Source of the DNA: Cognatundibacterium griseum
Lineage (GTDB): Bacteria; Pseudomonadota; Gammaproteobacteria; Burkholderiales; Burkholderiaceae_D
Assembly (NCBI RefSeq): GCF_014284195.1
Contig: NZ_JACOGC010000004.1
Span: forward strand, 248,001 to 312,000
Length of the DNA stretch: 64,000 nt
Direction of reading: 5' to 3'
The notes beneath the pieces were generated by a model. It was not told the origin of the DNA. It searched no databases and saw nothing but the letters and a program-made list of their open reading frames with translations. The translations under genes were made by a program, and so were the position numbers. Within the stretch, counting starts at the first letter, position 1, and each line of letters opens with the position of its first letter. Below, in pieces: positions 1 through 64,000 of the stretch.

Positions 1-112
1 ATTCAGCAGCCAGTGTCGCGCCAACGTTCACACCGATTTGACCAGCGTTTGCAGCCAACGCCGACAAACCCAGCGTAGCAGCAACAGCAACACGCATCAT
101 AGAATGTTTCAT
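1..112 (-). CDS. Secreted protein of unknown family, N-terminal fragment
   Basis: Only the first 37 codons lie in the window; the gene runs off the left edge. The start MKHSMMRVAVAATLGLSALA followed by ANA looks like a Sec signal peptide with cleavage after about residue 23. What follows (GQIGVNVGATLAAE) is too short to assign. An AAGGAAAT ribosome binding site lies 6–7 bases before the ATG, and a good sigma-70 promoter lies at 181–208. An outer-membrane or periplasmic protein is likely, but the family is unknown. Confidence 0.6.
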   Translation of the reverse strand, partial: MKHSMMRVAVAATLGLSALAANAGQIGVNVGATLAAE

Positions 113-180
113 ATTTTTATTTCCTTGTATACAAAAGTTAATTTGCAATTGCAATTGCGTCTTTCTTTAAAGACCGACGT

Positions 181-208
181 AGCATATCAAAAAATATTGT
201 TATGTCAA
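181..208 (-). promoter_or_regulatory. Sigma-70 promoter for the left-edge secreted protein
   Basis: Read on the minus strand, TTGACA (203–208) is followed after 16 bases by TATGCT (181–186), in an AT-rich stretch about 70 bases ahead of the start codon at 112. The -35 is a perfect match and the -10 a fair one. It lies in the 250-base gap between the end of gspD and the secreted-protein gene, where I see no other gene. Confidence 0.5.
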
Positions 209-362
209 AGTAATTCATTATGACGGAACGATGACAAACAGGTTCTCACTAAGAATTACCCCCTTTGGCGATGGCGTACTGCTGCCTTCAAAGCGGAATT
301 TAACTCAGTTTCCAGATAAAAATCAATGTATACCTGTGTGTCTGCGTCAAACATTTCACAAA

Positions 363-2750
363 TTATTGTTTCACCCCTTTCTGTAAAGCACGTATTTGCT
401 CAATAATCTTCGGATCGGTCACAATATTGACCTGTTTTTGTTCGGTTACCGGCGGTTTTTCTGAAGTTGTTTTTATCGCAATATAAGATTCATTTTCGGA
501 TACTTGTTTTTGCTGATCCACCTCGTCAATAGCAGAAGAGTAATCCTTCTGTTTTTCGCCGGTTTGTGTCTCTTTTTTGCCACTCAGCTTGCTGACCGAT
601 GCTTTTTTAGCTGGCAATACAACCTGATTCACCGGGGCAGCCGCTGCCCAGCTGCCTAACTGACTGCGGAAAGCCTGGGTGACTGACTGGGCGGTCTGGT
701 CGTCATCCACAATATAAGGGGTGATCAGGACGATCAGCTCGGTCTTGTCATTGGTATCGGTCTGGGAGCGAAATAATGAGCCGAGGATGGGAATATCTTT
801 TGCCAGCGGCACGCCCGTGTTATTGCGCTGATTGTTACCGGAAATCAACCCGGCCAGCATGACGGTGGCGCCATCCTGAATCGAGAGCTTGGTTTCAATC
901 TTGCGGTTGCTGAAAGTGGGGGAGCTGCTGACGCCGGTATCGGTCACACCGGCAGAGCTGACCTCCTGAGAGACATCGACATCGATCCTGCCGCCGGCAT
1001 GAATCACGGGCTTTACCTTCAGGATGATGCCGGTATCTTTATACTGAATGGTCTGGGTGATGCCGCTGGCGCCCGGCGTAATCGACGCGGTGGTCTGCTG
1101 ACTGGTCAGGATCGGTACCTGTTGTCCGACGGAGATCGTGGCGCTTTCGCCATTGCGCGCCATGATGCGCGGACTGGACAGGATCTGGGCCCGCTTGTTG
1201 CCTGCCAGCGCATTAATGGCGGCCTTGATATTGCCATTGACGAGACTGAAGGTCATACCGCCGGATTTGAGTCCCAGATTGCCGAGCGTGCCGCCGACGA
1301 CATTCGAGGTCGTGCTGCCATTGTTCAGCGCCCATTCGACGCCGAGATTCATGCTGTCGGTCAGAGCGACTTCTGCGACCGTCATTTCGATCAGCGCCGA
1401 ACGCGCAGGCTTGTCGAGTTCGCGCAGCAGGCCTATCCATTGCGAATACTGGTCTGCGGTTCCCTGAATGATCAGGGTATTGGTTGCCTTGTGCACCACC
1501 ACACGCGCATTTTTCGCTGTGCTGGCAGTGGTATTACCCACTGCCGCCGTGGCCGGTGCGGTGCCGCCGATCAGGTCACTGACGGTTTTGGCGAGGTCTT
1601 CTGCATCGAGATTCAGTACGGCATAGGTGAAATAACCGTTATTACCGCGTGCCTTGGTCGGCTGGTCGAGGTCGTTTACCCATTCTGTCACGTGCTTCAG
1701 GATGCTGTCATCGCCGGCAAAAACAATCAGGCTGTTATTGGCAGAAATCGGCAGCAGCATGATCGGCATGCTGACAGCGCCCGGCCCCATGCCAACCTGT
1801 GAAGTGTAGCCTTCGGCGGCAAGAATTTCGGTGAGTTTTTTCGCCAGATCATCGACCGTCCAGTACACCGGATTGACACGCTGGCTGGTGCGGCCGCGCA
1901 TGGTCGGCTGATCCAGTATGCGCACCACTTCCAGCGCTGCGCGGACATCTTCTGTTTCACCGGAGATCATCAGGGCGTTGTATTGCGCGCTTTCGGTCAG
2001 TTGCAGGCGGTTGGCAAACATCTGGGACAGCCACTGCCGCATTTCAGATGAACGCAAAGCATTCATTTCCACATACTGATAAATAGGGCGCAATGCGATC
2101 GGCACCTCGGGCAAGGCGCGGCCACGGCGGATTTCCGGTGAATAACCCAGCTGGGCATTGTCAGGCACGATACGGTAAAAACCACCGACATCATTCACGG
2201 TAACGCCATAGCTTTTCAGCAGCATCTGCGCTGCACGCAATACTTCGGAAGGTGTCTGTGGTCTGGAGGTGCGCAGGGTCACGAGGTCTTTGCGCTCCAG
2301 CACACGCGGATCAACGCTGAAGTTCGCTTTCAGGACCACGCCATACACGGTGTTAATGAATGCAGGCAGGGCAATCTGGTCAAACACCAGCGAAATATCG
2401 GCTTTTTCATTGGCGGGCAATTCTTGCGGCTTGCTGACGCTGGCAGTGGCCGCCGCTGGCGGACGCGGCGTTTTTCTGACCGTCATGCGGGGTTCGTCGC
2501 TGGTTGCGGTCTCGGTGGCGGCACTGCCGGCAGTGCCTGCGGCAGTATCATCGCTGGCGGTGGTCAGCTGCAGGGTGGTCGGCAAGGGACCCGGCTTGTT
2601 CAGATTCAGCAGCGGATCATATTGCGCGCAGCCGGACAACAGCAGAGCGATCATCAGCGGCAACGTCTGCAGGGCAAAAGGCGGCTTGCGGGCATTCAGT
2701 GTGTGCATAGGAGAATGGATGTTTCCTGAGTTTTTTTGCATAGCATTCAT
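363..2750 (-). CDS. gspD: Type II secretion outer-membrane secretin GspD
   Basis: The 795-residue secretin forms the outer-membrane channel of the type II secretion system. The N-terminus carries a lipobox, LLLSGC with Cys41, so the protein is probably a lipoprotein that can reach the outer membrane without a separate pilotin. An N0-like domain (about 118–200) and N1–N3 repeats follow, then the conserved secretin core from about 450 to 690, including VPLAKDIPILGSLFRS and ELIVLITPYIV. The Lys/Gln-rich tail of about 90 residues is variable. It is the last gene of the operon, starting one base after the GspN/C-like gene. No clear ribosome binding site precedes the ATG, so translational coupling is likely; Met15 is an alternative start that keeps the signal sequence. 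Family certain; secreted substrates unknown. Confidence 0.95.
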   Translation of the reverse strand: MNAMQKNSGNIHSPMHTLNARKPPFALQTLPLMIALLLSGCAQYDPLLNLNKPGPLPTTLQLTTASDDTAAGTAGSAATETATSDEPRMTVRKTPRPPAAATASVSKPQELPANEKADISLVFDQIALPAFINTVYGVVLKANFSVDPRVLERKDLVTLRTSRPQTPSEVLRAAQMLLKSYGVTVNDVGGFYRIVPDNAQLGYSPEIRRGRALPEVPIALRPIYQYVEMNALRSSEMRQWLSQMFANRLQLTESAQYNALMISGETEDVRAALEVVRILDQPTMRGRTSQRVNPVYWTVDDLAKKLTEILAAEGYTSQVGMGPGAVSMPIMLLPISANNSLIVFAGDDSILKHVTEWVNDLDQPTKARGNNGYFTYAVLNLDAEDLAKTVSDLIGGTAPATAAVGNTTASTAKNARVVVHKATNTLIIQGTADQYSQWIGLLRELDKPARSALIEMTVAEVALTDSMNLGVEWALNNGSTTSNVVGGTLGNLGLKSGGMTFSLVNGNIKAAINALAGNKRAQILSSPRIMARNGESATISVGQQVPILTSQQTTASITPGASGITQTIQYKDTGIILKVKPVIHAGGRIDVDVSQEVSSAGVTDTGVSSSPTFSNRKIETKLSIQDGATVMLAGLISGNNQRNNTGVPLAKDIPILGSLFRSQTDTNDKTELIVLITPYIVDDDQTAQSVTQAFRSQLGSWAAAAPVNQVVLPAKKASVSKLSGKKETQTGEKQKDYSSAIDEVDQQKQVSENESYIAIKTTSEKPPVTEQKQVNIVTDPKIIEQIRALQKGVKQ

Positions 2751-2751
2751 A

Positions 2752-3204
2752 TTAGTTACGCCCGACTGCGAGCATGGCCTTTTTGCCGTTGACAGAAATA
2801 ACGACCCAGTTCTGTTCTATCCGCATCACCGGAAAACCGCCGGGCAACTTATCCCCGACGCTGAGTGTCTGCAGGTTGGCGGGATTATCTTTAAAACTGA
2901 TCACCAACTGATTGCTGCCGCCTGTCTTCACCACCGCCACGATGCGCCAGTCTGGCGGCGTCAGCGGTTTATCTTCGGTCAGCCGGAGTTCTGCGGCTGG
3001 TTCCTTCCATAAAGTCCGGCTGCTGAGCTGCTCCACTTTCATTTTGGGATCAGCTTGATAGACTGCCGGAATTTCCCATTCAGAAGCACCGCTGGCTGCG
3101 AGCTTTACGACGGGCAAAGGCGGCATGACAATTGCCATGATGCCGATTCCGGATATTGCCAGCAGGCTGGTGACCATGACGGTCAGGCGGATCCGGGGCC
3201 ACAT
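2752..3204 (-). CDS. Type II secretion inner-membrane connector, GspN/GspC-like
   Basis: This 150-residue bitopic protein has one membrane segment at about 8–28 and a periplasmic part ending in a compact HR/PilP-like domain (about 87–149, with LVISFKDNPANLQTLSVGDK). In GspC and XpsN this region contacts the secretin. Its place between gspM and gspD matches xpsN in the Xanthomonas order E-F-G-H-I-J-K-L-M-N-D. It is much shorter than GspC, which is usually near 270–300 residues, and has no PDZ domain. It probably links the inner-membrane platform to GspD. The start overlaps the gspM stop by one base. The role follows from context and the HR-like domain, not from strong sequence identity. Confidence 0.75.
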   Translation of the reverse strand: MWPRIRLTVMVTSLLAISGIGIMAIVMPPLPVVKLAASGASEWEIPAVYQADPKMKVEQLSSRTLWKEPAAELRLTEDKPLTPPDWRIVAVVKTGGSNQLVISFKDNPANLQTLSVGDKLPGGFPVMRIEQNWVVISVNGKKAMLAVGRN

Positions 3205-3875
3205 CAGGATTGTCCTTTCGCAGGTGATGCCGCATTGGCGCTGTCTGTGGTGCTGTCTGCGGCACCGGCTGCGCCCTGAGCGCCGGGCTGTCCGGACAAA
3301 TGGGTTAATGCTTTCAGATTCATTTCAGCCCGCCCTGTGGTGCCGATCCAGTTATACGTCAGGCTGTCCACGACCATCGTTTGCTTGTTGGTGTCGATGA
3401 TCTGCAACAGGCGGTACAGCGTGCGTGGCAGTGCCTCGAAACGCAGCTTGGCGCGCATGATGCTGACACCCGGCACCGCACCGGCTTCGTCCTCTTTTGT
3501 CTTCGTCGCGCCGTCTGCAAAGGCCTCTGACAACGCCACGGTTGCATTGACTGCTTTTTCCTGCAACAACAGGTTTTGCAGATAATCATTCCACTTGGAC
3601 TGGATCAGGCCGTGATTGCTGTCGGTCCAGTCTTTGTCGCGTAATTCGCTCAGCACTTTACCAGCTTCCTTGCTGCGTGCCAGCCACGACGTATCGGTTG
3701 CCTGCTGCCGCGCCTGCGCCAGCTGCACGCTGAGACGGCGGTATTCCTTCTGTTTTTTGACTACCCGTTCGGATTGATCCAGGGTCAGGTAAGTTCCCAG
3801 CGTTGCCACAATCAGTGCCAGGCCGACACGCAGCCGGACGTTGTTGCTGAGTTGTGAACGGAGACTGTCAGCCAT
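3204..3875 (-). CDS. gspM: Type II secretion inner-membrane protein GspM
   Basis: The 223-residue protein has a short cytoplasmic N-terminus, one membrane helix at about 15–32, and a periplasmic helical region followed by a ferredoxin-like fold (about 95–195). This matches GspM, which pairs with GspL in the assembly platform that connects the ATPase to the pseudopilus. The C-terminus is Ala/Ser/Gly-rich and probably disordered. A strong AGGAGG site precedes the ATG. It sits one base after gspL. Identity is low, as is normal for GspM, so the call leans on position and topology. Confidence 0.85.
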   Translation of the reverse strand: MADSLRSQLSNNVRLRVGLALIVATLGTYLTLDQSERVVKKQKEYRRLSVQLAQARQQATDTSWLARSKEAGKVLSELRDKDWTDSNHGLIQSKWNDYLQNLLLQEKAVNATVALSEAFADGATKTKEDEAGAVPGVSIMRAKLRFEALPRTLYRLLQIIDTNKQTMVVDSLTYNWIGTTGRAEMNLKALTHLSGQPGAQGAAGAADSTTDSANAASPAKGQS

Positions 3876-3876
3876 T

Positions 3877-5004
3877 TTATTCTTTTCCTCCTGCCGGATT
3901 GTCTGTCGTCATGGTCACACCTTTGCGCGGCAGCACCGTCATGCGGAATGACAGCGCTTTCGTGTCGCGTGCCAGCAGGTTCTGCACTTCAGCAAAATAG
4001 CCGCTGGCGATGAGGTTTTTGGTAATGTCGGCGCGGGACGGCGTTTCCAGCCCGCCGGCAATCACGATGCGCAGTTTGTTTTCCTGAAACTCCCATTCGC
4101 GGATGGTGGAATCGGACGGCAGGGCTTCTGCGACTGCGGTCATCAGGTCAAGCTGGCCCGGATAGGGGTCAAGACGCTGGCGCGCCGCAATTTCATCCAC
4201 GGCATGCAATGCGGTTTCTCTGGCCTGCACCAGGCTGTTCGCCTGCCCGGTCAGCTGTGCCATGTCGGTGCGGATCTGGTTCAGGCCACGATTGAGTTGC
4301 TGCTCGCGCAGGCTGTACCAGCCATAAGGCAACACCAGGCACAAAAACAGCAAGGCATAAAACCACTGCTCCAGCCGGTGATAGGATTGCGACAAACCGG
4401 CACTGGTGATGACGGGCAGCCACGGCTGTATGCTGACAACGGGTTGCTGCACTGCCGGCAATTGCGCAGAGACAGGCAGCGGGCTGCCGGCTTCACGGCA
4501 AAATCCGATGTAATCCTGCAGCTCCGGCGTTTGCGGCCACCAGCGGCTGCCGTGCAATTCGCCCTGTTTCCAGTATTGGGCTTCGACGCCGTCCAGACAG
4601 GCAAGCAGGCGCATGCCATCGGTATGCGGCGCTTGCAGCACGGTCTCCGGAATGGCCTCGGCGTTTTGCCATGCTGCGGGTAATTCTGCACGGCGCGCGC
4701 TCAGCCAGGCGGCATCCCAGCACCAGACCAGCGCTGCATCGGATTCCAGCACAATCGCAAATTCCGGCTGCGCAAAAGGCGACCATTGCCGCAGCTGCAA
4801 TTGCAGCGCCTGCAGCCTGCGTTTGACCGGAATATTTTTCAGGTCAAAGCGGGAAAAACGGCAAAATCCGCGGGCGATCACCAGTTGCGCCGGCAGCAGC
4901 GCGGCACCGGGCTTACTGAGGGGCGCCCTGGAGGATAAAAGGAGCCGTCGCGGCGCTGGCAGGCGTTGCCGTAAGGTCGAAAGGAATTGACGGAATGGCG
5001 TCAT
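3877..5004 (-). CDS. gspL: Type II secretion inner-membrane protein GspL
   Basis: The 375-residue protein has an actin-like cytoplasmic domain (about 40–175), a single membrane helix at 213–231 and a periplasmic ferredoxin-like domain. GspL recruits the ATPase GspE to the membrane. The ATG chosen overlaps gspK by 92 bases, which is long. A GTG at codon 42 (position 4881) would remove the overlap but has no visible ribosome binding site; the ATG at 5004 has no good one either. The first 40 residues are Arg/Leu/Pro-rich and do not look like a GspL N-terminus, so the true start may be downstream. The gene order K–L–M supports the identity. Confidence 0.85.
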   Translation of the reverse strand: MTPFRQFLSTLRQRLPAPRRLLLSSRAPLSKPGAALLPAQLVIARGFCRFSRFDLKNIPVKRRLQALQLQLRQWSPFAQPEFAIVLESDAALVWCWDAAWLSARRAELPAAWQNAEAIPETVLQAPHTDGMRLLACLDGVEAQYWKQGELHGSRWWPQTPELQDYIGFCREAGSPLPVSAQLPAVQQPVVSIQPWLPVITSAGLSQSYHRLEQWFYALLFLCLVLPYGWYSLREQQLNRGLNQIRTDMAQLTGQANSLVQARETALHAVDEIAARQRLDPYPGQLDLMTAVAEALPSDSTIREWEFQENKLRIVIAGGLETPSRADITKNLIASGYFAEVQNLLARDTKALSFRMTVLPRKGVTMTTDNPAGGKE

Positions 5005-5932
5005 TATTTTTTTGTATTATTCGTTGAGGAATACGGTAGTAGTAGTCGATACGCCAGGGTGCCTCGGGAGCGATCGGAGTAAGCGCCACATTATATCTGA
5101 TAGATGTCTGCTGACTGTCTGAGCCCAGACTGACCCGGATCGTATCTGCCGGGAAAGCAATCACTTTAAAATACAGCTGTTGCACGTCAATGCCAAGCAG
5201 ATTTGCCAGTTGCCCTTCATTCAGAATCGGTTCGATATTTCTGTATTGCAAAATTTTCGGTACGGCTTCTGCGGTAATGCCCGGCAAAGTCATCAAAACC
5301 GCCGGTATGGCGGTATTCGGATTCACGGCGATGACCCTGGCAGTGGTCACCCAGTCCGTGATCGGCTCGCTGCCCGACCAGAGGCTGTCCTGTTCTTTCC
5401 AGCCGTAAACCTGACGCAGCTGATCTGGCGTCACCAGCAGTTGCCCGGTCGGGGCGGGCAGGCCGTGCGTTTTGTAATCTTCTTTCTGGACGCCATTCAG
5501 ACGGTGCATATTCGGCGTCGGGTCCATGTAATCCATCAGGGTATCAAACAGCCGGTCATGCTCGGCTTCCGGGACACCTTTGCGGCTCAGCAGGACACCC
5601 AGCGTATCCCGGCTGGCGCCATTGATGGCATACAAACCGCGGGTATCCTGAAACCGGGCGATGCAATCGCCTTCCATGCGGTAAGGCTGATTATTGAGCT
5701 TGATATGCGTCGCCGGGTCGCCCAGACCATACATGCTGAATCCCTGGGTCGCCAGCAGATAGGCGATTTCCGCCTTACTGTCGCTGCAGGCAATCTGTGT
5801 CTGGATGTGGGCGTCATATTGCTTTGCCAGTTCGATCGAGGCGGCAATCCGCTGGGCGAAATACGTGGCGGCAATCGTAATGCCGGCCAGTATCCAAAGC
5901 GTTGCCACCAAAATGAATCCCCGCGACTTCAC
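4913..5932 (-). CDS. gspK: Type II secretion minor pseudopilin GspK
   Basis: The 339-residue protein is the large minor pseudopilin that caps the pseudopilus tip together with GspI and GspJ. It starts at GTG in a GTGA overlap with the gspJ stop. The prepilin signal is short: MKSRG then FILVATLWILAGITIAATYF, with cleavage expected after Gly5. As in other GspK proteins, the glutamate at mature position 5 is missing (Ala here). The large alpha-helical insertion typical of GspK fills about 95–230 (for example MDYMDPTPNMHRLNGVQKED). The processing peptidase GspO/PilD is not in this window. Confidence 0.92.
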   Translation of the reverse strand: MKSRGFILVATLWILAGITIAATYFAQRIAASIELAKQYDAHIQTQIACSDSKAEIAYLLATQGFSMYGLGDPATHIKLNNQPYRMEGDCIARFQDTRGLYAINGASRDTLGVLLSRKGVPEAEHDRLFDTLMDYMDPTPNMHRLNGVQKEDYKTHGLPAPTGQLLVTPDQLRQVYGWKEQDSLWSGSEPITDWVTTARVIAVNPNTAIPAVLMTLPGITAEAVPKILQYRNIEPILNEGQLANLLGIDVQQLYFKVIAFPADTIRVSLGSDSQQTSIRYNVALTPIAPEAPWRIDYYYRIPQRIIQKNNDAIPSIPFDLTATPASAATAPFILQGAPQ

Positions 5933-6549
5933 CGCATCACCTCGTTAAATTTCTTCCGGATATCCGGCAAGGGATTGACTGGCCCGGCCGGTTTGAACGC
6001 CAGCATCCAGGGCTGGCCGTCGCGCTCGGTCTCGATACGGATACTTTCGGGTATCTGGCGGCTGCGGTCGAATTCCGGCGGCCAGCTTTCATGCTCCTGC
6101 TGCTTGATGTCGAGATAGACAAACCGGCCGCGCCGCCCTTCCCAGCTCAGCAAACGCAAGGGTTTCTCCTGATACTGCGCATCACTGTACTCCAGCACCA
6201 TGCGTTTTTCAGCCGCATCAAACCGCAGGCGCAATTGAAATGCGGTCGGCACGCCAAACTGGCCGGTAAAGACAGAGGTGCTGATGGCGCTGATCTGCAA
6301 TGGCTGACCTTTGAATTGCTGTTTGCCGTCTTCATCGTCCGGCTGCAGGCCTTCGAGCAGCTGAGTCAGCCACGACTGCGCCATCGCCTGATTGCTGTTA
6401 CGGTCCAGCTCGGTGCCGAAACGCTGGTGCAGGCTCATGGTGTGTTGCAATGCCTGCAGCAGGATCATGACGATCATGCCGGACATGGCAATCACGACCA
6501 GCATTTCAAGAATCGTGAATCCTTTGGAAGATTTGTCAGAAGATGCCAT
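5929..6549 (-). CDS. gspJ: Type II secretion minor pseudopilin GspJ
   Basis: This is a 206-residue pseudopilin with class III signal MASSDKSSKG then FTILEMLVVIAMSGMIVM; Glu5 of the mature form is present. The beta-rich C-terminal domain ends with SIRIETERDGQPWMLAFK. The ATG at 6549 is preferred over an in-frame GTG three codons earlier because it gives the usual leader length. It overlaps gspI by 14 bases and gspK by 4. It is expected in the pseudopilus tip complex with GspI and GspK. Confidence 0.93.
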   Translation of the reverse strand: MASSDKSSKGFTILEMLVVIAMSGMIVMILLQALQHTMSLHQRFGTELDRNSNQAMAQSWLTQLLEGLQPDDEDGKQQFKGQPLQISAISTSVFTGQFGVPTAFQLRLRFDAAEKRMVLEYSDAQYQEKPLRLLSWEGRRGRFVYLDIKQQEHESWPPEFDRSRQIPESIRIETERDGQPWMLAFKPAGPVNPLPDIRKKFNEVMR

Positions 6550-6979
6550 TGAGCGCACGCACTTTCTTAAAACCTGCCAGTTTCAGATGCAGGGTAAACC
6601 AGGCCGGGTCTTCCACCGTCCGTCCGGTCACCTCCACCTCATACAAACCGACCTGATACAGGCCGATGCCGGACGGATAGGCACGGTTATCCGCCACCGG
6701 ACCGGAGACTCTGGATTTCCATTCGATACGGTAAGCACCGAATTCCGCCTTGCCATCCGGATTCTGCATGGGATTGACTGCCTGCATATAGCCGATCACG
6801 TTGGCAATCGCATCGTTACGCGCATTGACGGTCTGCACTTTCCCCAATGAGATGATGCTGGTGTTAATCCAGGCAAACAGGGTCATGCCGATGGTGCCGA
6901 TGAGCGCAAATGCAACGATCGCTTCGAGCAGGGTAAAGCCGCGCTGACGACGGCCGGAATTCCGGTATTTATTGCGCAT
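6536..6979 (-). CDS. gspI: Type II secretion minor pseudopilin GspI
   Basis: This 147-residue pseudopilin carries the leader ...RRQRG then FTLLEAIVAFALIG, with the conserved Glu5 after cleavage. The short C-terminal domain has VGLYEVEVTG and WFTLHLK strands typical of GspI. The start ATG lies inside the end of gspH (11-base overlap); an in-frame GTG lies one codon upstream. Together with GspJ and GspK it is expected to start assembly of the pseudopilus. Confidence 0.92.
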   Translation of the reverse strand: MRNKYRNSGRRQRGFTLLEAIVAFALIGTIGMTLFAWINTSIISLGKVQTVNARNDAIANVIGYMQAVNPMQNPDGKAEFGAYRIEWKSRVSGPVADNRAYPSGIGLYQVGLYEVEVTGRTVEDPAWFTLHLKLAGFKKVRALNGIF

Positions 6980-7400
6980 CACTGACCCCGCATCGTGGCG
7001 CAGACAGGCGTATCACTTCCGGCGGATGTTCAGGCGTCCGGAGCTCCATCACGCCGCCATCACAATAGCCGTTAAACTGGTAGTGCAGCGGCACCGGTAT
7101 GCGTACCGACCATCCCGGGGGTAAATCGAGCGCAGGCTTGTCGTCTTTCAGCGCATCGGCCAGGTTATCCGTTTTCAGCACAGAGTCCTGTGCCAGCAGG
7201 TAATGGCGGTAACTGAGCGCATTGATCTGCGCCAGCACACCGGACCGTTCGCTGTGATAGCGCAGGCTGTCAATCAGCTTGCCCAGCGCCGGCATCGCCA
7301 GCGAACCCAGCAGGCCTAACATCGCCAGGACAATCAATAACTCCAGCAAGGTGAAACCGTACTGCCCGGAATGCTTTTTTTTACGGCTGCTTGTTGGCAT
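6969..7400 (-). CDS. gspH: Type II secretion minor pseudopilin GspH
   Basis: The product is a 143-residue pseudopilin. The open frame extends 62 codons further upstream but only inside gspG; the ATG at 7400 gives a normal leader MPTSSRKKKHSGQYG followed by FTLLELLIVLAMLGLLGSLA. The C-terminal domain contains LPPGWSVRIPVPLHYQFNGY and ends with VIRLSAPRCG. It overlaps gspG by 20 bases. GspH joins the pseudopilus shaft to the tip complex. Identification rests on the leader and the position between G and I. Confidence 0.88.
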   Translation of the reverse strand: MPTSSRKKKHSGQYGFTLLELLIVLAMLGLLGSLAMPALGKLIDSLRYHSERSGVLAQINALSYRHYLLAQDSVLKTDNLADALKDDKPALDLPPGWSVRIPVPLHYQFNGYCDGGVMELRTPEHPPEVIRLSAPRCGVSDAQ

Positions 7401-7839
7401 GATCGCCAGCAGGAACGATGCCGATGGCACCTTCGCCATTCTGATTACCATCCGGACCCAGCGAGTACAGGGCAAACGGCTTGCCTGCCGGTCCCGGTAC
7501 GGCATAGACGTAAGGAGCGCCCCACGGATCGGCCGGCAGCTCTTCATCCAGATACGGGCCTTTCCATTTGTTTTTGATTTTTTCATCCGCAGGCGGCGTA
7601 TTCAGGATTGCCAGACCTTCTGACTGCGTCGGGAAACGGCCAATGTCGAGCCGCATGGTTTCTAACGCACCCTTGAGCATCTTGACCTGGGTTTGCGCAG
7701 TCTGGACTTTGGATGAGTCGAGCTTGCCAAACAGCTTAGGGCCGACCAGACTTGCCAGCAAGCCGATAATCACCAGCGTAACCAGCATTTCGATCAGCGT
7801 AAAGCCGGCCTGACGGAGTAATTGAGGTGTGTTTTTCAT
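7381..7839 (-). CDS. gspG: Type II secretion major pseudopilin GspG
   Basis: This 152-residue major pseudopilin forms the piston-like pseudopilus fibre. The leader MKNTPQLLRQAG precedes FTLIEMLVTLVIIGLLASLV, and the GspG signature is present in full: MRLDIGRFPTQSEGL, WKGPYLDEELPADPWG and FALYSLGPDG, where the aspartates bind calcium in characterised homologues. Its length and motifs match the family closely. It lies 52 bases downstream of gspF, the widest gap inside the core operon. Confidence 0.97.
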   Translation of the reverse strand: MKNTPQLLRQAGFTLIEMLVTLVIIGLLASLVGPKLFGKLDSSKVQTAQTQVKMLKGALETMRLDIGRFPTQSEGLAILNTPPADEKIKNKWKGPYLDEELPADPWGAPYVYAVPGPAGKPFALYSLGPDGNQNGEGAIGIVPAGDHANKQP

Positions 7840-7891
7840 TTCGGTTCCGGATTTCTGAAAGTACGTGATTCCATTATTTAATGCATTGCAC

Positions 7892-9094
7892 CTAGACTGC
7901 GATATCGCTCAGGCTGGTGATCGCCATCATGATAGCAGCCATGATCAGACCGATGACGGAACCAATCAGCAAAATCGTGATGGGTTCGAGCATGATCAGG
8001 AATTTTTTCATCCTCTCCTGCCCTGCATTGGTGTGCAGCACGGACAGGGTTTTCAGGGTTGTGGGCAATTCGCCGGTGCGCTCTCCCACTCTGACCAGAT
8101 TCAGGCCCATCGGGTTCAGTGTGCGGTGCACGCCCAGCGACTCGGCCAGCGAGGTGCCGCCCTTGAGGTCGCGTACTGCCAGCGCCAGCTGCTGTTTCAA
8201 CAGGCTGATCTGCACGCCACCCTGCGCCAGTTCCATCGCCTTCACGATGGGCACGCGGTTTTCCAGCAGGGTGGACAGCATGCCGGCCCAGCGGCCGATT
8301 TCCGTTTCGATCAGCCATGCGCCAATCAGGGGCATGTGCGCCAGCGCATCCCAGAATTTCTGCCTGACCTGAGGGCGGGAAAATATCCCTGCCAGGAAAA
8401 ACACTGCCAATCCGGCGCCGACGCCCAGAATCAGCAGATGTTCCTTCACAAACATGCCGGTCTGCAGCACCCAGACGGAGATATCGGGCAGCTTGCCTTT
8501 GTTGTTTTTCAGCAGTCCGGCAAATTTCGGAACCACGACGATAAAAATCAGCAGGGTCGCGAGCACTCCGGAGACCGCCAGCACCGCCGGATAGGTCAGC
8601 GCATTGCGCATATCCTGACGGACTTTGTCTTCGTACTCCATCTGATTCGCCGCATGGTGCAGGGAATGGGCGAGTTTGCCGGTCATTTCACCAGCGGCAA
8701 CCAGCTGCATCAGATAGTCAGGAAAATCAATGCCGCAGCTGCCCAGGGCGTCTGTCAGCTTGCCGCCGCCACGCAGGGTCTGGGCAATCTGCTGAGCAGC
8801 CTTGCCGACAGGCGTGGCGCCGGACGCTTCGCTCATGGACTGGATGGCTTCCACCAACGACACGCCCGCCGCCAGCAACGTTGCCAGTTCCCGCACCATC
8901 AGCATTTTGTCCTGCGCACTGACAGTCCGTCTGCTGACCGGCTGGCTGCCGGACTGCAAGCTGATCTGACGCAGTGAGACAGGCGTCAGTCCCTGCTGCC
9001 GCAGCAGGCGTATCGCATCTGCCTCATTGCCCGCTTCGATCTGACCTTTCACTATACGCCCATCTGCGGTACTGGCTTCGTATTGATATGCCAT
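7892..9094 (-). CDS. gspF: Type II secretion inner-membrane platform protein GspF
   Basis: The 400-residue polytopic protein has two T2SSF domains (about 70–193 and 270–395) and membrane segments near 168–193, 218–238 and 366–392. GspF contacts the ATPase and the pseudopilins at the inner membrane. The opening MAYQYEASTADGRIVKGQIE is typical of the family. The ATG overlaps the gspE stop by one base (TGATG), which implies coupled translation. Confidence 0.96.
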   Translation of the reverse strand: MAYQYEASTADGRIVKGQIEAGNEADAIRLLRQQGLTPVSLRQISLQSGSQPVSRRTVSAQDKMLMVRELATLLAAGVSLVEAIQSMSEASGATPVGKAAQQIAQTLRGGGKLTDALGSCGIDFPDYLMQLVAAGEMTGKLAHSLHHAANQMEYEDKVRQDMRNALTYPAVLAVSGVLATLLIFIVVVPKFAGLLKNNKGKLPDISVWVLQTGMFVKEHLLILGVGAGLAVFFLAGIFSRPQVRQKFWDALAHMPLIGAWLIETEIGRWAGMLSTLLENRVPIVKAMELAQGGVQISLLKQQLALAVRDLKGGTSLAESLGVHRTLNPMGLNLVRVGERTGELPTTLKTLSVLHTNAGQERMKKFLIMLEPITILLIGSVIGLIMAAIMMAITSLSDIAV

Positions 9095-10815
9095 CAGCTT
9101 GCTACCTGATTACTTAAACCGGTGACCCGCATGACTTCATCGATCGTTGTCATGCCATTTCTTGCCTTGATCAGTCCGTCTTCGCGCAAATTGCGATAGC
9201 CGTCGCGCCTTGCCAGCTGAGTCAACTCATGCGCGGGCATGCGCTGCACAATCGCCGCCTGCAATGCGGTCGTGACTTCAACGAATTCATAAATGCCGAC
9301 CCGGCCACGATAACCGGTCTGCTGGCATTGCGGACAGCCGACCGCATGATGCCATTGCCCCGGAGCCGCCAGCAAGGCCGGAAAGCGCTGTTGCAAGTCC
9401 TGCATCTGGCGGCTGAATTCTGCCGGGGCCGACTGCATCATGTCGTCTTCTGTCATTGGTCTGGCGCAGTGCTGGCACAGACGGCGCACCAGCCGCTGCG
9501 CCTGCACCGCACGCAATGAAGAAGCTACCAGGAAGGGCTCCAGCCCCATGTCGATCAGACGGTTGAACGCACCCAGCGCATCATTGGTATGCAGGGTGGA
9601 AAACACCATGTGCCCGGTCAGCGCCGACTGCACCGCGATCTCCGCAGTTTCCAGATCGCGGATTTCACCAATCATGATGATATCGGGGTCATGCCGCAGA
9701 ATCGCCCTGAGCGCGCGGGCAAAGGTGTATTCGATTTCTGCATGGGTCTGGATCTGGGTGATGCCATCCATCTTGTATTCCACCGGATCTTCGACCGTGA
9801 TGATTTTCTTTTCGCGGTCGTTCGCTTCTGCCAGCGCAGCATATAAGCTGGTGCTTTTTCCGGAGCCGGTCGGCCCGGTCACCAGCACGATGCCGTGCGG
9901 CTCCTTGATCCATTGCCGGAATTTTTCCAGATGATCGGCTTCCATGCCGAGTTTTTTGAGGCTGAAATCCTTACGTTCCTTGGGCAGCAGGCGCAGCACG
10001 ATCGATTCGCCATGCACGCCGGGAATCACCGATACCCGGATGTCGATGTCGATGCCGCTGGCACGGATGCTGATGCGGCCATCCTGCGGTAACCGGCGTT
10101 CGGCAATATCCAGCCCCGAAATCAGCTTGATGCGCGACACCACGGCGTCAAAGCGGTCTCTGCCAAAACGCATTTTGGTGGTCAGGATGCCATCAACCCG
10201 GAACCGGATTTCAAACCCATGCTCTTCCGGTTCGATGTGAATATCCGATGCACCCAGATCAATCGCCTGTGCCCAGGTGTTATTGACCAGCTCGATGACC
10301 GGCGCTTCTTCAGCCAGCTCGCGCAAATGCGCAACTTCATCGGAAAAGGCGCTGGCCAGACCATCGGCGCGCAGCAGATTCAGCATCCGCTCCACGTCGC
10401 GGGAACGGATGAAATGCCAGTGCAGCCGGTGTTGGGTAAAACTGCTGCTCAGGGTTTCATTCACAAAACTGTTAAGCGGATTGACGGAAGCACATTCGAT
10501 GGCGCCTTCTGCCCCTTCCCAGATCACGACACCCTGCTCGGCCAGCCAGCCCGTGCTGATCCCGCCGAGCTGTGCAGCCTGCTCGATCACTGCCGCTGAA
10601 GTGGGCAGCAATGTTTCATCCAGCACAGGTATTCCCAGCTGCCCGGCCAGCACCGGCAGCAGATTGTCTTCGGAAATAGCACCGATACGGATCAGTATCT
10701 GCCCCAGTCGCGCACCCAGCTGAGGTTGCAGCTGCAGCGCACGCTCTACGTCAGCTCCGGAAACCAGTTGCTTCTGAATTAATAACTCACCGATCGGTGT
10801 CAGATTCATGGACAT
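9094..10815 (-). CDS. gspE: Type II secretion ATPase GspE
   Basis: The 573-residue secretion ATPase drives pseudopilus assembly from the cytoplasmic face. An N-terminal MshEN-like region (about 1–140) precedes the ATPase core: Walker A GPTGSGKS at 314–321, Asp box around 343, Walker B DPDIIMIGEIRD at 376–387, and the His box STLHTND. The zinc-binding cysteine pairs of GspE/PilB are at 447/450 and 494/497. It is longer than the usual 500 or so residues because of the N-terminal extension. It lies eight bases after the SoxZ-like gene, so the two are almost certainly cotranscribed. Confidence 0.96.
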   Translation of the reverse strand: MSMNLTPIGELLIQKQLVSGADVERALQLQPQLGARLGQILIRIGAISEDNLLPVLAGQLGIPVLDETLLPTSAAVIEQAAQLGGISTGWLAEQGVVIWEGAEGAIECASVNPLNSFVNETLSSSFTQHRLHWHFIRSRDVERMLNLLRADGLASAFSDEVAHLRELAEEAPVIELVNNTWAQAIDLGASDIHIEPEEHGFEIRFRVDGILTTKMRFGRDRFDAVVSRIKLISGLDIAERRLPQDGRISIRASGIDIDIRVSVIPGVHGESIVLRLLPKERKDFSLKKLGMEADHLEKFRQWIKEPHGIVLVTGPTGSGKSTSLYAALAEANDREKKIITVEDPVEYKMDGITQIQTHAEIEYTFARALRAILRHDPDIIMIGEIRDLETAEIAVQSALTGHMVFSTLHTNDALGAFNRLIDMGLEPFLVASSLRAVQAQRLVRRLCQHCARPMTEDDMMQSAPAEFSRQMQDLQQRFPALLAAPGQWHHAVGCPQCQQTGYRGRVGIYEFVEVTTALQAAIVQRMPAHELTQLARRDGYRNLREDGLIKARNGMTTIDEVMRVTGLSNQVAS

Positions 10816-10823
10816 GCGGTTCT

Positions 10824-11132
10824 CTATACGGTGACGCGGAAAGTTTCGACAGCGGTTTTGCCCAGATTATCCAGCCATTCCACTTTGACGATATCGTTTT
10901 TCAGCAGATGCTTGGCACGACATACCAGTTTGGGATGTGCCGCCATGGCCGGATTGAACTGTGCTGTCAGCAACACGCGGTCATTGCTGGTAATGCTGAG
11001 TTCCTGAATGAAATTGCGGTAACTGACTTTGCCGGATTTGGCCTGCACAGCGCTGTCATCGCGGAAGGGGTTATCAATCAGCAAAGTCATTTCCACGAAA
11101 TCATTCTGACGTTTGCATGTCAATGCGATCAT
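10824..11132 (-). CDS. SoxZ-like protein at the head of the T2SS operon
   Basis: This 102-residue protein matches SoxZ, the partner of the SoxY sulfur carrier. Visible family features are an N-terminal strand (FVEMTLLIDNPF), the FIQELSIT and VLLTAQFNPAMAAHP segments corresponding to the FIQ.VT and VLTAQWG..VS.NP blocks, and the ending VKVEWLDNLGKTAVETF. Like SoxZ it has no signal peptide and would need export together with its partner. It starts two bases after the SoxY-like stop and ends eight bases before gspE. No soxXA, soxB or soxCD is in the window, so thiosulfate oxidation is not supported. Family call is good; function is unknown. Confidence 0.75.
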   Translation of the reverse strand: MIALTCKRQNDFVEMTLLIDNPFRDDSAVQAKSGKVSYRNFIQELSITSNDRVLLTAQFNPAMAAHPKLVCRAKHLLKNDIVKVEWLDNLGKTAVETFRVTV

Positions 11133-11134
11133 AA

Positions 11135-11599
11135 TTATTCGGATAAAAATTTGTTATCAAACGGAACCGCAATTTTGACTTCTTTTTGCGCCGTGTAAAG
11201 CTTGCCACCGGCCCGCACAATCAGTTGCACCGTGGTCGTTCCTTTCAGACGGATCTGCGTCTGGATCTCGGCTTCGGTACCGACGGGTATAGTAAATTGT
11301 GCAATTGCCGGCGGCACCGCCGTTGCTGCCATCAACAGCATCATCTCTGTTCCGGGCAGCTCACTGCGGATACGAACCGGGATGCGTTCTGGGTCCAGGC
11401 TGACTTCCGGTACTTCAATCAGCAACCGGTTACTCGGCTCCGGCGCTTCTTTCTCGGGCAAGTTTCTGAGCGCTTCAGGCACGGTATTGGCTTCAAACAG
11501 CTTACGGCTCAAGGCTGCCAATACCGTCTGTGGCAGCATTGCCGCTGCCATCATGGTCAGTCCGGACACCAGGGATAAGCGTCGCAACTTATTCAGCAT
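11135..11599 (-). CDS. SoxY-like protein without the sulfur-binding cysteine
   Basis: The 154-residue protein has a signal peptide (MLNKLRRLSLVSGLTMMAAA, cleaved near LA/ALS) containing a twin arginine, though the Tat motif is weak. The mature part follows the SoxY Ig-like domain: LLIEVPEVSLDPERIPVRIR, SELPGTEMMLLM, AQFTIPVGTEAEIQTQIRL and LIVRAGGKLYTAQKEVKI. In true SoxY the chain ends with a GGCGG arm that carries the substrate on its cysteine. Here it ends with PFDNKFLSE, and the whole protein has no cysteine. The ATG is preferred over a TTG two codons upstream. It is first of a 13-gene operon leading into gspE–D. It cannot be a conventional sulfur carrier; a structural or chaperone-like periplasmic role is a guess. 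Confidence 0.75.
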   Translation of the reverse strand: MLNKLRRLSLVSGLTMMAAAMLPQTVLAALSRKLFEANTVPEALRNLPEKEAPEPSNRLLIEVPEVSLDPERIPVRIRSELPGTEMMLLMAATAVPPAIAQFTIPVGTEAEIQTQIRLKGTTTVQLIVRAGGKLYTAQKEVKIAVPFDNKFLSE

Positions 11600-11899
11600 A
11601 TACAACTGTCTTTCAATAAATATAATTTACACACTTCTGCTCACGACCTGCCGCTGACCGGCGAAATACCGGGATTTTACCTGTTATTCAGTCGTTAATA
11701 AGGGAAATTCAGGGAATCACGCTCACCGCGCCTGATAAGGTTTTGTTTAAATTCCTGTATTTGTGCAACAATTTGTTTTACTGGTCAATCGCACAGTCCC
11801 ATATAGTAGAATGCGGGCTGCGATTATAAAATCAAATATTTGTCGCTGTTCCGATCAATTACCTCTCTACAACCAGCCTCGTGCCCCCCTGCCCCAGCA

Positions 11900-12742
11900 A
11901 TGCGTATATTTAAATCTCTCCTGTGCTTTTTGCGGGCGCCATGGGTCAGTTTGTGGATCAACCGGGAATTGCTGTACCAGCTTTGCAAACGCGATATCAG
12001 TGCCAAATATAAGGCGTCGGCACTGGGACTGGCCTGGTCTGTGCTGCTGCCGCTGACAATGCTGGCGATTTACGCCTTCGTTTTTGGTGAAGTATTCAAA
12101 TCACGCTGGGGCAATGCGCCGCCGCCGCAAACCTGGTCCGAAAGACTGAGTTTTGCCCTGATTCTGTATGCCGGCCTGATGACGTTTAACTGGTTTGCAG
12201 AATGTCTGTCCAAAGCACCAACCACGATCCTGCATCACGTGAATTTCGTCAAGCGCGTGATTTTCCCTCTGGATATTCTGCCGGTCATTCCGGTCGTCAT
12301 CGGAGGATTTCATTTCCTCATCAGCGGTCTGGTGCTGGCGGGGTTCACTGTGGCGTCGCCCGTACCCGTTACCTGGCACTGGCTGCTAACGCCGGTGTTG
12401 CTGCTGCCGTTTATTTTTTGCCTCACAGGCATCAGCTGGCTGCTCAGCGCCATCGGCGTGTATTTCCGCGATATGGAGCAGATGATGCCGGCACTGACCA
12501 GTGCGCTGATGTTTCTGAGTCCGGTGTTTTATTCAGTGCAGGTACTGCCGGAATTTATCCGTCCCTGGCTGATGGCGAATCCAATGACACTGATAATTGA
12601 AACCTTGCGCAATCTGCTGTTCTGGCAGCAGCTGCCTGAGTCTGCCGCACTGGCCGGCCTGTATGGTTTTTCCCTGTTGCTGTTTTATCTGGGTTATTCG
12701 TGCTTCACTGTCTTGCGACGGGGGTTCAGCGATGTCCTCTGA
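11900..12742 (+). CDS. wzm: ABC-2 type glycan export permease (Wzm-like)
   Basis: The product is a 280-residue polytopic membrane protein of the polysaccharide/O-antigen export family. The ATG giving MRIFKSLLCFLRAPWVSLW is chosen; the frame stays open to a TTG 20 codons earlier, but that extension looks non-coding. The family marker RDISAKYKASALGLAWSVL follows a cytoplasmic amphipathic start, then six membrane segments; the segment GVYFRDMEQMMPALTSALMF is typical. It partners with the overlapping Wzt-like ATPase to move an undecaprenol-linked glycan to the periplasm. First gene of the glycan operon, divergent from the SoxY-like gene across a 300-base gap with no other gene. Confidence 0.92.
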   Translation: MRIFKSLLCFLRAPWVSLWINRELLYQLCKRDISAKYKASALGLAWSVLLPLTMLAIYAFVFGEVFKSRWGNAPPPQTWSERLSFALILYAGLMTFNWFAECLSKAPTTILHHVNFVKRVIFPLDILPVIPVVIGGFHFLISGLVLAGFTVASPVPVTWHWLLTPVLLLPFIFCLTGISWLLSAIGVYFRDMEQMMPALTSALMFLSPVFYSVQVLPEFIRPWLMANPMTLIIETLRNLLFWQQLPESAALAGLYGFSLLLFYLGYSCFTVLRRGFSDVL

Positions 12743-13970
12743 TGTCATGATTTCCGCCCACGGCATCGGCAAAGCCTATGCCTTGAACGCCAGCCCCTTG
12801 CGTCAGATGCTGGCGCAATTCCGGCCATCCCGGCAAATACATGATTTCTGGGCGCTCAGGCCGTTAGACCTGACCGTGCGGCGGGGTGAAGTGATCGGCG
12901 TGATCGGACAGAATGGCTCGGGAAAATCAACCTTGTTGCAGCTTTTATGCAATACGCTGAGCCCCAGTTGCGGTACTGTGCAGGTCAATGGCCGGCTGGC
13001 GGCATTGCTGGAGCTTGGCGCCGGATTCAACCTGGATTTTACCGGCTGGGAAAATATCCGTTTAAGTGCCGCCCTGTATGGCCTGAGTCTCGCGGAAACC
13101 GAACAAAAAATCGAAGCGATCGCGGCTTTTGCGGATATCGGGGATTTTATTGACAAGCCAGTCAAGACTTATTCCAGCGGCATGTTTGTGCGGCTGGCGT
13201 TTGCCGTGATTGCCAATATTGATGCGGATATTCTGGTGATTGACGAGGCACTGGCAGTCGGTGATGTCTTTTTTACCCAGAAATGCATGCGTTTTCTGCA
13301 GTCTTTTGCGGAAAAAGGCACCATTCTGTTTGTCAGCCATGACAGTGCCAGCGTCGTCAGCCTGTGCAACCGCGCGATTTTGCTGGAGCACGGAACACTG
13401 CTGGCCGATGGCGACCCAAAGACCATCACCGAATATTACTTACAAAAACAATATTCCCATCAGCAACCGCAAACGGATCAGACACCGGTAAAAACTGGCG
13501 ATTCTGCAGTAAATCATGGAGAATTCGGGCTGAAGGGATTATCCGTGCAGGCAGTCAGCGTTCTGGACAGCGGGAGACAGCCGGTGTTTCAGCTGCACGG
13601 TGCGACGTCTTTATGTCTGAACATACAGATTACGGCGCATCAGGACACTGCTCATCCGCTGGTCGGTTTCTCCCTGAAAGACAGACTCGGGCAGGTCATG
13701 TTTGGCGGCAACTCCGCCGATGCACAAGGTCATTTACCTGCTCTCCAGGCCGGGCAATCATTGCAGGTGGAATTTGATCTGACCGTCCCCGGTCTGACGC
13801 TCGGCGATTACATGATCAGCGTTGCCGTCGGGGAAGGGAATGCCAGAAATCATCTGATGCATCACTGGATCCATGATGCCTACGCCCTGCGTTCGACGCT
13901 GGCGGTTCAGAGCGGCATGCTGGAAATTCCTGTCGACAGAATGCGTCACCATTTGTTGTCCACATTATGA
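12732..13970 (+). CDS. wzt: ABC glycan exporter ATPase with C-terminal glycan-binding domain (Wzt-like)
   Basis: This is a 412-residue ATPase of the O-antigen/polysaccharide exporter. Walker A is GQNGSGKST, the signature is TYSSGMFVRLAFA and Walker B ILVIDEALAVGD. The ATPase fills about 1–240; a C-terminal beta-sandwich of the Wzt carbohydrate-binding type (about 265–405, with HPLVGFSLKDRLGQVMFGGN) follows, which in O9a-type systems recognises the finished chain end. That suggests a chain-terminating modification, and the next gene starts with a methyltransferase domain, as in O9a where the cap is a methyl-phosphate. The ATG overlaps the permease stop by 11 bases. Confidence 0.93.
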   Translation: MSSDVMISAHGIGKAYALNASPLRQMLAQFRPSRQIHDFWALRPLDLTVRRGEVIGVIGQNGSGKSTLLQLLCNTLSPSCGTVQVNGRLAALLELGAGFNLDFTGWENIRLSAALYGLSLAETEQKIEAIAAFADIGDFIDKPVKTYSSGMFVRLAFAVIANIDADILVIDEALAVGDVFFTQKCMRFLQSFAEKGTILFVSHDSASVVSLCNRAILLEHGTLLADGDPKTITEYYLQKQYSHQQPQTDQTPVKTGDSAVNHGEFGLKGLSVQAVSVLDSGRQPVFQLHGATSLCLNIQITAHQDTAHPLVGFSLKDRLGQVMFGGNSADAQGHLPALQAGQSLQVEFDLTVPGLTLGDYMISVAVGEGNARNHLMHHWIHDAYALRSTLAVQSGMLEIPVDRMRHHLLSTL

Positions 13971-16900
13971 ATACATCAAAAAATAATACGGCGATTCCGG
14001 TTGCTGAACGCTATCAGTACGAGATTGATCTTTCTGCCAATACGGCGGCGGCGCAGGTTGTCCGGCTGACCGGTGAGCAGAAGTCGGTGCTGGAGCTCGG
14101 CCCCGGGCCAGGCACGATCCTGCGTTATCTGGCGCGGCATCAGCAATGCACCGTCAGTGCGGTAGAGCTGGATCAGGCCTGTGCCGACGCATTGCGGGAT
14201 GTTTGCCAGACCGTGGTGCAAGGCAATCTCGATCAGTCAGACTGGCTGCAGGCATTTGCCGGACAGCGCTTCGATGTCATCATTGCCGCCGATGTGCTGG
14301 AGCATCTGCAGAATCCGTGGCAATGCCTGCGCGATATGCGCAGCCTGTTGACGGCGGATGGTTATGCGGTGATTTCGATCCCGAACGTCGGTCACAATTC
14401 GGTACTGGCGTCGCTGATGACAGGGCGTTTTCCTTATCAGTCCCGCGGATTACTGGATCAAACGCATCTGCGTTTTTTTACACGCCATGATTTTGAGCAG
14501 GTATTGTTTGAATGCGGCCTGCTGCCCAGCCACTGGTTTGCCATCCAGAAACCCGCTGCCGAAGCCGAGCTGGGACATCACTGGACGACCCTGAATCCAA
14601 TGCAGCAGCAAATGCTGAATGCCAACCCTTACGGCAACGACTACCAGTATGTCGTGCGGGCGTATGCCAGCACCGAAGCGGGACATATCGCCAAAACGCA
14701 AGCGCTGATGGACGACACACATGCCATCAATGTCCGGCAGCAACAGGAAAATGAACGCTTGTCGGGGTTGCTCGAAAATCGTCAGCAATCTTTGGAAAAT
14801 GCGCATCAAAAAATTGCCGATCTGGTTCGACAGTTTGAATTGCAGGATCACCACTACCTGCAACTGCTGAGTGAAAAAGACCAGTCCTATGCGGCGCTGA
14901 CAAAGGAATTCCATACGGGGATTGAGCAGCAGCATGCCTTATCTGCGCAAATCGGACTTGAAAAAAACCAGCAACTGGTGCTGCAGCAAGAAATCGAAAA
15001 AACCGGTCAGGTGGTGATGGATCTTCAGCAGCAACTGCGGCAGGCCGATGCCAGGATTGAAGAACTCTGGAATTCAACCTCCTGGAAAATCACCAAACCA
15101 ATCCGTGTGTTGCGAAGGCTGTTTGGCGGTATCTCCGTCCGCGCGCAGTTACGCAATGCTTACCGTGTGATGCCTGCGCCGGTTCAGTCTGTGCTGAATC
15201 AGACCGGGATTACGGCTACGCTCAGAAATAATCTGCCGGCAGCGGAATCCGGCCAGAGCTGGGTCTGTGCCGTCGGTACAGCTGCCGGCACCAACCCGTT
15301 TGACGGTCTGCTCAATGGCAGCGCTCCGGATGGGGTAGAAGATGTATTTTTCTGGGGCGTGATTGACTGGCATTTCCGCTTCCAGCGCCCGCAACAGCTG
15401 GCGATCGGCTTCCATCATCGTCGCCACCGGGTTTTCTACATCAGTTCCGAACTGGTTAACCGGACTGAACCCGGCTACCAGGTTGAAGCGATTGCGGGCA
15501 TGCACAATGTGTTCCAGATTCGCCTGTACGCAAATTCAGCGCCGCCGATCTATCACCATAGCGCGGACAGCAACCTGCTGCGTCAGTTACAGACCAGCTT
15601 TGCAATGCTGTTGCAGGATGCAGGAATCAAAGATCTGATTTCCATCGTTCAGCACCCGTTCTGGCTGCCGATGGCGCGCAGCGCGCCGTCCAGCCGCCTG
15701 GTGTACGACTGTATGGATCATCACGAAGGATTTGGGAATTGTCCACCGGACGTGATTGCCGGTGAACGGGCACTGATGGCAGAAGCAGATACCCTGATCG
15801 TCACATCGGACTGGCTGTACAACATTGCCAAAGATAAAAATCCGAATACATTTATCGTCAGGAATGCCTGTGAATTCAGGCATTTCAGCCAGCGTCCGGC
15901 AGATGTGTATCACGATCCGAAACAAAGAAAAATCCTCGGCTATTTCGGCGCGATTTCAGACTGGTTTGACTGCAGCATCGTGGCAAAACTGGCCGAACAC
16001 TTTCCGGAATGCCTGATTCTGTTGGTCGGGGCGGATACTTGCGGTGCCGCTAAAAAACTGGCGAAATACGGCAACGTCAAGCTGACAGGCGAAGTTCCGT
16101 ATCAGCAGCTGCCGCACTATCTGTACGCATTTGATGTCTGCATCCTGCCGTTCCAGATTATTGATCTGACACTGGCAACCAATCCGGTCAAGGTATATGA
16201 ATACATGTGCTCAGGCAAACCGGTGGTCAGTGTGCAACTGCCGGAACTCGCCAGCATGAAACAGATGGTTTATCTGGCCGACGACAGCCGTCAGTTTATC
16301 GCGCATTGCGAACAGGCCTTGCAGGAAGCACCTGATGCGCCGCAACGTCAGCAGCGCATCACTTACGCCAGTGAACAGACCTGGGTACACCGCGCGGAAG
16401 AACTGGAAAGCGCCCTGGAGCAAAGCCGCTCACCGCTGGTCAGCATCGTCGTGGTCACCTATAACAACCTGAACCTGACCCAGCTGTGCCTCGCCAGCAT
16501 TGAAGCAGAAACGACGCACATCCGTTATGAAATCATTATCGTTGACAATGCTTCCAGTGACGGTACCCAGGATTACCTGCAACAATTCGCGGCAGGCAAA
16601 GCGCATGTGTCGCTGATTCTGAACGACGACAACACCGGTTTTTCCAAAGCAAACAATCAGGGTCTGGCGCAGGCAAAAGGTGATTATCTGGTCGTCCTGA
16701 ATAACGACACAGTCGTCACGCGTGGCTGGGCCAGCAGCCTGATTCGTCATTGCCGGAAAAATCCGGAGATCGGTCTGATCGGGCCGGTCACCAACAATAT
16801 CGGCAATGAGGCAAAAATCGATATTCAGTACGACTCTCTGAACGAGATGCCAACCAAAGCGCGGGAATATACGTTAACCCACCTGGGACAGTCGTTTGAT

Positions 16901-17191
16901 ATCCGCACCCTGGCATTTTTCTGCGTCATGATTACCCGCCAAGCCTATGATCAGATCGGCGGACTGGATGAAGCATTTGGGCTGGGATTCTTTGAGGATG
17001 ATGATTATTGCCGCCGTGCGGAAGCAGCGAAATTCCGTGTTGTCTGCGCTGACGATGTCTTTGTGCATCACAATCTTTCCGCTTCTTTCAACAAGCTGGG
17101 GCAAGAGCGCAAACAGGAATTGTTCCTGAAAAATAAAGCAATTTATGAAGCGAAATGGGGAAAGTGGATTCCTCATAGCTACCGTACCTGA
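13967..17191 (+). CDS. Methyltransferase–coiled coil–two-glycosyltransferase fusion
   Basis: This 1074-residue multidomain protein starts with a SAM-dependent methyltransferase (about 20–235; VLELGPGPG at 41–49 and IIAADVLEHL). A coiled coil at about 255–370 ends in the NSTSWKITKPIRVLRRL motif common in glycan-assembly proteins. Next comes a TuaH/GT4-like glycosyltransferase (about 457–800; GYFGAISDWFD, VKVYEYMCSGKPVV), and last a GT2 domain (about 823–1074; VSIVVVTYNNLNLTQLCLAS, VLNNDTVV as the DXD region). ATGA overlap with the Wzt-like gene ties it to export. It resembles WbdD-like length-control proteins in architecture, where a methyltransferase and coiled coil set chain length; that role is inference. 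No signal peptide or membrane helix is seen. Confidence 0.88.
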   Translation: MNTSKNNTAIPVAERYQYEIDLSANTAAAQVVRLTGEQKSVLELGPGPGTILRYLARHQQCTVSAVELDQACADALRDVCQTVVQGNLDQSDWLQAFAGQRFDVIIAADVLEHLQNPWQCLRDMRSLLTADGYAVISIPNVGHNSVLASLMTGRFPYQSRGLLDQTHLRFFTRHDFEQVLFECGLLPSHWFAIQKPAAEAELGHHWTTLNPMQQQMLNANPYGNDYQYVVRAYASTEAGHIAKTQALMDDTHAINVRQQQENERLSGLLENRQQSLENAHQKIADLVRQFELQDHHYLQLLSEKDQSYAALTKEFHTGIEQQHALSAQIGLEKNQQLVLQQEIEKTGQVVMDLQQQLRQADARIEELWNSTSWKITKPIRVLRRLFGGISVRAQLRNAYRVMPAPVQSVLNQTGITATLRNNLPAAESGQSWVCAVGTAAGTNPFDGLLNGSAPDGVEDVFFWGVIDWHFRFQRPQQLAIGFHHRRHRVFYISSELVNRTEPGYQVEAIAGMHNVFQIRLYANSAPPIYHHSADSNLLRQLQTSFAMLLQDAGIKDLISIVQHPFWLPMARSAPSSRLVYDCMDHHEGFGNCPPDVIAGERALMAEADTLIVTSDWLYNIAKDKNPNTFIVRNACEFRHFSQRPADVYHDPKQRKILGYFGAISDWFDCSIVAKLAEHFPECLILLVGADTCGAAKKLAKYGNVKLTGEVPYQQLPHYLYAFDVCILPFQIIDLTLATNPVKVYEYMCSGKPVVSVQLPELASMKQMVYLADDSRQFIAHCEQALQEAPDAPQRQQRITYASEQTWVHRAEELESALEQSRSPLVSIVVVTYNNLNLTQLCLASIEAETTHIRYEIIIVDNASSDGTQDYLQQFAAGKAHVSLILNDDNTGFSKANNQGLAQAKGDYLVVLNNDTVVTRGWASSLIRHCRKNPEIGLIGPVTNNIGNEAKIDIQYDSLNEMPTKAREYTLTHLGQSFDIRTLAFFCVMITRQAYDQIGGLDEAFGLGFFEDDDYCRRAEAAKFRVVCADDVFVHHNLSASFNKLGQERKQELFLKNKAIYEAKWGKWIPHSYRT

Positions 17192-17292
17192 AACACTGCC
17201 AGATGCGCTGTAAAACAGCGTCAGGCTTTGCGGCAGGCAATTAACGTATCATCTGGCATCCGGCAACCTGCCGGTTCGTTGATTTTGTATAT

Positions 17293-18399
17293 ATGAAAAA
17301 AAAGATTATCTGTGTTGTGGGAACCCGGCCGGAAGCCATCAAAATGGCGCCGGTCATCCAGCGTCTGCGCCAGGAATCGTGGGCAGACATTCAGGTTCTG
17401 GCTACAGCACAACATCGTCAGATGATGGATCAGGTGCTGACGCTGTTCGGCATTACACCCGACCGCGATCTGAATATCATGCAACCGAATCAGACGCTGT
17501 CATCGCTGACGGCAAAACTGATTTCCGAACTCGATACCGTGTTTCAGCAGGAACGTCCGGACGCCGTGCTGGCACAGGGAGACACCACGACCGTCATGAG
17601 TGTGGCGCTCAGCTGTTTTTATCACCGCATTCCTTTCGGTCATGTAGAAGCCGGTCTGCGTACCGGTGATATCTGGAATCCGTTTCCGGAAGAAATGAAC
17701 CGGGTGGTTGCCAGCCGGCTGGCGAAGTGGCACTTTGCGCCGACCGGCAGCGCCAAAGCCAATCTGCTGCGCGAAGGTATTCCGGAATCCGACATTGTCG
17801 TCACCGGCAACACGGTGATTGATGCACTGCTCGATACAGTGAAGAAAAATCCACAGCCACCTGCTGATCAGGATACCAGCGGCCGCCGCATGATACTGGT
17901 GACTTCGCACCGGCGTGAGAATTTTGGCCAGCCGTTTGAAGAAATCTGCAGAGCCATTCTGCATCTGGTCCGGCATAATCCGGATGTGGATGTCCTGTAT
18001 CCGGTGCACCCGAATCCCAACGTCAAAGACAAAGCCTATGAATTGCTGGGCCAGCATCCGCAGATACGGCTGTGCGAGCCGCTGGAGTATCTGCCGTTTG
18101 TAAATGCCATGCAGCAGGCTTATCTGATTCTGAGCGATTCCGGCGGTGTGCAGGAAGAAGCGCCAGCGCTTGCCAAACCGGTGCTGGTCCTGCGCAGCGA
18201 AACCGAAAGACCGGAAGCCGTGACTGAAGGCGTCGTCAAGCTGGTGGGTACGGATTTCGATACCATCGTCCGGGAAGCGCAACAGTTACTGGATGATCCG
18301 CTGTATTACCGCCAGATCGCACGCGGCGTCTCTCCTTATGGCGATGGCCTCGCCAGCGACCGGATTGCCCGGACACTGAAAGACAGTTTGCTGAGCTAG
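17293..18399 (+). CDS. wecB: UDP-N-acetylglucosamine 2-epimerase, non-hydrolysing
   Basis: The 368-residue enzyme interconverts UDP-GlcNAc and UDP-ManNAc in the cytoplasm. Clear motifs are GTRPEAIKMAPVI (10–22), the QGDTTTVMS and GHVEAGLRTG blocks, TSHRRENFG, YPVHPNPNV and SDSGGVQEEAP near the C-terminus, all of the hydrolysis-free bacterial class. The length is normal. No dehydrogenase (wecC) is adjacent, so the ManNAc may be used directly or oxidised by an enzyme elsewhere. It lies 101 bases after the fusion gene and two bases before another glycosyltransferase, so it probably supplies a sugar donor to this locus. Confidence 0.95.
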   Translation: MKKKIICVVGTRPEAIKMAPVIQRLRQESWADIQVLATAQHRQMMDQVLTLFGITPDRDLNIMQPNQTLSSLTAKLISELDTVFQQERPDAVLAQGDTTTVMSVALSCFYHRIPFGHVEAGLRTGDIWNPFPEEMNRVVASRLAKWHFAPTGSAKANLLREGIPESDIVVTGNTVIDALLDTVKKNPQPPADQDTSGRRMILVTSHRRENFGQPFEEICRAILHLVRHNPDVDVLYPVHPNPNVKDKAYELLGQHPQIRLCEPLEYLPFVNAMQQAYLILSDSGGVQEEAPALAKPVLVLRSETERPEAVTEGVVKLVGTDFDTIVREAQQLLDDPLYYRQIARGVSPYGDGLASDRIARTLKDSLLS

Positions 18400-18401
18400 T
18401 C

Positions 18402-19529
18402 ATGCGTTTAATTTATTTTGCCCCGGTTCCCTACATGAGTTACTGGCAGCGACCGCACTTTATGATCCGGTCACTGCTGGGCAGGACTTATCGGGAAATA
18501 TACTGGATTGATCCGACAATCACCCGTCTTCCCAGATGGTCGGATCTGCGCCGTCCGGAAGCAAAAAAAGAACATCTGACAGCAGAACCGCTGCTCAAAG
18601 GGCTGCATGTCCTGAAGCCCGGCGGATTACCGGTGGAGCCCTTACCCGGCATCAATCTGGTCAACGATTATTTTTCCTGGCGGCAGATCAAATCCCAGCT
18701 CCGGGCGCTGAACGTCGATCAGACATGGGATATCGGCATCGGGCGGCCCAGCCGGCTTGCACTGTGGGCGGTTCGCTCGCTGCCGGTGCGCGCCGCCTTT
18801 ATGGATGTGATGGATGATTTTCCTGCCTTTTATCAGGGCCTGTCCCGTGCTTCGATGAAGCGTACCGAAAATGCCTTGCTGGAGCAGTGCGATTATTTTT
18901 TTTGCAGTGAACAATCCCTGATCGGCAAACTGCAGCAATCCGGCTTACGCAAACCGGTCAATCTGGTTCCCAACGGTTATGACATGCAAAGACTGCCGGC
19001 CATCAGCAGCAGCCCGAAAAGCAATACCATCGGCTTTGTCGGCACCATCGCCGGCTGGTTTGACTGGAAGATCGTGATTGAAATGGCAAAGGCATTGCCG
19101 CACGTGAATATCCGGCTGATCGGCCCGCGTGTCGGCCATGTCCCCCTGCATTTGCCCACGAACATTGAGTTGCTGCCGCCCTGCCTGGTAGCCGATGCAA
19201 TCCGGCACAGCCAGGAATTCAAGGTCGGCCTGATTCCGTTCCTGAACAACCAGCTGACCGAATCCGTTGATCCGATCAAATATTATGAATTACGGGCGCT
19301 CGGTGTGCCGGTCTGGTCCACCGCGTTTGGCAGCATGAAAAACCGTCTGCAGGAGCAGGGGGTCAGCCATATTCACAGCGGCGCCGACTGGCAGAAACTC
19401 TGGGCGTCCTTGCCGACTACCAATCCGGATATGCAGCACATCCAGTCATTCCGGGACAGTCATGACTGGGAACAGCGTTTCAGGGATATTCCGGCCTGGC
19501 TGGGACTGGCGTCAGCCAGCCGGGACTGA
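18402..19529 (+). CDS. TuaH/GT4-like glycosyltransferase
   Basis: The 375-residue protein looks like a cytoplasmic GT-B glycosyltransferase. Its N-terminal part begins MRLIYFAPVPYMSYWQRPHF and resembles the middle domain of the 1074-residue fusion. Shared blocks include W.RP near the start and GFVGTIAGWFDWKIVIEMAK here against GYFGAISDWFDCSIVAKLAE there, then a DP.KYYE/NPVKVYEY stretch in the donor-binding half. It has no signal peptide. It starts two bases after wecB and is the last gene of the operon. The sugar transferred is unknown. Confidence 0.8.
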   Translation: MRLIYFAPVPYMSYWQRPHFMIRSLLGRTYREIYWIDPTITRLPRWSDLRRPEAKKEHLTAEPLLKGLHVLKPGGLPVEPLPGINLVNDYFSWRQIKSQLRALNVDQTWDIGIGRPSRLALWAVRSLPVRAAFMDVMDDFPAFYQGLSRASMKRTENALLEQCDYFFCSEQSLIGKLQQSGLRKPVNLVPNGYDMQRLPAISSSPKSNTIGFVGTIAGWFDWKIVIEMAKALPHVNIRLIGPRVGHVPLHLPTNIELLPPCLVADAIRHSQEFKVGLIPFLNNQLTESVDPIKYYELRALGVPVWSTAFGSMKNRLQEQGVSHIHSGADWQKLWASLPTTNPDMQHIQSFRDSHDWEQRFRDIPAWLGLASASRD

Positions 19530-19545
19530 TCCGCTGCAGTGTTAC

Positions 19546-20217
19546 TTACGCTGAAATGCCGTAACGTGTGCGGTAGGCGGCCACTGCAGCTTTGTATTCT
19601 TCCAGTTTCCGGTCTCCGCTGCCAGCCGACAGGTAATCGAACAAATCATCCAGATTGCCGATGGAAATCACCGGAATCCCATATTCCTGCACCACCTCCT
19701 GCACCGCAGACAAAGGCGACAAGACGCCGTCTTTACCGGCACGTTCCATGCGGTCAAGTGCAATCAGCACCGCTGCCGGAGTTGCGCCAGCGGCGCGGAT
19801 CATCTCGACCGATTCGCGCACCGAGGTGCCAGCGGAAATCACGTCATCAATAATGACCACTTTACCTTTTAACGGACCGCCGACAATCGTGCCGCCCTCG
19901 CCGTGGTCTTTTTTCTCTTTGCGGTTGTAAGCAAATGGAACGTTTCTGCCCCGCGCCGCCAATGCAACCGCTGTGGCGGATGCGAGGGTGATGCCTTTGT
20001 ATGCAGGACCGAACAGCATGTCAAACCCGACACCGGAATTGAGCAGTGTCTGCGCATAAAAATCAGCCAGTCTGCCAAGATGGGCGCCATCCGTAAATAA
20101 GCCGGCATTAAAAAAATAAGGCGAATCGCGCCCGGCTTTGGTAATAAAACTGCCAAAACGGATCACGCCGGCATTGACCGAAAACTCAATAAATTCCTGC
20201 CTTAAATTTTTCAACAT
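19546..20217 (-). CDS. pyrE: Orotate phosphoribosyltransferase
   Basis: The 223-residue enzyme makes orotidine 5'-monophosphate from orotate and PRPP in pyrimidine synthesis. The PRPP-binding motif VVIIDDVISAGTS is at 120–132; the flexible loop lysines are in NRKEKKDHGEGG (98–109), and FGPAYKGI matches the family. Length and start (MLKNLRQEFIEF) are standard. It converges on the preceding glycosyltransferase with a 16-base gap and no obvious terminator. Confidence 0.97.
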   Translation of the reverse strand: MLKNLRQEFIEFSVNAGVIRFGSFITKAGRDSPYFFNAGLFTDGAHLGRLADFYAQTLLNSGVGFDMLFGPAYKGITLASATAVALAARGRNVPFAYNRKEKKDHGEGGTIVGGPLKGKVVIIDDVISAGTSVRESVEMIRAAGATPAAVLIALDRMERAGKDGVLSPLSAVQEVVQEYGIPVISIGNLDDLFDYLSAGSGDRKLEEYKAAVAAYRTRYGISA

Positions 20218-20552
20218 ATACTGTACTCATGATAAAGGTGAACGCTGCACTGACCTGCCCCGGTCTGATCACGGGGAATCGGCGTTTTTTTGGATGGACG
20301 TCATTTTACCTGATCACCTCTGGCAGCGGCCTGAATTGCGTGCCAAAGTCCCGCCATAAGACCAGTCCGCCCAGGCAAACCGGGCAATGCAGGACAAATG
20401 CCGCGATCAGGCGGCACATCTCCGCAATTTTCATTACAATCAGGAATCCATTGACCTGGCACGCCGCCTGTTGTTCATCATTGATTGCTGACACGCCGGT
20501 ATGCCGCCATTCCGGTTATTTTTGATCACCTGATAAATCTGCCCCGATTCCC
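20218..20552. other. Intergenic gap between pyrE and xthA with a possible decayed small ORF
   Basis: This 335-base gap carries the divergent upstream regions of pyrE and xthA. Plus-strand frame 20294–20491 (66 codons) reads like protein (MDVILPDHLWQRPELRAKVP early and HLRNFHYNQESIDLARRLLF late) but is broken by one in-frame TAA at 20357–20359. It may be a small gene that has decayed, or chance. A minus-strand frame (20306–20494, GTG start, HCPVCLGGLVLW) overlaps it and is less convincing. No terminator or clear promoter was recognised. Confidence 0.35.
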
Positions 20553-21350
20553 ATGACTAAAATTATCTCTGCCAATCTGAACGGTATCCGCTCCGCCGCC
20601 AAAAAAGGTTTTTTTGAATGGATGGGGCAGGAGCAGCCTGACTTTGTCTGTGTACAGGAACTGAAAGCGCAGGCACCGGATATGACGGAAGATTTTTTGC
20701 GTCCGCACGGCTATCACGGTCATTTTCATTATGCAGAAAAGAAAGGCTATTCAGGTGCTGGCGTGTACAGCAAACGTAAGCCAGATGCGGTGCAGACCGG
20801 TTTTGGCAGCGCAGAATTCGATGCTGAAGGGCGTTATGTGCGCTGCGATTTCGGCAACCTGTCCATCATTTCGGTGTACTGTCCGTCCGGTTCTTCATCA
20901 CCGGAAAGACAGGAAGCCAAATTCCGGTTCATGGATGTTTTTTTCCCTCACCTTGCTGCCTTAATGGCAGAAGGCAGAGAGCTGGTGATTTGCGGGGACT
21001 GGAATATCGCGCATCAGGAAATCGATCTGAAAAACTGGAAAAGCAATCAGAAAAATTCCGGCTTTTTGCCAGAGGAACGTCAATGGATGGGGCGTTTATT
21101 TGAAGAACTTGGCTGGGTGGATGTGTACCGCCGCCTGCACCCGGATACGACAGGAGATGCTTACACCTGGTGGAGCAACCGCGGACAGGCCTGGGCTAAC
21201 AATGTGGGGTGGCGGATTGATTACCATGTCGCAACCCCCGGCATTGCCGCCAAAGCACAGTCTGCCGCAATCCATAAAAGCTCGCGCTTCAGCGATCATG
21301 CACCTCTGACGATTATCTACGATCACAGCGTATCCATACCGGACGCATGA
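20553..21350 (+). CDS. xthA: Exodeoxyribonuclease III
   Basis: This 265-residue enzyme of the exonuclease III/AP endonuclease family cleaves DNA 5' of abasic sites and removes blocked 3' ends during base excision repair. The metal-binding glutamate is in VCVQELKAQ (Glu36), the active-site GDWNIAH is at 148–154, GWRIDY at 219–224 and the catalytic SDHAP at 247–251. The length fits the XthA subgroup. It is monocistronic or cotranscribed with the MFS gene 24 bases downstream. Confidence 0.96.
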   Translation: MTKIISANLNGIRSAAKKGFFEWMGQEQPDFVCVQELKAQAPDMTEDFLRPHGYHGHFHYAEKKGYSGAGVYSKRKPDAVQTGFGSAEFDAEGRYVRCDFGNLSIISVYCPSGSSSPERQEAKFRFMDVFFPHLAALMAEGRELVICGDWNIAHQEIDLKNWKSNQKNSGFLPEERQWMGRLFEELGWVDVYRRLHPDTTGDAYTWWSNRGQAWANNVGWRIDYHVATPGIAAKAQSAAIHKSSRFSDHAPLTIIYDHSVSIPDA

Positions 21351-21374
21351 AACGGTCATCAAGGAACGGATGAA

Positions 21375-22550
21375 ATGACAGTCGGGCAGCATACGGATTT
21401 ACCGGCAGACCTGCATGTGACACGGCATGGTGCTGCGCTGACGGCGGCACTGGTGCTGGTGACCGGCATGGGCTTTGGCCGTTTTGCATTCACCGGCATT
21501 TATCCGGTGATGGTGCAGGATGGTGTTCTGAGCATCGCCGATGGCACGCTGGCTGCCTCGGCCAATTATGCAGGCTATCTGCTCGGTGCACTGGCAGCCA
21601 TGCGTTCCCGCCCGGTGCATGCACGTCAGTTATGCCTGTGGGCGGTGATATCGACGGTAGTCTGCCTGCTGTTGCTCGCTTTCGTCCGCGCACCGTGGCT
21701 GATCATCGGTATCCGCGGTGCCGCAGGCATTGCCAGTGCGCTGGCAATGGTGGGCGCATCTCAGTGGCTGTTGCAGCACCGCGGCCATGTACGCGGCGCA
21801 CCGGTACTGTATGCCGGTGTCGGTACGGGAATCGCGTTGTCGGCGGAGATTCTCGCGATGGGTCAGTTCTCAGGATGGCACAGCGGGCAATTGTGGGCGC
21901 TGCTGGCAGGAACTGCCGGCATATTGTGCATTCTGATCTGGCGCGGCATGGGTACCGCGCATGACAGCACACCGTTACCGGCAACGGCGTCCGGCACAGC
22001 GGCGGCACAACAGATCCCGACGCCTGCCAGACTGATTCTGCTGTATGGCCTGGCGGGTTTTGGTTACATCATCACGGCAACTTATCTGCCGCTCTTGGTG
22101 CACGACGCGCTGAAGCAGCTCAGCCCTCTGCAGGTATGGGCGCTGTTCGGACTGGGTGCCGCGCCGTCCTGCTTTCTGTGGCATGCAGTGCATGTGCGGC
22201 TGGGCACACGTCAGGCGCTATTCCTGAATCTGCTGGTGCAGGCAATGGGAGTCGTCCTGCCCGTCATTTATCCGTCGCCGGCCGGCTATATTGCCAGTGC
22301 GTTGCTGGTAGGCGGTACGTTTATGGGCACCGTCACCATCGCGATGCCCGCAGCGCGCCATGTCGCGCATACGGTGCAGATGCCGATGCTTGCCATCATG
22401 ACGGCAGTCTATGGGCTGGGACAGATTGCCGGGCCGCTGGTCGCCAATGCGCTGTACCAGTACCAGCATTCTTTTTCTGGCTCCCTGCTGGTGGCTGGCG
22501 CCGGCTTGCTGGCAGGCGCTGCCTTGTGTCTCCGGATCAGGCCATCCTGA
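21375..22550 (+). CDS. YbfB/YjiJ family MFS transporter
   Basis: This 391-residue inner-membrane transporter has about twelve hydrophobic segments. The opening GFGRFAFTGIYPVMVQDGVL and the SANYAGYLLGALAA block are characteristic of the YbfB/YjiJ group, whose substrates are not established. A ribosome binding site (AAGGAACGG) precedes the ATG at 21375; an earlier ATG at 21370 hits a stop immediately. It ends four bases before the convergent nucleotidase gene. Confidence 0.88.
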   Translation: MTVGQHTDLPADLHVTRHGAALTAALVLVTGMGFGRFAFTGIYPVMVQDGVLSIADGTLAASANYAGYLLGALAAMRSRPVHARQLCLWAVISTVVCLLLLAFVRAPWLIIGIRGAAGIASALAMVGASQWLLQHRGHVRGAPVLYAGVGTGIALSAEILAMGQFSGWHSGQLWALLAGTAGILCILIWRGMGTAHDSTPLPATASGTAAAQQIPTPARLILLYGLAGFGYIITATYLPLLVHDALKQLSPLQVWALFGLGAAPSCFLWHAVHVRLGTRQALFLNLLVQAMGVVLPVIYPSPAGYIASALLVGGTFMGTVTIAMPAARHVAHTVQMPMLAIMTAVYGLGQIAGPLVANALYQYQHSFSGSLLVAGAGLLAGAALCLRIRPS

Positions 22551-22554
22551 ACAT

Positions 22555-24246
22555 TTATCGCTGAACCTTCACCCGCTCCAGATCAATGTCGCTGACGTTC
22601 TGGCCACGTTCGCGGATATAGGATTCAAAGGCATCCAGATCACGCCCGACCAACTGACGCTCCGTCCCCTGTTTCAGGATGCTGAAACCATCGCCGCCGT
22701 CAGCCAGAAAACTGTTCATGACCACGGTATAGCGCTGTTCCAAATCGAGCGCTTTTCCCGCAATTCTGACTTCCGTGATACGTTGCGTCACCGGCTGCGT
22801 CAGCCGCACGGTGTATGTCACGCCATGGGAAACATAGAGTTTCTTCGGGTCTTCCGCCAGACGACCGCCAGCCCATTGCTGCTGCAACACCTGCATGATC
22901 TGCGCGCCGGTCAGCTGCATGCTGACAATCTGGTTACCGAAAGGCTGCACCGCATAAATGTCGCCGAAACTGATATGAAAGGGCGCCGCCTGCTGGCCCG
23001 ATGGCAGGTCGCTGCGGATTCCGCCTTCATTCATCAAAGACAGGTCTGCATGACCCTGATGCCGTGCCGCATGCAACTGCGCGTCCGCAATCAGATTACC
23101 AAGCTCACTGTCAAAACGGGTCGCCTCCGAAGAACGCCTTAACGGCCTGGACATGATGACCACCTCGCGCTGCCGTAATGCCGCAGTCTGTGTATTGACC
23201 TGACTGACCAGTCTTTGCGCGGCAGCATCGGGGACGATCTGCTGCTGATTAATCAGGTGGTTGACCGCTTCCGCACGCACTACTGCGCCGCTGCGACGAT
23301 CCAGCGTCAGCGTGGACTCTGTCAGGAACGCGCCATAACTGCGTCCCTGCACCACCAGACGACCGTCAATCTTGCAGGTATAACCCTGATGAGAATGTCC
23401 TGAAATTACCAGACTGACCGCTTTGTCCAGTTTTTTGACAATCGGGATAATCGGTCCCTGTAAACCGTCACAACGGTAAGTCGGATCATTTTCCGGTCCC
23501 TTGTAAACAGCGCCTTCGTGAATCAGCGCCACAATCGCCTGAACCCCCTGTTGTTTCAGTTCTGGCACATAACGGTTGATCGACTCTGCTTCATCCGCGA
23601 AACGCAACCGCCTGACCGCATCGCCGGCAACCAGGTTCGGTACATCCGAGGTGACCGCACCGACAAAGCCAACCTTGATATCGCCTATCTGACGAATCAC
23701 ATACGGTGTCAGCCACGGCACAGACTTGCCTTGTTCAAATACATTGGCACCCAGATATGCATAATCCGCCCCGTGAAAGCCGGCATAAGCGCAACCCGTT
23801 GCCGGACATCCGCCCTGCATTTTCCGCATCAGGTCTGCCGTACCGGAATCGAATTCATGGTTACCCACTGCGGTCACCGATAGCTGCATCTGGTTCAGTG
23901 CCTCAATCACCGGTTCATCTTTCAGCAAAGCGGATCCCATCGGTGAGGCGCCGATCAGGTCGCCGCCGCCGACCAGGATGCTGGAGGACACCGCCGCTCT
24001 GCGCTCTTTGAGTTTCGCAGCCAGATAAGCGTAACCTCCGGCAGGAATTTTCCGCAGCTGACCCGGATTAACCGGATCCGGCTCGCTGGCAAAATAAGGA
24101 ACCGGCTGCTCGGCCTGAAGATTGCCGTGAAAATCGTTGATGCTGAATATCGTGATCGCCGTTGTCGGCTGCTGATTGGCAGGCGTCGTGCAGGCAGCCA
24201 AGATACTCAGGGTCAGCAGCCCGGCAAATTTAAATGAACGTTGCAT
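22555..24246 (-). CDS. UshA-type 5'-nucleotidase/2',3'-cyclic phosphodiesterase lipoprotein
   Basis: The 563-residue secreted metallophosphatase is predicted to be a lipoprotein: MQRSFKFAGLLTLSILAAC, with lipobox Cys19. The calcineurin-like domain has INDFHGN (36–42, DxH), GGGDLIGASP, GNHEFDSG and SGHSHQGY as metal ligands. The C-terminal 5'-nucleotidase substrate domain follows (about 340–560, with NEGGIRSDLP, FGDIYAVQPFGN and FLADGGDGF). It should hydrolyse extracellular or periplasmic nucleotides to nucleoside and phosphate. The ATG at 24246 is chosen because the longer frame would start inside a terminator hairpin. It follows the TonB receptor gene on the same strand, which suggests a joint scavenging role. 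Confidence 0.9.
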   Translation of the reverse strand: MQRSFKFAGLLTLSILAACTTPANQQPTTAITIFSINDFHGNLQAEQPVPYFASEPDPVNPGQLRKIPAGGYAYLAAKLKERRAAVSSSILVGGGDLIGASPMGSALLKDEPVIEALNQMQLSVTAVGNHEFDSGTADLMRKMQGGCPATGCAYAGFHGADYAYLGANVFEQGKSVPWLTPYVIRQIGDIKVGFVGAVTSDVPNLVAGDAVRRLRFADEAESINRYVPELKQQGVQAIVALIHEGAVYKGPENDPTYRCDGLQGPIIPIVKKLDKAVSLVISGHSHQGYTCKIDGRLVVQGRSYGAFLTESTLTLDRRSGAVVRAEAVNHLINQQQIVPDAAAQRLVSQVNTQTAALRQREVVIMSRPLRRSSEATRFDSELGNLIADAQLHAARHQGHADLSLMNEGGIRSDLPSGQQAAPFHISFGDIYAVQPFGNQIVSMQLTGAQIMQVLQQQWAGGRLAEDPKKLYVSHGVTYTVRLTQPVTQRITEVRIAGKALDLEQRYTVVMNSFLADGGDGFSILKQGTERQLVGRDLDAFESYIRERGQNVSDIDLERVKVQR

Positions 24247-24257
24247 TTCAAGGTATC

Positions 24258-24293
24258 CAAAGAAAAAGGTCTGCAACAGCATGTGTTGCAGAC
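24258..24293 (-). terminator. Rho-independent terminator/attenuator between TonB receptor and nucleotidase
   Basis: A perfect 10-bp stem (24269–24278 with 24284–24293, GTCTGCAACA paired with its complement) with a five-base loop is followed on the minus strand by CTTTTTCTTT. This is a good intrinsic terminator. It lies between the receptor stop and the nucleotidase start, so it may reduce read-through and set a receptor-to-nucleotidase ratio. Confidence 0.65.
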
Positions 24294-24311
24294 CCGAATT
24301 AGTACTCCTGC

Positions 24312-24339
24312 GTTGCTGTGCAGAACATCACACAGCAAC
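24312..24339. repeat. Inverted repeat downstream of the TonB receptor gene
   Basis: GTTGCTGTG (24312–24320) and CACAGCAAC (24331–24339) form a 9-bp stem with a 10-base loop, 13 bases after the receptor stop codon. No T-run follows directly. It probably protects the 3' end of the receptor transcript or works together with the terminator at 24258–24293. Confidence 0.5.
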
Positions 24340-24352
24340 ATCAGACTGCCGA

Positions 24353-26734
24353 TTAGAAATCTGCAGAGAAGGTCACAGAAGTAAAGCGTGGTGCGCCGAG
24401 GTAATAGAACACACCCTTTCCTGCTGCTGTTCCATACGGCTGCGCATTAGTCACATTAAAGCTGGACGGATTCCGGTATTTTTCGTTTGTCAGATTGCTG
24501 ATGCTCAGACGAACCGTCGGCTTTTTAAACCAGGTGGTATTTGGGAACTGGTAACCCGCATCCAGACCCAGCAGGGTGTAGCCCGGAACCAGTTCGTCAT
24601 TGGTCATCGTTGCCCACTGGCTGCCAGTGTACTTTGCTTTCAGACGTGTATACCAGACCGCTGTTTCATACTGGGCGCTGAGACCAGCCTTCCAGGTCGG
24701 TGTCAGTGTCATCTGCTTGCCGGCAGTTGGCAGAGTTGCTGTCTTGCTGACGACCAGATCGTCCTGGATTTCGCTCTTGGCATAGCCGACCGAGCTGTAG
24801 AACGACCAGCCATTGACCGGGGTATTACCCAGTTCGATTTCAAAGCCTTTGGTTTTAACTTTGCCGACACTGGTCAGGCTGCTGGTGTTGCTGACCGGAT
24901 CGTAAGCAGTTGCCTGACGATCGCGGAAATCCACTGCATAGACCGTGAACTGGCCGGTCAGCTGATCACTCTGGTGACGATAACCAACGTCGAGGTTGTA
25001 CGATGTTTCTGCTTTCACATCGACGGGCATGCTTGCCTGACCATTCACGATCACGACGTTGCTTGTCGTGGCATAAACGAAGTTAGGCGGTGCCTTCATG
25101 TTTTTCGCCAGACTGGCAAACAACTGGTTGTTGTTGTCGATCTGGTAGCGGGCACCCAGTTGCGGCAGCAATTCAGAGTAAGATTTGCTGATGTTGTAGC
25201 CGATACCGGCACCTTCGTTCGGCTTGTTGGTGAAGTCACGCTTCATGGTTGGCGCGCGCAGGCCAACGTTCAGTGTGAACTTGTCGTTCAACATGCTGAT
25301 CGTATCCTGCAAGAAGAACTGATAGCCTGTGCTGATCGTTTTCCAGTCGCGGGACTGATACGGTGTGCCGTCAGGACGCAGGACGCGGCCCTCTTTCAGC
25401 CAGATGTCTGCAGCGTTGCCGTTAGCATCGACCAGAACCATCGGGCCAAATTGCTCGTGTGTTGCACGCTCGTACCAGAAACCAGCCAGAACCTGATGGT
25501 TTTCAAAGTTGTGGGTAACAGAAGCAGTCACACCAGGACGGTTGGTGCGCGTCACGCTGGCATTCGCAACAATCACTTTATCCAGTGTGTCGCCGTCACC
25601 ATTCAGATCAACGGTGGCAGTGTTCTTGCCGGTTGCCTGATTCAGGAAACCGCTTTCGGAAACCAGTTTTTGCTGTACGCCGCCATTGCCGTAGCCATAC
25701 CAGTAGTAAGGAATGATCTTGACGTCGGTGTCCTGACCGATGCGGAATTTCGCGGTGGCAGAAGCAATCACGTTTTCAAACGGATTTTGTGTCAGCTTGT
25801 AGAAAGAATCCGCAAACGCCTGGCTAGGATCATTGCCTGCTTTGCCTGGTGTCGGCGCTGCATGGCCGATGAATGTCGTGGAATAGTCGTAGTAGTAACC
25901 GTTTTTGTTCAGGTCAGCCAGGTTGAATGTGCTGATGTTCTGATTGATTGCGCGGTTATACAAAATGGTGCCGTTGATCGAATTGAATTTGTCAAAATCC
26001 GTACGGAAACCGATATCAACGTGATCACGCTTTGCGCCGCCTTCGCCTTTCCACTTGTCTGCCTGAGCATGCGATGCGGAAATGAAGAAACGGGATTTGC
26101 CATCAGACCACAGACCTGTGTCGTAGCGCATGTAAGTCTTGGACAGGTTCAGGCCGCCCAGAGTCTGCATCACGCGGAAACGTTTTTCTTTGGATGGATC
26201 GCAGGTAGTGATACCGAAGTTACCGCCGGTTGCGCCGATCTGAGGGGAGTCAACGTCCGTTGAACCCTGTGTCACAAACTGGGTGCAGGTGTTTTCCTGA
26301 TCGACGAATTCTTGCGGATAAACAGCGAAGTTACCGGAGTCATTGACTGGTACGCCGTTGATCGTGGCGCCGATCTGGTCGCTGTTAAAGCCGCGCAAAG
26401 TCAGGCCGCCACCGAACAGGCCGGTTGCGTCGTAGTTGTAGCTATTAACCGCAGGCATCAGTTCCAGCGCTTCATACGCATTGCCGGTAGGACGCTGTTT
26501 TGCCAGCTCTTCGGCAGTGATCGTGCTGCGTGCTTTTGGTGCGTTTTCCTGCACCATCAGACCCATACCGACTTTCTTGCCGGTGATGGTGACCTGCTTG
26601 GAATCTACCGGATCATTGCTGATCGCGGCTTGTTGTGCGTAAGCGGAAGACATGCCCAGGCAGGCGATCTGGCACGCTACAGCGACCATCGACAAACGCG
26701 ATGGAAACGCGGACGATTGCTTAGTTTGTTTCAT
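24353..26734 (-). CDS. TonB-dependent outer-membrane receptor
   Basis: The 793-residue receptor has a signal peptide ending in SSAYA (about residue 33), a plug domain (about 47–190, with ARSTITAEELAKQRPTGNAY and LRGFNSDQIGATINGVPV), and a C-terminal 22-strand-type barrel ending in the terminal aromatic SADF. It takes up an unknown ligand across the outer membrane with energy from TonB–ExbBD. There is a Cys pair in the plug loop (ENTCTQF and GITTCDPS). A strong AGGAG site precedes the ATG. The neighbouring nucleotidase and upstream PurR-like operators suggest a nucleoside, nucleotide or other phosphorylated ligand; this is inference. Confidence 0.9.
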   Translation of the reverse strand: MKQTKQSSAFPSRLSMVAVACQIACLGMSSAYAQQAAISNDPVDSKQVTITGKKVGMGLMVQENAPKARSTITAEELAKQRPTGNAYEALELMPAVNSYNYDATGLFGGGLTLRGFNSDQIGATINGVPVNDSGNFAVYPQEFVDQENTCTQFVTQGSTDVDSPQIGATGGNFGITTCDPSKEKRFRVMQTLGGLNLSKTYMRYDTGLWSDGKSRFFISASHAQADKWKGEGGAKRDHVDIGFRTDFDKFNSINGTILYNRAINQNISTFNLADLNKNGYYYDYSTTFIGHAAPTPGKAGNDPSQAFADSFYKLTQNPFENVIASATAKFRIGQDTDVKIIPYYWYGYGNGGVQQKLVSESGFLNQATGKNTATVDLNGDGDTLDKVIVANASVTRTNRPGVTASVTHNFENHQVLAGFWYERATHEQFGPMVLVDANGNAADIWLKEGRVLRPDGTPYQSRDWKTISTGYQFFLQDTISMLNDKFTLNVGLRAPTMKRDFTNKPNEGAGIGYNISKSYSELLPQLGARYQIDNNNQLFASLAKNMKAPPNFVYATTSNVVIVNGQASMPVDVKAETSYNLDVGYRHQSDQLTGQFTVYAVDFRDRQATAYDPVSNTSSLTSVGKVKTKGFEIELGNTPVNGWSFYSSVGYAKSEIQDDLVVSKTATLPTAGKQMTLTPTWKAGLSAQYETAVWYTRLKAKYTGSQWATMTNDELVPGYTLLGLDAGYQFPNTTWFKKPTVRLSISNLTNEKYRNPSSFNVTNAQPYGTAAGKGVFYYLGAPRFTSVTFSADF

Positions 26735-26793
26735 TGACTGCTCCTGATCAGATTACAGAAAAATAAAAATTGCATTAAACCTTGTTGATCATC

Positions 26794-26815
26794 TCAAGCC
26801 TTCAACACGGCTTGA
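26794..26815. repeat. Inverted repeat in the TonB receptor leader
   Basis: TCAAGCC (26794–26800) and GGCTTGA (26809–26815) flank an eight-base spacer about 60 bases ahead of the receptor start codon. It could be an operator half-site pair or a leader hairpin. No regulator can be assigned. Confidence 0.35.
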
Positions 26816-26928
26816 TGACATCTCCATCAACACACTTTGTCCGCCAGCTGATCCGGCGCTTCATCGTATTTTCAAAATCACTATTCACAGTGCGTGATGC
26901 AGAGCGTTTTCTTTCCTGATCTGGCAGC

Positions 26929-26940
26929 GCAATCGTTTGC
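26929..26940. promoter_or_regulatory. LacI/PurR-like operator, copy 1
   Basis: GCAATCGTTTGC is a near-palindrome with a central CG, the hallmark of LacI-family operators. With its flanks it matches the E. coli PurR consensus at 12 of 16 positions by my alignment. It is the exact reverse complement of copy 2 at 26971, with centres 42 bases apart, and lies about 200 bases ahead of the TonB receptor gene. Confidence 0.4.
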
Positions 26941-26970
26941 CATACAGAAAGTAAGAAAAACTTACACTGC

Positions 26971-26982
26971 GCAAACGATTGC
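26971..26982. promoter_or_regulatory. LacI/PurR-like operator, copy 2
   Basis: GCAAACGATTGC, the reverse complement of copy 1, also matches the PurR consensus at 12 of 16 positions when extended. Between the two copies lies a smaller inverted repeat, GTAAG (26951–26955) with CTTAC (26961–26965). A transcript across both would fold into one long hairpin, so a purely structural role cannot be excluded. Confidence 0.4.
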
Positions 26983-27413
26983 TAATGAATGCAAAAAAAT
27001 GAAGACTGACTTTTTGCGCTTATTTTTTTGGGTGACGCCACCAGTTCAAGGTATTTGTAAAAAAATACTAAACTCAGTGAAGCAATTCTGTGATGTCGTG
27101 CTATTAATATACGAAAATAGTCTATCACAGAAAAATTTTTTACATTACAAAGTGTTACAGCCATTTATGAAAGCATGATGACATTAGCCTGAAAATGGCT
27201 AAAAACTGTCACAAACAAACCACATAAATAGTTTTTTAATCATTATTTATGCTGTTTTTTTGTTCTTTAAACCATAAATTCTGTTCACTGAGATCGTAAT
27301 GGAAAAAACGTTCAATGAAAGAAAAGCTGTTTTTTTGCAATCAATCAGCGATTGATATGAAAATTAAACTGTCATTTTTCTTGTCCGCCCATCACCGCGC
27401 TGGGCATGCGGGA

Positions 27414-28307
27414 TCAGGGATAAGTGACGGGGGCAATATTACCTGCATTCGTCCGGTAAGCAGGCAGACTGGCCAGATCGGCGCCTTTTGCTCTGGCATA
27501 CAAAGGCATGACTTCCGGCAGATGCCGGCGTATTTCTGCAATCCGGCTGTTGCCCGCAGGGTGGGTGGACAACCACTGTGGCGGTGAATTTTTATTCACC
27601 ATCCCCATTTTCTGCCACAAGGCAATACCGGCACGCGGATCGTAACCGGCACGTGCCGCAATATCGAGGCCGACGATGTCCGCCTCAGTTTCATCTTCGC
27701 GGGAAAATGCCAGCATACTGACATTCGCCACCCCGCCCGCCACGGTACCCGCCAGATTCGGGTCGTACCCTTTGGCGCCAGCGATAATTTCTGCCAGCTT
27801 TACCCCAAAATTAGCGACGGCCGCCTTGCCGGCACGCTCGGCGCCGTGTTCGCGCAAGGCATGGGCAATTTCATGCCCCATGACGATTGCCACTTCATCA
27901 TCGGTCAGTTTCAGCGTATCCAGTATGCCGGTATAAAACGCGATTTTGCCGCCCGGCATGCAATACGCATTGATCTGTTTTGATCCCAGCAAGTTGATTT
28001 CCCATTTCCAGCTGCGCGAACGCTCGTTCCAGCGGTAAGTGTAAGGAATCAGGCGGTTGGCGATCGCGCGCAGGCGGATGACCTGCGGATGATTGTCCGG
28101 TCCGAGCGCATGCTGGTTTTCTGCCTGCTGAAGGGTTTGTGAATATTGCAGCGCAGCCTGTTTTTCCAGTGCGCCGGTAGGGGCAAAAATCCGCATCGGC
28201 GACATGGCACCGACTTTCACACCATCCTGCTGCGGACTTTGCGCCAATGCGGGCATTCCGCCGAACAGGCCGGCGACGATCAATACGATGATGGAATGTT
28301 TCATCAT
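27414..28307 (-). CDS. M48 family zinc metallopeptidase, periplasmic
   Basis: This 297-residue secreted peptidase resembles LoiP/BepA-type envelope quality-control proteases. A signal peptide ends near PALA/Q (residue 22). The zinc motif HEIAH is at 145–149, and the third ligand lies in EDETEADIVGLDIAARAGYD. The mature domain includes WEINLLGSKQINAYCMPGGK, conserved in the family. The start is taken at the first of two adjacent ATGs (28307 or 28304); the longer frame to 28346 has no leader-like sequence. It follows metW by 53 bases but is functionally unrelated. Confidence 0.9.
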   Translation of the reverse strand: MMKHSIIVLIVAGLFGGMPALAQSPQQDGVKVGAMSPMRIFAPTGALEKQAALQYSQTLQQAENQHALGPDNHPQVIRLRAIANRLIPYTYRWNERSRSWKWEINLLGSKQINAYCMPGGKIAFYTGILDTLKLTDDEVAIVMGHEIAHALREHGAERAGKAAVANFGVKLAEIIAGAKGYDPNLAGTVAGGVANVSMLAFSREDETEADIVGLDIAARAGYDPRAGIALWQKMGMVNKNSPPQWLSTHPAGNSRIAEIRRHLPEVMPLYARAKGADLASLPAYRTNAGNIAPVTYP

Positions 28308-28360
28308 TTCACTCTGACAGTAACGAGACAAAATGCCGGAAAACAAATCACGGCGTCCAA

Positions 28361-28969
28361 TCAGGCAACGCGCTTACGCAGGCGGAATACCGCCAGACTG
28401 CCACGCCAGTTCGGCAATACATGGACCGGTTGTCCTTCATGCAGGGCGACGCATTCCATGACCTCCAGACCGACTTCATGCGCCAGATCGGAAAAATCAT
28501 AGATCGTTGCACAGCGCACGTTGGGCGTATCGTACCACTGGTAAGGCAGCGATTTGGAGACCGGCATTTTCCCGCGCAACAAGGCCGTGCGGTGTGGCCA
28601 GTAACCAAAATTCGGGAAAGAGACGATGGCTTCGCGCCCGACCCGGGCAATATCCCGCAGCAAGGGCTCGACATGCTTCATCATCTGCAGCGATGACAGG
28701 CACAGTACGGTGTCGAAAGAGTTATTTTCAAACATGCCCAGACCGTTTTCCATGTCCTGCTGAATGACGCTGATATGGCGTTTTGCGCAGGCCAGCACCT
28801 TGTCGTCGGCAATTTCGATGCCGTAACCATGACACTGCTTGTCGGTCTGCAGGTAATCCAGCATCACGCCGTCGCCGCAACCGACATCCAGCACCTGGGA
28901 CTGTGGCCGGATCCAGTCGGCGATGAAAGCGAGGTCCGGACGGAGCTGATTCAATTCGGCGAAATTCAT
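28361..28969 (-). CDS. metW: Methionine biosynthesis protein MetW
   Basis: The 202-residue methyltransferase-fold protein has VLDVGCGDG at 26–34, the SAM-binding motif. [20 protein letters not shown] and [11 protein letters not shown] are MetW hallmarks. In proteobacteria MetW works with MetX, which needs it for full homoserine acyltransferase activity in several species. It overlaps metX by four bases, the usual arrangement. Confidence 0.96.
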
Positions 28970-30117
28970 GCTGCTTCTCCCTGCAGTCCGGCATCAATAC
29001 GGTTGAAATAGGCCGCGACCAGATTCAGGTAGCGGGCATCGTCGAGCAAGAAAGCGTCATGCCCGTGCGGCGCATCGATTTCGGCATAGGACACGGTGCG
29101 CCGGTTGCTGACCAGCGCCCGCACAATTTCCCGGCTGCGCTCTGGCGAAAAGCGCCAGTCGGTCGTGAACGATGCCAGCAGAAAACTGGCTTTGGTCTGC
29201 GCCAGCGCAGCCGCCAGATCGCCACCGGTATGACGTGCCGGATCAAAATAATCCAGTGCCTTGGTGATCAGCAAATAAGTATTGGCGTCGAAATAATCGG
29301 AAAATTTATCGCCCTGGTAGCGCAGGTAGGATTCGATTTCAAAATCGACCCCGTAGCCGAACTGATAATCTCCCGACTTCAGATCGCGGCCGAATTTTTC
29401 TGCCATATCGTCATCGGACAGATAAGTGATGTGGCCGATCATGCGCGCCACCCGCAAGCCGCGCCGCGGCACCACGCCATGCGCATAAAAATCACCGCCA
29501 TGAAAATCCGGATCGGTCAGAATCGCCTGTCTGGCAACGTCGTTAAACGCAATATTCTGCGCCGATAACCTGGGGGTCGAGGCAATCACGACGCAGTGCT
29601 GCAGCCGGTCCGGATACAGGATGCTCCATGCCAGTGCCTGCATGCCGCCCAGCGAACCACCCATCACGGCGGCAAACTGGCGGATGACGAGCCGGTCAGC
29701 CACGCGCGCCTGGGCATTCACCCAGTCTTCCACCGTCACCACCGGAAAATCCGCGCCATACGGTTTACCGGTAGCCGGATTGGGATGCATCGGTCCGGTG
29801 GAACCAAAACAAGAGCCGAGATTATTGATCCCAATGACGAAAAAACGGTTAGTGTCGACCGGTTTACCCGGCCCGACCATGTTGTCCCACCAGCCGATAT
29901 TTTTAGGCTGATCCGCATAATAGCCGGCGACGTGATGCGAGGCATTCAGCGCGTGGCAGATCAGGACGGCGTTCGATTTATCCGCATTCAGGGTGCCGTA
30001 GGTTTCTATCATCAAGGTGTAGCCGGCGATGCTGGCACCGCTCTGCAGCGCCAGCGGCTCATCGAAACGGAGGGCTTGCGGCGTGACAGCGCCGACGGAT
30101 CCTGCTGAAGTAGACAT
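28966..30117 (-). CDS. metX: Homoserine O-acyltransferase MetX
   Basis: The 383-residue alpha/beta-hydrolase acylates homoserine, the first committed step of methionine synthesis. The nucleophile elbow GGSLGGMQ holds Ser155; the catalytic His is in [12 protein letters not shown] near residue 353 and the oxyanion region is at [16 protein letters not shown]. Whether it uses acetyl- or succinyl-CoA cannot be told from sequence by eye; MetX with MetW in betaproteobacteria is often the succinyl type. The ATG at 30117, with GGAAGAG ahead of it, is preferred to one four codons upstream. Confidence 0.95.
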
Positions 30118-30292
30118 ACACTCTTCCATCGAGAAAACTCTCGTTCAAAAAACTCGGGAAGGCTAAAAGATGGGCTGAATGGGGAAAGGGAAAGCTGCAT
30201 TCAAGCTCGCTTTAGCCGTATTTATTGCCTGGAGATTCCAGACCGCGCCCGCAAGCTGATTATTCAAATCGGCGCCACAGAGTAAGCATAAC

Positions 30293-30330
30293 CAAGTCCG
30301 GCGCAGACGTCAAACCAGCCGCCGGACTTG
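30293..30330. terminator. Inverted repeat after ptsI, possible terminator
   Basis: CAAGTCCGGCG (30293–30303) pairs perfectly with CGCCGGACTTG (30320–30330), giving an 11-bp GC-rich stem with a 16-base loop, 17 bases after the ptsI stop on the minus strand. No T-run follows, so it is either a weak terminator or an RNA-stabilising hairpin separating the pts operon from metX. Confidence 0.5.
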
Positions 30331-30346
30331 CTACCGGCACAATGCG

Positions 30347-32113
30347 CTAATGCAGGGTCTGTCCGGCGGACTCCATCGCCGCCAGCGTCTCGCGGATGAC
30401 GACAGGATCATAACTGCGCAGAATTTTTTTGACGTGGGGCTGCAAGGCATCAATCCGGGTATTCAGAATGGCCTGCTTCACCTCCGGCAACAAGGCTGCC
30501 GGCATCGACAGCTCGCGGAATCCCATTCCGGCCAGCAGGCGGGTCAGGCGCAGGTCGCCAGCCATGCCGCCGCAGATCGAGACCGGGATCTCCGCCTTCT
30601 CAGCAGCATTGATGATCATCTGCAACAACTGCAAAATCGCCGGATGCAGGTCGTCGTACAGATGCGCGACTTCATGGTCAGCCCGGTCAATCGCCAGTGT
30701 GTACTGGATCAGGTCGTTGGTGCCAATCGAGAGGAAATCCAGTTTTTTCACGAACATCGGCAATGCCAGCGCGGCGGCCGGTACTTCGATCATGGCGCCG
30801 ACCGGCACTTCCGGATCAAATTCCTTGCCTTCGGCGCTCAGTTCCTGCTTGGCCTGTGCAATCATCGCCAGCGTCTGATCAATTTCAAAATTATGCGCCA
30901 TCATCGGCACCAGAATCTTGACCGGGCCAAAGGCAGAAGCACGCAACATGGCGCGCAGCTGGGTCAGGAACAACTGCGGCTCGGACAGACAGTAACGGAT
31001 TGCCCGCAAACCCAGCGCCGGATTGAGGATATTGTGCTCGGTGATGTCGAGCGGCTTATCGGCACCGACATCGAGGGTGCGGATAGTGACGGGACGCCCC
31101 TTCATCCCCTGCACGGCGGCGCGGTAAGCGAGGAACTGTTCTTCCTCGCTCGGCAATTTATGCTCCTGACCGCTTCTTTCCATGAACAGGAATTCGGAAC
31201 GGAATAAGCCGACGCCGCTGGCACCGGCTTCCATCGCCTGCGTGGTATCGGCGGGCAATTCGATATTCGCCAGCAGGGTGATCTCCACGCCGTCTTGCGT
31301 GACGGCTGGCGTTTTTTTCAGTTTGCCGAGTTTTTTGCGCTGTTTCTGCAGCAGCGACTGGCGTTCACGGTATTGTTCCAGCACCAGTGTCGGCGGCGCC
31401 ACGATCACGACGCCGGCGTCGCTGTCGATAATCAGCCAGTCGTCCTGTTCGATCAGCTGGGACGCATTCCCCATGCCGACCACTGCAGGAATCCCGAGAC
31501 TGCGCGACACAATCGCGGTATGCGAGTTCTGTCCGCCTTCATCGGTGACAAATCCGGAAAAAGCGACGTCGCGGAACTGCATCATGTCCGCCGGAGAGAT
31601 GTCGCGCGCCACCACGATCATGTTGGCGCTGCGTTCGTCGATGCTGTCGGAGCGGGGCACGGTATCGGCGCTGTCAGTCAGCACCTTCAGCACCCGTTCG
31701 GCAACCTGCTGGATATCGGCCTTGCGTTCGCGCAGATAGTCGTCCTCGATTTCATCGAACTGGGCGGATAATTCGTCGACCTGGGTCACCAGCGCCCATT
31801 CGGCGTTGTAATGGCGTGTGCGGATGATATCCAGCGGCGCTTCCGACACCATGGGATCGGACAGGATCAGGGCATGCACATCCAGAAATGCGCCCAGCTC
31901 AGTCGGTGCATCCTGCGGTAGATCGGCCCAGATAGTCTGCAGCTCTTTATGCACCTGGGCAATCGCATTTTGCAATCGCAGTACTTCGGCCTCGACCAGT
32001 TCCTGCGCGACCAGGTAATGCTTCACGTCCAGCGCGGCAGGCCGCAGCAGATGCGCTCTGCCGATGGCAATGCCACGGGATACCGGAATGCCCTGCAATG
32101 TGAATGATGCCAT
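30347..32113 (-). CDS. ptsI: Phosphoenolpyruvate–protein phosphotransferase (enzyme I)
   Basis: The 588-residue EI transfers phosphate from PEP to HPr. The phosphorylated His198 lies in GGQNSHTAIVSRSLGIPAVVG. The C-terminal PEP-binding barrel has GLFRSEFLFM, the LRAIRYCLSEP block and VPVSICGGMAGD. The ATG at 32113 has a GGGAGACAAGG site; the frame is open 39 codons more, but that part is not EI-like. No sugar-specific EIIB/EIIC lies nearby, so the set is probably regulatory, as in many betaproteobacteria. Confidence 0.96.
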   Translation of the reverse strand: MASFTLQGIPVSRGIAIGRAHLLRPAALDVKHYLVAQELVEAEVLRLQNAIAQVHKELQTIWADLPQDAPTELGAFLDVHALILSDPMVSEAPLDIIRTRHYNAEWALVTQVDELSAQFDEIEDDYLRERKADIQQVAERVLKVLTDSADTVPRSDSIDERSANMIVVARDISPADMMQFRDVAFSGFVTDEGGQNSHTAIVSRSLGIPAVVGMGNASQLIEQDDWLIIDSDAGVVIVAPPTLVLEQYRERQSLLQKQRKKLGKLKKTPAVTQDGVEITLLANIELPADTTQAMEAGASGVGLFRSEFLFMERSGQEHKLPSEEEQFLAYRAAVQGMKGRPVTIRTLDVGADKPLDITEHNILNPALGLRAIRYCLSEPQLFLTQLRAMLRASAFGPVKILVPMMAHNFEIDQTLAMIAQAKQELSAEGKEFDPEVPVGAMIEVPAAALALPMFVKKLDFLSIGTNDLIQYTLAIDRADHEVAHLYDDLHPAILQLLQMIINAAEKAEIPVSICGGMAGDLRLTRLLAGMGFRELSMPAALLPEVKQAILNTRIDALQPHVKKILRSYDPVVIRETLAAMESAGQTLH

Positions 32114-32247
32114 GCCTTGTCTCCCAAAAAGCGGGACTATTCCCGGTTCTCCGGTATCGTTGCCGGAGACTGCCATACAGCGCACCGGCGGTTGATGATG
32201 ACAGCGCGCAGTTTGCGGCTGTCGGGGCAACGCCTGTAGCGGGAGGC

Positions 32248-32517
32248 TTATTCGCCTTCGCCGAATTTATCGTTGATCAGCGCCACGATGGCGTTGAAAC
32301 AATCCTGTTCATCAGCTCCTTCGGTTTCCAGTATGATCTTGCTGCCTTTGCCCGCCGCCAGCATCATCACGCCCATAATCGATTTTCCGTTCACCCGGCG
32401 GCCATTACGCGCAACCCAGACTTCGCTTTTGTATTTACTCGCCAGTTGTGTGAACTTGGCGGAAGCGCGTGCATGCAAACCCAGTTTGTTAACAATTTCA
32501 ATTTCTTGTTGAATCAT
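32248..32517 (-). CDS. ptsH: Phosphocarrier protein HPr
   Basis: The 89-residue HPr has His15 in KLGLHARAS, the site phosphorylated by enzyme I, and Ser46 in GKSIMGVMMLAAGKG, the site targeted by HPr kinase in species that have one (no hprK is visible here). Length and motifs are standard. It lies between the EIIA gene (21 bases upstream) and ptsI (134 bases downstream). Confidence 0.97.
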   Translation of the reverse strand: MIQQEIEIVNKLGLHARASAKFTQLASKYKSEVWVARNGRRVNGKSIMGVMMLAAGKGSKIILETEGADEQDCFNAIVALINDKFGEGE

Positions 32518-32538
32518 GCTGAACTTTCAGATCTCGGA

Positions 32539-32946
32539 TTAATTGGGTGACAGGCGAATACGGTTATCAATACGCAAGGCGCCGTTCTGACCGCCCGCCA
32601 GCGCCATTTCCACCACCACATCCAGCGCGTCGTTGCGGTAAGTGATGGCGCGCAGCAGCATCGGCAGGCTGATACCGGCAATCGTGGCCACCTGATCTGC
32701 CTCGCCCAGCTGGCGGCAGCAGTTCGATGGCGTGCCGCCCATGATGTCGGTCATGACCAGCACTCCGGAACCGTCGTTCAGGCGCTGCACGGCGGCGCGC
32801 GCCAGATGGTTCACCTCTTCCGGATTCTGGTCGGCAACCACATCAATCGCCTCCAGACGCTCAGGCATACCGCGGAAGACATGCGCTGCCGCCTGGACGA
32901 AAGCCGATCCGAGCGGTGCATGTGTCAATAACAGTATTCCAACCAT
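32539..32946 (-). CDS. PTS EIIA component, mannose family
   Basis: The 135-residue EIIA(Man)-fold protein has the phosphorylated His9 in ILLLTHAPLG, plus VMTDIMGGTPSN, the active-site aspartate/glycine block of the family. It has no fused IIB domain and there are no EIIC/EIID genes, so it probably serves as a phosphorylation sensor rather than in sugar uptake. It is the first gene of the EIIA–HPr–EI group and follows gshB by 88 bases. Confidence 0.93.
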   Translation of the reverse strand: MVGILLLTHAPLGSAFVQAAAHVFRGMPERLEAIDVVADQNPEEVNHLARAAVQRLNDGSGVLVMTDIMGGTPSNCCRQLGEADQVATIAGISLPMLLRAITYRNDALDVVVEMALAGGQNGALRIDNRIRLSPN

Positions 32947-33014
32947 AATTTTTCAAAAATTGGGGGAGTATGTGTCAATTTCTATTGATCGCCCAGATAA
33001 AACAAGGCTCTTTA

Positions 33015-33036
33015 AATATACTCCCCGGAGTATATT
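33015..33036. promoter_or_regulatory. 22-base palindrome at the end of gshB
   Basis: AATATACTCC (33015–33024) and GGAGTATATT (33027–33036) form a perfect palindrome around CC, overlapping the gshB stop codon and 68 bases ahead of the EIIA start. No T-run follows it on the minus strand, so it is not a standard terminator. The ATACTCC/GGAGTAT arms resemble metal- or formaldehyde-sensor operators of the CsoR/FrmR type, but none is nearby. Confidence 0.4.
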
Positions 33037-33982
33037 AATTTTCCGCCAGCGCCGATTCGAGCGCATCAATAAACATCGCCGCCACATCAAATCCGGTCTG
33101 CTGGGTGATTTCCTGAAAACAGGTCGGGCTGGTGACATTCACTTCGGTCAGGCAACTGCCGATGACGTCTAATCCTACCAGCAACAGGCCTCTTTGATAA
33201 AGCTGCGGCGCCAAAGTCTGTGCAATCTCAAGATCTCTTTCCGACAAGGCTTGCGCCACACCGACGCCGCCCGCCGCCAGATTACCGCGCACTTCGCCGT
33301 GCTGAGGAATCCGCGCCAGCGCGAACGGCACCACCTTGCCGCCGATCAGCAGTATGCGCTTGTCGCCCTGAACAATCTCGGGAATATAACGCTGGACCAT
33401 GATGGTGCGGCTGCCGTTGTCGGTCAGGGTTTCGATGACGGAACCCAGATTCATGCCGTCGGCACCGATGCGGAAAATGCCCATGCCGCCCATGCCGTCC
33501 AGCGGTTTCAGAATCACATCCCGGTGCTCGCGGTGAAACGCACGGATGCGCTCCGCGTCGCGCGTCACCAGCGTCGGCGCGGTGAACTGGCTGAATTGCG
33601 CAATGCTGAGTTTTTCATTGTGATTGCGGATCGCCGCCGGTTTGTTGAACACCCGCGCGCCCTGCTGTTCCGCCAGCTCCAGCAGATAGGTGGCGTAAAT
33701 GTACTCCATGTCGAAAGGCGGGTCCTTGCGCTGCAAGACCACGTCAAACGCCTTCAGCGCCACTTCGGCCGGCACGTCGGCGCGATACCAGTCGTCCGCC
33801 GCGCCAGTCAGATGGATCTGGCGGGCCGCTGCCGTCACCACGCCATTTTCCAGCGCAATATCCTGCGGCTCCATCGCATAGATGCTGTGGCCGCGCCTGA
33901 CCGCTTCGCGCATCATCGCGAAGGTCGAGTCTTTGTAGGTTTTGAACTGCGATAAAGGATCAGTCAGGAAAGCAATTTTCAT
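33035..33982 (-). CDS. gshB: Glutathione synthetase
   Basis: This 315-residue ATP-grasp enzyme joins gamma-glutamylcysteine and glycine. The start MKIAFLTDPLSQFKTYKDST is typical. LKPLDGMGGMGIFRI is the ATP-grasp glycine-rich loop, and QRYIPEIVQGDKRILLIGGK and TEVNVTSPTCFQEI carry substrate- and metal-binding residues. It lies 33 bases downstream of gshA, with which it is expected to be cotranscribed. Confidence 0.97.
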   Translation of the reverse strand: MKIAFLTDPLSQFKTYKDSTFAMMREAVRRGHSIYAMEPQDIALENGVVTAAARQIHLTGAADDWYRADVPAEVALKAFDVVLQRKDPPFDMEYIYATYLLELAEQQGARVFNKPAAIRNHNEKLSIAQFSQFTAPTLVTRDAERIRAFHREHRDVILKPLDGMGGMGIFRIGADGMNLGSVIETLTDNGSRTIMVQRYIPEIVQGDKRILLIGGKVVPFALARIPQHGEVRGNLAAGGVGVAQALSERDLEIAQTLAPQLYQRGLLLVGLDVIGSCLTEVNVTSPTCFQEITQQTGFDVAAMFIDALESALAEN

Positions 33983-34015
33983 AGCCCTACTTTCGCACCG
34001 GGAATACCGGTCAGA

Positions 34016-35314
34016 TTAATAAATTTCCGGATTGGGATCGGTTTTTTCCAGTTCCAGCGAAGCTGCCAGCAAAGCCAGCCTTGCGACCACGCCGTACAGA
34101 TAAAAACGGTTCGGCGCCGCGGTACCCGGCTTGGCTTTCATATCCGGCACCGCATGCTGCTGCGCAAAAGCCAGCGGCACGAAATGCATGCCCGGCGTGT
34201 TGAGATTTTCATCCACGCCGCGGCCTTCGTGGACGCGGTAGAAACCACCGACCACGTAACGGTCGATCATATACACCACCGGCTCGGCCACCGATTCGTT
34301 GATCTGCTCGAAGGTATACACCCCTTCCTGCACGATCACATCCGATACTTCCAGACCGTCTTTCACGACCGCCATCTTGTTGCGCTGCTTGCGGTTCAGG
34401 TCGCGGACTTCATCGGAACTGTGTACGGTCATGATGCCCATGCCATAGGTGCCGGCATCGGCCTTGACGACGACAAACGGTTTATCCTTAATGCCGTATT
34501 CCTTGTATTTTTTGCGGATTTTCGCCAGCACGGTATCGACTGCGGCCGCCAGCGCATCTTCGCCGGTGCCATCCTGAAAATTGATGTTATTCACCCGGGC
34601 GAAATACGGGTTCAGCATCCACGGGTCGATATCGACCAGCTTGGCAAATTTTTTGACCACGTCATCGTAAGAGGCGAAGTGATTGCTCTTGCGCCGCATC
34701 GCCCAGCCGGCATGTACCGGCGGCAACAGCGTCTGTTCATTGATATCTTCCAGGATAGCCGGGATGCCCGCCGACAAATCATTGTTCAGTAGGATGGTGC
34801 AAGGGTCAAAATTTTTCAGCCCCAGCCGGCGTCCGTTGGCTGAACGCTCCAGCGGCTCCAGAATCAGCTCGCTGCCGTCCGGCAGCGTCAGCGGTGTCGG
34901 TGCGGTGATCTCCGGCGACAGCGAACCCAGCCGCACATTCAGACCGGTCTGGCGGAAAATCTGCATCATGCGCGCCACGTTTTGCAGATAGAAAGTATTG
35001 CGGGTATGGCCTTCCGGAATCAGCAACAGATTCTTTGCATCAGGACAATATTTTTCGATGGCCGCCATCGCCGCCTGCACTGCCAGCGGCAGCATTTCAG
35101 ACGCCAGATTATTAAATCCCCCGGGAAACAGGTTGGTATCGACCGGGGCGAGCTTGAAGCCTGCGTTACGCAAATCCACCGAACAGTAGAAGGGCGGCGT
35201 ATGTTCCTGCCATTCCAGCCGGAACCAGCGCTCAATCGCCGGTGTGGCTTCGAGTATTTTCTTTTCTAAATCGAGCAGGGGGCCGTTTAAGGCCGTGACG
35301 AGGTGCGGAACCAT
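34016..35314 (-). CDS. gshA: Glutamate–cysteine ligase, T. ferrooxidans type
   Basis: The 432-residue ligase catalyses the first step of glutathione synthesis and belongs to the small betaproteobacterial/acidithiobacilli family rather than the E. coli type. Features are MVPHLVTALNGPLLDLEKKI at the start, FYCSVDLRNAGFKLAPVDTN, VVVKADAGTYGMGIM (ATP-binding region) and VVYMIDRYVVGGFYRVHEGR. The ATG at 35314 has AAAGG upstream; the in-frame extension of 14 codons is not needed. Head of the gshA–gshB pair. Confidence 0.94.
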   Translation of the reverse strand: MVPHLVTALNGPLLDLEKKILEATPAIERWFRLEWQEHTPPFYCSVDLRNAGFKLAPVDTNLFPGGFNNLASEMLPLAVQAAMAAIEKYCPDAKNLLLIPEGHTRNTFYLQNVARMMQIFRQTGLNVRLGSLSPEITAPTPLTLPDGSELILEPLERSANGRRLGLKNFDPCTILLNNDLSAGIPAILEDINEQTLLPPVHAGWAMRRKSNHFASYDDVVKKFAKLVDIDPWMLNPYFARVNNINFQDGTGEDALAAAVDTVLAKIRKKYKEYGIKDKPFVVVKADAGTYGMGIMTVHSSDEVRDLNRKQRNKMAVVKDGLEVSDVIVQEGVYTFEQINESVAEPVVYMIDRYVVGGFYRVHEGRGVDENLNTPGMHFVPLAFAQQHAVPDMKAKPGTAAPNRFYLYGVVARLALLAASLELEKTDPNPEIY

Positions 35315-35450
35315 AGTAACCTTTGTTGAAGTGCTTGCTGCCCGCCGGTCTGGCACAGTGATCGCTGCGATACGCCGGGGGCATGGTGACTTTGCTAGCT
35401 TGGGGTGAAATGACAGGAATCAAGTCATCTCCGCAATACCCCTACAAACT

Positions 35451-35753
35451 TCAGGACGATTTGGCCAGCAGGCTGAAATGCTCCACCACCGGCGGTGCCG
35501 CGAAATACGGGCCGACGATCGCACGCCACTGCGCAAATGCCGGGGATTCGCGGAAATCAATGGTGTGGTTTTCCAGCGTTTCCCAGAAAATCATCAGGAC
35601 ATAGCGTTCCGGCGATTCGATGCCTTTGTTGACTTTAAAGCCGCAAAATCCCCTGGCCTGGGAAATCACTTCTGCCAGGCCGCGCTGGATGGCGGCGTCG
35701 AATTCGGTCTGCTGACCGGGATGAATACGGATATCGGCAAGTTCGAGAATCAT
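35451..35753 (-). CDS. Antibiotic biosynthesis monooxygenase (ABM) domain protein
   Basis: The 100-residue protein has a single ABM ferredoxin-like domain: MILELADIRIHPGQQTEFDA, GFCGFKVNKGIESPERYVLM and the WETLENH block. Members include small cofactor-free monooxygenases and heme-degrading enzymes, but many are of unknown function. It probably forms a dimer in the cytoplasm. It is separated from gshA by 136 bases. Confidence 0.85.
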   Translation of the reverse strand: MILELADIRIHPGQQTEFDAAIQRGLAEVISQARGFCGFKVNKGIESPERYVLMIFWETLENHTIDFRESPAFAQWRAIVGPYFAAPPVVEHFSLLAKSS

Positions 35754-35855
35754 GATGGGCTCTTTGACAGAAAATGGTGTTGGAACAGATTGCGGATCAG
35801 TCTCACATTATGGCATTAATTGGCGCTCCGATTATCGGCGGCGCGCCAATCGGCC

Positions 35856-36881
35856 TCAGACCAGCCCCTGATCGGCCAGCTCCTTTTTGAGATAGGCGTA
35901 AAACACCGGCGCCGCCACCACACCGGGAATGCCAAACAGGGTTTCCATCACCAGAATCGCGGTCAGCAGCTCCCAGGCGCGCGCATTGATCTGAGCCCCG
36001 ATGATACGGGCATTCAGGAAATATTCGGCTTTATGAATCACCACCATGAAAACCAGCGACGCCAGGGCAATATTCAGGGAGTGTGACAAAGCGACAATGA
36101 CCAGCACCGAATTGGAAATAATGTTGCCCGCCACCGGAATCAGCCCGGCAATAAACGTAATCGCAATCATGGTTTTGGTCAGCGGCAGATGCACCCCGGC
36201 CAGTGGCAGGATCAGCACCAGATAAACCGCCGCCAGCAAGGTATTGATCAGTGAGATCTGCACCTGGGCAAACACGATCTTGCGGAAAATCCTGGCAAAC
36301 TGTCTGGCGCGCTGCTGCAAAGCGGCGGCGAAGGGTTTGCGGTTTGCCGCTGCCGCCGTGCTGCGCAAGGCCACCAGGCTGCCGATCACCATCCCCAGCA
36401 GCAGATGCACGATCAGGTGCCCCGCTTCCGGCACCAGCAATTTCGCTTCACCGGCATGCTCACGCAACCAGTGAGCAATCATTGTCTGCAGTGCGTCGAC
36501 ATCTTCCGGGATGTTAGTGCTCACCCATTCCGGCATCTGACTGCGTGAGGCTTCCAGAATATCGGCCAGCCGCTGCAGCAAATTATGCAGGTTGCCGGCA
36601 TCGCTGCGCAAAAAAACATGCCCGCCCCAGATCCCCAGTACCAGCACCAGCATCAGCACTGTCGACAGCAATGCCACCGCAATCAGGCGCGACTGGCGAT
36701 GGCGGAACCGTCTTGCAATCGCCGGCGCCAGCATGTGCACCAGCGAATACACCAGCAGACCGGAAAACAGTGCGACCAGTAATCCGGCTTTCAGCACCAG
36801 CAGCAAGCTGATACCGGCAACAAGATAGGAAGCGTAAGCCGAGGCTTTCTGACGGAAATCTGTTTGCATGTGTATCTGCAT
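35856..36881 (-). CDS. AI-2E family transporter (PerM/YhhT-like)
   Basis: This is a 341-residue inner-membrane protein with about seven or eight hydrophobic segments and an extended soluble loop (about 95–145). FIAGLIPVAGNIISNSVLVI and IIGAQINARAWELL match the AI-2E family. Family members export varied small molecules or ions; despite the name, an autoinducer role is not implied. A second in-frame ATG lies four codons in. Confidence 0.88.
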   Translation of the reverse strand: MQIHMQTDFRQKASAYASYLVAGISLLLVLKAGLLVALFSGLLVYSLVHMLAPAIARRFRHRQSRLIAVALLSTVLMLVLVLGIWGGHVFLRSDAGNLHNLLQRLADILEASRSQMPEWVSTNIPEDVDALQTMIAHWLREHAGEAKLLVPEAGHLIVHLLLGMVIGSLVALRSTAAAANRKPFAAALQQRARQFARIFRKIVFAQVQISLINTLLAAVYLVLILPLAGVHLPLTKTMIAITFIAGLIPVAGNIISNSVLVIVALSHSLNIALASLVFMVVIHKAEYFLNARIIGAQINARAWELLTAILVMETLFGIPGVVAAPVFYAYLKKELADQGLV

Positions 36882-36890
36882 TGTCTTTTC

Positions 36891-37280
36891 TCAGTGAATC
36901 AGGCCGGACAGTCCCGCCACAGCCAGCAACAACAGGATAAAAACACTGGTTACAGACAAGACAAAGCCAGGTGCACGCTTGGCCGGATCCCGGAAATAGG
37001 CAAGTGCATACCAGATCCGGCTCGCGAGCCAGACTGTCCCGGTCAGCGCCGCCCAGCGGTCACTGAACCAGAATGCGCAGAGCCATAAAGAAGGCAGGAA
37101 AAAAACCAGCTGCTCCAGCGTATTCATCTGCACCCGTAAAGCGCGCAGGAATTCGGGCGGCCCATCCACCGCCGGTGCTTTTACCTGATAACGTCCACGC
37201 GCCCTGCCCACTTCCGCGGCAGTCCAGAAATAAACGAGCAAAGCAGCAATACTGACCCAGGAAGTCCAGAAAAAAGGCAT
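36891..37280 (-). CDS. MAPEG family membrane protein
   Basis: The 129-residue protein has four membrane helices and the MAPEG signature: AEVGRARGRYQVKAPAVDG and FLRALRVQMNTLEQLVFFLP (the ERxxxAxxNxxE-like block, here RALRVQMNTLEQ). Members are glutathione-dependent transferases or peroxidases in membranes. The ATG at 37280 has CGGAGTG seven bases ahead; a longer frame to 37334 lacks support. It ends nine bases before the AI-2E gene. Confidence 0.88.
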   Translation of the reverse strand: MPFFWTSWVSIAALLVYFWTAAEVGRARGRYQVKAPAVDGPPEFLRALRVQMNTLEQLVFFLPSLWLCAFWFSDRWAALTGTVWLASRIWYALAYFRDPAKRAPGFVLSVTSVFILLLLAVAGLSGLIH

Positions 37281-37524
37281 AAACACACTCCGGCTGAATA
37301 CATCAGAAAGAAACATCGATTGAATTACCCACAATCACCAGCATCTATATGTGAGTGACTATCGTGATAACAAGATACAAACAAGGTGCAACTTACATAG
37401 TTCATCCATCATTGAAACATAGATTTACATCTCTTCTGTCCACGGAATCAGAACTTCCGGCGTTAAACAGACACTAACCCCAGACAGACTGATGATCATT
37501 TGCAATTTGCAGCGAGGTAATTAT

Positions 37525-38040
37525 ATGAATTTCACACTAAAACAATTTTCCCTGGGTACCTCACTGCTGGCGCTCGCATGCGCCCTGCCTGCCGCACAGG
37601 CAGCTGATTTTGAGGATTATGCCCGCGTCATCAACGTCCAGCCACAAGTCGAGCAAATCAATATGCCGCGCCAGGAATGCCGTACCGAATATGAAACGAT
37701 ACAGCGTCCGCAGGAGCGCAGTAACTCCGGCGGTATCATCGGCGGTATTGCGGGCGGCCTGCTCGGCAGCCAGGTCGGCGGCGGCAACGGCCGGATCGCA
37801 GCCGCAGCAGCCGGTGCGCTGACCGGCGCCATCGTCGGCGACCGCATGGATAATAACAATCAGCAAGGCGGTTACGACAGCCGCCCGATACGCCAGTGCC
37901 GTACCGTGGACAGCTGGCAGACACGCACCAACGGGTATGCCGTGACCTATGAATACAATGGGCGTACCTATACTTCGGTCATGCCTTATGACCCCGGTTC
38001 ACGCCTGCGTCTGCATGTGTCGCTGACACCGCGTCCATAA
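37525..38040 (+). CDS. Glycine-zipper 2TM domain outer-membrane protein
   Basis: The 171-residue exported protein has a signal peptide ending in PAAQA (about residue 27) and a glycine-zipper segment, GGIIGGIAGGLLGSQVGGGN then AAAAGALTGAIVGD (about 70–110), that inserts in a membrane as a hairpin, as in SlyB/PcpY-type proteins. No lipobox cysteine is seen. Four cysteines flank the zipper region. The start at 37525 has GAGG seven bases ahead. A strong terminator follows, so the gene is probably alone. Confidence 0.88.
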   Translation: MNFTLKQFSLGTSLLALACALPAAQAADFEDYARVINVQPQVEQINMPRQECRTEYETIQRPQERSNSGGIIGGIAGGLLGSQVGGGNGRIAAAAAGALTGAIVGDRMDNNNQQGGYDSRPIRQCRTVDSWQTRTNGYAVTYEYNGRTYTSVMPYDPGSRLRLHVSLTPRP

Positions 38041-38075
38041 GCACATCCGGCACAGCGCTGTGCCATTCCTTCAAC

Positions 38076-38101
38076 AAAATGCCGCACTCAGCGGCATTTT
38101 T
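38076..38101 (+). terminator. Rho-independent terminator after the glycine-zipper gene
   Basis: AAAATGCCGC (38076–38085) pairs with GCGGCATTTT (38091–38100) around the loop ACTCA, with the stem running into the T tract. It lies 36 bases after the stop codon. Confidence 0.85.
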
Positions 38102-38140
38102 CATAAATATTTCCACAAACCAACATTAACTGCCTCTCTA

Positions 38141-38168
38141 TTGAGCAGCAACAGCGACTGTTTATAGT
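38141..38168 (+). promoter_or_regulatory. Sigma-70 promoter for the diguanylate cyclase
   Basis: TTGAGC (38141–38146), a 16-base spacer and TATAGT (38163–38168) form a fair promoter. Transcription would start near 38175, which leaves a reasonable leader only for the ATG at 38213, not the one at 38189. Confidence 0.45.
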
Positions 38169-38212
38169 ATGATCTTGCGGCAAACTTAATGCTTCCGCTC
38201 CGTCTCCAGTCC

Positions 38213-39682
38213 ATGAAAAACATCTTAAAAAAATACGGTCTGCTGGTATGGCTATCGCTCATCCTCTTAACCGGGTTCATGATCACGCTGTTTACCGGGT
38301 TCATCGCATCCCGCAATCTGCTCCAGCAACAAATTGCTGAGCAGACCTTGCCGGTCACCAGCGATGCTGTCGTTGCTGAAATCCAGAAAGAAATCCTGCG
38401 ACCGGTACTGATTGCGTCGCAGATGGCGGGTAATACGTTTGTCCGCGACTGGATGAGCGCTGGCGAGGAAGATCAGACGCAAATCACCCGCTATCTGAAA
38501 GAAATCAAGGCAAAAAATAATGCGGTTTCCGTTTTTCTTGCCTCTGGCCTGACACACCGTCACTACCATGCCAGCGGCACACCAAAAAACCTCAGCGAAA
38601 CCGATGCGCGGGACGCCTGGTTTGCCCGGATGCGAAATCAGAAAACACCTTACGAAACCAGCGTCGATACCGATGCGGCCAATCACGACAGCATGATGAT
38701 TTCCGTCAGACACCGGATCACTGACGAGAATAAAAATTTTATCGGCGTCGCCGGCATCGGGTTTGCATCCGATACGGTCAGAAATCTGATCGATCAGTAT
38801 CAGAACCGGTTTCACCGCAAAATTTATCTGGCCGACACCAAAGGCACTATCCTGCTGACAGGCAGCAATGCCGGAAATATGCGCGGCAATCTGGCCGGTA
38901 TTGACGGCATGCAGGCGCTGGCGCCGCGGATTCTGGCAAACCGCAAAAATGAATCCCTGCATCTGGAATACAGTTCTGATGCCGGCAATGTGCAGCTCAG
39001 CACCCGCTTCCTGCCTGAACTGGGCTGGCATCTGCTGGCCGAGCAGGACACCGGCAGCGATATCCAGCCCTTGCAGAATGTGTTTCTGATGACTCTCGCT
39101 ATCAGCGCTGGGGTGATGCTGCTGGTGATCGCCATCGTCTGGCGGAGTATCCGGCGTTACCAGAAAAAACTGGAGACTTCCGCCGAAACCGATACCCTGA
39201 CCAAACTGCTGAATCGCCATGCCTTTGATTTCGTCTTTCAGCAAGCGCTGCTCGACAGCGAACGATCAAGGCAGCCGATGTGCGCTGCACTGATTGATAT
39301 CGATCTCTTCAAAAAAATCAACGACAAGCATGGCCATCTGGTCGGCGACCATGTGCTACGTGAAATTGCCGCCATCTGTCGCCGCTCACTGCGGGAAAGC
39401 GATATCCTGTGCCGCTGGGGTGGCGAGGAATTTCTGGTGCTGCTGAAAAACTGCACGCTGGAAAAAGCGACCTCGATTGCGGAAAATCTGCGCAATACCA
39501 TCGCCAGCAATGATTTCTCGCGCACCACCGATTTGCTGCAACAAAAGTTGACTGTCACCGTCAGTATGGGGGTTGCTGAATGCAAAGACCGCGAAACGGA
39601 AGACAGTGTGTTTGAACGTGCAGATCAGGCTTTGTATCAGGCCAAAACCAATGGCCGCAACAGCGTTTATTTTTCCGAGTGA
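38213..39682 (+). CDS. Membrane diguanylate cyclase with periplasmic cache sensor
   Basis: The 489-residue protein makes c-di-GMP in response to an unknown signal. A membrane helix (about 8–30) leads to a periplasmic double-cache-type domain (about 35–285, with FIGVAGIGFASDTVRNLI), then a second helix near 295–315 and a GGDEF domain. The active-site motif is GGEEF at 403–407, preceded five residues earlier by the inhibitory RxxD site (RESD, 394–397), so product feedback is expected. The ATG at 38213 fits the promoter better than one eight codons earlier. The 3' end overlaps the convergent DUF2520 gene by 16 bases. Confidence 0.92.
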   Translation: MKNILKKYGLLVWLSLILLTGFMITLFTGFIASRNLLQQQIAEQTLPVTSDAVVAEIQKEILRPVLIASQMAGNTFVRDWMSAGEEDQTQITRYLKEIKAKNNAVSVFLASGLTHRHYHASGTPKNLSETDARDAWFARMRNQKTPYETSVDTDAANHDSMMISVRHRITDENKNFIGVAGIGFASDTVRNLIDQYQNRFHRKIYLADTKGTILLTGSNAGNMRGNLAGIDGMQALAPRILANRKNESLHLEYSSDAGNVQLSTRFLPELGWHLLAEQDTGSDIQPLQNVFLMTLAISAGVMLLVIAIVWRSIRRYQKKLETSAETDTLTKLLNRHAFDFVFQQALLDSERSRQPMCAALIDIDLFKKINDKHGHLVGDHVLREIAAICRRSLRESDILCRWGGEEFLVLLKNCTLEKATSIAENLRNTIASNDFSRTTDLLQQKLTVTVSMGVAECKDRETEDSVFERADQALYQAKTNGRNSVYFSE

Positions 39683-40500
39683 TGCCGCTTTGACGCCAGC
39701 TGGCGTGTCAGCGGGACAAAGCTGCGATACAGTTCGCCGGCATCCCGGTTCCAGCACTGCACGGCGGCCTGCTGCCGGCTGACAGTCTCCAGATCGCCGC
39801 GTGCGATCGGCCCGGTCAGCGCGGTGGCGCATCCCATCGTCAGTGCATTTTCCAGCGACTGCCGCGCCAGCGGCGCAGCCATTGCCAGCGCCTGCTGCGA
39901 CGGAATGCCTGCAGCTGCATAGGTTTGCAGCGCCACCTCAATCAGCGTCACCAGGTAATTGCTCGCAAAAACAGAACCGGCGTGATACAGCAGCTTATTG
40001 GCTGCACTGATCTGCACCAGCGTGGCGCCGGCGCGCTGCAAGGCAGGCGAGAGGATGTCCAGCGCAAGTGCATCGCCTTCAACGCTGCAGATCGTACCGC
40101 TGAAATCTGCTGCCACCAGCGCCGGATTTGCGAAGCTGCGTACCGGATGCACGCTGGCCACAGCAGCACCGGCAGCTGTGGCAGCCTGCAATTCGGTGGA
40201 GGCTTTGGAACCGCTGCAATGAAAAACCACACTTCCCGGTTGCAGCACATCCTGTTTCACTAACTGCTGGCAAACGGCCGCCAGATGATCGTCCCCGACG
40301 GCCAGCATCCAGACATCCGCCGGCGTCAGTTGCGCCCAGTCCGCGACCGCTGTACCGGCACCGACAAAGGCGCACGCCTGCTGCGCGCTCGGCAAAGTAC
40401 GGTTCAGTATCTGCTGCACCTGAAACGCAGCGCTGGCATGAAAGCGCTGCGCCAGCACCCGGCCGACTTTACCGGCCCCGATGACAGAAAAGCGCATCAT
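39667..40500 (-). CDS. Rossmann-fold DUF2520 protein
   Basis: The 277-residue protein has an N-terminal NAD(P)-binding domain (MMRFSVIGAGKVGRVLAQRF) and a C-terminal DUF2520 helical domain (about 130–265, with LYHAGSVFASNYLVTLIEVA and TGPIARGD). The architecture resembles 6-phosphogluconate dehydrogenase-like and pyrroline-5-carboxylate reductase-like enzymes, but no substrate has been established. Its start overlaps the Crp-family gene stop (ATGATG), so the two form an operon. Confidence 0.85.
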   Translation of the reverse strand: MMRFSVIGAGKVGRVLAQRFHASAAFQVQQILNRTLPSAQQACAFVGAGTAVADWAQLTPADVWMLAVGDDHLAAVCQQLVKQDVLQPGSVVFHCSGSKASTELQAATAAGAAVASVHPVRSFANPALVAADFSGTICSVEGDALALDILSPALQRAGATLVQISAANKLLYHAGSVFASNYLVTLIEVALQTYAAAGIPSQQALAMAAPLARQSLENALTMGCATALTGPIARGDLETVSRQQAAVQCWNRDAGELYRSFVPLTRQLASKRHHSEK

Positions 40501-41195
40501 GCGTCTGCCTCATCCGGAAAGCGGCGCAAGCCATCGAGATTCAGAATCGTGATGCCACCGTAATCAACAGTCAGCAGTTTTTTCTTTTCCAGCAATTGCA
40601 AAGCCTGATTCGCTCTTTGGCGCGACACGCTGGAGATATAGCCGATTTCTTCCTGGGAAATCTGCAACTGCATGCTGCTGCCCGGATTCAGGTAGGGATT
40701 GAACATGGACGCCAGACAACGCGCAACGCGGGTATCGGGGTCCAGCATACGGTCATATTCGACCAGAGAAATAAACAGACCCAGCCGCTCATTTAACTGA
40801 TGCAACAGGAAACGGTTAAAGGCAATGCTGTGGTCCAGCAGAAAATTAAAGGTGCTGCGCGGCATGTAGGCAACGCGGGTATCGCGCAGCGCGACAACGT
40901 CGTAACGCCGTGGTTCGGTCTTCAGCAGCGAGCCTTCGCCAAACCATCCGCCTGCCAGCATGCAGCTGAAGGTCACGGTTTTACCGTCCGGTGAAATACT
41001 GCTCATTTTCAGAAAACCTTCAATCACACCCATCCAGTGATCGACCGGATCACCCTTGCGGCAGACATATCCGCCCGCCGGGATAAAGCGCTCCACCACT
41101 TCATCTTCCACTTTCTGCATATGCTCGGGGGCCAGCATGCCGGCCCACATGGTCTTTGCAAACCTCTGCCGGAAATCATTCCTGTTATTTGTCAT
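40497..41195 (-). CDS. Crp/Fnr family transcriptional regulator
   Basis: This 232-residue regulator has an N-terminal cyclic-nucleotide-binding-like barrel (about 30–140) and a C-terminal winged helix (about 155–225) with recognition region ISSVSRQRANQALQLLEKKK. It lacks the N-terminal cysteine cluster of FNR, so it is not an iron–sulfur oxygen sensor of that type. It is divergent from the acyl-CoA ligase/ABC operon across 344 bases and could control it; the target is not proven. Confidence 0.9.
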   Translation of the reverse strand: MTNNRNDFRQRFAKTMWAGMLAPEHMQKVEDEVVERFIPAGGYVCRKGDPVDHWMGVIEGFLKMSSISPDGKTVTFSCMLAGGWFGEGSLLKTEPRRYDVVALRDTRVAYMPRSTFNFLLDHSIAFNRFLLHQLNERLGLFISLVEYDRMLDPDTRVARCLASMFNPYLNPGSSMQLQISQEEIGYISSVSRQRANQALQLLEKKKLLTVDYGGITILNLDGLRRFPDEADA

Positions 41196-41539
41196 ATTGT
41201 GCGATGCACCACCGAAAGTTCAGGCATTCCGTCAGATTGTCAGTCAAACGACAGCCATCAGAAATGCAAGCCTCTAGTATCTGATCCATAAAAAGATGTA
41301 AGCGGACATTGTAAGCGAGCCGTGACGCCAGCGGAATCAGCCAGCGGCACAATCACCTTGTCTGCCGGAAGTTTCACTGTTTCTGCCACAACTGGCTGTA
41401 AGTCTAACGTAAGGCAGGGTGAGGAGACTCCGTGAAGCAACCCAAAAAACGGGCAAGCTGTGCAAGGTCAGAGAACCCTGTTCCCAGGAACACACAGCAT
41501 TCCCGGTAAGCCCAACATAATCAGGCTGGTGGTGGAGAC
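41196..41539. other. Divergent intergenic region, Crp-family regulator and ligase/ABC operon
   Basis: This 344-base gap holds the start regions of both transcripts. I see a ribosome binding site (GGTGGAG) just before the ligase ATG but no clear CRP-type TGTGA-N6-TCACA palindrome, no terminator and no additional gene. The short frames on both strands look like chance. Confidence 0.5.
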
Positions 41540-43486
41540 ATGACAATCAATGCGAACAGTACGTTCCCCAGGTTATTACTGGAGCACGGACGCACACGCC
41601 CCGATCATCCCGCGTACCGCGAGAAAGATCTGGGAATCTGGCAAACCTGGAACTGGAAACAGGTCAACACGGAAGTCCGCGCGCTCGCCTGCGGCCTTGC
41701 TGCGCAAGGCTTTCAGCGCGGCATGCATCTGGCAATCATCGGTGATAACCGCCCGCGCCTGTACTGGGCGATGATGGCAGCGCAATGCCTGGGCGGGATT
41801 CCTGTTCCGCTGTATCAGGATGCACCGGCTGCAGACATGGCCTATGTGCTGGAAAACGCCGAAATCGCTTTCGCTGTCGCAGAAGATCAGGAGCAGGTGG
41901 ACAAACTGCTCGATATCAAACAGCACTATGCCGGAATACAACATATCTGCTTTGAAGACGAGCGCGGCATGCGCCATTATCACCAGCCCGAGCTGAGCTC
42001 TTATGCCGCCCTGCAGGAACTGGGACGCACTTATGACCGCGAGCATCCTGATTTTTTCCTGCAGCAAATAGAACTGGGGCAACCCGAAGACACCGCTGTG
42101 ATGCTGTACACCTCCGGCACCACCGGCAAACCAAAAGGCGTTTGCCAGAGTCACCGCTCCTTCATGACTGCCGGACAAGGCGGCGTGCATTTCGACAAAC
42201 TGCAACAACAGGAAGATATTCTGTCCTATCTGCCGATGGCATGGGTCGGCGATCATCTGTTCTCATTCGCCCAGGCACTGGTTGCCGGATTCACCGTGAA
42301 CTGCCCGGAATCCAGCGAGACCGTGATGACTGATCTGCGCGAAGTCGGTCCGACCTATTATTTCGCGCCGCCCCGTGTGTTTGAAAACATGCTGACCAAC
42401 GTCATGATCCGCATGGAAGACGCCGGCGCCATCAAACGCGGCCTGTTTCATCACTATATGGAAGTGGCGCGCCGTGCCGGCGCCGATATTCTCGATGGCA
42501 AAAAAGTGCCGCTGAGCGACCGGCTGCAATACTGGCTGGGTGAAATCCTGATTTACGGCCCGCTGAAAAACGTGCTGGGTTTATCCCGTGTCCGGGTTGC
42601 CTATACCGCAGGCGCAGCGATCGGTCCCGACCTGTTCCGTTTTTACCGTTCCATCGGCGTCAACCTGAAGCAGCTGTACGGCTCCACGGAAACCTGCGCC
42701 TACGTCTGCCTGCAGCCTGACGGAAAAATCAAATTCGACAGCGTGGGTGAAGCCGCGCCGGGTGTGGAAGTGCGGCTGGCAGACAATGGCGAGGTGCTGG
42801 TCAAATCCGCTGCCATGCTGACCGGCTATTACAAACGGCCGGATGCCACCGCCGAAGTTATGGACGACAAGGGTTATTTTCACACTGGTGATGCCGGACT
42901 GTTTGACCAGGAAGGGCACCTGAAAATCATCGACCGGGCCGCTGATGTCGGCAAACTCAATCATGGCGATATGTTTGCGCCGAACTATATCGAAAACAAG
43001 CTGAAGTTCTTCCCCTTCATCAAGGAAGCGGTGGCTTTCGGTAATGGCCGCGATCATGTCTGCGCCTTCATCAATATCGATATGGAAGCCGTCGGCAACT
43101 GGTCTGAGCGGCGCGGAATCGCTTACTCCGGCTATACCGATCTGGCAGCCAAGCCGGAAACCTGTCAGCTGATCATGTCCTGCATTGAAAAAGTGAATGC
43201 CGATCTGGCCGGTGAAGCACTGATGTCCGGAACCCAGATCCACCGCTTCCTGATTCTGCATAAGGAGCTTGACCCCGACGACGACGAACTGACCCGCACC
43301 CGCAAAGTCCGGCGCAATTTTATTTCCCAGAAGTATGCGGTGCTGATTGATGCGCTGTATTCCGGAAAACGTTCCCAGTACATCGAGACCCAGGTCAAAT
43401 TTGAAGATGGCCGGCAAGGCACCGTCAGCGCTGATCTGCATATCAGCGACGTCAAGACCTTCGCTCCGCGACAACAGGCCGCATAA
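41540..43486 (+). CDS. Long-chain-type acyl-CoA synthetase (AMP-binding)
   Basis: The 648-residue adenylate-forming ligase of the FadD15/long-chain type activates a carboxylic acid with ATP and CoA. The P-loop YTSGTTGKPKG is at 190–200; other motifs are YGSTETCAYVCLQPDGKIKF, GYFHTGDAG and DRAADVGKLNHGDMFAPNYI. The extended C-terminus fits the long-chain group. It lies nine bases ahead of the ABC ATPase gene, an arrangement that suggests the imported substrate is activated at once. True substrate unknown. Confidence 0.9.
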   Translation: MTINANSTFPRLLLEHGRTRPDHPAYREKDLGIWQTWNWKQVNTEVRALACGLAAQGFQRGMHLAIIGDNRPRLYWAMMAAQCLGGIPVPLYQDAPAADMAYVLENAEIAFAVAEDQEQVDKLLDIKQHYAGIQHICFEDERGMRHYHQPELSSYAALQELGRTYDREHPDFFLQQIELGQPEDTAVMLYTSGTTGKPKGVCQSHRSFMTAGQGGVHFDKLQQQEDILSYLPMAWVGDHLFSFAQALVAGFTVNCPESSETVMTDLREVGPTYYFAPPRVFENMLTNVMIRMEDAGAIKRGLFHHYMEVARRAGADILDGKKVPLSDRLQYWLGEILIYGPLKNVLGLSRVRVAYTAGAAIGPDLFRFYRSIGVNLKQLYGSTETCAYVCLQPDGKIKFDSVGEAAPGVEVRLADNGEVLVKSAAMLTGYYKRPDATAEVMDDKGYFHTGDAGLFDQEGHLKIIDRAADVGKLNHGDMFAPNYIENKLKFFPFIKEAVAFGNGRDHVCAFINIDMEAVGNWSERRGIAYSGYTDLAAKPETCQLIMSCIEKVNADLAGEALMSGTQIHRFLILHKELDPDDDELTRTRKVRRNFISQKYAVLIDALYSGKRSQYIETQVKFEDGRQGTVSADLHISDVKTFAPRQQAA

Positions 43487-43495
43487 GGAATCCGT

Positions 43496-44284
43496 ATGAC
43501 AGCAAACAGAAAAACCGGTGATGTCATTCTCGACCTGCAGAACATTTCACTGTCGTTCGGCGGTGTGAAAGCGCTGACCAATATTTCCTTTAACGTCAGG
43601 GAACATGAAATCCGCGCCATCATCGGTCCCAATGGCGCCGGTAAAAGCTCCATGCTGAATGTAATCAATGGCGTGTATCGCCCGCAGCAAGGGCAGATTA
43701 CCTATCGCGGTCAGCAGCGCAAAGACATGAATACCTATGCCGCAGCCAAAAGCGGTATTGCCCGCACCTTTCAGAACATCGCGCTGTTCAAGGGCATGAG
43801 CGTGCTCGATAACATCATGACCGGCCGCAATCTGAAAATGAAGAGTCATTTTCTGCTGCAGGCCCTGTACTGGGGACCGGCGCAGAAAGAAGAAATCGCA
43901 CACCGGCAGAAGGTGGAAGAAATCATCGATTTTCTTGAGATTCAGCATATCCGCAAAACCCCGGTGGGCCGTCTGTCTTATGGCCTGCAAAAACGGGTCG
44001 AACTGGGCCGCGCACTGGCTGCAGAACCGGAAATCCTGCTGCTCGACGAACCGATGGCAGGCATGAATGTGGAAGAGAAGCAGGACATGAGCCGCTTCAT
44101 TCTGGATGTGAACGATCAGCTCGGCACCACGATCGTCCTGATTGAACACGATATGGGTGTGGTCATGGATATTTCCGACCGGGTTGTGGTGCTCGATTAC
44201 GGCAAGAAAATCGGTGACGGCAGTCCGGCGGAAGTGCTCGCCAATCAGGAAGTCATCAATGCCTATCTCGGCGTAGCCCACTGA
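43496..44284 (+). CDS. Branched-chain-type ABC transporter ATPase (LivG-like)
   Basis: The 262-residue ATPase carries Walker A GPNGAGKS (44–51), signature LSYGLQKRVELGRAL, Walker B ILLLDEPMAGMN, and the C-terminal LivG end EVINAYLGVAH. It works with the LivF-like ATPase and the two permeases. A 25-base gap leads to the LivH-like gene. Confidence 0.95.
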   Translation: MTANRKTGDVILDLQNISLSFGGVKALTNISFNVREHEIRAIIGPNGAGKSSMLNVINGVYRPQQGQITYRGQQRKDMNTYAAAKSGIARTFQNIALFKGMSVLDNIMTGRNLKMKSHFLLQALYWGPAQKEEIAHRQKVEEIIDFLEIQHIRKTPVGRLSYGLQKRVELGRALAAEPEILLLDEPMAGMNVEEKQDMSRFILDVNDQLGTTIVLIEHDMGVVMDISDRVVVLDYGKKIGDGSPAEVLANQEVINAYLGVAH

Positions 44285-44309
44285 TATCGCACAGTATGAG
44301 GAATGCAAA

Positions 44310-45212
44310 ATGAGTCTGAATTTTTTCTTTGAAGTGCTGATCGGCGGCTTGCTGTCAGGCGTGATGTATGCGCTGGTGGCGCTGGGTTTTGTCCTGATCT
44401 ACAAAGCATCCGGTGTCTTCAATTTTGCCCAGGGTGCGATGGTGTTTTTTGCGGCGCTGACCTGTGTCGGCCTGAGTGAAAAATTTGACCTGTCGATCTG
44501 GCTGGCGATTCCGCTGACGATGGCCGTCATGGTGGTTCTGGGGCTGGCGATCGAAAAAATCGTGCTGCGCCCGCTGGTCAACCAGCCGGAAATCACTTTG
44601 TTCATGGCGACCATCGGCCTGACGTTCTTTATCGAAGGACTGGCGCAACTGTTGTGGGGTTCGCAACCGCATAAACTGAGCCTGCCAATCGAGGATGTGC
44701 CGATCGAATTCATCATGGAAAAATTCAATATCCTCGTGTCCCAGTTCGATGTGATCGCGGCGCTGATCTGCGCGATTCTGGTGACCGGACTGGCGCTGCT
44801 ATTTTCCAAAACCAAGATCGGCCGCGCCCTGCGCGCTGTCGCTGACGATCATCAGGCGGCGCTGGCGGTCGGCATTCCTTTGCAGCAGATCTGGGGCATC
44901 GTCTGGACTGTCGCAGGATTTGTCGCGCTGGTTGCCGGTTTATTGTGGGGCGCGCGCAACGGCGTGCAGTTCGCACTGACCTTCGTTGCGCTCAAAGCGT
45001 TGCCGGTACTGATTCTGGGCGGCTTCACCTCCGTTCCCGGTGCGATCGTCGGCGGACTCATCATCGGCGCCTCGGAAAAGCTGGCTGAAGTGTATATCGG
45101 ACCGCTGGTCGGCGGCGGCATCGAAGGCTGGTTTCCGTATGTGCTGGCGCTGCTGTTCCTGCTGGTCAGGCCGGAAGGTCTGTTCGGTGAAAAAATCATT
45201 CGCCGCATCTGA
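44310..45212 (+). CDS. Branched-chain-type ABC permease (LivH-like)
   Basis: The 300-residue inner-membrane permease has about eight segments. The start MSLNFFFEVLIGGLLSGVMY and YALVALGFVLIYKASGVFNF are strongly typical of LivH, as is RALRAVADDHQAALAVGIP in the coupling loop. The ribosome binding site GAGGAA is nine bases ahead. It pairs with the LivM-like permease. Confidence 0.95.
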   Translation: MSLNFFFEVLIGGLLSGVMYALVALGFVLIYKASGVFNFAQGAMVFFAALTCVGLSEKFDLSIWLAIPLTMAVMVVLGLAIEKIVLRPLVNQPEITLFMATIGLTFFIEGLAQLLWGSQPHKLSLPIEDVPIEFIMEKFNILVSQFDVIAALICAILVTGLALLFSKTKIGRALRAVADDHQAALAVGIPLQQIWGIVWTVAGFVALVAGLLWGARNGVQFALTFVALKALPVLILGGFTSVPGAIVGGLIIGASEKLAEVYIGPLVGGGIEGWFPYVLALLFLLVRPEGLFGEKIIRRI

Positions 45213-45286
45213 CACGGCGACGTGCCCGGCATCACTGTACGGCATCTGCCGAATGAACCGCAGACTGTTTGAGAGAAGGAATTTTT

Positions 45287-46345
45287 ATGTTTTATCGTGA
45301 AGCAGGACAATTCAAAACCAGCTACCAGGCGGACAACCAGATTTTTCCGTTACGGCAGGACAGGATAGGCGTATCCGTGTTGCTGGCGGCGGCTTTTGTT
45401 GTCGTGCCGCTGCTGGCATCCGACTATGCTTTTTCCGCGATCTTCATCCCATTCCTGATTTTTTCTCTGGCAGCACTGGGGCTCAATATCCTGACCGGCT
45501 ATGCCGGCCAGTTGTCGCTGGGTTCCGCCGCGTTCATGGCAGTCGGTGCATTTGCTTCGTATAACTTCATGCTGCGCCTGCCGGGTATTCCGGTATTGCT
45601 GGCGTTTGTGCTGGGCGGCGTCTCTGCGGCACTGGTCGGCATTGCATTCGGACTGCCGTCATTGCGGATCCGCGGTTTCTATCTGGCGGCGGCAACGCTG
45701 GCAACCCAGTTTTTTGTGGTCTGGTGCCTCACTAAAATTCAGTGGTTCACCAATTACAGCTCCTCCGGCGTCATTACGGCACAGGAAATTGTGATTCTGG
45801 GGCAGGCGTTTAATACGCCGGTCAAAAAATATCTGCTGACCCTGGTCGTCGTCTGCCTGATGGCCCTGCTCGCCAAAAACATGGTGCGCTCTAATGTCGG
45901 CCGCTCCTGGATGGCGGTGCGGGACATGGATGTGGCTGCTGAAGTCATCGGCTTCCGGCTGATGCGTACCAAGCTGCTGGCGTTCGCCGTGTCGTCGTTT
46001 TATTGCGGTATTGCCGGAGCGCTGTATGCCTATGCGTATCTGGGCACCGTAGAGCCGGAAGCCTACAATCTGGATTTGTCCTTCAAGATTTTGTTCATGA
46101 TCATTATTGGCGGTGTTGGCTCTATTCTGGGTTCATTTCTGGGTTCGGCCTTTATTGTGCTGTTACCGATTTTCCTGAATCTGGTCGCCCACGGTCTGGC
46201 ATTACCGACCAATGTGGCGTCCAACCTGGAGCTGATGGTGTTCGGCGCGCTGATCATCTTTTTCCTGATTGTGGAACCACACGGGCTGGCGCGTCTGTGG
46301 CAGATCGCGAAGGAAAAATTACGTTTGTGGCCGTTCCCGCATTAA
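45287..46345 (+). CDS. Branched-chain-type ABC permease (LivM-like)
   Basis: This 352-residue permease has about ten hydrophobic segments and LivM motifs LNILTGYAGQLSLGSAAFMA, SLRIRGFYLAAATLATQFF and the coupling loop SWMAVRDMDVAAEVIGF. The ATG at 45287, with AGAAGGA seven bases upstream, is preferred to a start six codons earlier. The first 35 residues are hydrophilic and cytoplasmic. Confidence 0.95.
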   Translation: MFYREAGQFKTSYQADNQIFPLRQDRIGVSVLLAAAFVVVPLLASDYAFSAIFIPFLIFSLAALGLNILTGYAGQLSLGSAAFMAVGAFASYNFMLRLPGIPVLLAFVLGGVSAALVGIAFGLPSLRIRGFYLAAATLATQFFVVWCLTKIQWFTNYSSSGVITAQEIVILGQAFNTPVKKYLLTLVVVCLMALLAKNMVRSNVGRSWMAVRDMDVAAEVIGFRLMRTKLLAFAVSSFYCGIAGALYAYAYLGTVEPEAYNLDLSFKILFMIIIGGVGSILGSFLGSAFIVLLPIFLNLVAHGLALPTNVASNLELMVFGALIIFFLIVEPHGLARLWQIAKEKLRLWPFPH

Positions 46346-46430
46346 GTTTTCAACGCAGCACCGAGCAACCATAACAACAGCGTCCTTTTCATAAGACGTG
46401 GAAATTCATCGACAACCTACAGGAGACAAT

Positions 46431-47732
46431 ATGAAACTGATGAAATCTCTCATGCTGGCATCCGCATTGATGGGCGCTGCCAGTCTGGCGCAGGCGGAAG
46501 ACCAGTTTATCCCGATTCTGTCGTACCGCGTCGGCCCTTACGCTGCAGGCGGCTCCGGCTTCTTTGGCGGCGCTATCGACTACTTCAACCTCATCAATGC
46601 CAAAGGCGGTCTGAATGGCGTCAAGATTTCGTGGGAAGAATGCGAGACCGAATACAACGCATCACGCGGCGTCGAATGCTATGAGCGCCTGAAAAAAGCA
46701 CAGGGCGGCGCTTCTCTGGTCGAGCCGCTGTCCACCGGTATTGCCTATGGTGTTCTGGACCGCGTCGGGGAAGACAAAATCCCGATGACCACCCTCGGCT
46801 ACGGACGTTCGGATGCCGCCAACGGCAAAGTATTTCCCTACATTTTTCCGCTGATCACCAGCTACTGGAATCAGGCTGCTGCGATGACCAAATACCTCGG
46901 CGATAAAGCCGGCGGCATGGATAAACTGAAGGGCAAAAAAATCGTGCACCTGTATCACGATTCGGCTTTCGGTAAAGAGCCGATCCCGGTACTGGAAGCG
47001 CAGGCAAAGCAATACGGTTTTGAACTGATCAAAATCCCGGTTGCGCATCCCGGCAATGAACAGCAATCACAATGGCTGCAGATCCGTCAGGCGAATCCGG
47101 ACTTCGTGATTCTCTGGGGCTGGGGCGTGATGAATGCGGTTGCGATCAAGACAGCGCAACGCAACGGCTATTCCCGCGAAAAAATGCTGGGCGTCTGGTG
47201 GGCCGGTTCGGAAGAGGATGCGATTCCTGCTGGCGATGCAGCGAAAGGCTATACCGCGATGACCTTCAACACGCCTGGCAATTATCCGGTACTCGATGAA
47301 ATCCGCAGCAAAGTATATGCGGCCGGCAAAGGTAATCTCAGCGATAAATCCCGTATCGGCTCGGTCTATCACATGCGCGGTGTGACTGCGGCGATCCTGT
47401 GGTCGGAAGCCATTCTGAAAGCGCAGGAAAAATTCGGCAAGGGGAAACTGATGACTTCCGAACAGATCCGCTGGGGTTTTGAAAACCTGAATGTGGATGA
47501 AGCCCGCCAGAAGGCGCTGGGGGCACTCGGCATGTTCCCGCCAGTCAAAACATCCTGCGAAGATCACGAAGGTTCCGGCGCCGTGAAGGTGCAGCAATGG
47601 ACCGGCGATAAATGGAAAGCCATCACGCCGAACTGGGTTGTGGGCGATAAAGCGCTGACCCGCGCCATGCTGGAAGAGTCGTCCAATAAATATGCAGCAG
47701 AAAAGAAAATCACGCCTGTCTGCCTGAAGTAA
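46431..47732 (+). CDS. Periplasmic substrate-binding protein of the branched-chain-type ABC transporter
   Basis: This is a 433-residue periplasmic binding protein, with signal peptide MKLMKSLMLASALMGAASLA plus QA cleaved near residue 22. The mature chain has the type I periplasmic fold, with FGGAIDYFNLINAKGGLNG, the QSQWLQIRQANPDFVILWGW region and Cys pairs near both ends. It has the HAAT-like length and the GVECYERLKKAQGG block seen in ABC systems linked to acyl-CoA ligases. AGGAG precedes the ATG. Confidence 0.93.
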   Translation: MKLMKSLMLASALMGAASLAQAEDQFIPILSYRVGPYAAGGSGFFGGAIDYFNLINAKGGLNGVKISWEECETEYNASRGVECYERLKKAQGGASLVEPLSTGIAYGVLDRVGEDKIPMTTLGYGRSDAANGKVFPYIFPLITSYWNQAAAMTKYLGDKAGGMDKLKGKKIVHLYHDSAFGKEPIPVLEAQAKQYGFELIKIPVAHPGNEQQSQWLQIRQANPDFVILWGWGVMNAVAIKTAQRNGYSREKMLGVWWAGSEEDAIPAGDAAKGYTAMTFNTPGNYPVLDEIRSKVYAAGKGNLSDKSRIGSVYHMRGVTAAILWSEAILKAQEKFGKGKLMTSEQIRWGFENLNVDEARQKALGALGMFPPVKTSCEDHEGSGAVKVQQWTGDKWKAITPNWVVGDKALTRAMLEESSNKYAAEKKITPVCLK

Positions 47733-47815
47733 CGCTTACCGGCACCGGAGGCTGGCTGCCAGCCGGACAGCCTCCGGTTTCGTCAACGCTGAAATGAGCT
47801 GAAAAGATATTCATC

Positions 47816-48658
47816 ATGAGTCTGCATGCCAATCCGGCTGAGAGCGCCCTCTGCAACCCGGCCTATCTCAGCGTCAACAATATCGAAGTTATTTACGACC
47901 ATGTGATCCTGGTCCTGAAAGGCATTTCACTTCAGGTACCGCAAGGAAAAATTGTGGCATTGCTGGGTGCCAATGGCGCCGGTAAATCGACCACGCTGAA
48001 AGCAATTTCCACCCTGCTCAAAAATGAGCGCGGCGATATCACTAAAGGCGACATTACCTTTCAGGGACAGCGCGTTGATCACTTAACGCCGAACGAGCTG
48101 GTCAAACGCGGCTTGTCACAAGTGATGGAGGGACGGCATTGTTTCGGCCATCTGTCGGTGGAAGAAAACCTGCTGACCGGCGCATATACCCGCAACCTGT
48201 CCCGTGCCGAACTGAAAGAGGCGCTGGAAAAGGTGTATCACTATTTCCCCCGCCTGCGTGAACGCCGGCAGTCGCAGGCCGGCTATACCTCCGGCGGCGA
48301 GCAGCAGATGTGCGCGATTGGCAGGGCGCTGATGGCAAAGCCTTCGATGATCCTGCTTGACGAGCCTTCGATGGGCATTGCGCCGCAACTGGTGGAAGAA
48401 ATTTTCGAGATCGTGAAAAGTCTCAATGTGCAGGAAAACGTTTCTTTCCTGCTGGCCGAACAGAACACCAATATCGCGCTGCGTTACGCCGACTTTGGCT
48501 ACATTCTGGAAAATGGCCGCGTGGTCATGGAAGGCGACGCCAAAGACCTGTCCAGCAATGAAGACGTCAAGGAATTTTATCTCGGCGTTTCCGGTGCCGG
48601 GCGCAAGAGTTTCCGCGACATGAAATTTTACCGCCGCCGCAAACGCTGGCTGGCTTAA
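47816..48658 (+). CDS. Branched-chain-type ABC transporter ATPase (LivF-like)
   Basis: The 280-residue ATPase carries Walker A GANGAGKST (from 51), signature TSGGEQQMCAIGRALM, Walker B MILLDEPSMGIAP. It is about 40 residues longer than a usual LivF; the tail after EFYLGVS is basic (GRKSFRDMKFYRRRKRWLA) and could bind membrane or another component. It completes the transporter. Confidence 0.94.
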   Translation: MSLHANPAESALCNPAYLSVNNIEVIYDHVILVLKGISLQVPQGKIVALLGANGAGKSTTLKAISTLLKNERGDITKGDITFQGQRVDHLTPNELVKRGLSQVMEGRHCFGHLSVEENLLTGAYTRNLSRAELKEALEKVYHYFPRLRERRQSQAGYTSGGEQQMCAIGRALMAKPSMILLDEPSMGIAPQLVEEIFEIVKSLNVQENVSFLLAEQNTNIALRYADFGYILENGRVVMEGDAKDLSSNEDVKEFYLGVSGAGRKSFRDMKFYRRRKRWLA

Positions 48659-48703
48659 TGCTGATTAATGCTACTTAATGACTAACGGCTTCGTATTGAC
48701 CTG

Positions 48704-49963
48704 ATGAGTTCCGCCATGACCGAATATCTGGACGCACTGGAAACCCGCAATCCGCAAAGCCGGGAGCAAGCACTGATGACGCGCCTGCCGCAGCTGGTCG
48801 CGCACGCGCAGACTGCCCCCGGCTGGGCGCACATCCTGCACGGCGTGCCGGCAGCCGATATCCGCAGCCGGCAGGCACTGGCGCAATTGCCGGTGACCAG
48901 AAAATCCGATCTCAAGAGCTTGCAACAGCAGCTGCTGCCTTTTGGCGGACTGACCACCACGGAGAGTCGCCAGCTGGGCAGAATATTCATGTCGCCCGGC
49001 CCGATATTTGACCCGGAAGGCAAAAGCCCTGACTGGTGGCGCTTTGCACGGCCGCTGCATGCCGCTGGCGTGCGTGCCGGAGACCTGATCCAGAACTGTT
49101 TTTCGTATCACTTCACCCCGGCGGCCTTCATGGTCGAAAGCGCAGCGCAACGGCTGGGCTGCACCGTGATTCCGGCAGGGATAGGACAAACCGAAATGCA
49201 GATTCAGGCGATGGCTAGTCTCAAGCCGGATGCCTATGTCGGCACCCCAAGTTTTCTGAAAATCATCCTGGAAAAAGCAGCCGACAGCGGCACCGATATC
49301 TCCAGCGTGCGACGGGCCGTGGTCGGCGCCGAAGCGCTGCCGCCATCGCTGCGCCAGTGGCTGCAGGCCAATGGCGTGCCGCAGGTATTGCAGATGTACG
49401 CCAGCGCGGATATCGGCAATATTGCGTATGAAACCATGAGCGATGGGCAGCTCAATCCCGGCATGGTGCTGGATGAAGACCTGATCCTTGAAATCGTCCG
49501 TCCTGGTACCGGCGATCCGGTGCCGGAGGGTGAAGTCGGGGAAATCGTCATTACCTCGTTTAATCCGGACTATCCGCTGATCCGTTTTGCCACCGGCGAT
49601 ATGTCCGCCATCCTGCCCGGCATTTCCCCTTGCGGCCGTACCAACCAGCGCATCAAAGGCTGGATGGGACGCGCCGACCAGACCACCAAGGTCAAGGGCA
49701 TGTTCGTTCATCCGTCACAGATTGCAGAAGTGCTCAGGCGTCATCCTGAAATCGTTAAAGCCCGCCTGGTGGTCAGCGGTGAAATGGCGAACGATGTGAT
49801 GACCTTGCATTGCGAAACCGGTGCGGTGAGCGCAGATTTTACATCTGCGCTGATCACTGCGCTGCGCGACATCACCAAGCTGCGCGCCGAAGTGCTGCTG
49901 GTGCCGGCCGGCAGCCTGCCGAACGACGGTAAAGTCATTGATGACATCCGCAAATATGAATAA
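48704..49963 (+). CDS. PaaK-like phenylacetate-CoA ligase family protein
   Basis: The 419-residue adenylate-forming enzyme is of the phenylacetate-CoA ligase group. Motifs include MYASADIGNIAYETM (substrate loop), LIRFATGDMSAILPG, RIKGWMGRADQTTKVKGMFV and the C-terminal LPNDGKVIDD with the catalytic lysine. It is the last gene of the ligase–ABC operon, 45 bases after the LivF-like gene, so the system has two different CoA ligases, which points to aromatic or other carboxylic acids. No clear ribosome binding site; a second ATG is four codons in. Confidence 0.9.
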   Translation: MSSAMTEYLDALETRNPQSREQALMTRLPQLVAHAQTAPGWAHILHGVPAADIRSRQALAQLPVTRKSDLKSLQQQLLPFGGLTTTESRQLGRIFMSPGPIFDPEGKSPDWWRFARPLHAAGVRAGDLIQNCFSYHFTPAAFMVESAAQRLGCTVIPAGIGQTEMQIQAMASLKPDAYVGTPSFLKIILEKAADSGTDISSVRRAVVGAEALPPSLRQWLQANGVPQVLQMYASADIGNIAYETMSDGQLNPGMVLDEDLILEIVRPGTGDPVPEGEVGEIVITSFNPDYPLIRFATGDMSAILPGISPCGRTNQRIKGWMGRADQTTKVKGMFVHPSQIAEVLRRHPEIVKARLVVSGEMANDVMTLHCETGAVSADFTSALITALRDITKLRAEVLLVPAGSLPNDGKVIDDIRKYE

Positions 49964-50168
49964 ACCCTTTTACTGTAGGTCGCTTCCACGGGATGCCTGA
50001 CGGCATCCCTTTTTTCATCGCGCATTCAGTGTGGCGACTGCCATGATTTAGCGCAACATGGCGTTGCGTGATGATTGCCGCCAGACAGGGCCTGGAGTAT
50101 CGTTATCTGTAAAAAAATCCCGCCAGGGAGAAGATTGTTTCACCCTTTATCATCACTACGGAGACTTC

Positions 50169-50630
50169 ATGATGCGCAGCATATTCAAAATATTCAGCCT
50201 GTTCTTTTTTTCCTTCATCCTGAGCACTGCGGCGATTGCGGCAGAGCATGGCACGGCACAGGAAGCGGAAGCGATGGTGAAAAAAGCCATCGCCTATATG
50301 AAGACTAACGGACAGGAAAAAGCACTGGCTGAATTTAATAATCCGAAAGGAAGTTTCGTCGACCGCGATCTGTATGTCTGGGTGGCAGAAAACAACGGCA
50401 AGGCCATTGCACACGGCGCCAATCAGCGCCTGGTCGGTAAAGACCTGCGCACCTTGCGGGATGTCGACAACAAAGCCTTCATCGAAGAAATTATGACGAT
50501 GGCAAACAATAAGGGAAAAGGCTGGGTCGATTACAAATGGCCGAATCCGGTCACTAAAGCGATTGAAGCGAAATCCACTTATTTTGAAAAGTCCGGCGAT
50601 CTGATTTTCGCCTGCGGCATCTACAAATAA
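50169..50630 (+). CDS. Secreted single-cache domain protein
   Basis: The 153-residue exported protein has a signal peptide ending near TAAIAA (residue 24). The mature part is one cache-type sensor domain: KALAEFNNPKGSFVDRDLYV, NGKAIAHGANQRLVGKDL and WVDYKWPNPVTKAIEAKSTY, the same fold used in chemoreceptors but without any membrane or signalling domain. It may bind a small ligand in the periplasm. GGAG lies six bases ahead of the first of two adjacent ATGs. Confidence 0.85.
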   Translation: MMRSIFKIFSLFFFSFILSTAAIAAEHGTAQEAEAMVKKAIAYMKTNGQEKALAEFNNPKGSFVDRDLYVWVAENNGKAIAHGANQRLVGKDLRTLRDVDNKAFIEEIMTMANNKGKGWVDYKWPNPVTKAIEAKSTYFEKSGDLIFACGIYK

Positions 50631-50650
50631 GGTCAGCAAAATACCAAAAA

Positions 50651-50671
50651 AAGGGCGCAGTCTGCGCCCTT
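50651..50671. terminator. Bidirectional terminator between the cache protein and carbonic anhydrase genes
   Basis: AAGGGCGCA (50651–50659) pairs with TGCGCCCTT (50663–50671) around a three-base loop. On the minus strand it runs into TTTTTTTT, a full intrinsic terminator for the carbonic anhydrase gene; on the plus strand it is 20 bases after the cache gene but has a weak T tract. Confidence 0.8.
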
Positions 50672-50741
50672 GTTCATGTGTGCTGATGCTGAGTAACGGT
50701 CAACGGTCATGACCATTGAGCAGCGGTATTGTATCTGTTGC

Positions 50742-51890
50742 TCAGTTGGATTCCTTGATCAGGCGTCCTGACGTTTTCTGGATTGGCCGTGCATTCATCG
50801 GATACAGGCGGCTGAAGATGGCAAGCTGTTCCGCTGAAATTTCTACCGGTTCTTTCATGACCAGCCACAGCACGCCTTCTGTACATGGCGGTGCTGTCAG
50901 CGACCCCATATAGGTATAGTAATCGCGCTTCACCGGCAGCAACTGGTTCATATCCATCGCGACCAGTGCCTGCTGCGCTTCATTTTTTTCCAGCGGCAGA
51001 TTATTCCATACCTGCTGCACCAGGCTGTGCGGCTTGCCGCGCTCCAGCAGCACGGCGACCACGGCCAGCTTGCCTTCGGTATCCTGATGCACCAGATGCG
51101 CGACCATTTCAAAACTCTTGCCATTGACCCGTTCTTCGGACGGTTTGTGGAAATGGAATTGCACCAGTTCGTAACGGTGTCCCAGCACGGTGATGTAATT
51201 TCCGGCGGCGATATTGACCCGTATCGTATGACCGTTATCGATCACGCTGAAGCCGGAAGCCTGATAATCAAAGCCGATAGGATCAAGATCGACGCGAATG
51301 CCATCCCGGATATCAATCGGCGACTGCCGCTCGCCATTGTCGCATTTGGCGTTGGCGGGACTCAGCTTGCCCCAGTTCTGGGGCCCGCTCTCACCCTGAT
51401 AACTCCAGTGCGCCGGGTTCGGCGGATTCAGCGCTGCCGCCACGGCAGCCGGACCGTGCTCTGCATCGCCTTTTACTTTCGGGGATTCTGCTTTTCTGGC
51501 TGGTGGTACATAAGGAGCACTGCGCGCGACGGAACGCTGCGATGCCCTTGCCAGGTCTTCCTTGTCTTTGCGCAAAGTGGCAAGCCGCTCCGCGATGCGC
51601 ACAGCCAGTTCATCCGGGCTGATGGATTCTTTACCGGAATCTTTACTGTCCTTGCTGTCTTTCGACGATTTGCGCGCGTCCTTGCTGTCTTTATCTTTAC
51701 TGTCTTTATTATCCTTACCGTCTTTGCTGTCCTTACTGTCCTTCTCCTTCGACGATGCGCTGTCATCCTTGGCCGATGCCTGTTTAATCGGCTTGGAGGA
51801 GGTGGACGTGCTGTCGCTGGCCTGTGCGGCGGGGAACGCCAGCATCAGCGATAGCAAAAGAACAGGAAAACGGCGCGGTAATGAAGGCAT
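50742..51890 (-). CDS. Alpha-carbonic anhydrase with Lys-Asp-Ser repeat tract
   Basis: The 382-residue secreted enzyme interconverts CO2 and bicarbonate in the periplasm. A signal peptide ends at FPAAQA (24). Residues 48–87 are a low-complexity tract of KDS/SKD units; 88–150 is a charged linker; the alpha-CA domain is at about 158–380. Zinc ligands are His246 and His248 (QFHFHK) and His265 (VAHLVH). Cys183 (NAKCDNGE) and the cysteine in APPCTEG match the family disulfide. The N-terminal extension is unusual for bacterial alpha-CAs, which are normally near 230–250 residues; it may be a spacer or surface interaction region. Confidence 0.93.
   Translation of the reverse strand: MPSLPRRFPVLLLSLMLAFPAAQASDSTSTSSKPIKQASAKDDSASSKEKDSKDSKDGKDNKDSKDKDSKDARKSSKDSKDSKDSGKESISPDELAVRIAERLATLRKDKEDLARASQRSVARSAPYVPPARKAESPKVKGDAEHGPAAVAAALNPPNPAHWSYQGESGPQNWGKLSPANAKCDNGERQSPIDIRDGIRVDLDPIGFDYQASGFSVIDNGHTIRVNIAAGNYITVLGHRYELVQFHFHKPSEERVNGKSFEMVAHLVHQDTEGKLAVVAVLLERGKPHSLVQQVWNNLPLEKNEAQQALVAMDMNQLLPVKRDYYTYMGSLTAPPCTEGVLWLVMKEPVEISAEQLAIFSRLYPMNARPIQKTSGRLIKESN
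51630..51749 (-). repeat. Degenerate KDS-coding short tandem repeat in the carbonic anhydrase gene
   Basis: About forty codons encode repeated Lys-Asp-Ser triplets with variants KDG, KDN and KDA. The DNA is a run of near-identical 9-base units (tctttactg, tccttgctg and similar on the plus strand), so the length could vary by replication slippage in multiples of three without breaking the frame. Confidence 0.7.
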
Positions 51891-51981
51891 GATGGGACGG
51901 AGGTGAGCAGAGGATATTCCGGTTACGGCAGCGCCTGCCGCAAACTTGAGTTCCGCACAGCAATTTTCAACATCCCTGCAT

Positions 51982-52962
51982 TCAGACAGCCAGCCCCAGC
52001 CTTGCCCTGGCAGCCTGATATTCAGCGGTCAGGCGGCGCACCACCTCGGCCACAGAAGGCGCATCCTGCATCAGGCCGACGCCCTGACCAGCACCCCAGA
52101 TATCGCGCCAGGCTTTGGCTTTGCTGCCGCCGCCCGAACTGAAATTCATTTTTGATTTGTCAGCGACAGGCAGATTGTCCGGATCGAGTCCGGCGGCAAT
52201 GATGGATTTTTTCAGATAGTTGCCATGCACCCCGGTAAACAGGTTGGTGTACACGATATCTGCGGCCGCAGAGTCAATGATCGCCTGACGGTAAGCGTCG
52301 TCAATATTCGATTCCTGCGTCGCCAGCCAGCGCGAACCGATATAGGCAAAGTCCGCGCCCATGGCCTGCGCCGCCAGAATCGCATCGCCTGTCGCAATCG
52401 CACCGGACAAAGCAATCGGTCCATTGAAGAAGCGACGTACTTCGCCCACCAGCGCAAAAGGCGACAGGCCGCCAGCATGGCCACCGGCACCGGCGGCCAC
52501 CAGGATCAGGCCGTCCACACCGGCTTCCAGCGCTTTTTCTGCGTGGCGTATCGAAATCACGTCATGCAGCACGATGCCGCCGTAACTGTGAATCGCATCA
52601 AGCATCTCATGCGGCGGAGCACGCAGAGAGGAGATGATGATTGGAACCTGGTGTTTAACGCAGACCTCGACATCATGCGCCAGGCGGTCATTCGACTGAT
52701 GTACGATCTGATTCACGGCAATCGGCCCGACCCACTGTCCGGGATGTGCACGCTGAAATTCAGTCAGCTCCTGCTGCAAATCCGTCAGCCAGGTGTCGAG
52801 CAGTTCGGCAGGCCGGGCATTCAGTGCCGGGAAGGAGCCGACAATGCCGGCCTTGCACTGGGCAGCCACCAGCCGGGGGCCGCTGGCGATAAACATCGGT
52901 GAAGCAATCACCGGCAGTGCCAGATGCTGCAATACGGCGGGTAAATGGGAGGAATTCTGCAT
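51982..52962 (-). CDS. Nitronate monooxygenase-like FMN enzyme
   Basis: The 326-residue TIM-barrel flavoprotein resembles the 2-nitropropane dioxygenase/nitronate monooxygenase family. Motifs: LPVIASPMFIASGPRLVAAQ, VAAGAGGHAGGLSPFALV (FMN-binding, with the His often seen at the active site) and GADFAYIGSRWLATQES. Such enzymes oxidise nitronates, though many homologues are of unknown substrate. AAAGGAG precedes the ATG at 52962; an upstream in-frame extension of 60 codons looks non-coding. Divergent from the enoyl-CoA hydratase-family gene. Confidence 0.9.
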   Translation of the reverse strand: MQNSSHLPAVLQHLALPVIASPMFIASGPRLVAAQCKAGIVGSFPALNARPAELLDTWLTDLQQELTEFQRAHPGQWVGPIAVNQIVHQSNDRLAHDVEVCVKHQVPIIISSLRAPPHEMLDAIHSYGGIVLHDVISIRHAEKALEAGVDGLILVAAGAGGHAGGLSPFALVGEVRRFFNGPIALSGAIATGDAILAAQAMGADFAYIGSRWLATQESNIDDAYRQAIIDSAAADIVYTNLFTGVHGNYLKKSIIAAGLDPDNLPVADKSKMNFSSGGGSKAKAWRDIWGAGQGVGLMQDAPSVAEVVRRLTAEYQAARARLGLAV

Positions 52963-53167
52963 CAATGCTCCTTTCAGGCACGCAACACCGGCTGTTCCGG
53001 CGGAGGTCTGTGCTGGATTAACGGGACAAGGGTCTGCTATGATCTTATCAGAAAAAGCACGATTGTTCGGAATTTGATGCATCCCTGTTCCGGATAGCCT
53101 GATCATACTTCCGCAGCAGGCTCTGTTCCCTGTGGCGGCCACATTTCACCCCTTCAAGGAACCTTCC

Positions 53168-54025
53168 ATGAGCTATCAATGTTTCGATTTCAGCATCGAT
53201 CAGAAAATTGCCCATCTGCGCTTTAACCGCCCGGATGCCATGAACACAATGCAGCCGGTATTCTTCCGCGAGCTGATCAGCATCCTGCAACAGCTGCAGC
53301 GTGAAGCCAGTGCGCGGGTGCTGGTGATTTCCTCTACTGGCAAGCATTTCACAGCCGGGATGGCGCTCGATGTGTTTGCCGCTGGCGGCGGCATCACGCT
53401 GGACGATCAACAGGCGGTTGGCCGCGCCAATATCGCGCTGGTGCTGCAGGATATGCACCAGTCTTTCAATCTGATCGAGCAGTTGCGGATGCCCGTCATT
53501 ACGGCAATCCACGGCGGTTGCATCGGTGGTGGCGTCGATCTGATCTGCGCGGCGGATATCCGGCTGGCGAGCCAGGATGCATTCTTCTGCATTCAGGAAA
53601 TCAATATCGGCATGACCGCCGATCTGGGCACGCTGCAACGACTGCCAAAGCTGATCCCGGAAGGCCTCGTGCATGAAATGGCGTATACCGGACGCCGCCT
53701 GCCGGCAGCGCGGGCGCAGGCAGCAGGACTGGTCAACGAAGTATTTGAAACGCAGCAGGCAATGCTGGATGCCGCCATGCAGATGGCCAAAGAAATTACG
53801 GAAAAGCCGCCGGTTGCCATCTGGGGCAGCAAACAGGCAATTCATTATGCGCGCGACCATTCCACGCAGGACGCCTTGCAGCAAATGGGCTGGCTGCAAT
53901 CGGGTATCTGGCAGAGCGCCAATCTGATGGAAGCCTTCATGGCGAAACAGCAGGGGCGCGCGCCGCAGTTTGCCGATCTGGCGGCATTGCACCCGTTCAG
54001 TGAAGCGCCTTACCAGCTCAAGTAA
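53168..54025 (+). CDS. Delta3,5-delta2,4-dienoyl-CoA isomerase-like protein
   Basis: The 285-residue crotonase-fold protein is closest by motif to dienoyl-CoA isomerase (ECH1), which shifts double bonds during unsaturated fatty acid breakdown. ADIRLASQDAFF and EINIGMTADLGTLQRLPKLI match ECH1 closely. Asp124, Glu144 and Asp152 have the same spacing (20 and 8) as the three acidic active-site residues known in the rat enzyme. The C-terminal half (SKQAIHYARDHSTQDAL) also follows ECH1. AAGGAA precedes the ATG. An ordinary enoyl-CoA hydratase is less likely. Confidence 0.85.
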   Translation: MSYQCFDFSIDQKIAHLRFNRPDAMNTMQPVFFRELISILQQLQREASARVLVISSTGKHFTAGMALDVFAAGGGITLDDQQAVGRANIALVLQDMHQSFNLIEQLRMPVITAIHGGCIGGGVDLICAADIRLASQDAFFCIQEINIGMTADLGTLQRLPKLIPEGLVHEMAYTGRRLPAARAQAAGLVNEVFETQQAMLDAAMQMAKEITEKPPVAIWGSKQAIHYARDHSTQDALQQMGWLQSGIWQSANLMEAFMAKQQGRAPQFADLAALHPFSEAPYQLK

Positions 54026-54077
54026 AGTACCGTGCAGGCGCTGCAGAAAAGCGCCGGGGAATGCGCAACAGCCAGTC

Positions 54078-55004
54078 TCAGCGCTGGCTGATCAGAACAC
54101 CGGATTCCAGCCGCGCAGCGCCGGCACGCACCAGTTCAGCGGCAATCTGCTCCACCAGATCGTGTTCCGGTAAATCCAGCTGCCGGGCGGCGGCCTGCAT
54201 CAGACGACTTTGCCTCAGCTGCTGCCGGACCACGTCAAAGCTGATGGCACGCTGCTCCAGCAACAAAAATGCCAGCAGCACCTTGATGGCGTTGCGGGCA
54301 TTGCGCCGGGTATCTGCCGCCAGAAAATCGACCCGGCTCTGCGCCCTCGCCAGCGCGCCCCGCACATCGGTGAAAGGCGCCCCGTGACCGGGAATCACCA
54401 GCCGCACATCCAGCTCACGGATAGTCTGCAAAATCGCAGCCTGCTCCGCAAAACCCGATTCACCTTCCAGCTCAGGAAAAATCACACCGAAGCCGTTTTC
54501 CCACAATGCGTCGGCGGAAATCAGCAACGCCTGCTCGGGACAATACAAAATCATGGAATGCGGATCGTGTCCCGGCGCGCTGAGCACCTGCCACGTCAGA
54601 TCACCCAGCCTGAGCACATCACCATGCGCGATGCAGCCATCATGCCGGAAACGTTCGCACTGTTGCCCGGTGGAGGCATACGGCAGACGGTCTTCGTCCC
54701 AGTCGGCCACGGCACTGGCCTCCTGTACCGGAACCAGCGTGCGGCAGGCGTAATGCCGCTGCAGCAAAGCATTGCCGCCACAGTGATCGGAATGCAGATG
54801 GGTGTTGATCAGCAAGTCCAGCGGCCGCCCCTGCAGCGCATGCCGGACCAGCGCCAGCGTCTGCTCTGCATGGCTCAGATAACCGGAATCGACCAGCGCG
54901 GTGTCGTCCCTCCCCATAAACAAAATGTTATTGGAAGACAGCCAGCCCCGTTCAAACACCCGCATGCTGGCAGGAAGAACGATAGCGGTATCCGGAGCAG
55001 TCAT
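54078..55004 (-). CDS. Metallo-beta-lactamase-fold hydrolase
   Basis: The 308-residue protein has the MBL zinc motif NTHLHSDHCGGN (about 66–77), further ligands in APGHDPHSMILY and VIPGHGAPF, and a C-terminal helical domain (about 215–305). Substrate unknown; relatives include glyoxalase II-like thioesterases and lactonases. It forms a minus-strand cluster with the DUF1289 gene 15 bases upstream. No signal peptide. Confidence 0.85.
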   Translation of the reverse strand: MTAPDTAIVLPASMRVFERGWLSSNNILFMGRDDTALVDSGYLSHAEQTLALVRHALQGRPLDLLINTHLHSDHCGGNALLQRHYACRTLVPVQEASAVADWDEDRLPYASTGQQCERFRHDGCIAHGDVLRLGDLTWQVLSAPGHDPHSMILYCPEQALLISADALWENGFGVIFPELEGESGFAEQAAILQTIRELDVRLVIPGHGAPFTDVRGALARAQSRVDFLAADTRRNARNAIKVLLAFLLLEQRAISFDVVRQQLRQSRLMQAAARQLDLPEHDLVEQIAAELVRAGAARLESGVLISQR

Positions 55005-55019
55005 GGTATGCGGTGGAAG

Positions 55020-55226
55020 TTAAAACATGCGCTGGCGGATCAGTCGCCAGAGGCGCAATTTTTCCTGATCGGCCGCGGTACTCCAGCGGGTGATTTCTTC
55101 TATCGTGCGGAAACAGCCGGAACACCAGGCTTTTTCCTGATCCATGCGGCAAATGCCGACGCAGGGCGAGGGCACGGGCACGCCATCTGCATGCACATCG
55201 GGATCAAATTCCGTCAAAATACTCAT
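55020..55226 (-). CDS. DUF1289 small cysteine-motif protein
   Basis: This 68-residue protein has the DUF1289 pattern SPCVGICRMDQEKAWCSGCF followed by RTIEEITRWS. Four cysteines (C..C, C..C) suggest a metal site. The family is common in proteobacteria and of unknown function. It lies 14 bases downstream of the YbaK gene. Confidence 0.9.
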   Translation of the reverse strand: MSILTEFDPDVHADGVPVPSPCVGICRMDQEKAWCSGCFRTIEEITRWSTAADQEKLRLWRLIRQRMF

Positions 55227-55240
55227 CCATCATCCTGTCT

Positions 55241-55741
55241 TCAGTGACTCGCCACATCGGCCACCGGCGCACCAGTCATGGCAACCAGCTGTTGCGGCGT
55301 CAGACTGAACACCGCATGCGGATGACCGGCAGCAGCCCAAACTTTTTCAAACTGCAGCAAATCCTGATCGATCAGCATGACCGTATTGCCGACATGACCG
55401 ACCGGACATACGCCGCCGATCGCATAGCCAATTTTTTCACGTACGAAGCGTGCGTCAGCTTTGGACAAAGGGCCGACCAGCGCGGCGACTTTCTGTTCAT
55501 CGACCCGGTTTGCACCGCTTGCCACCACCATCACGGCAGCATCATCACCGGTCCGGCGAAACACGATTGATTTGGCGATTTCCGCCACGCTGCAACCCAG
55601 CCCTGCGGCAGCTTCGGCAGAGGTGCGGCCGGTTTCCGGCAGCATCACGACCGGATATTCATGGCCCATTGCCTGCAGTAAATCCGCCACACGGCGGGCG
55701 GTTTCCGGAAGTGATTGTCCGGCGGATATGTGTTCTGGCAT
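55241..55741 (-). CDS. YbaK/EbsC-type aminoacyl-tRNA deacylase
   Basis: The 166-residue deacylase domain has AKSIVFRR with the catalytic lysine and the YAIGGVCPVGH block. Relatives hydrolyse mischarged Cys-tRNA(Pro) or Ala-tRNA(Pro) as free-standing editing factors. The ATG at 55741 is preferred; the open frame continues 68 codons upstream but with non-YbaK sequence. It heads the YbaK–DUF1289–MBL cluster. Confidence 0.9.
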   Translation of the reverse strand: MPEHISAGQSLPETARRVADLLQAMGHEYPVVMLPETGRTSAEAAAGLGCSVAEIAKSIVFRRTGDDAAVMVVASGANRVDEQKVAALVGPLSKADARFVREKIGYAIGGVCPVGHVGNTVMLIDQDLLQFEKVWAAAGHPHAVFSLTPQQLVAMTGAPVADVASH

Positions 55742-55830
55742 CTCTGTTTTTCCTGAATGAAGGACAGATAAAACCCTGTCCGGCTCTGGTTCTGCAGAAC
55801 ATTTATAACACAGCACCGGACAGCCTGCAG

Positions 55831-56157
55831 TCAGCCGCCCCAGCTTGCCAGCAATTCCGCATGTTCGGGTGGAAAATCCAGACATTTCAGACCGGCGCGG
55901 TATTCGCTGCCGCTCAGTATTGTGTAGATGAAGGTCGCCTTGCACACCACCTGAGTGCGGGCCGAGGCATCGCGCGGACTCGGTACTTCCATCATCATCT
56001 GATAGTCCTGTTTTTCTTTCAGCATGACCCCCACCTGCATCTGAATTCCGGCGGCAGAGAAATTAACGATTTTGGCGGGGACAATCCTGCCTGGAACAAC
56101 CTGAACAGCGGCACGCCATGAGACAGCAAGGCGCAGATTAATACGGGAATCACTCAT
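55831..56157 (-). CDS. PilZ domain c-di-GMP-binding protein
   Basis: The 108-residue protein is essentially one PilZ domain. The c-di-GMP motif RxxxR is seen at Arg5–Arg9 (RINLR) and NxSxxG at 32–37 (NFSAAG). It could act as a c-di-GMP effector for the diguanylate cyclase at 38213–39682 or others. The ATG at 56157 is preferred to one three codons earlier. Confidence 0.85.
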   Translation of the reverse strand: MSDSRINLRLAVSWRAAVQVVPGRIVPAKIVNFSAAGIQMQVGVMLKEKQDYQMMMEVPSPRDASARTQVVCKATFIYTILSGSEYRAGLKCLDFPPEHAELLASWGG

Positions 56158-56261
56158 AAAACACAACCATCACAGCAAACACAGCAAAAATAAGCAGACA
56201 TCAGAATCAACATCCGATTGTAACAATGAAACAGAAAAAACTCAGGTACCCCGACAGGCCG

Positions 56262-57551
56262 TCATACCGCGCCAGATTGCCGATTCTGCAAATAAGCGAT
56301 GACCGATCCGGCCACCATCCTGCCGCTGGCAAAACAGGCGGTCAGCAGGTAACCGCCTGTCGGCGCTTCCCAGTCCAGCATTTCGCCGGCACAGAACACA
56401 CCGGGGCAGGCTTGCAGCATCCCGTCCGATTGCATTGCGGAAAACTGCACGCCGCCGGCGCTGCTGATGGCTTCATCAATCGGTCGCGTCGCCTGCAAAG
56501 ACAGCGGCAGATGCTTGATGTGCCGCGCCAGCACATCCGTTGCCGGCGACTGCTGCTGGAACTTTCCCAGCACCTCGTGGAGTAAAGCCGCCTTGAGCGG
56601 ATCCAGTCCTAGCCTGCTCTGCAGGAAACTCGTCCAGGAACGTGATCCGCGGCCGCTGGCCAGCGCCTGGGCCACCCAGTCAGGACTGCGGTCCGGCAGC
56701 AGATCCAGCTCCAGCACTGTCTGGCCGCTGGTATGAATCTGTTCCCGCAAAGCTGAAGACAGCGCATAAATCAGGCTGCCTTCCACACCGCTCTCCGTGA
56801 TCACAAATTGCCCTTGCCGCATCGGTGCGGCACCACCCTGCACCCGCGCCGCGACCGTCAGCACCGGATGTCCGGCGAAACGGTGGCGGAAAAAATCACT
56901 CCATGGCCGCTCAAAACCACAATTCGCCGGCTGCAACTGCGCTACCGCAACACCACGCTGGCGCAGCCACGGCACCCAGGCACCGTCAGAACCCAGCCGT
57001 GCCCAGCTGCCGCCACCGAGCGCCAGCACAACCGCGTCGGCCTGTAACAATTGCTCACCTTCGGGTGTGGTAAAGCGGAAAAATTCTCCCGTCGGGTCCC
57101 AGCCCTGCCAGCGATGCCGCATATGAAAACGGACACCCTGCGTGCGCAGCCGGTGCAGCCAGGCGCGCAGCAGCGGGGCCGCTTTCATATCGGTGGGGAA
57201 AACGCGTCCTGAGCTGCCGACAAAAGTTGCGACACCCAGCCCTTGCGCCCAGGCGCGCAGCGCATCTGCATCAAACGCTTCAATCATGCCGCGCAATTGC
57301 TCCGCCCGTTCGCCATAGCGTGCCATGAAAGCAGGAAACGGCTCGGAATGCGTGAGATTCATGCCGCCTTTTCCTGCCAGTAAAAACTTGCGCCCGACCG
57401 AGGCCATGGCGTCATACAGATCCACGCTCAGTCCGGCAGCCGACAAGACTTCCGCCGCCATCAGACCCGCCGGGCCGCCGCCGATGATCATCACGCGCAC
57501 AGCAGACGGCGCAGAAGCATGGTGACCGGCAGGAACAGACAATATAGGCAT
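56262..57551 (-). CDS. BaiN/HI0933-type FAD-dependent oxidoreductase
   Basis: The 429-residue flavoprotein has an N-terminal FAD-binding motif VMIIGGGPAGLMAAEVLSAA (about residue 19 on), KFLLAGKGGMNLTHSEPF and the C-terminal CAGEMLDWEAPTGGYLLTAC, all typical of the HI0933/TIGR03862 group. Function unknown. The ATG at 57551 is chosen by the domain start; the frame is open to 57701 but the extra 50 residues do not look conserved. No strong ribosome binding site. Confidence 0.87.
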   Translation of the reverse strand: MPILSVPAGHHASAPSAVRVMIIGGGPAGLMAAEVLSAAGLSVDLYDAMASVGRKFLLAGKGGMNLTHSEPFPAFMARYGERAEQLRGMIEAFDADALRAWAQGLGVATFVGSSGRVFPTDMKAAPLLRAWLHRLRTQGVRFHMRHRWQGWDPTGEFFRFTTPEGEQLLQADAVVLALGGGSWARLGSDGAWVPWLRQRGVAVAQLQPANCGFERPWSDFFRHRFAGHPVLTVAARVQGGAAPMRQGQFVITESGVEGSLIYALSSALREQIHTSGQTVLELDLLPDRSPDWVAQALASGRGSRSWTSFLQSRLGLDPLKAALLHEVLGKFQQQSPATDVLARHIKHLPLSLQATRPIDEAISSAGGVQFSAMQSDGMLQACPGVFCAGEMLDWEAPTGGYLLTACFASGRMVAGSVIAYLQNRQSGAV

Positions 57552-57956
57552 AGCGGCTGGCTGTGTCGTTGTGGCAGATTCAGTCCCGGACTGAACAGGC
57601 AATGGTTGAAAAGAAATCGGGGCGTCATCATACGACGGATCGGTGATGGACAGGCAGAATTCAGCGCAATTATTCCATATTGATGCCAGTATCCATCCCA
57701 CCGCCGGACAGACGACAGTCTGGCCGATGAGGATATTTTTCTCAGTCCGCGAACCGTTTTGCCTTCATGCCGCCTCTTATGCACAACCAGCTCCAGCCGG
57801 CATTTCCAAACCGGTCGTGTGCCGCTGATTGACGGCGCTCAATCACTGGTCATTCAGCAGTCATACGCCGGTCTGATTTACCGTCTATATTGTGAGCAGC
57901 AGGCTCGCCAGGCTGTATTCCGGTTAATTTTTTGTTCACCCACGAAAAGGATTTCC
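57552..57956. other. Intergenic region between flavoprotein and secreted-protein genes
   Basis: In this 405-base divergent gap I see only alternative upstream starts of both genes and no other coding sequence, terminator or obvious promoter. If the flavoprotein really starts at 57701 the gap shrinks to about 255 bases. Confidence 0.5.
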
Positions 57957-58475
57957 ATGACAAATACACTCCGTTTTTCCGGCCTCCGCGCCCTGATCCT
58001 GTCTGTTGCGGCGCTGGCTGCAGGCACTGCAGCAGCGGAATCGCTGAATGTGCAGGCCACCATGATTCCGAAAGAACAGATCAGGCTGGACTTTAAAGAC
58101 GGCTCCGGTCACTTCGTGCTGATGGTGCGCCGTGAGGGACAGGCCAGCGGCACCGGCCTGCTGGATGGCGCGCAGATCGTTGAATATGGCCGCCATGACA
58201 TCGTGCCGGGCGTCGCCGGCGACCCGAGCGGCTATCTGGTGGTGACGAAAGGCGAAGGCAATGTCGCTTATCTCAAATGGACGGTGCGTGCCGTGTTCCT
58301 GCCCGGCAAGGACGGCAAACCGGAAATCCATGATAACGGCTTCTGGGAAGTGGTTTCCGGTACCGGCAATTTCAAAGGACTCAAAGGCGCCGGCACCCTG
58401 CATATCAAATCAGTCAACCCGACTGACCGCGTCTTTATTCTGGATGGCGAAATCAGTGCCGCCCGCCAGCCATAA
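57957..58475 (+). CDS. Secreted protein of unknown family, beta-rich
   Basis: The 172-residue protein has a signal peptide MTNTLRFSGLRALILSVAAL followed by AAGTAAAE (cleavage near 27). The mature part is beta-rich with regular Gly turns (GSGHFVLMVRREG, GYLVVTKGEGNVAYLKWTV, FWEVVSGTGNFKGLKGAGTL), suggesting a small barrel such as an allene-oxide-cyclase-like or lipocalin-like fold. AAAAGGA precedes the ATG. I cannot name the family. It is followed 11 bases later by the GDCCVxC gene. Confidence 0.7.
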   Translation: MTNTLRFSGLRALILSVAALAAGTAAAESLNVQATMIPKEQIRLDFKDGSGHFVLMVRREGQASGTGLLDGAQIVEYGRHDIVPGVAGDPSGYLVVTKGEGNVAYLKWTVRAVFLPGKDGKPEIHDNGFWEVVSGTGNFKGLKGAGTLHIKSVNPTDRVFILDGEISAARQP

Positions 58476-58486
58476 GGAAAAACGCC

Positions 58487-58723
58487 ATGATATCCGCCCA
58501 CATGCAGACCCATTCCAGCCTGACCTGCCCGGTGTGCGGCCATGCCGAATTGCTTGAAATGCCCACCGCATCCTGCCAGTTTTTCCATGAATGCAGCGCC
58601 TGCCATGCGGTGCTGCGCCCCCTGCCCGGCGACTGCTGCGTATTCTGCAGTTTTGGCAGCGTAAAGTGCCCGCCGGTGCAGGACAGGGAATCATGCTGTC
58701 ATCCTGCAGCAGAAAAAACATGA
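58487..58723 (+). CDS. GDCCVxC domain protein, small cysteine-rich
   Basis: The 78-residue protein has TCPVCGH near residue 14, CSACH near 37, then GDCCVFCSFGSVKCPPVQ (48–65), the GDCCVxC signature, and SCC near the end. Such proteins are thought to bind metal and often lie near heavy-metal or mercury resistance genes; none is next to it here. AAGGAAAAACGCC precedes the ATG. Confidence 0.85.
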   Translation: MISAHMQTHSSLTCPVCGHAELLEMPTASCQFFHECSACHAVLRPLPGDCCVFCSFGSVKCPPVQDRESCCHPAAEKT

Positions 58724-58768
58724 ATACCTGGGGGAATCTCCATATTCCGCTCAACTCATCAGGAAACA

Positions 58769-59617
58769 TTGCGCATCGTGCATGAACCCTTAGATCATCT
58801 GCTGAATTATTTTTCCCTGCGTGCCGGTGTTTTTTACACTGGCAATATCTGTGGTTTACATGATTTTGAACGTGATCAGACACATGGGCATCTGCATCTG
58901 ATCAAAAATGGTCCGGTTCAGTTGCTTGAATCCGGTCAGCCCGCCATCACGATTCTTCAGCCTGCCCTGTTATTTTTACCCAGACCCGAAAAACACAGGT
59001 TACTGGCGAATGACCGTGCGGGTGCCGACGTAGTCTGCGCCAGCATTGTGCTGGGCAACAGCGTTCATCAACCGATCTCAGACTCGCTGCCCGACCGGGT
59101 GCTGATTGCACTGGATCAGATACCCGGTATCAACGCGATTCTGGCATGGATGTTTGAAGAAGCTTTTGAAAACCGCAGTGGGCGACAAGCTATCCTCGAC
59201 AAACTCTGCGAAATTCTGATCATCAGGATGCTGCGCTACTGCCTGGAACGAGGTGTGATCGCTGGCGGCACGCTTGCCGGGCTGGCAGACCCTCAGTTAT
59301 CAAAAGCACTCGAAGCGATCCACCAGAATCCCGGGCTGGACTGGACAGTCGCCGTCCTGGCAACCAGAGCGGGTATGTCTCGCGCACGCTTTGCCGATCG
59401 TTTCCACCAAGTTGTCGGTAAACCACCCGCCGACTATCTGACATCCTTTCGTATCATGCTGGCACAACGTCTGCTGGCGCGTGGCCGCCCGGTCAAAGCG
59501 GTGGCACTGGACGTCGGTTACGGCAGTTCCAGCGCATTACACCATGCCTTTGTGCGGAAACTCGGTATGTCACCGTCAGATTGGCTGAAAGCACAGTCTG
59601 ACATGCATGAAAAATGA
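58769..59617 (+). CDS. AraC family transcriptional regulator
   Basis: The 282-residue regulator has an N-terminal cupin_6-type domain (about 5–175, with the HGHLHLIKNGPVQLL and LPRPEKHRL strands) and a C-terminal AraC double helix-turn-helix (about 185–280: LATRAGMSRARFADRFHQVV and ALDVGYGSSSALHHAFVRKL). There is no in-frame ATG at the front; TTG at 58769 or GTG at 58778 must serve, with AGGAAA just upstream. Probable targets are the adjacent CMD-family gene or the GDCCVxC gene. Confidence 0.88.
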   Translation: MRIVHEPLDHLLNYFSLRAGVFYTGNICGLHDFERDQTHGHLHLIKNGPVQLLESGQPAITILQPALLFLPRPEKHRLLANDRAGADVVCASIVLGNSVHQPISDSLPDRVLIALDQIPGINAILAWMFEEAFENRSGRQAILDKLCEILIIRMLRYCLERGVIAGGTLAGLADPQLSKALEAIHQNPGLDWTVAVLATRAGMSRARFADRFHQVVGKPPADYLTSFRIMLAQRLLARGRPVKAVALDVGYGSSSALHHAFVRKLGMSPSDWLKAQSDMHEK

Positions 59618-59769
59618 CACAACAGGTAAAACCGAGACGCCGGGACAAGATTCTGAGACGCTGAAACATCCTGACAGCGCCCTGACTCTTTACCATACAG
59701 TGAGGCTGATCAATAGCAATGCCAGATCAGCGGTTACGTCATCACTCATTCCATATCAAGGAGCCGTCC

Positions 59770-60330
59770 ATGTCATATCTTCAAACCCTTACTGCCGTTG
59801 ACCACGCTTTAGCACAAGGCCAGCAAAAAGAAATGCTGGATACTGCGCGTCAGCAAGTCGGCTTCATTCCGAACATGTATGCCAATATGGTCAATGCTCC
59901 GGCCGTCCTGAGTACATACCTGCACGGTTATGGCCTGTTCCGGGGTGAATCAGGTTTTACACCTGCCGAGCAGGAAACCGTGTTTCTGGCAGTCAGCCAG
60001 GTCAATGGCTGCAGCTACTGTACCGCAGCGCACAGCATGATCGCTGACAAAGTATCCGGCGTCCCGGCTGCGGTACTCAGCGCCATCCGCCAGGGCACAC
60101 CGATTCCGGATCACAAGCTGGCTGCGCTCTATGCACTGACGCAGGAAATGGTGCGTACCAATGGCCGTCCTGCTGATGAAAAGCTTACAGCATTTCTGCA
60201 TGCTGGCTACCAGGAGCAGCACATCCTTTATATTGTCCTGGCAATTGCCGTCAAAGTGCTGAGCAATTATTCCAACCATGCTTTTGGAACACAGGTCGAT
60301 GATCGTTTTGCTGCTTACAAAATCGAATGA
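59770..60330 (+). CDS. Carboxymuconolactone decarboxylase/AhpD-like protein
   Basis: The 186-residue protein has the alkylhydroperoxidase-like core with the CxxC site in VNGCSYCTAAHSMIADK, typical of peroxidase-related CMD proteins, which reduce peroxides with a thiol pair and a downstream His. AAGGAGCCGTCC precedes the ATG. AraC regulators commonly sit next to such genes, and it lies 152 bases after one here. Confidence 0.9.
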   Translation: MSYLQTLTAVDHALAQGQQKEMLDTARQQVGFIPNMYANMVNAPAVLSTYLHGYGLFRGESGFTPAEQETVFLAVSQVNGCSYCTAAHSMIADKVSGVPAAVLSAIRQGTPIPDHKLAALYALTQEMVRTNGRPADEKLTAFLHAGYQEQHILYIVLAIAVKVLSNYSNHAFGTQVDDRFAAYKIE

Positions 60331-60353
60331 GTGATTCCTGGTAATTTTGTACG

Positions 60354-60391
60354 GCAACCGCAGTCCGTCCGCAACGACGGACTGCGGTTGC
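60354..60391. terminator. Bidirectional hairpin between the AhpD-like gene and the sensor kinase gene
   Basis: A perfect 16-bp stem (60354–60369 with 60376–60391) with a six-base loop lies between convergent genes, two bases beyond the kinase stop on the minus strand and 24 after the AhpD-like stop. T tracts are weak on both sides, but the stem is long enough to terminate or block read-through. Confidence 0.65.
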
Positions 60392-60393
60392 AC

Positions 60394-61779
60394 TCAGTTT
60401 TCCGGTGAATATGCGTCAAACAGCACGCACACCGACAGACCGCGTCCGTGCAGCCCCTGTTGCAATGACAGTCTGGCCTGATGGGTGTCGGCGATGTTTT
60501 TTACAATCGACAGACCCAGCCCGCTGCCCGGTGTGTTGGCATCGGATAAGCGGAAAAACCGTTCAAAGACCCGTTCGCGCATCTCTTCCGGAATCCCGAT
60601 CCCGTCGTCGGCGATCTGCAGACAGACCTGATCGTCCTGCCTGCTGCAGGACAGCTGCACCTGTCCGCCGGCCGGGGTGTAGCGCAATGCGTTATCCATC
60701 AGGTTGCGGAACAGGATCAGCAGGCTGTCGCGGTCCATCCGCACCAGCGCCGTCTGCAAACTGGCGTCGAGCCGGATACCTGCTTTGTCCGCCTGCTGCT
60801 GCCATGCCGGTAATTCATCGCGCAGCAAACTCGCCAGATCCTGCGGCAGCATTGGCAAATGCTTGTCGTAGGGTGGCTCCAGCCGCGCCAGCGTCATCAG
60901 CTGGCCGACCAGACGGGTGGCACGGTCGATGCTGGCGGTCAGGCCGGCGAGCGCTTCTTCGCGGTCCTGCTGGTTACGGGTTTTCTGGATCACCTGCAGA
61001 TTGGTCTTGATGGCAGCCAGCGGCGTACGCAATTCATGGGCTGCGTCCGAAGTGAAACGCTGCTCGCGTTCACGGCTCTGGGTGACGCGCTCAAACAGGC
61101 GGTTCAGCGCATGCAACAGGGGCTGCACTTCGTCCGGCGCATCTGCCAGGCGCAATTGCCGCAGATCGTTCGGCATGCGCTGCGCCACGTCGTCCGTGAC
61201 CTGCCGCAGGCTGCGAAATACGCGATTCACCAGCCACCAGAGGCCGGCAACCAGCAACGGTACGATCAGCAGCACAAACAGCAGCAGCTTGTAGGCAAAA
61301 CGGCCGCTGATTTCTTTGCGGTGGCTGCTCGGCTCCACCACCTGAATCTGCAGATTATGCGCACTGTCCCAGCTGGTATAGCTGCGCCATTGCTGGTTGT
61401 TCATCCTGATCCAGCCGAAACCTTCGCTGCCCTCGCCGTCTGTGACGAAAGGGGTTTCCGGCGCGCCGGTGTTTTTATAGATCAGATGATGCTGCCCGTC
61501 CCAGACCTGAAACAGCAGGTACTGGTTATGTTTCTGATTATTGGATTCCGCCAGCGCCGGAGCGGTGCGCCCGGCATGTTCGGCGAGTTCATGGTTCGCC
61601 AGCGACAGCAGCAGATGCGCGGTTTCGGCCAGCGACTGGTCAAACAGCTCGCGGCTTTCGGTATCGGCATCCAGATACACCACCACGGCGCTGAAACACC
61701 AGACTGTGACCGTGAGTGACAGCACCAGCCCAAGCAGGGTGCGGCGCAGGGACCAGCCTGCCGCTTCAGCGCGCATCAT
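60394..61779 (-). CDS. Sensor histidine kinase, QseC/PmrB-like
   Basis: The 461-residue inner-membrane kinase has membrane helices at 13–35 and 163–184, a periplasmic sensor domain between them, a HAMP region, HisKA with His248 in AAHELRTPLAAI and HATPase_c with NLMDNALRYTPAGG and GSGLGLSIV. It phosphorylates the response regulator whose gene overlaps it by four bases. Ligand unknown; proximity to an RND heavy-metal-type pump suggests metal or envelope stress. Confidence 0.93.
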   Translation of the reverse strand: MMRAEAAGWSLRRTLLGLVLSLTVTVWCFSAVVVYLDADTESRELFDQSLAETAHLLLSLANHELAEHAGRTAPALAESNNQKHNQYLLFQVWDGQHHLIYKNTGAPETPFVTDGEGSEGFGWIRMNNQQWRSYTSWDSAHNLQIQVVEPSSHRKEISGRFAYKLLLFVLLIVPLLVAGLWWLVNRVFRSLRQVTDDVAQRMPNDLRQLRLADAPDEVQPLLHALNRLFERVTQSREREQRFTSDAAHELRTPLAAIKTNLQVIQKTRNQQDREEALAGLTASIDRATRLVGQLMTLARLEPPYDKHLPMLPQDLASLLRDELPAWQQQADKAGIRLDASLQTALVRMDRDSLLILFRNLMDNALRYTPAGGQVQLSCSRQDDQVCLQIADDGIGIPEEMRERVFERFFRLSDANTPGSGLGLSIVKNIADTHQARLSLQQGLHGRGLSVCVLFDAYSPEN

Positions 61780-62456
61780 GGCTGCCCCTCGCCAGCCGGG
61801 ATTTTGTCGATCACATAACCGACGGCATGAATGGTGCGGATCAGTTCCTTGCCAAGCTTTTTCCGCAGATGATGTATATGCACCTGAATCGCATTACTTT
61901 CGATTTCCTCTCCCCAGCTGTACAGCGTTTCTTCCAGCTGTTCGCGGGTCAGCACCTGGCCTGTGTGTTCCAGCAGCATCCGCAAGACGCCGAATTCCTT
62001 GACCGTCAGAGGTACGGACTGGCCATGCAGGCTGACCTGCCGGGCCGCCATATCCATCGCCAGCGCACCGTGCTGCAGCACTTCATGCGCCCGTCCGTGC
62101 GCACGCCGGCAGGCCGAGCGGATACGGGCCGTCAGCTCATCCAGATCAAACGGCTTGATGATGAAGTCATCGGCGCCGGCATCCAGCCCGGCGATGCGGT
62201 CGGGAATCTGGTCGCGCGCGGTCACGATCAGCACCGGATTGGTAAAACCGCTCTGGCGCAATTCGCGCAGCAAAACCATGCCGTCCGCTTGCGGCAGACC
62301 GAGATCAAGCAGCACGCAGGCATAGTCATGCGACCTGAGCGCAGACCGTGCGCTATCGGCAGTCTGCACCCAGTCGGTGGCATAGCTGGACAGATCCAGC
62401 CCCATCTGCGTGGCGCGTCCCAGTTGCGGATCATCTTCGACCAGTAATACACGCAC
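61776..62456 (-). CDS. OmpR-family response regulator, QseB/PmrA-like
   Basis: The 226-residue regulator has a receiver with Asp51 in CVLLDLGLPQADG and acidic pair LLVEDD, and a winged-helix DNA-binding domain (about 130–220; LLEHTGQVLTREQLEE, IQVHIHHLRKKLG). It starts at GTG with AGGAG ten bases ahead. Members of this subgroup bind TTAAG direct repeats, and one is present at 62511–62527, in the divergent region to the RND operon. Confidence 0.94.
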   Translation of the reverse strand: MRVLLVEDDPQLGRATQMGLDLSSYATDWVQTADSARSALRSHDYACVLLDLGLPQADGMVLLRELRQSGFTNPVLIVTARDQIPDRIAGLDAGADDFIIKPFDLDELTARIRSACRRAHGRAHEVLQHGALAMDMAARQVSLHGQSVPLTVKEFGVLRMLLEHTGQVLTREQLEETLYSWGEEIESNAIQVHIHHLRKKLGKELIRTIHAVGYVIDKIPAGEGQP

Positions 62457-62510
62457 GGACTTTTCTCCTGATATGGCTGTTGCGAATGCAATGCATTGTA
62501 ACTGCCGGTT

Positions 62511-62527
62511 GTTAAGAAGTTCTTAAG
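62511..62527 (+). promoter_or_regulatory. PmrA/QseB-type regulator box
   Basis: GTTAAG, five bases, CTTAAG: direct TTAAG repeats at the spacing bound by PmrA/QseB-type regulators. The downstream half ends ten bases before a possible -10 (CAGAAT, 62538–62543) for the RND operon, so it would occupy the -35 position as for a class II activator. The minus strand reads CTTAAG-N5-CTTAAC, so it could also serve the regulator's own promoter. Confidence 0.55.
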
Positions 62528-62570
62528 TTCTTCCGCTCAGAATAGCCCCCATTCCAAAGTGGAGCTTTGC

Positions 62571-63770
62571 ATGATGACGAACAAACACTCCTTTTTCCCT
62601 CCTTCACCAGCTTCTTTACCGGATGCCATACTGCCCGTCCTGCGTCTTGCCGCGCTGGCCTCGGCTCTGCTGTGCACCCAGACGTTTGCCGCCGGCAGTC
62701 ATCAGGTCAGCCTGAATGCTGAGCAGCTGCTGCGCGCAGGTGTGAAAACCGAAGCCGTGATCAGTGCTCCGGCAACGAATGGCGCCGTCAATCAGGGTGG
62801 ATTGCATTTGTCCGGCACGGTGATCGCCTCGGCCAACGCAGTGAATGTGGTCAGCAGCATGGTGGGCGGCGTGGTGCGGGAAATTCATGCCAGCGCCCTG
62901 CAGCCTGTGCGCAGCGGGCAGGCGCTGATCAGCCTGTTCAGCCAGCCGCTGATGGAAATGCAGCGCGAATATTTGCAACTGGCGACACAGGCAAAACTGG
63001 CGCGGGAAAAGCGGGAACGCGACGAAGCGCTGCTGAAGGAAGGCATCATTGCGCAGAGCCGTCTGCAGGACAGCCGGGCAGCGGCGCTGCAGGCCGACAT
63101 TGCCGCCAAAGAACGCTACCAGAGCCTGCGCAGCGCCGGCATGAGCGAAACCGCCATCCACAACCTGCTGACTCAGCAGCAATTGAGCCCGGTGCTGGTG
63201 CTGGCTGCACCCGCAGGCGGCACGCTGAGCGAAATGCAGGTCAGGCCGGGACAGCGCATCGAAGCAGGCATGCCGGTCGCCAGCATCAGCAAAGACGCGC
63301 CGTGGTGGCTGGAATTGCAGGCTTCAGCCCAGCAGGCGGCACAAATCCGCCCGGGAGACCTGCTGCAAGTCAGCAACTGCGCCACAGCGAAGGTGAATGC
63401 CGTGGCGGCGCATGTCCAGAGCAGTAACCAGACTGTCCTGATCCGGGCGCAAGTCACGCAAAACAGCCAGTGCCTGAAGCTGAACCAGTTTGTCGAAGCC
63501 GTGCATCAGTCGGCACAACAGGCTCCCGGCAGCCTCGGCGTTCCGCTGCGCGCCCTGTTCCAGAGCGCCAGGGTTCATTATGTGTTTCTCAAAAATGCGC
63601 AAGGTTTTGAAGCCGTCAGAGTCAGTCTGCTGAGCCAGGATGCCAGCCATGCCTGGGTGAGCGCACCCGGCAAACAGCTGCAGCCCGGCAGCCAGGTCGC
63701 CACCCAGGGTATCGTGCAGCTCAAAGGCGCGCTGGCAGGCTTGGGCGCTGAAGAAGGCGGGGGACAATAA
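62571..63770 (+). CDS. RND efflux periplasmic adaptor (CusB/CzcB-like)
   Basis: The 399-residue membrane-fusion protein has an N-terminal export signal (about 1–41, ending TFAA). The lipoyl-like half sites are GTVIASANAVNVVSSMVGGV and LAAPAGGTLSEMQVRPGQRI; a short alpha-hairpin (about 125–185) and beta-barrel follow. The family links a CusA/CzcA-type pump to an outer-membrane channel. GTGGAG lies six bases before the ATG. No Met-rich metal-binding N-terminus is evident, so copper specificity cannot be claimed. It overlaps the pump gene by one base. Confidence 0.9.
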   Translation: MMTNKHSFFPPSPASLPDAILPVLRLAALASALLCTQTFAAGSHQVSLNAEQLLRAGVKTEAVISAPATNGAVNQGGLHLSGTVIASANAVNVVSSMVGGVVREIHASALQPVRSGQALISLFSQPLMEMQREYLQLATQAKLAREKRERDEALLKEGIIAQSRLQDSRAAALQADIAAKERYQSLRSAGMSETAIHNLLTQQQLSPVLVLAAPAGGTLSEMQVRPGQRIEAGMPVASISKDAPWWLELQASAQQAAQIRPGDLLQVSNCATAKVNAVAAHVQSSNQTVLIRAQVTQNSQCLKLNQFVEAVHQSAQQAPGSLGVPLRALFQSARVHYVFLKNAQGFEAVRVSLLSQDASHAWVSAPGKQLQPGSQVATQGIVQLKGALAGLGAEEGGGQ

Positions 63771-64000
63771 TGCTGTCACGTCTGATTGCTTTTTCCCTGG
63801 CGCAGCGCCTGCTGGTGGCAGTCGCCACGCTGATGATGATTGCCGCCGGCTACCAGGCTTTCCGCGGACTGCCGATTGACGCGTTTCCGGATGTGTCAAC
63901 CACGCAGGTCAAGATCATCATGAAAGCGCCCGGCATGACGCCGGAAGAAGTCGAGGCACGCATCGTCGCGCCGATTGAACAGGAATTGCTGGGCATCCCC
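63770..64000 (+). CDS. CusA/CzcA-type RND efflux pump, N-terminal fragment
   Basis: The first 77 codons are present; the gene continues past the right edge. MLSRLIAFSLAQRLLVAVAT starts the first membrane helix, and GLPIDAFPDVSTTQVKIIMK then APGMTPEEVEARIVAPIEQE match the heavy-metal RND family. The start overlaps the adaptor stop by one base (TAATG). It would be the inner-membrane proton-driven transporter of the efflux complex. Confidence 0.92.
   Translation, partial: MLSRLIAFSLAQRLLVAVATLMMIAAGYQAFRGLPIDAFPDVSTTQVKIIMKAPGMTPEEVEARIVAPIEQELLGIP

Follow-up and report, generated by a model that had tools for sequence, protein, structure and literature searches.

GspA/B, the pilotin GspS and GspN are envelope helpers encoded with the gsp genes of type II secretion systems (T2SSs). 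Genuine SoxYZ, the thiosulfate carrier, is believed to cross via Tat as folded SoxY carrying SoxZ. Clusters of gsp genes also lie beside genes for S-layer proteins, with npdA in this position in many Beta- and Gammaproteobacteria (PMC10765051) and slr4 in Pseudoalteromonas (PMC7821379). In the locus described in this study, which lies within a window of 64,000 nucleotides of Cognatundibacterium griseum DNA (the whole stretch that was analysed), a gsp operon is headed by genes for a SoxY-like and a SoxZ-like protein, members of a SoxYZ-derived, arm-less, secretion-linked subfamily. On balance, the pair would seem to be a non-catalytic periplasmic accessory that derives from SoxYZ and serves a dedicated S-layer-type T2SS, its recruitment having taken place once, in an ancestor within the Burkholderiales (in the GTDB sense).

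The SoxY-like and SoxZ-like pair and its operon

The genes run on the minus strand in the order soxY-like, soxZ-like, gspE, F, G, H, I, J, K, L, M, a short gspC-like gene and gspD (Table 1), all the gsp genes (gspE, F, G, H, I, J, K, L, M, C and D) lying in one cluster, in which the GspC call is a weak Pfam match. The GspC-like proteins of related clusters are similarly short. The gap between the soxY-like and soxZ-like genes is 2 nt (11133-11134) and that between the soxZ-like gene and gspE is 8 nt (10816-10823), in agreement with the original prediction, which had placed the two genes two bases apart and eight bases before gspE.

Table 1. Coordinates of the features of the gsp operon within the window.
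Feature	Position	Strand	Evidence
SoxY-like protein, 154 aa, operon's first gene (ATG at 11599, stop ends at 11135), N-terminal signal region with RR	11135..11599	-	Pfam, AlphaFold, dN/dS 0.042
SoxZ-like protein, 102 aa, 2 Cys, without signal peptide	10824..11132	-	Pfam SoxZ, model, dN/dS 0.035
gspE ATPase, 8 nt past the soxZ-like gene	9094..10815	-	GspE tree
gspF	7892..9094	-	
gspG, major pseudopilin	7381..7839	-	
gspH, gspI, gspJ and gspK, minor pseudopilins	4913..7586	-	
gspL and gspM, platform genes	3204..5004	-	
GspC-like protein, short, 150 aa	2752..3204	-	Weak Pfam T2SSC match, no PDZ match
gspD secretin	363..2750	-	Pfam Secretin, Secretin_N
510-aa exported Thr/Ala-rich protein, probably S-layer-like, N-terminus (remainder outside the window)	1..112	-	

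The SoxY-like protein matches the Pfam SoxY family at E=1e-14 (55.2 bits, cut-off 28.4) and the SoxZ-like protein matches Pfam SoxZ at E=3e-14 (53 bits, cut-off 25), with no other Pfam family found in the pair up to E=10. Both score below the cut-offs of the curated models, with 85 bits against a cut-off of 125 for TIGR04488 (true SoxY) and 51.9 bits against 76 for TIGR04490 (SoxZ_true), and identity to genuine Rhodocyclales proteins is about 29-33% for the SoxY-like and about 19-24% for the SoxZ-like protein. The earlier statement that the two proteins follow SoxY and SoxZ closely is slightly too strong for such levels of identity.

The C-terminus of the SoxY-like protein reads ...AQKEVKIAVPFDNKFLSE, with PFDNKFLSE where the GGCGG arm would be, and 0 Cys are counted from the ATG over its 154 aa, so that the replaced arm and the complete lack of cysteine were both described correctly from the outset. 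The GGCGG arm is missing also in four close relatives of this protein. An RR is present in the signal region (LRRLSLV) and does not fit the strict Tat motif, which is found in some close relatives.

The two proteins were modelled with AlphaFold, each as a single chain and from alignments of 15 rows. The SoxY-like model (pLDDT 76.6) has SoxYZ of Paracoccus as its top PDB match, with a TM by target of 0.85, and values of up to 0.87 are reached against solved SoxYZ structures, while the top PDB matches of the SoxZ-like model (pLDDT 83.2) are SoxZ, with a TM by target of about 0.7. As modelled, the pair has the SoxYZ fold.

A genuine Sox system was considered for the locus and rejected, as there is no SoxB and no Cys arm. 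The absence of soxB from the window, noted previously, extends to the whole genome (G000) in searches for SoxB over the cut-off, and the window pair is the only SoxY and the only SoxZ match in that genome.

Arm loss, linkage to gspE and distribution

Relatives were found through profile searches of family, order and class samples, together with reading of the fetched neighbourhoods. A total of 154 distinct SoxY domains were collected, 137 with the GGC arm and 17 without it. No gspE-like gene lies within 1.5 kb of any of the 137 GGC-arm SoxYs (0/137; at least 1.2 kb was read on both sides for 123 of them), and 16 of the 17 arm-less SoxYs are found beside gspE, the remaining one ending 58 nt from a contig end. 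SoxB over the cut-off was detected in only three of the 17 arm-less SoxY carriers (G042, G035 and G036), each of which holds a separate genuine, arm-bearing soxYZ. Two findings that had been set out beforehand as refuting a role in secretion, namely a neighbourhood seen in this genome only, or the same proteins mainly beside soxB, were not made.

In a SoxY tree that was built with the GGC arm cut off, the gspE-linked proteins make up one side of a branch with support of 90/94, present in 92% of bootstrap trees. A single recruitment of SoxY to gsp would be the simplest reading of this tree and, given a single origin, the 16 linked cases are not independent. In the GspE tree, the SoxY-linked gspE genes group together, apart from two other GspE-like genes, and the presence of SoxY requires two changes.

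Strong purifying selection is evident between the window and the Undibacterium oligocarboniphilum locus (L002), with dN/dS of 0.042 for soxY, 0.035 for soxZ and 0.049 for gspE, the synonymous sites having diverged and the proteins being held. Loss of the catalytic arm could by itself be decay, and the pair could then be a decaying sox relic that hitchhikes by chance beside the gsp operon, but with dN/dS of 0.04, reading frames that are open in all copies, and a linkage that persists across seven genera and both orientations, this explanation is barely credible. That the fold has been taken over for a secretion-related role, as originally proposed, gains support from the selection, the single origin and the co-occurrence with the gsp cluster.

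The form seen in the window, with SoxYZ and gspE (type 1), was found in five Undibacterium genomes. The same order of soxY-soxZ-gspE-F-G-H-I-J-K-L-M-C-D, with a similar Cys-less tail, is present in U. oligocarboniphilum EM 1 (L002), a betaproteobacterial MAG (L003), U. terreum (L004) and G037, the first three of which are apparently the same records as G013, G023 and G042. A one-genome oddity was accordingly rejected, with the same pair in the same order at the head of the gsp operon of four further genomes from the Undibacterium lineage, and chance is excluded because of this recurrence and that of the linked SoxY subfamily in seven genera.

In a second form (type 2), SoxY alone accompanies a more divergent gspE, of about 45-48% identity, in Undibacterium genomes G002, G017, G033 and G035 and in G104, which belongs to another genus; the type 2 SoxY of G036 lies at a contig end. 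In G079 and G117, SoxY alone, with an altered Cys tail (GPCE, GPCKK), is found ahead of a gspE with 65-66% identity. A Cys-less SoxYZ is present in a second family (f21), where it shares the direction of gspE in G692, whereas the two diverge in G540, G576 and G720. The gspE-linked SoxY thus spans seven genera and two families of one order, and the linkage occurs in both orientations, being co-directional in the window, G692, G079, G117 and type 2, and divergent in the other three f21 genomes. Among 44 Undibacterium genomes, the close GspE type is present in the same five genomes as type 1 SoxYZ, and the four genomes found to have the divergent GspE type all carry the divergent SoxY alongside (4/4). 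In a class-wide sample of 369 genomes, the best 19 non-own matches were all GGC-arm SoxYs with SoxZ and none was with gspE, suggesting that, as far as sampled, the gspE-linked form is confined to the order.

The short divergent SoxYs of genus g5 were also considered as gspE-linked relatives, and were rejected on the grounds of a GGCLG arm, no gsp neighbour and grouping with genuine SoxYs. These proteins (L096, L097, L098, L099, L101, L104, L105, L106 and L107) form a long branch within the genuine SoxYs, and a second SoxY match is present in several g5 genomes.

The gspE-linked SoxYs at L103:9363-9923 and L110:6278-6745 each retain one Cys, within a tail that is altered (GPCE, GPCKK). SoxYs with these tails branch between the genuine and the other linked SoxYs, and it is possible from this position that they are intermediates in arm loss. 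The Cys retained in G079 and G117 could also mean that the linked proteins are still carriers of sulfur or of a small molecule, through residues other than the C-terminal Cys, and the strand preceding the arm position (K-L-Y-T-A-Q-K-E-V-K) is conserved with genuine SoxY. Such a role is nevertheless very improbable for a protein with 0 Cys in the window, in a group where most carriers are without SoxB and where linkage is strictly to gsp and not to sox genes. The pair is, with high confidence, a functional secretion-linked component rather than a Sox carrier.

Neighbouring exported proteins and the possible role of the pair

Directly after gspD lies the gene for an exported protein of 510 aa (positions 112 to 1 of the window and onwards in L218:17581-19113), which has a signal-peptide-like N-terminus, a high content of Thr, Ala, Ser and Gly, and few charged residues. 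It evolves fast, its identity to the copy in G013 being about 51-53%, although gspE is 97% identical. Most of the SoxY-linked gsp clusters have beside them an exported, Thr/Ala-rich protein of about 490-650 aa that is likewise fast-evolving. Counterparts of the 510-aa protein are encoded after gspD in G013, G023, G037, G042 and G692, and close to gspD in G079 and G117; in G051 the gene lies upstream and diverges from gspE, and in the type 2 clusters it is again upstream, preceding soxY. In G540 and G576, soxZ is instead followed by the gene for an exported protein of 1099 aa, which has a weak Ig-like match.

From its position, composition and size, the 510-aa protein is probably an S-layer-like substrate of the T2SS, and the secretion system looks dedicated to it. 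The label S-layer-like rests on these three properties because no S-layer model gave a match better than E of about 0.5: the surface-like proteins matched no S-layer family, no family of Pfam or NCBIfam matched the 510-aa protein, and Slr4 was reached in one relative, only at E of about 0.5. Another family of exported surface proteins, protein X, of about 570-630 aa, is encoded directly before the SoxY-only gene of the type 2 clusters, at L091:8912-10645, L092:9021-10802, L093:9426-11177, L094:6943-8661 and L102:8698-10587, and is matched by no family model. A search of the window genome for protein X gave no match; the exported protein that follows gspD there is a different one, though similar in kind.

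Genes for a Wzm/Wzt-type ABC transporter and for a 1074-aa methyltransferase/glycosyltransferase-like protein lie at 11840-17191 of the window, divergent from the operon, and similar genes are present near the gsp clusters of L092, L093 and L223, suggesting a surface-glycan context. The presence of transporter genes of the Wzm/Wzt type, and of glycosyltransferase-like genes, in the vicinity of several clusters would be in keeping with a surface coat that is glycosylated.

SoxY is retained across lineages whose surface proteins are very different, and it tracks gspE and not any one substrate lineage. This would be expected if the pair were an assembly or structural accessory of the machine, whatever the substrate, either helping the secretin to reach or assemble in the outer membrane or stiffening the platform (GspL, GspM or the short GspC without a PDZ match). 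The place of soxY as first gene in an operon with gspE, the short GspC, and the cluster in which no further accessory gene was seen also agree with such a role. However, related clusters with the same gene set (G051 and G425) do without SoxY, and an apparatus part, whether in secretin assembly or to compensate for the short GspC, is unlikely, if still the main rival. In all, six related gsp clusters are without SoxY (G051, G425 and four f22 genomes), and an exported surface-like protein adjoins gspE in G051 and in at least three of the f22 genomes, which indicates that SoxYZ is not needed for such a T2SS in general. A substrate adaptor or chaperone is tentatively preferred to an apparatus part, since SoxYZ is missing from gsp clusters that are closely related and share this gene set, and is hence not a general part of the machine.

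Optional presence in related systems would also suit a periplasmic sensor or regulator, in which a Cys-less SoxYZ, as a small soluble Ig-like heterodimer, monitors the state of the envelope or the substrate and adjusts secretion from outside the substrate route. No accompanying signalling gene was seen in the loci that were read, however, and this role is improbable.

The signal regions of the linked SoxYs may point to a route of export. SoxZ is not obligatory: the SoxY-only form keeps its linkage to gspE, and no SoxZ over the family cut-off is present anywhere in the SoxY-only, SoxB-less genomes G002, G017, G033, G104, G079 and G117. An RR is found in the signal region of all seven SoxZ-paired SoxYs examined (7/7), five of which (5/7) have the strict Tat-like pattern, and the twin-arginine motif has mostly been lost from the SoxZ-less SoxYs (RR in 3/8, strict Tat-like pattern in 1/8). 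This fits what one expects if RR is retained so that folded SoxY can carry SoxZ through Tat. The suggestion that SoxZ is co-exported by its partner would agree with the RR kept in the paired SoxYs examined, while the lack of a strict Tat motif in the window SoxY counts against it, and it has to be narrowed, given the existence of SoxY-only forms.

In the mechanism proposed, SoxY would bear the export signal and SoxZ, where present, would cross the inner membrane with it as a folded Tat heterodimer. Once in the periplasm, the beta-sandwich of SoxY, without its thiol arm, may bind the surface protein once this has been exported, or else the gsp apparatus, and may deliver or hold the substrate for the pseudopilus and the secretin. 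In its fullest form, put forward here more tentatively still, SoxYZ would be a dedicated periplasmic chaperone or adaptor that feeds the S-layer protein into the T2SS, exported as a folded Tat complex while its client travels via Sec, and would represent a T2SS component of a new class, as well as the first case in which SoxYZ has been reused for protein secretion.

Comparison with known systems

The literature search found no paper in which SoxY or SoxYZ figures as a component of type II secretion, which is in line with the original remark that no T2SS component of this type was known. If the role proposed here is true, an unrecognised component would be added to a widely studied secretion system, and the pair would offer a clear example of how a catalytic carrier can become a chaperone or a structural part, in which the lost residue is exactly known. 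Substrate recognition by T2SSs has no general answer, and the question would become testable with an adaptor that is restricted to one lineage and tied to a single substrate. There is additionally a hazard for annotation, as homology to SoxY and SoxZ could credit genomes that lack the Sox pathway with sulfur oxidation.

With the SoxYZ thiosulfate carrier (TIGR04488, TIGR04490; PDB 2OX5, 2OXG, 2OXH, 4UWQ), the window pair shares both Pfam families, the fold, the soxY-soxZ gene order and a signal peptide on SoxY only, but differs from it in the loss of the GGCGG arm and of all SoxY Cys, in scores below the curated cut-offs, in the lack of a genomic SoxB and in its placement with gspE. A precedent for reuse of the fold, in name, is the quinoprotein dehydrogenase-associated SoxYZ-like carrier (TIGR04557), a relative of SoxYZ whose name refers to a non-Sox context; this model, however, holds both domains in one protein, whereas the window has two genes, which score 28.6 and 18.4 bits against a cut-off of 140. 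The envelope helpers GspA/B, GspS and GspN have no sequence match to the pair, in which Pfam finds SoxY and SoxZ only.

The texts on NpdA (PMC10765051) and Slr4 (PMC7821379) make no mention of Sox or SoxY, and Undibacterium is not mentioned in the former. The S-layer T2SS clusters that they describe, those of NpdA in Paracidovorax and Delftia (PMC10765051) and of Slr4 (PMC7821379), are alike to the locus of this study in having a gene for an exported surface protein at the end of, or beside, the gsp cluster, and mature NpdA, at about 52 kDa (PMC10765051), is close to the 510-aa protein of the window genome.
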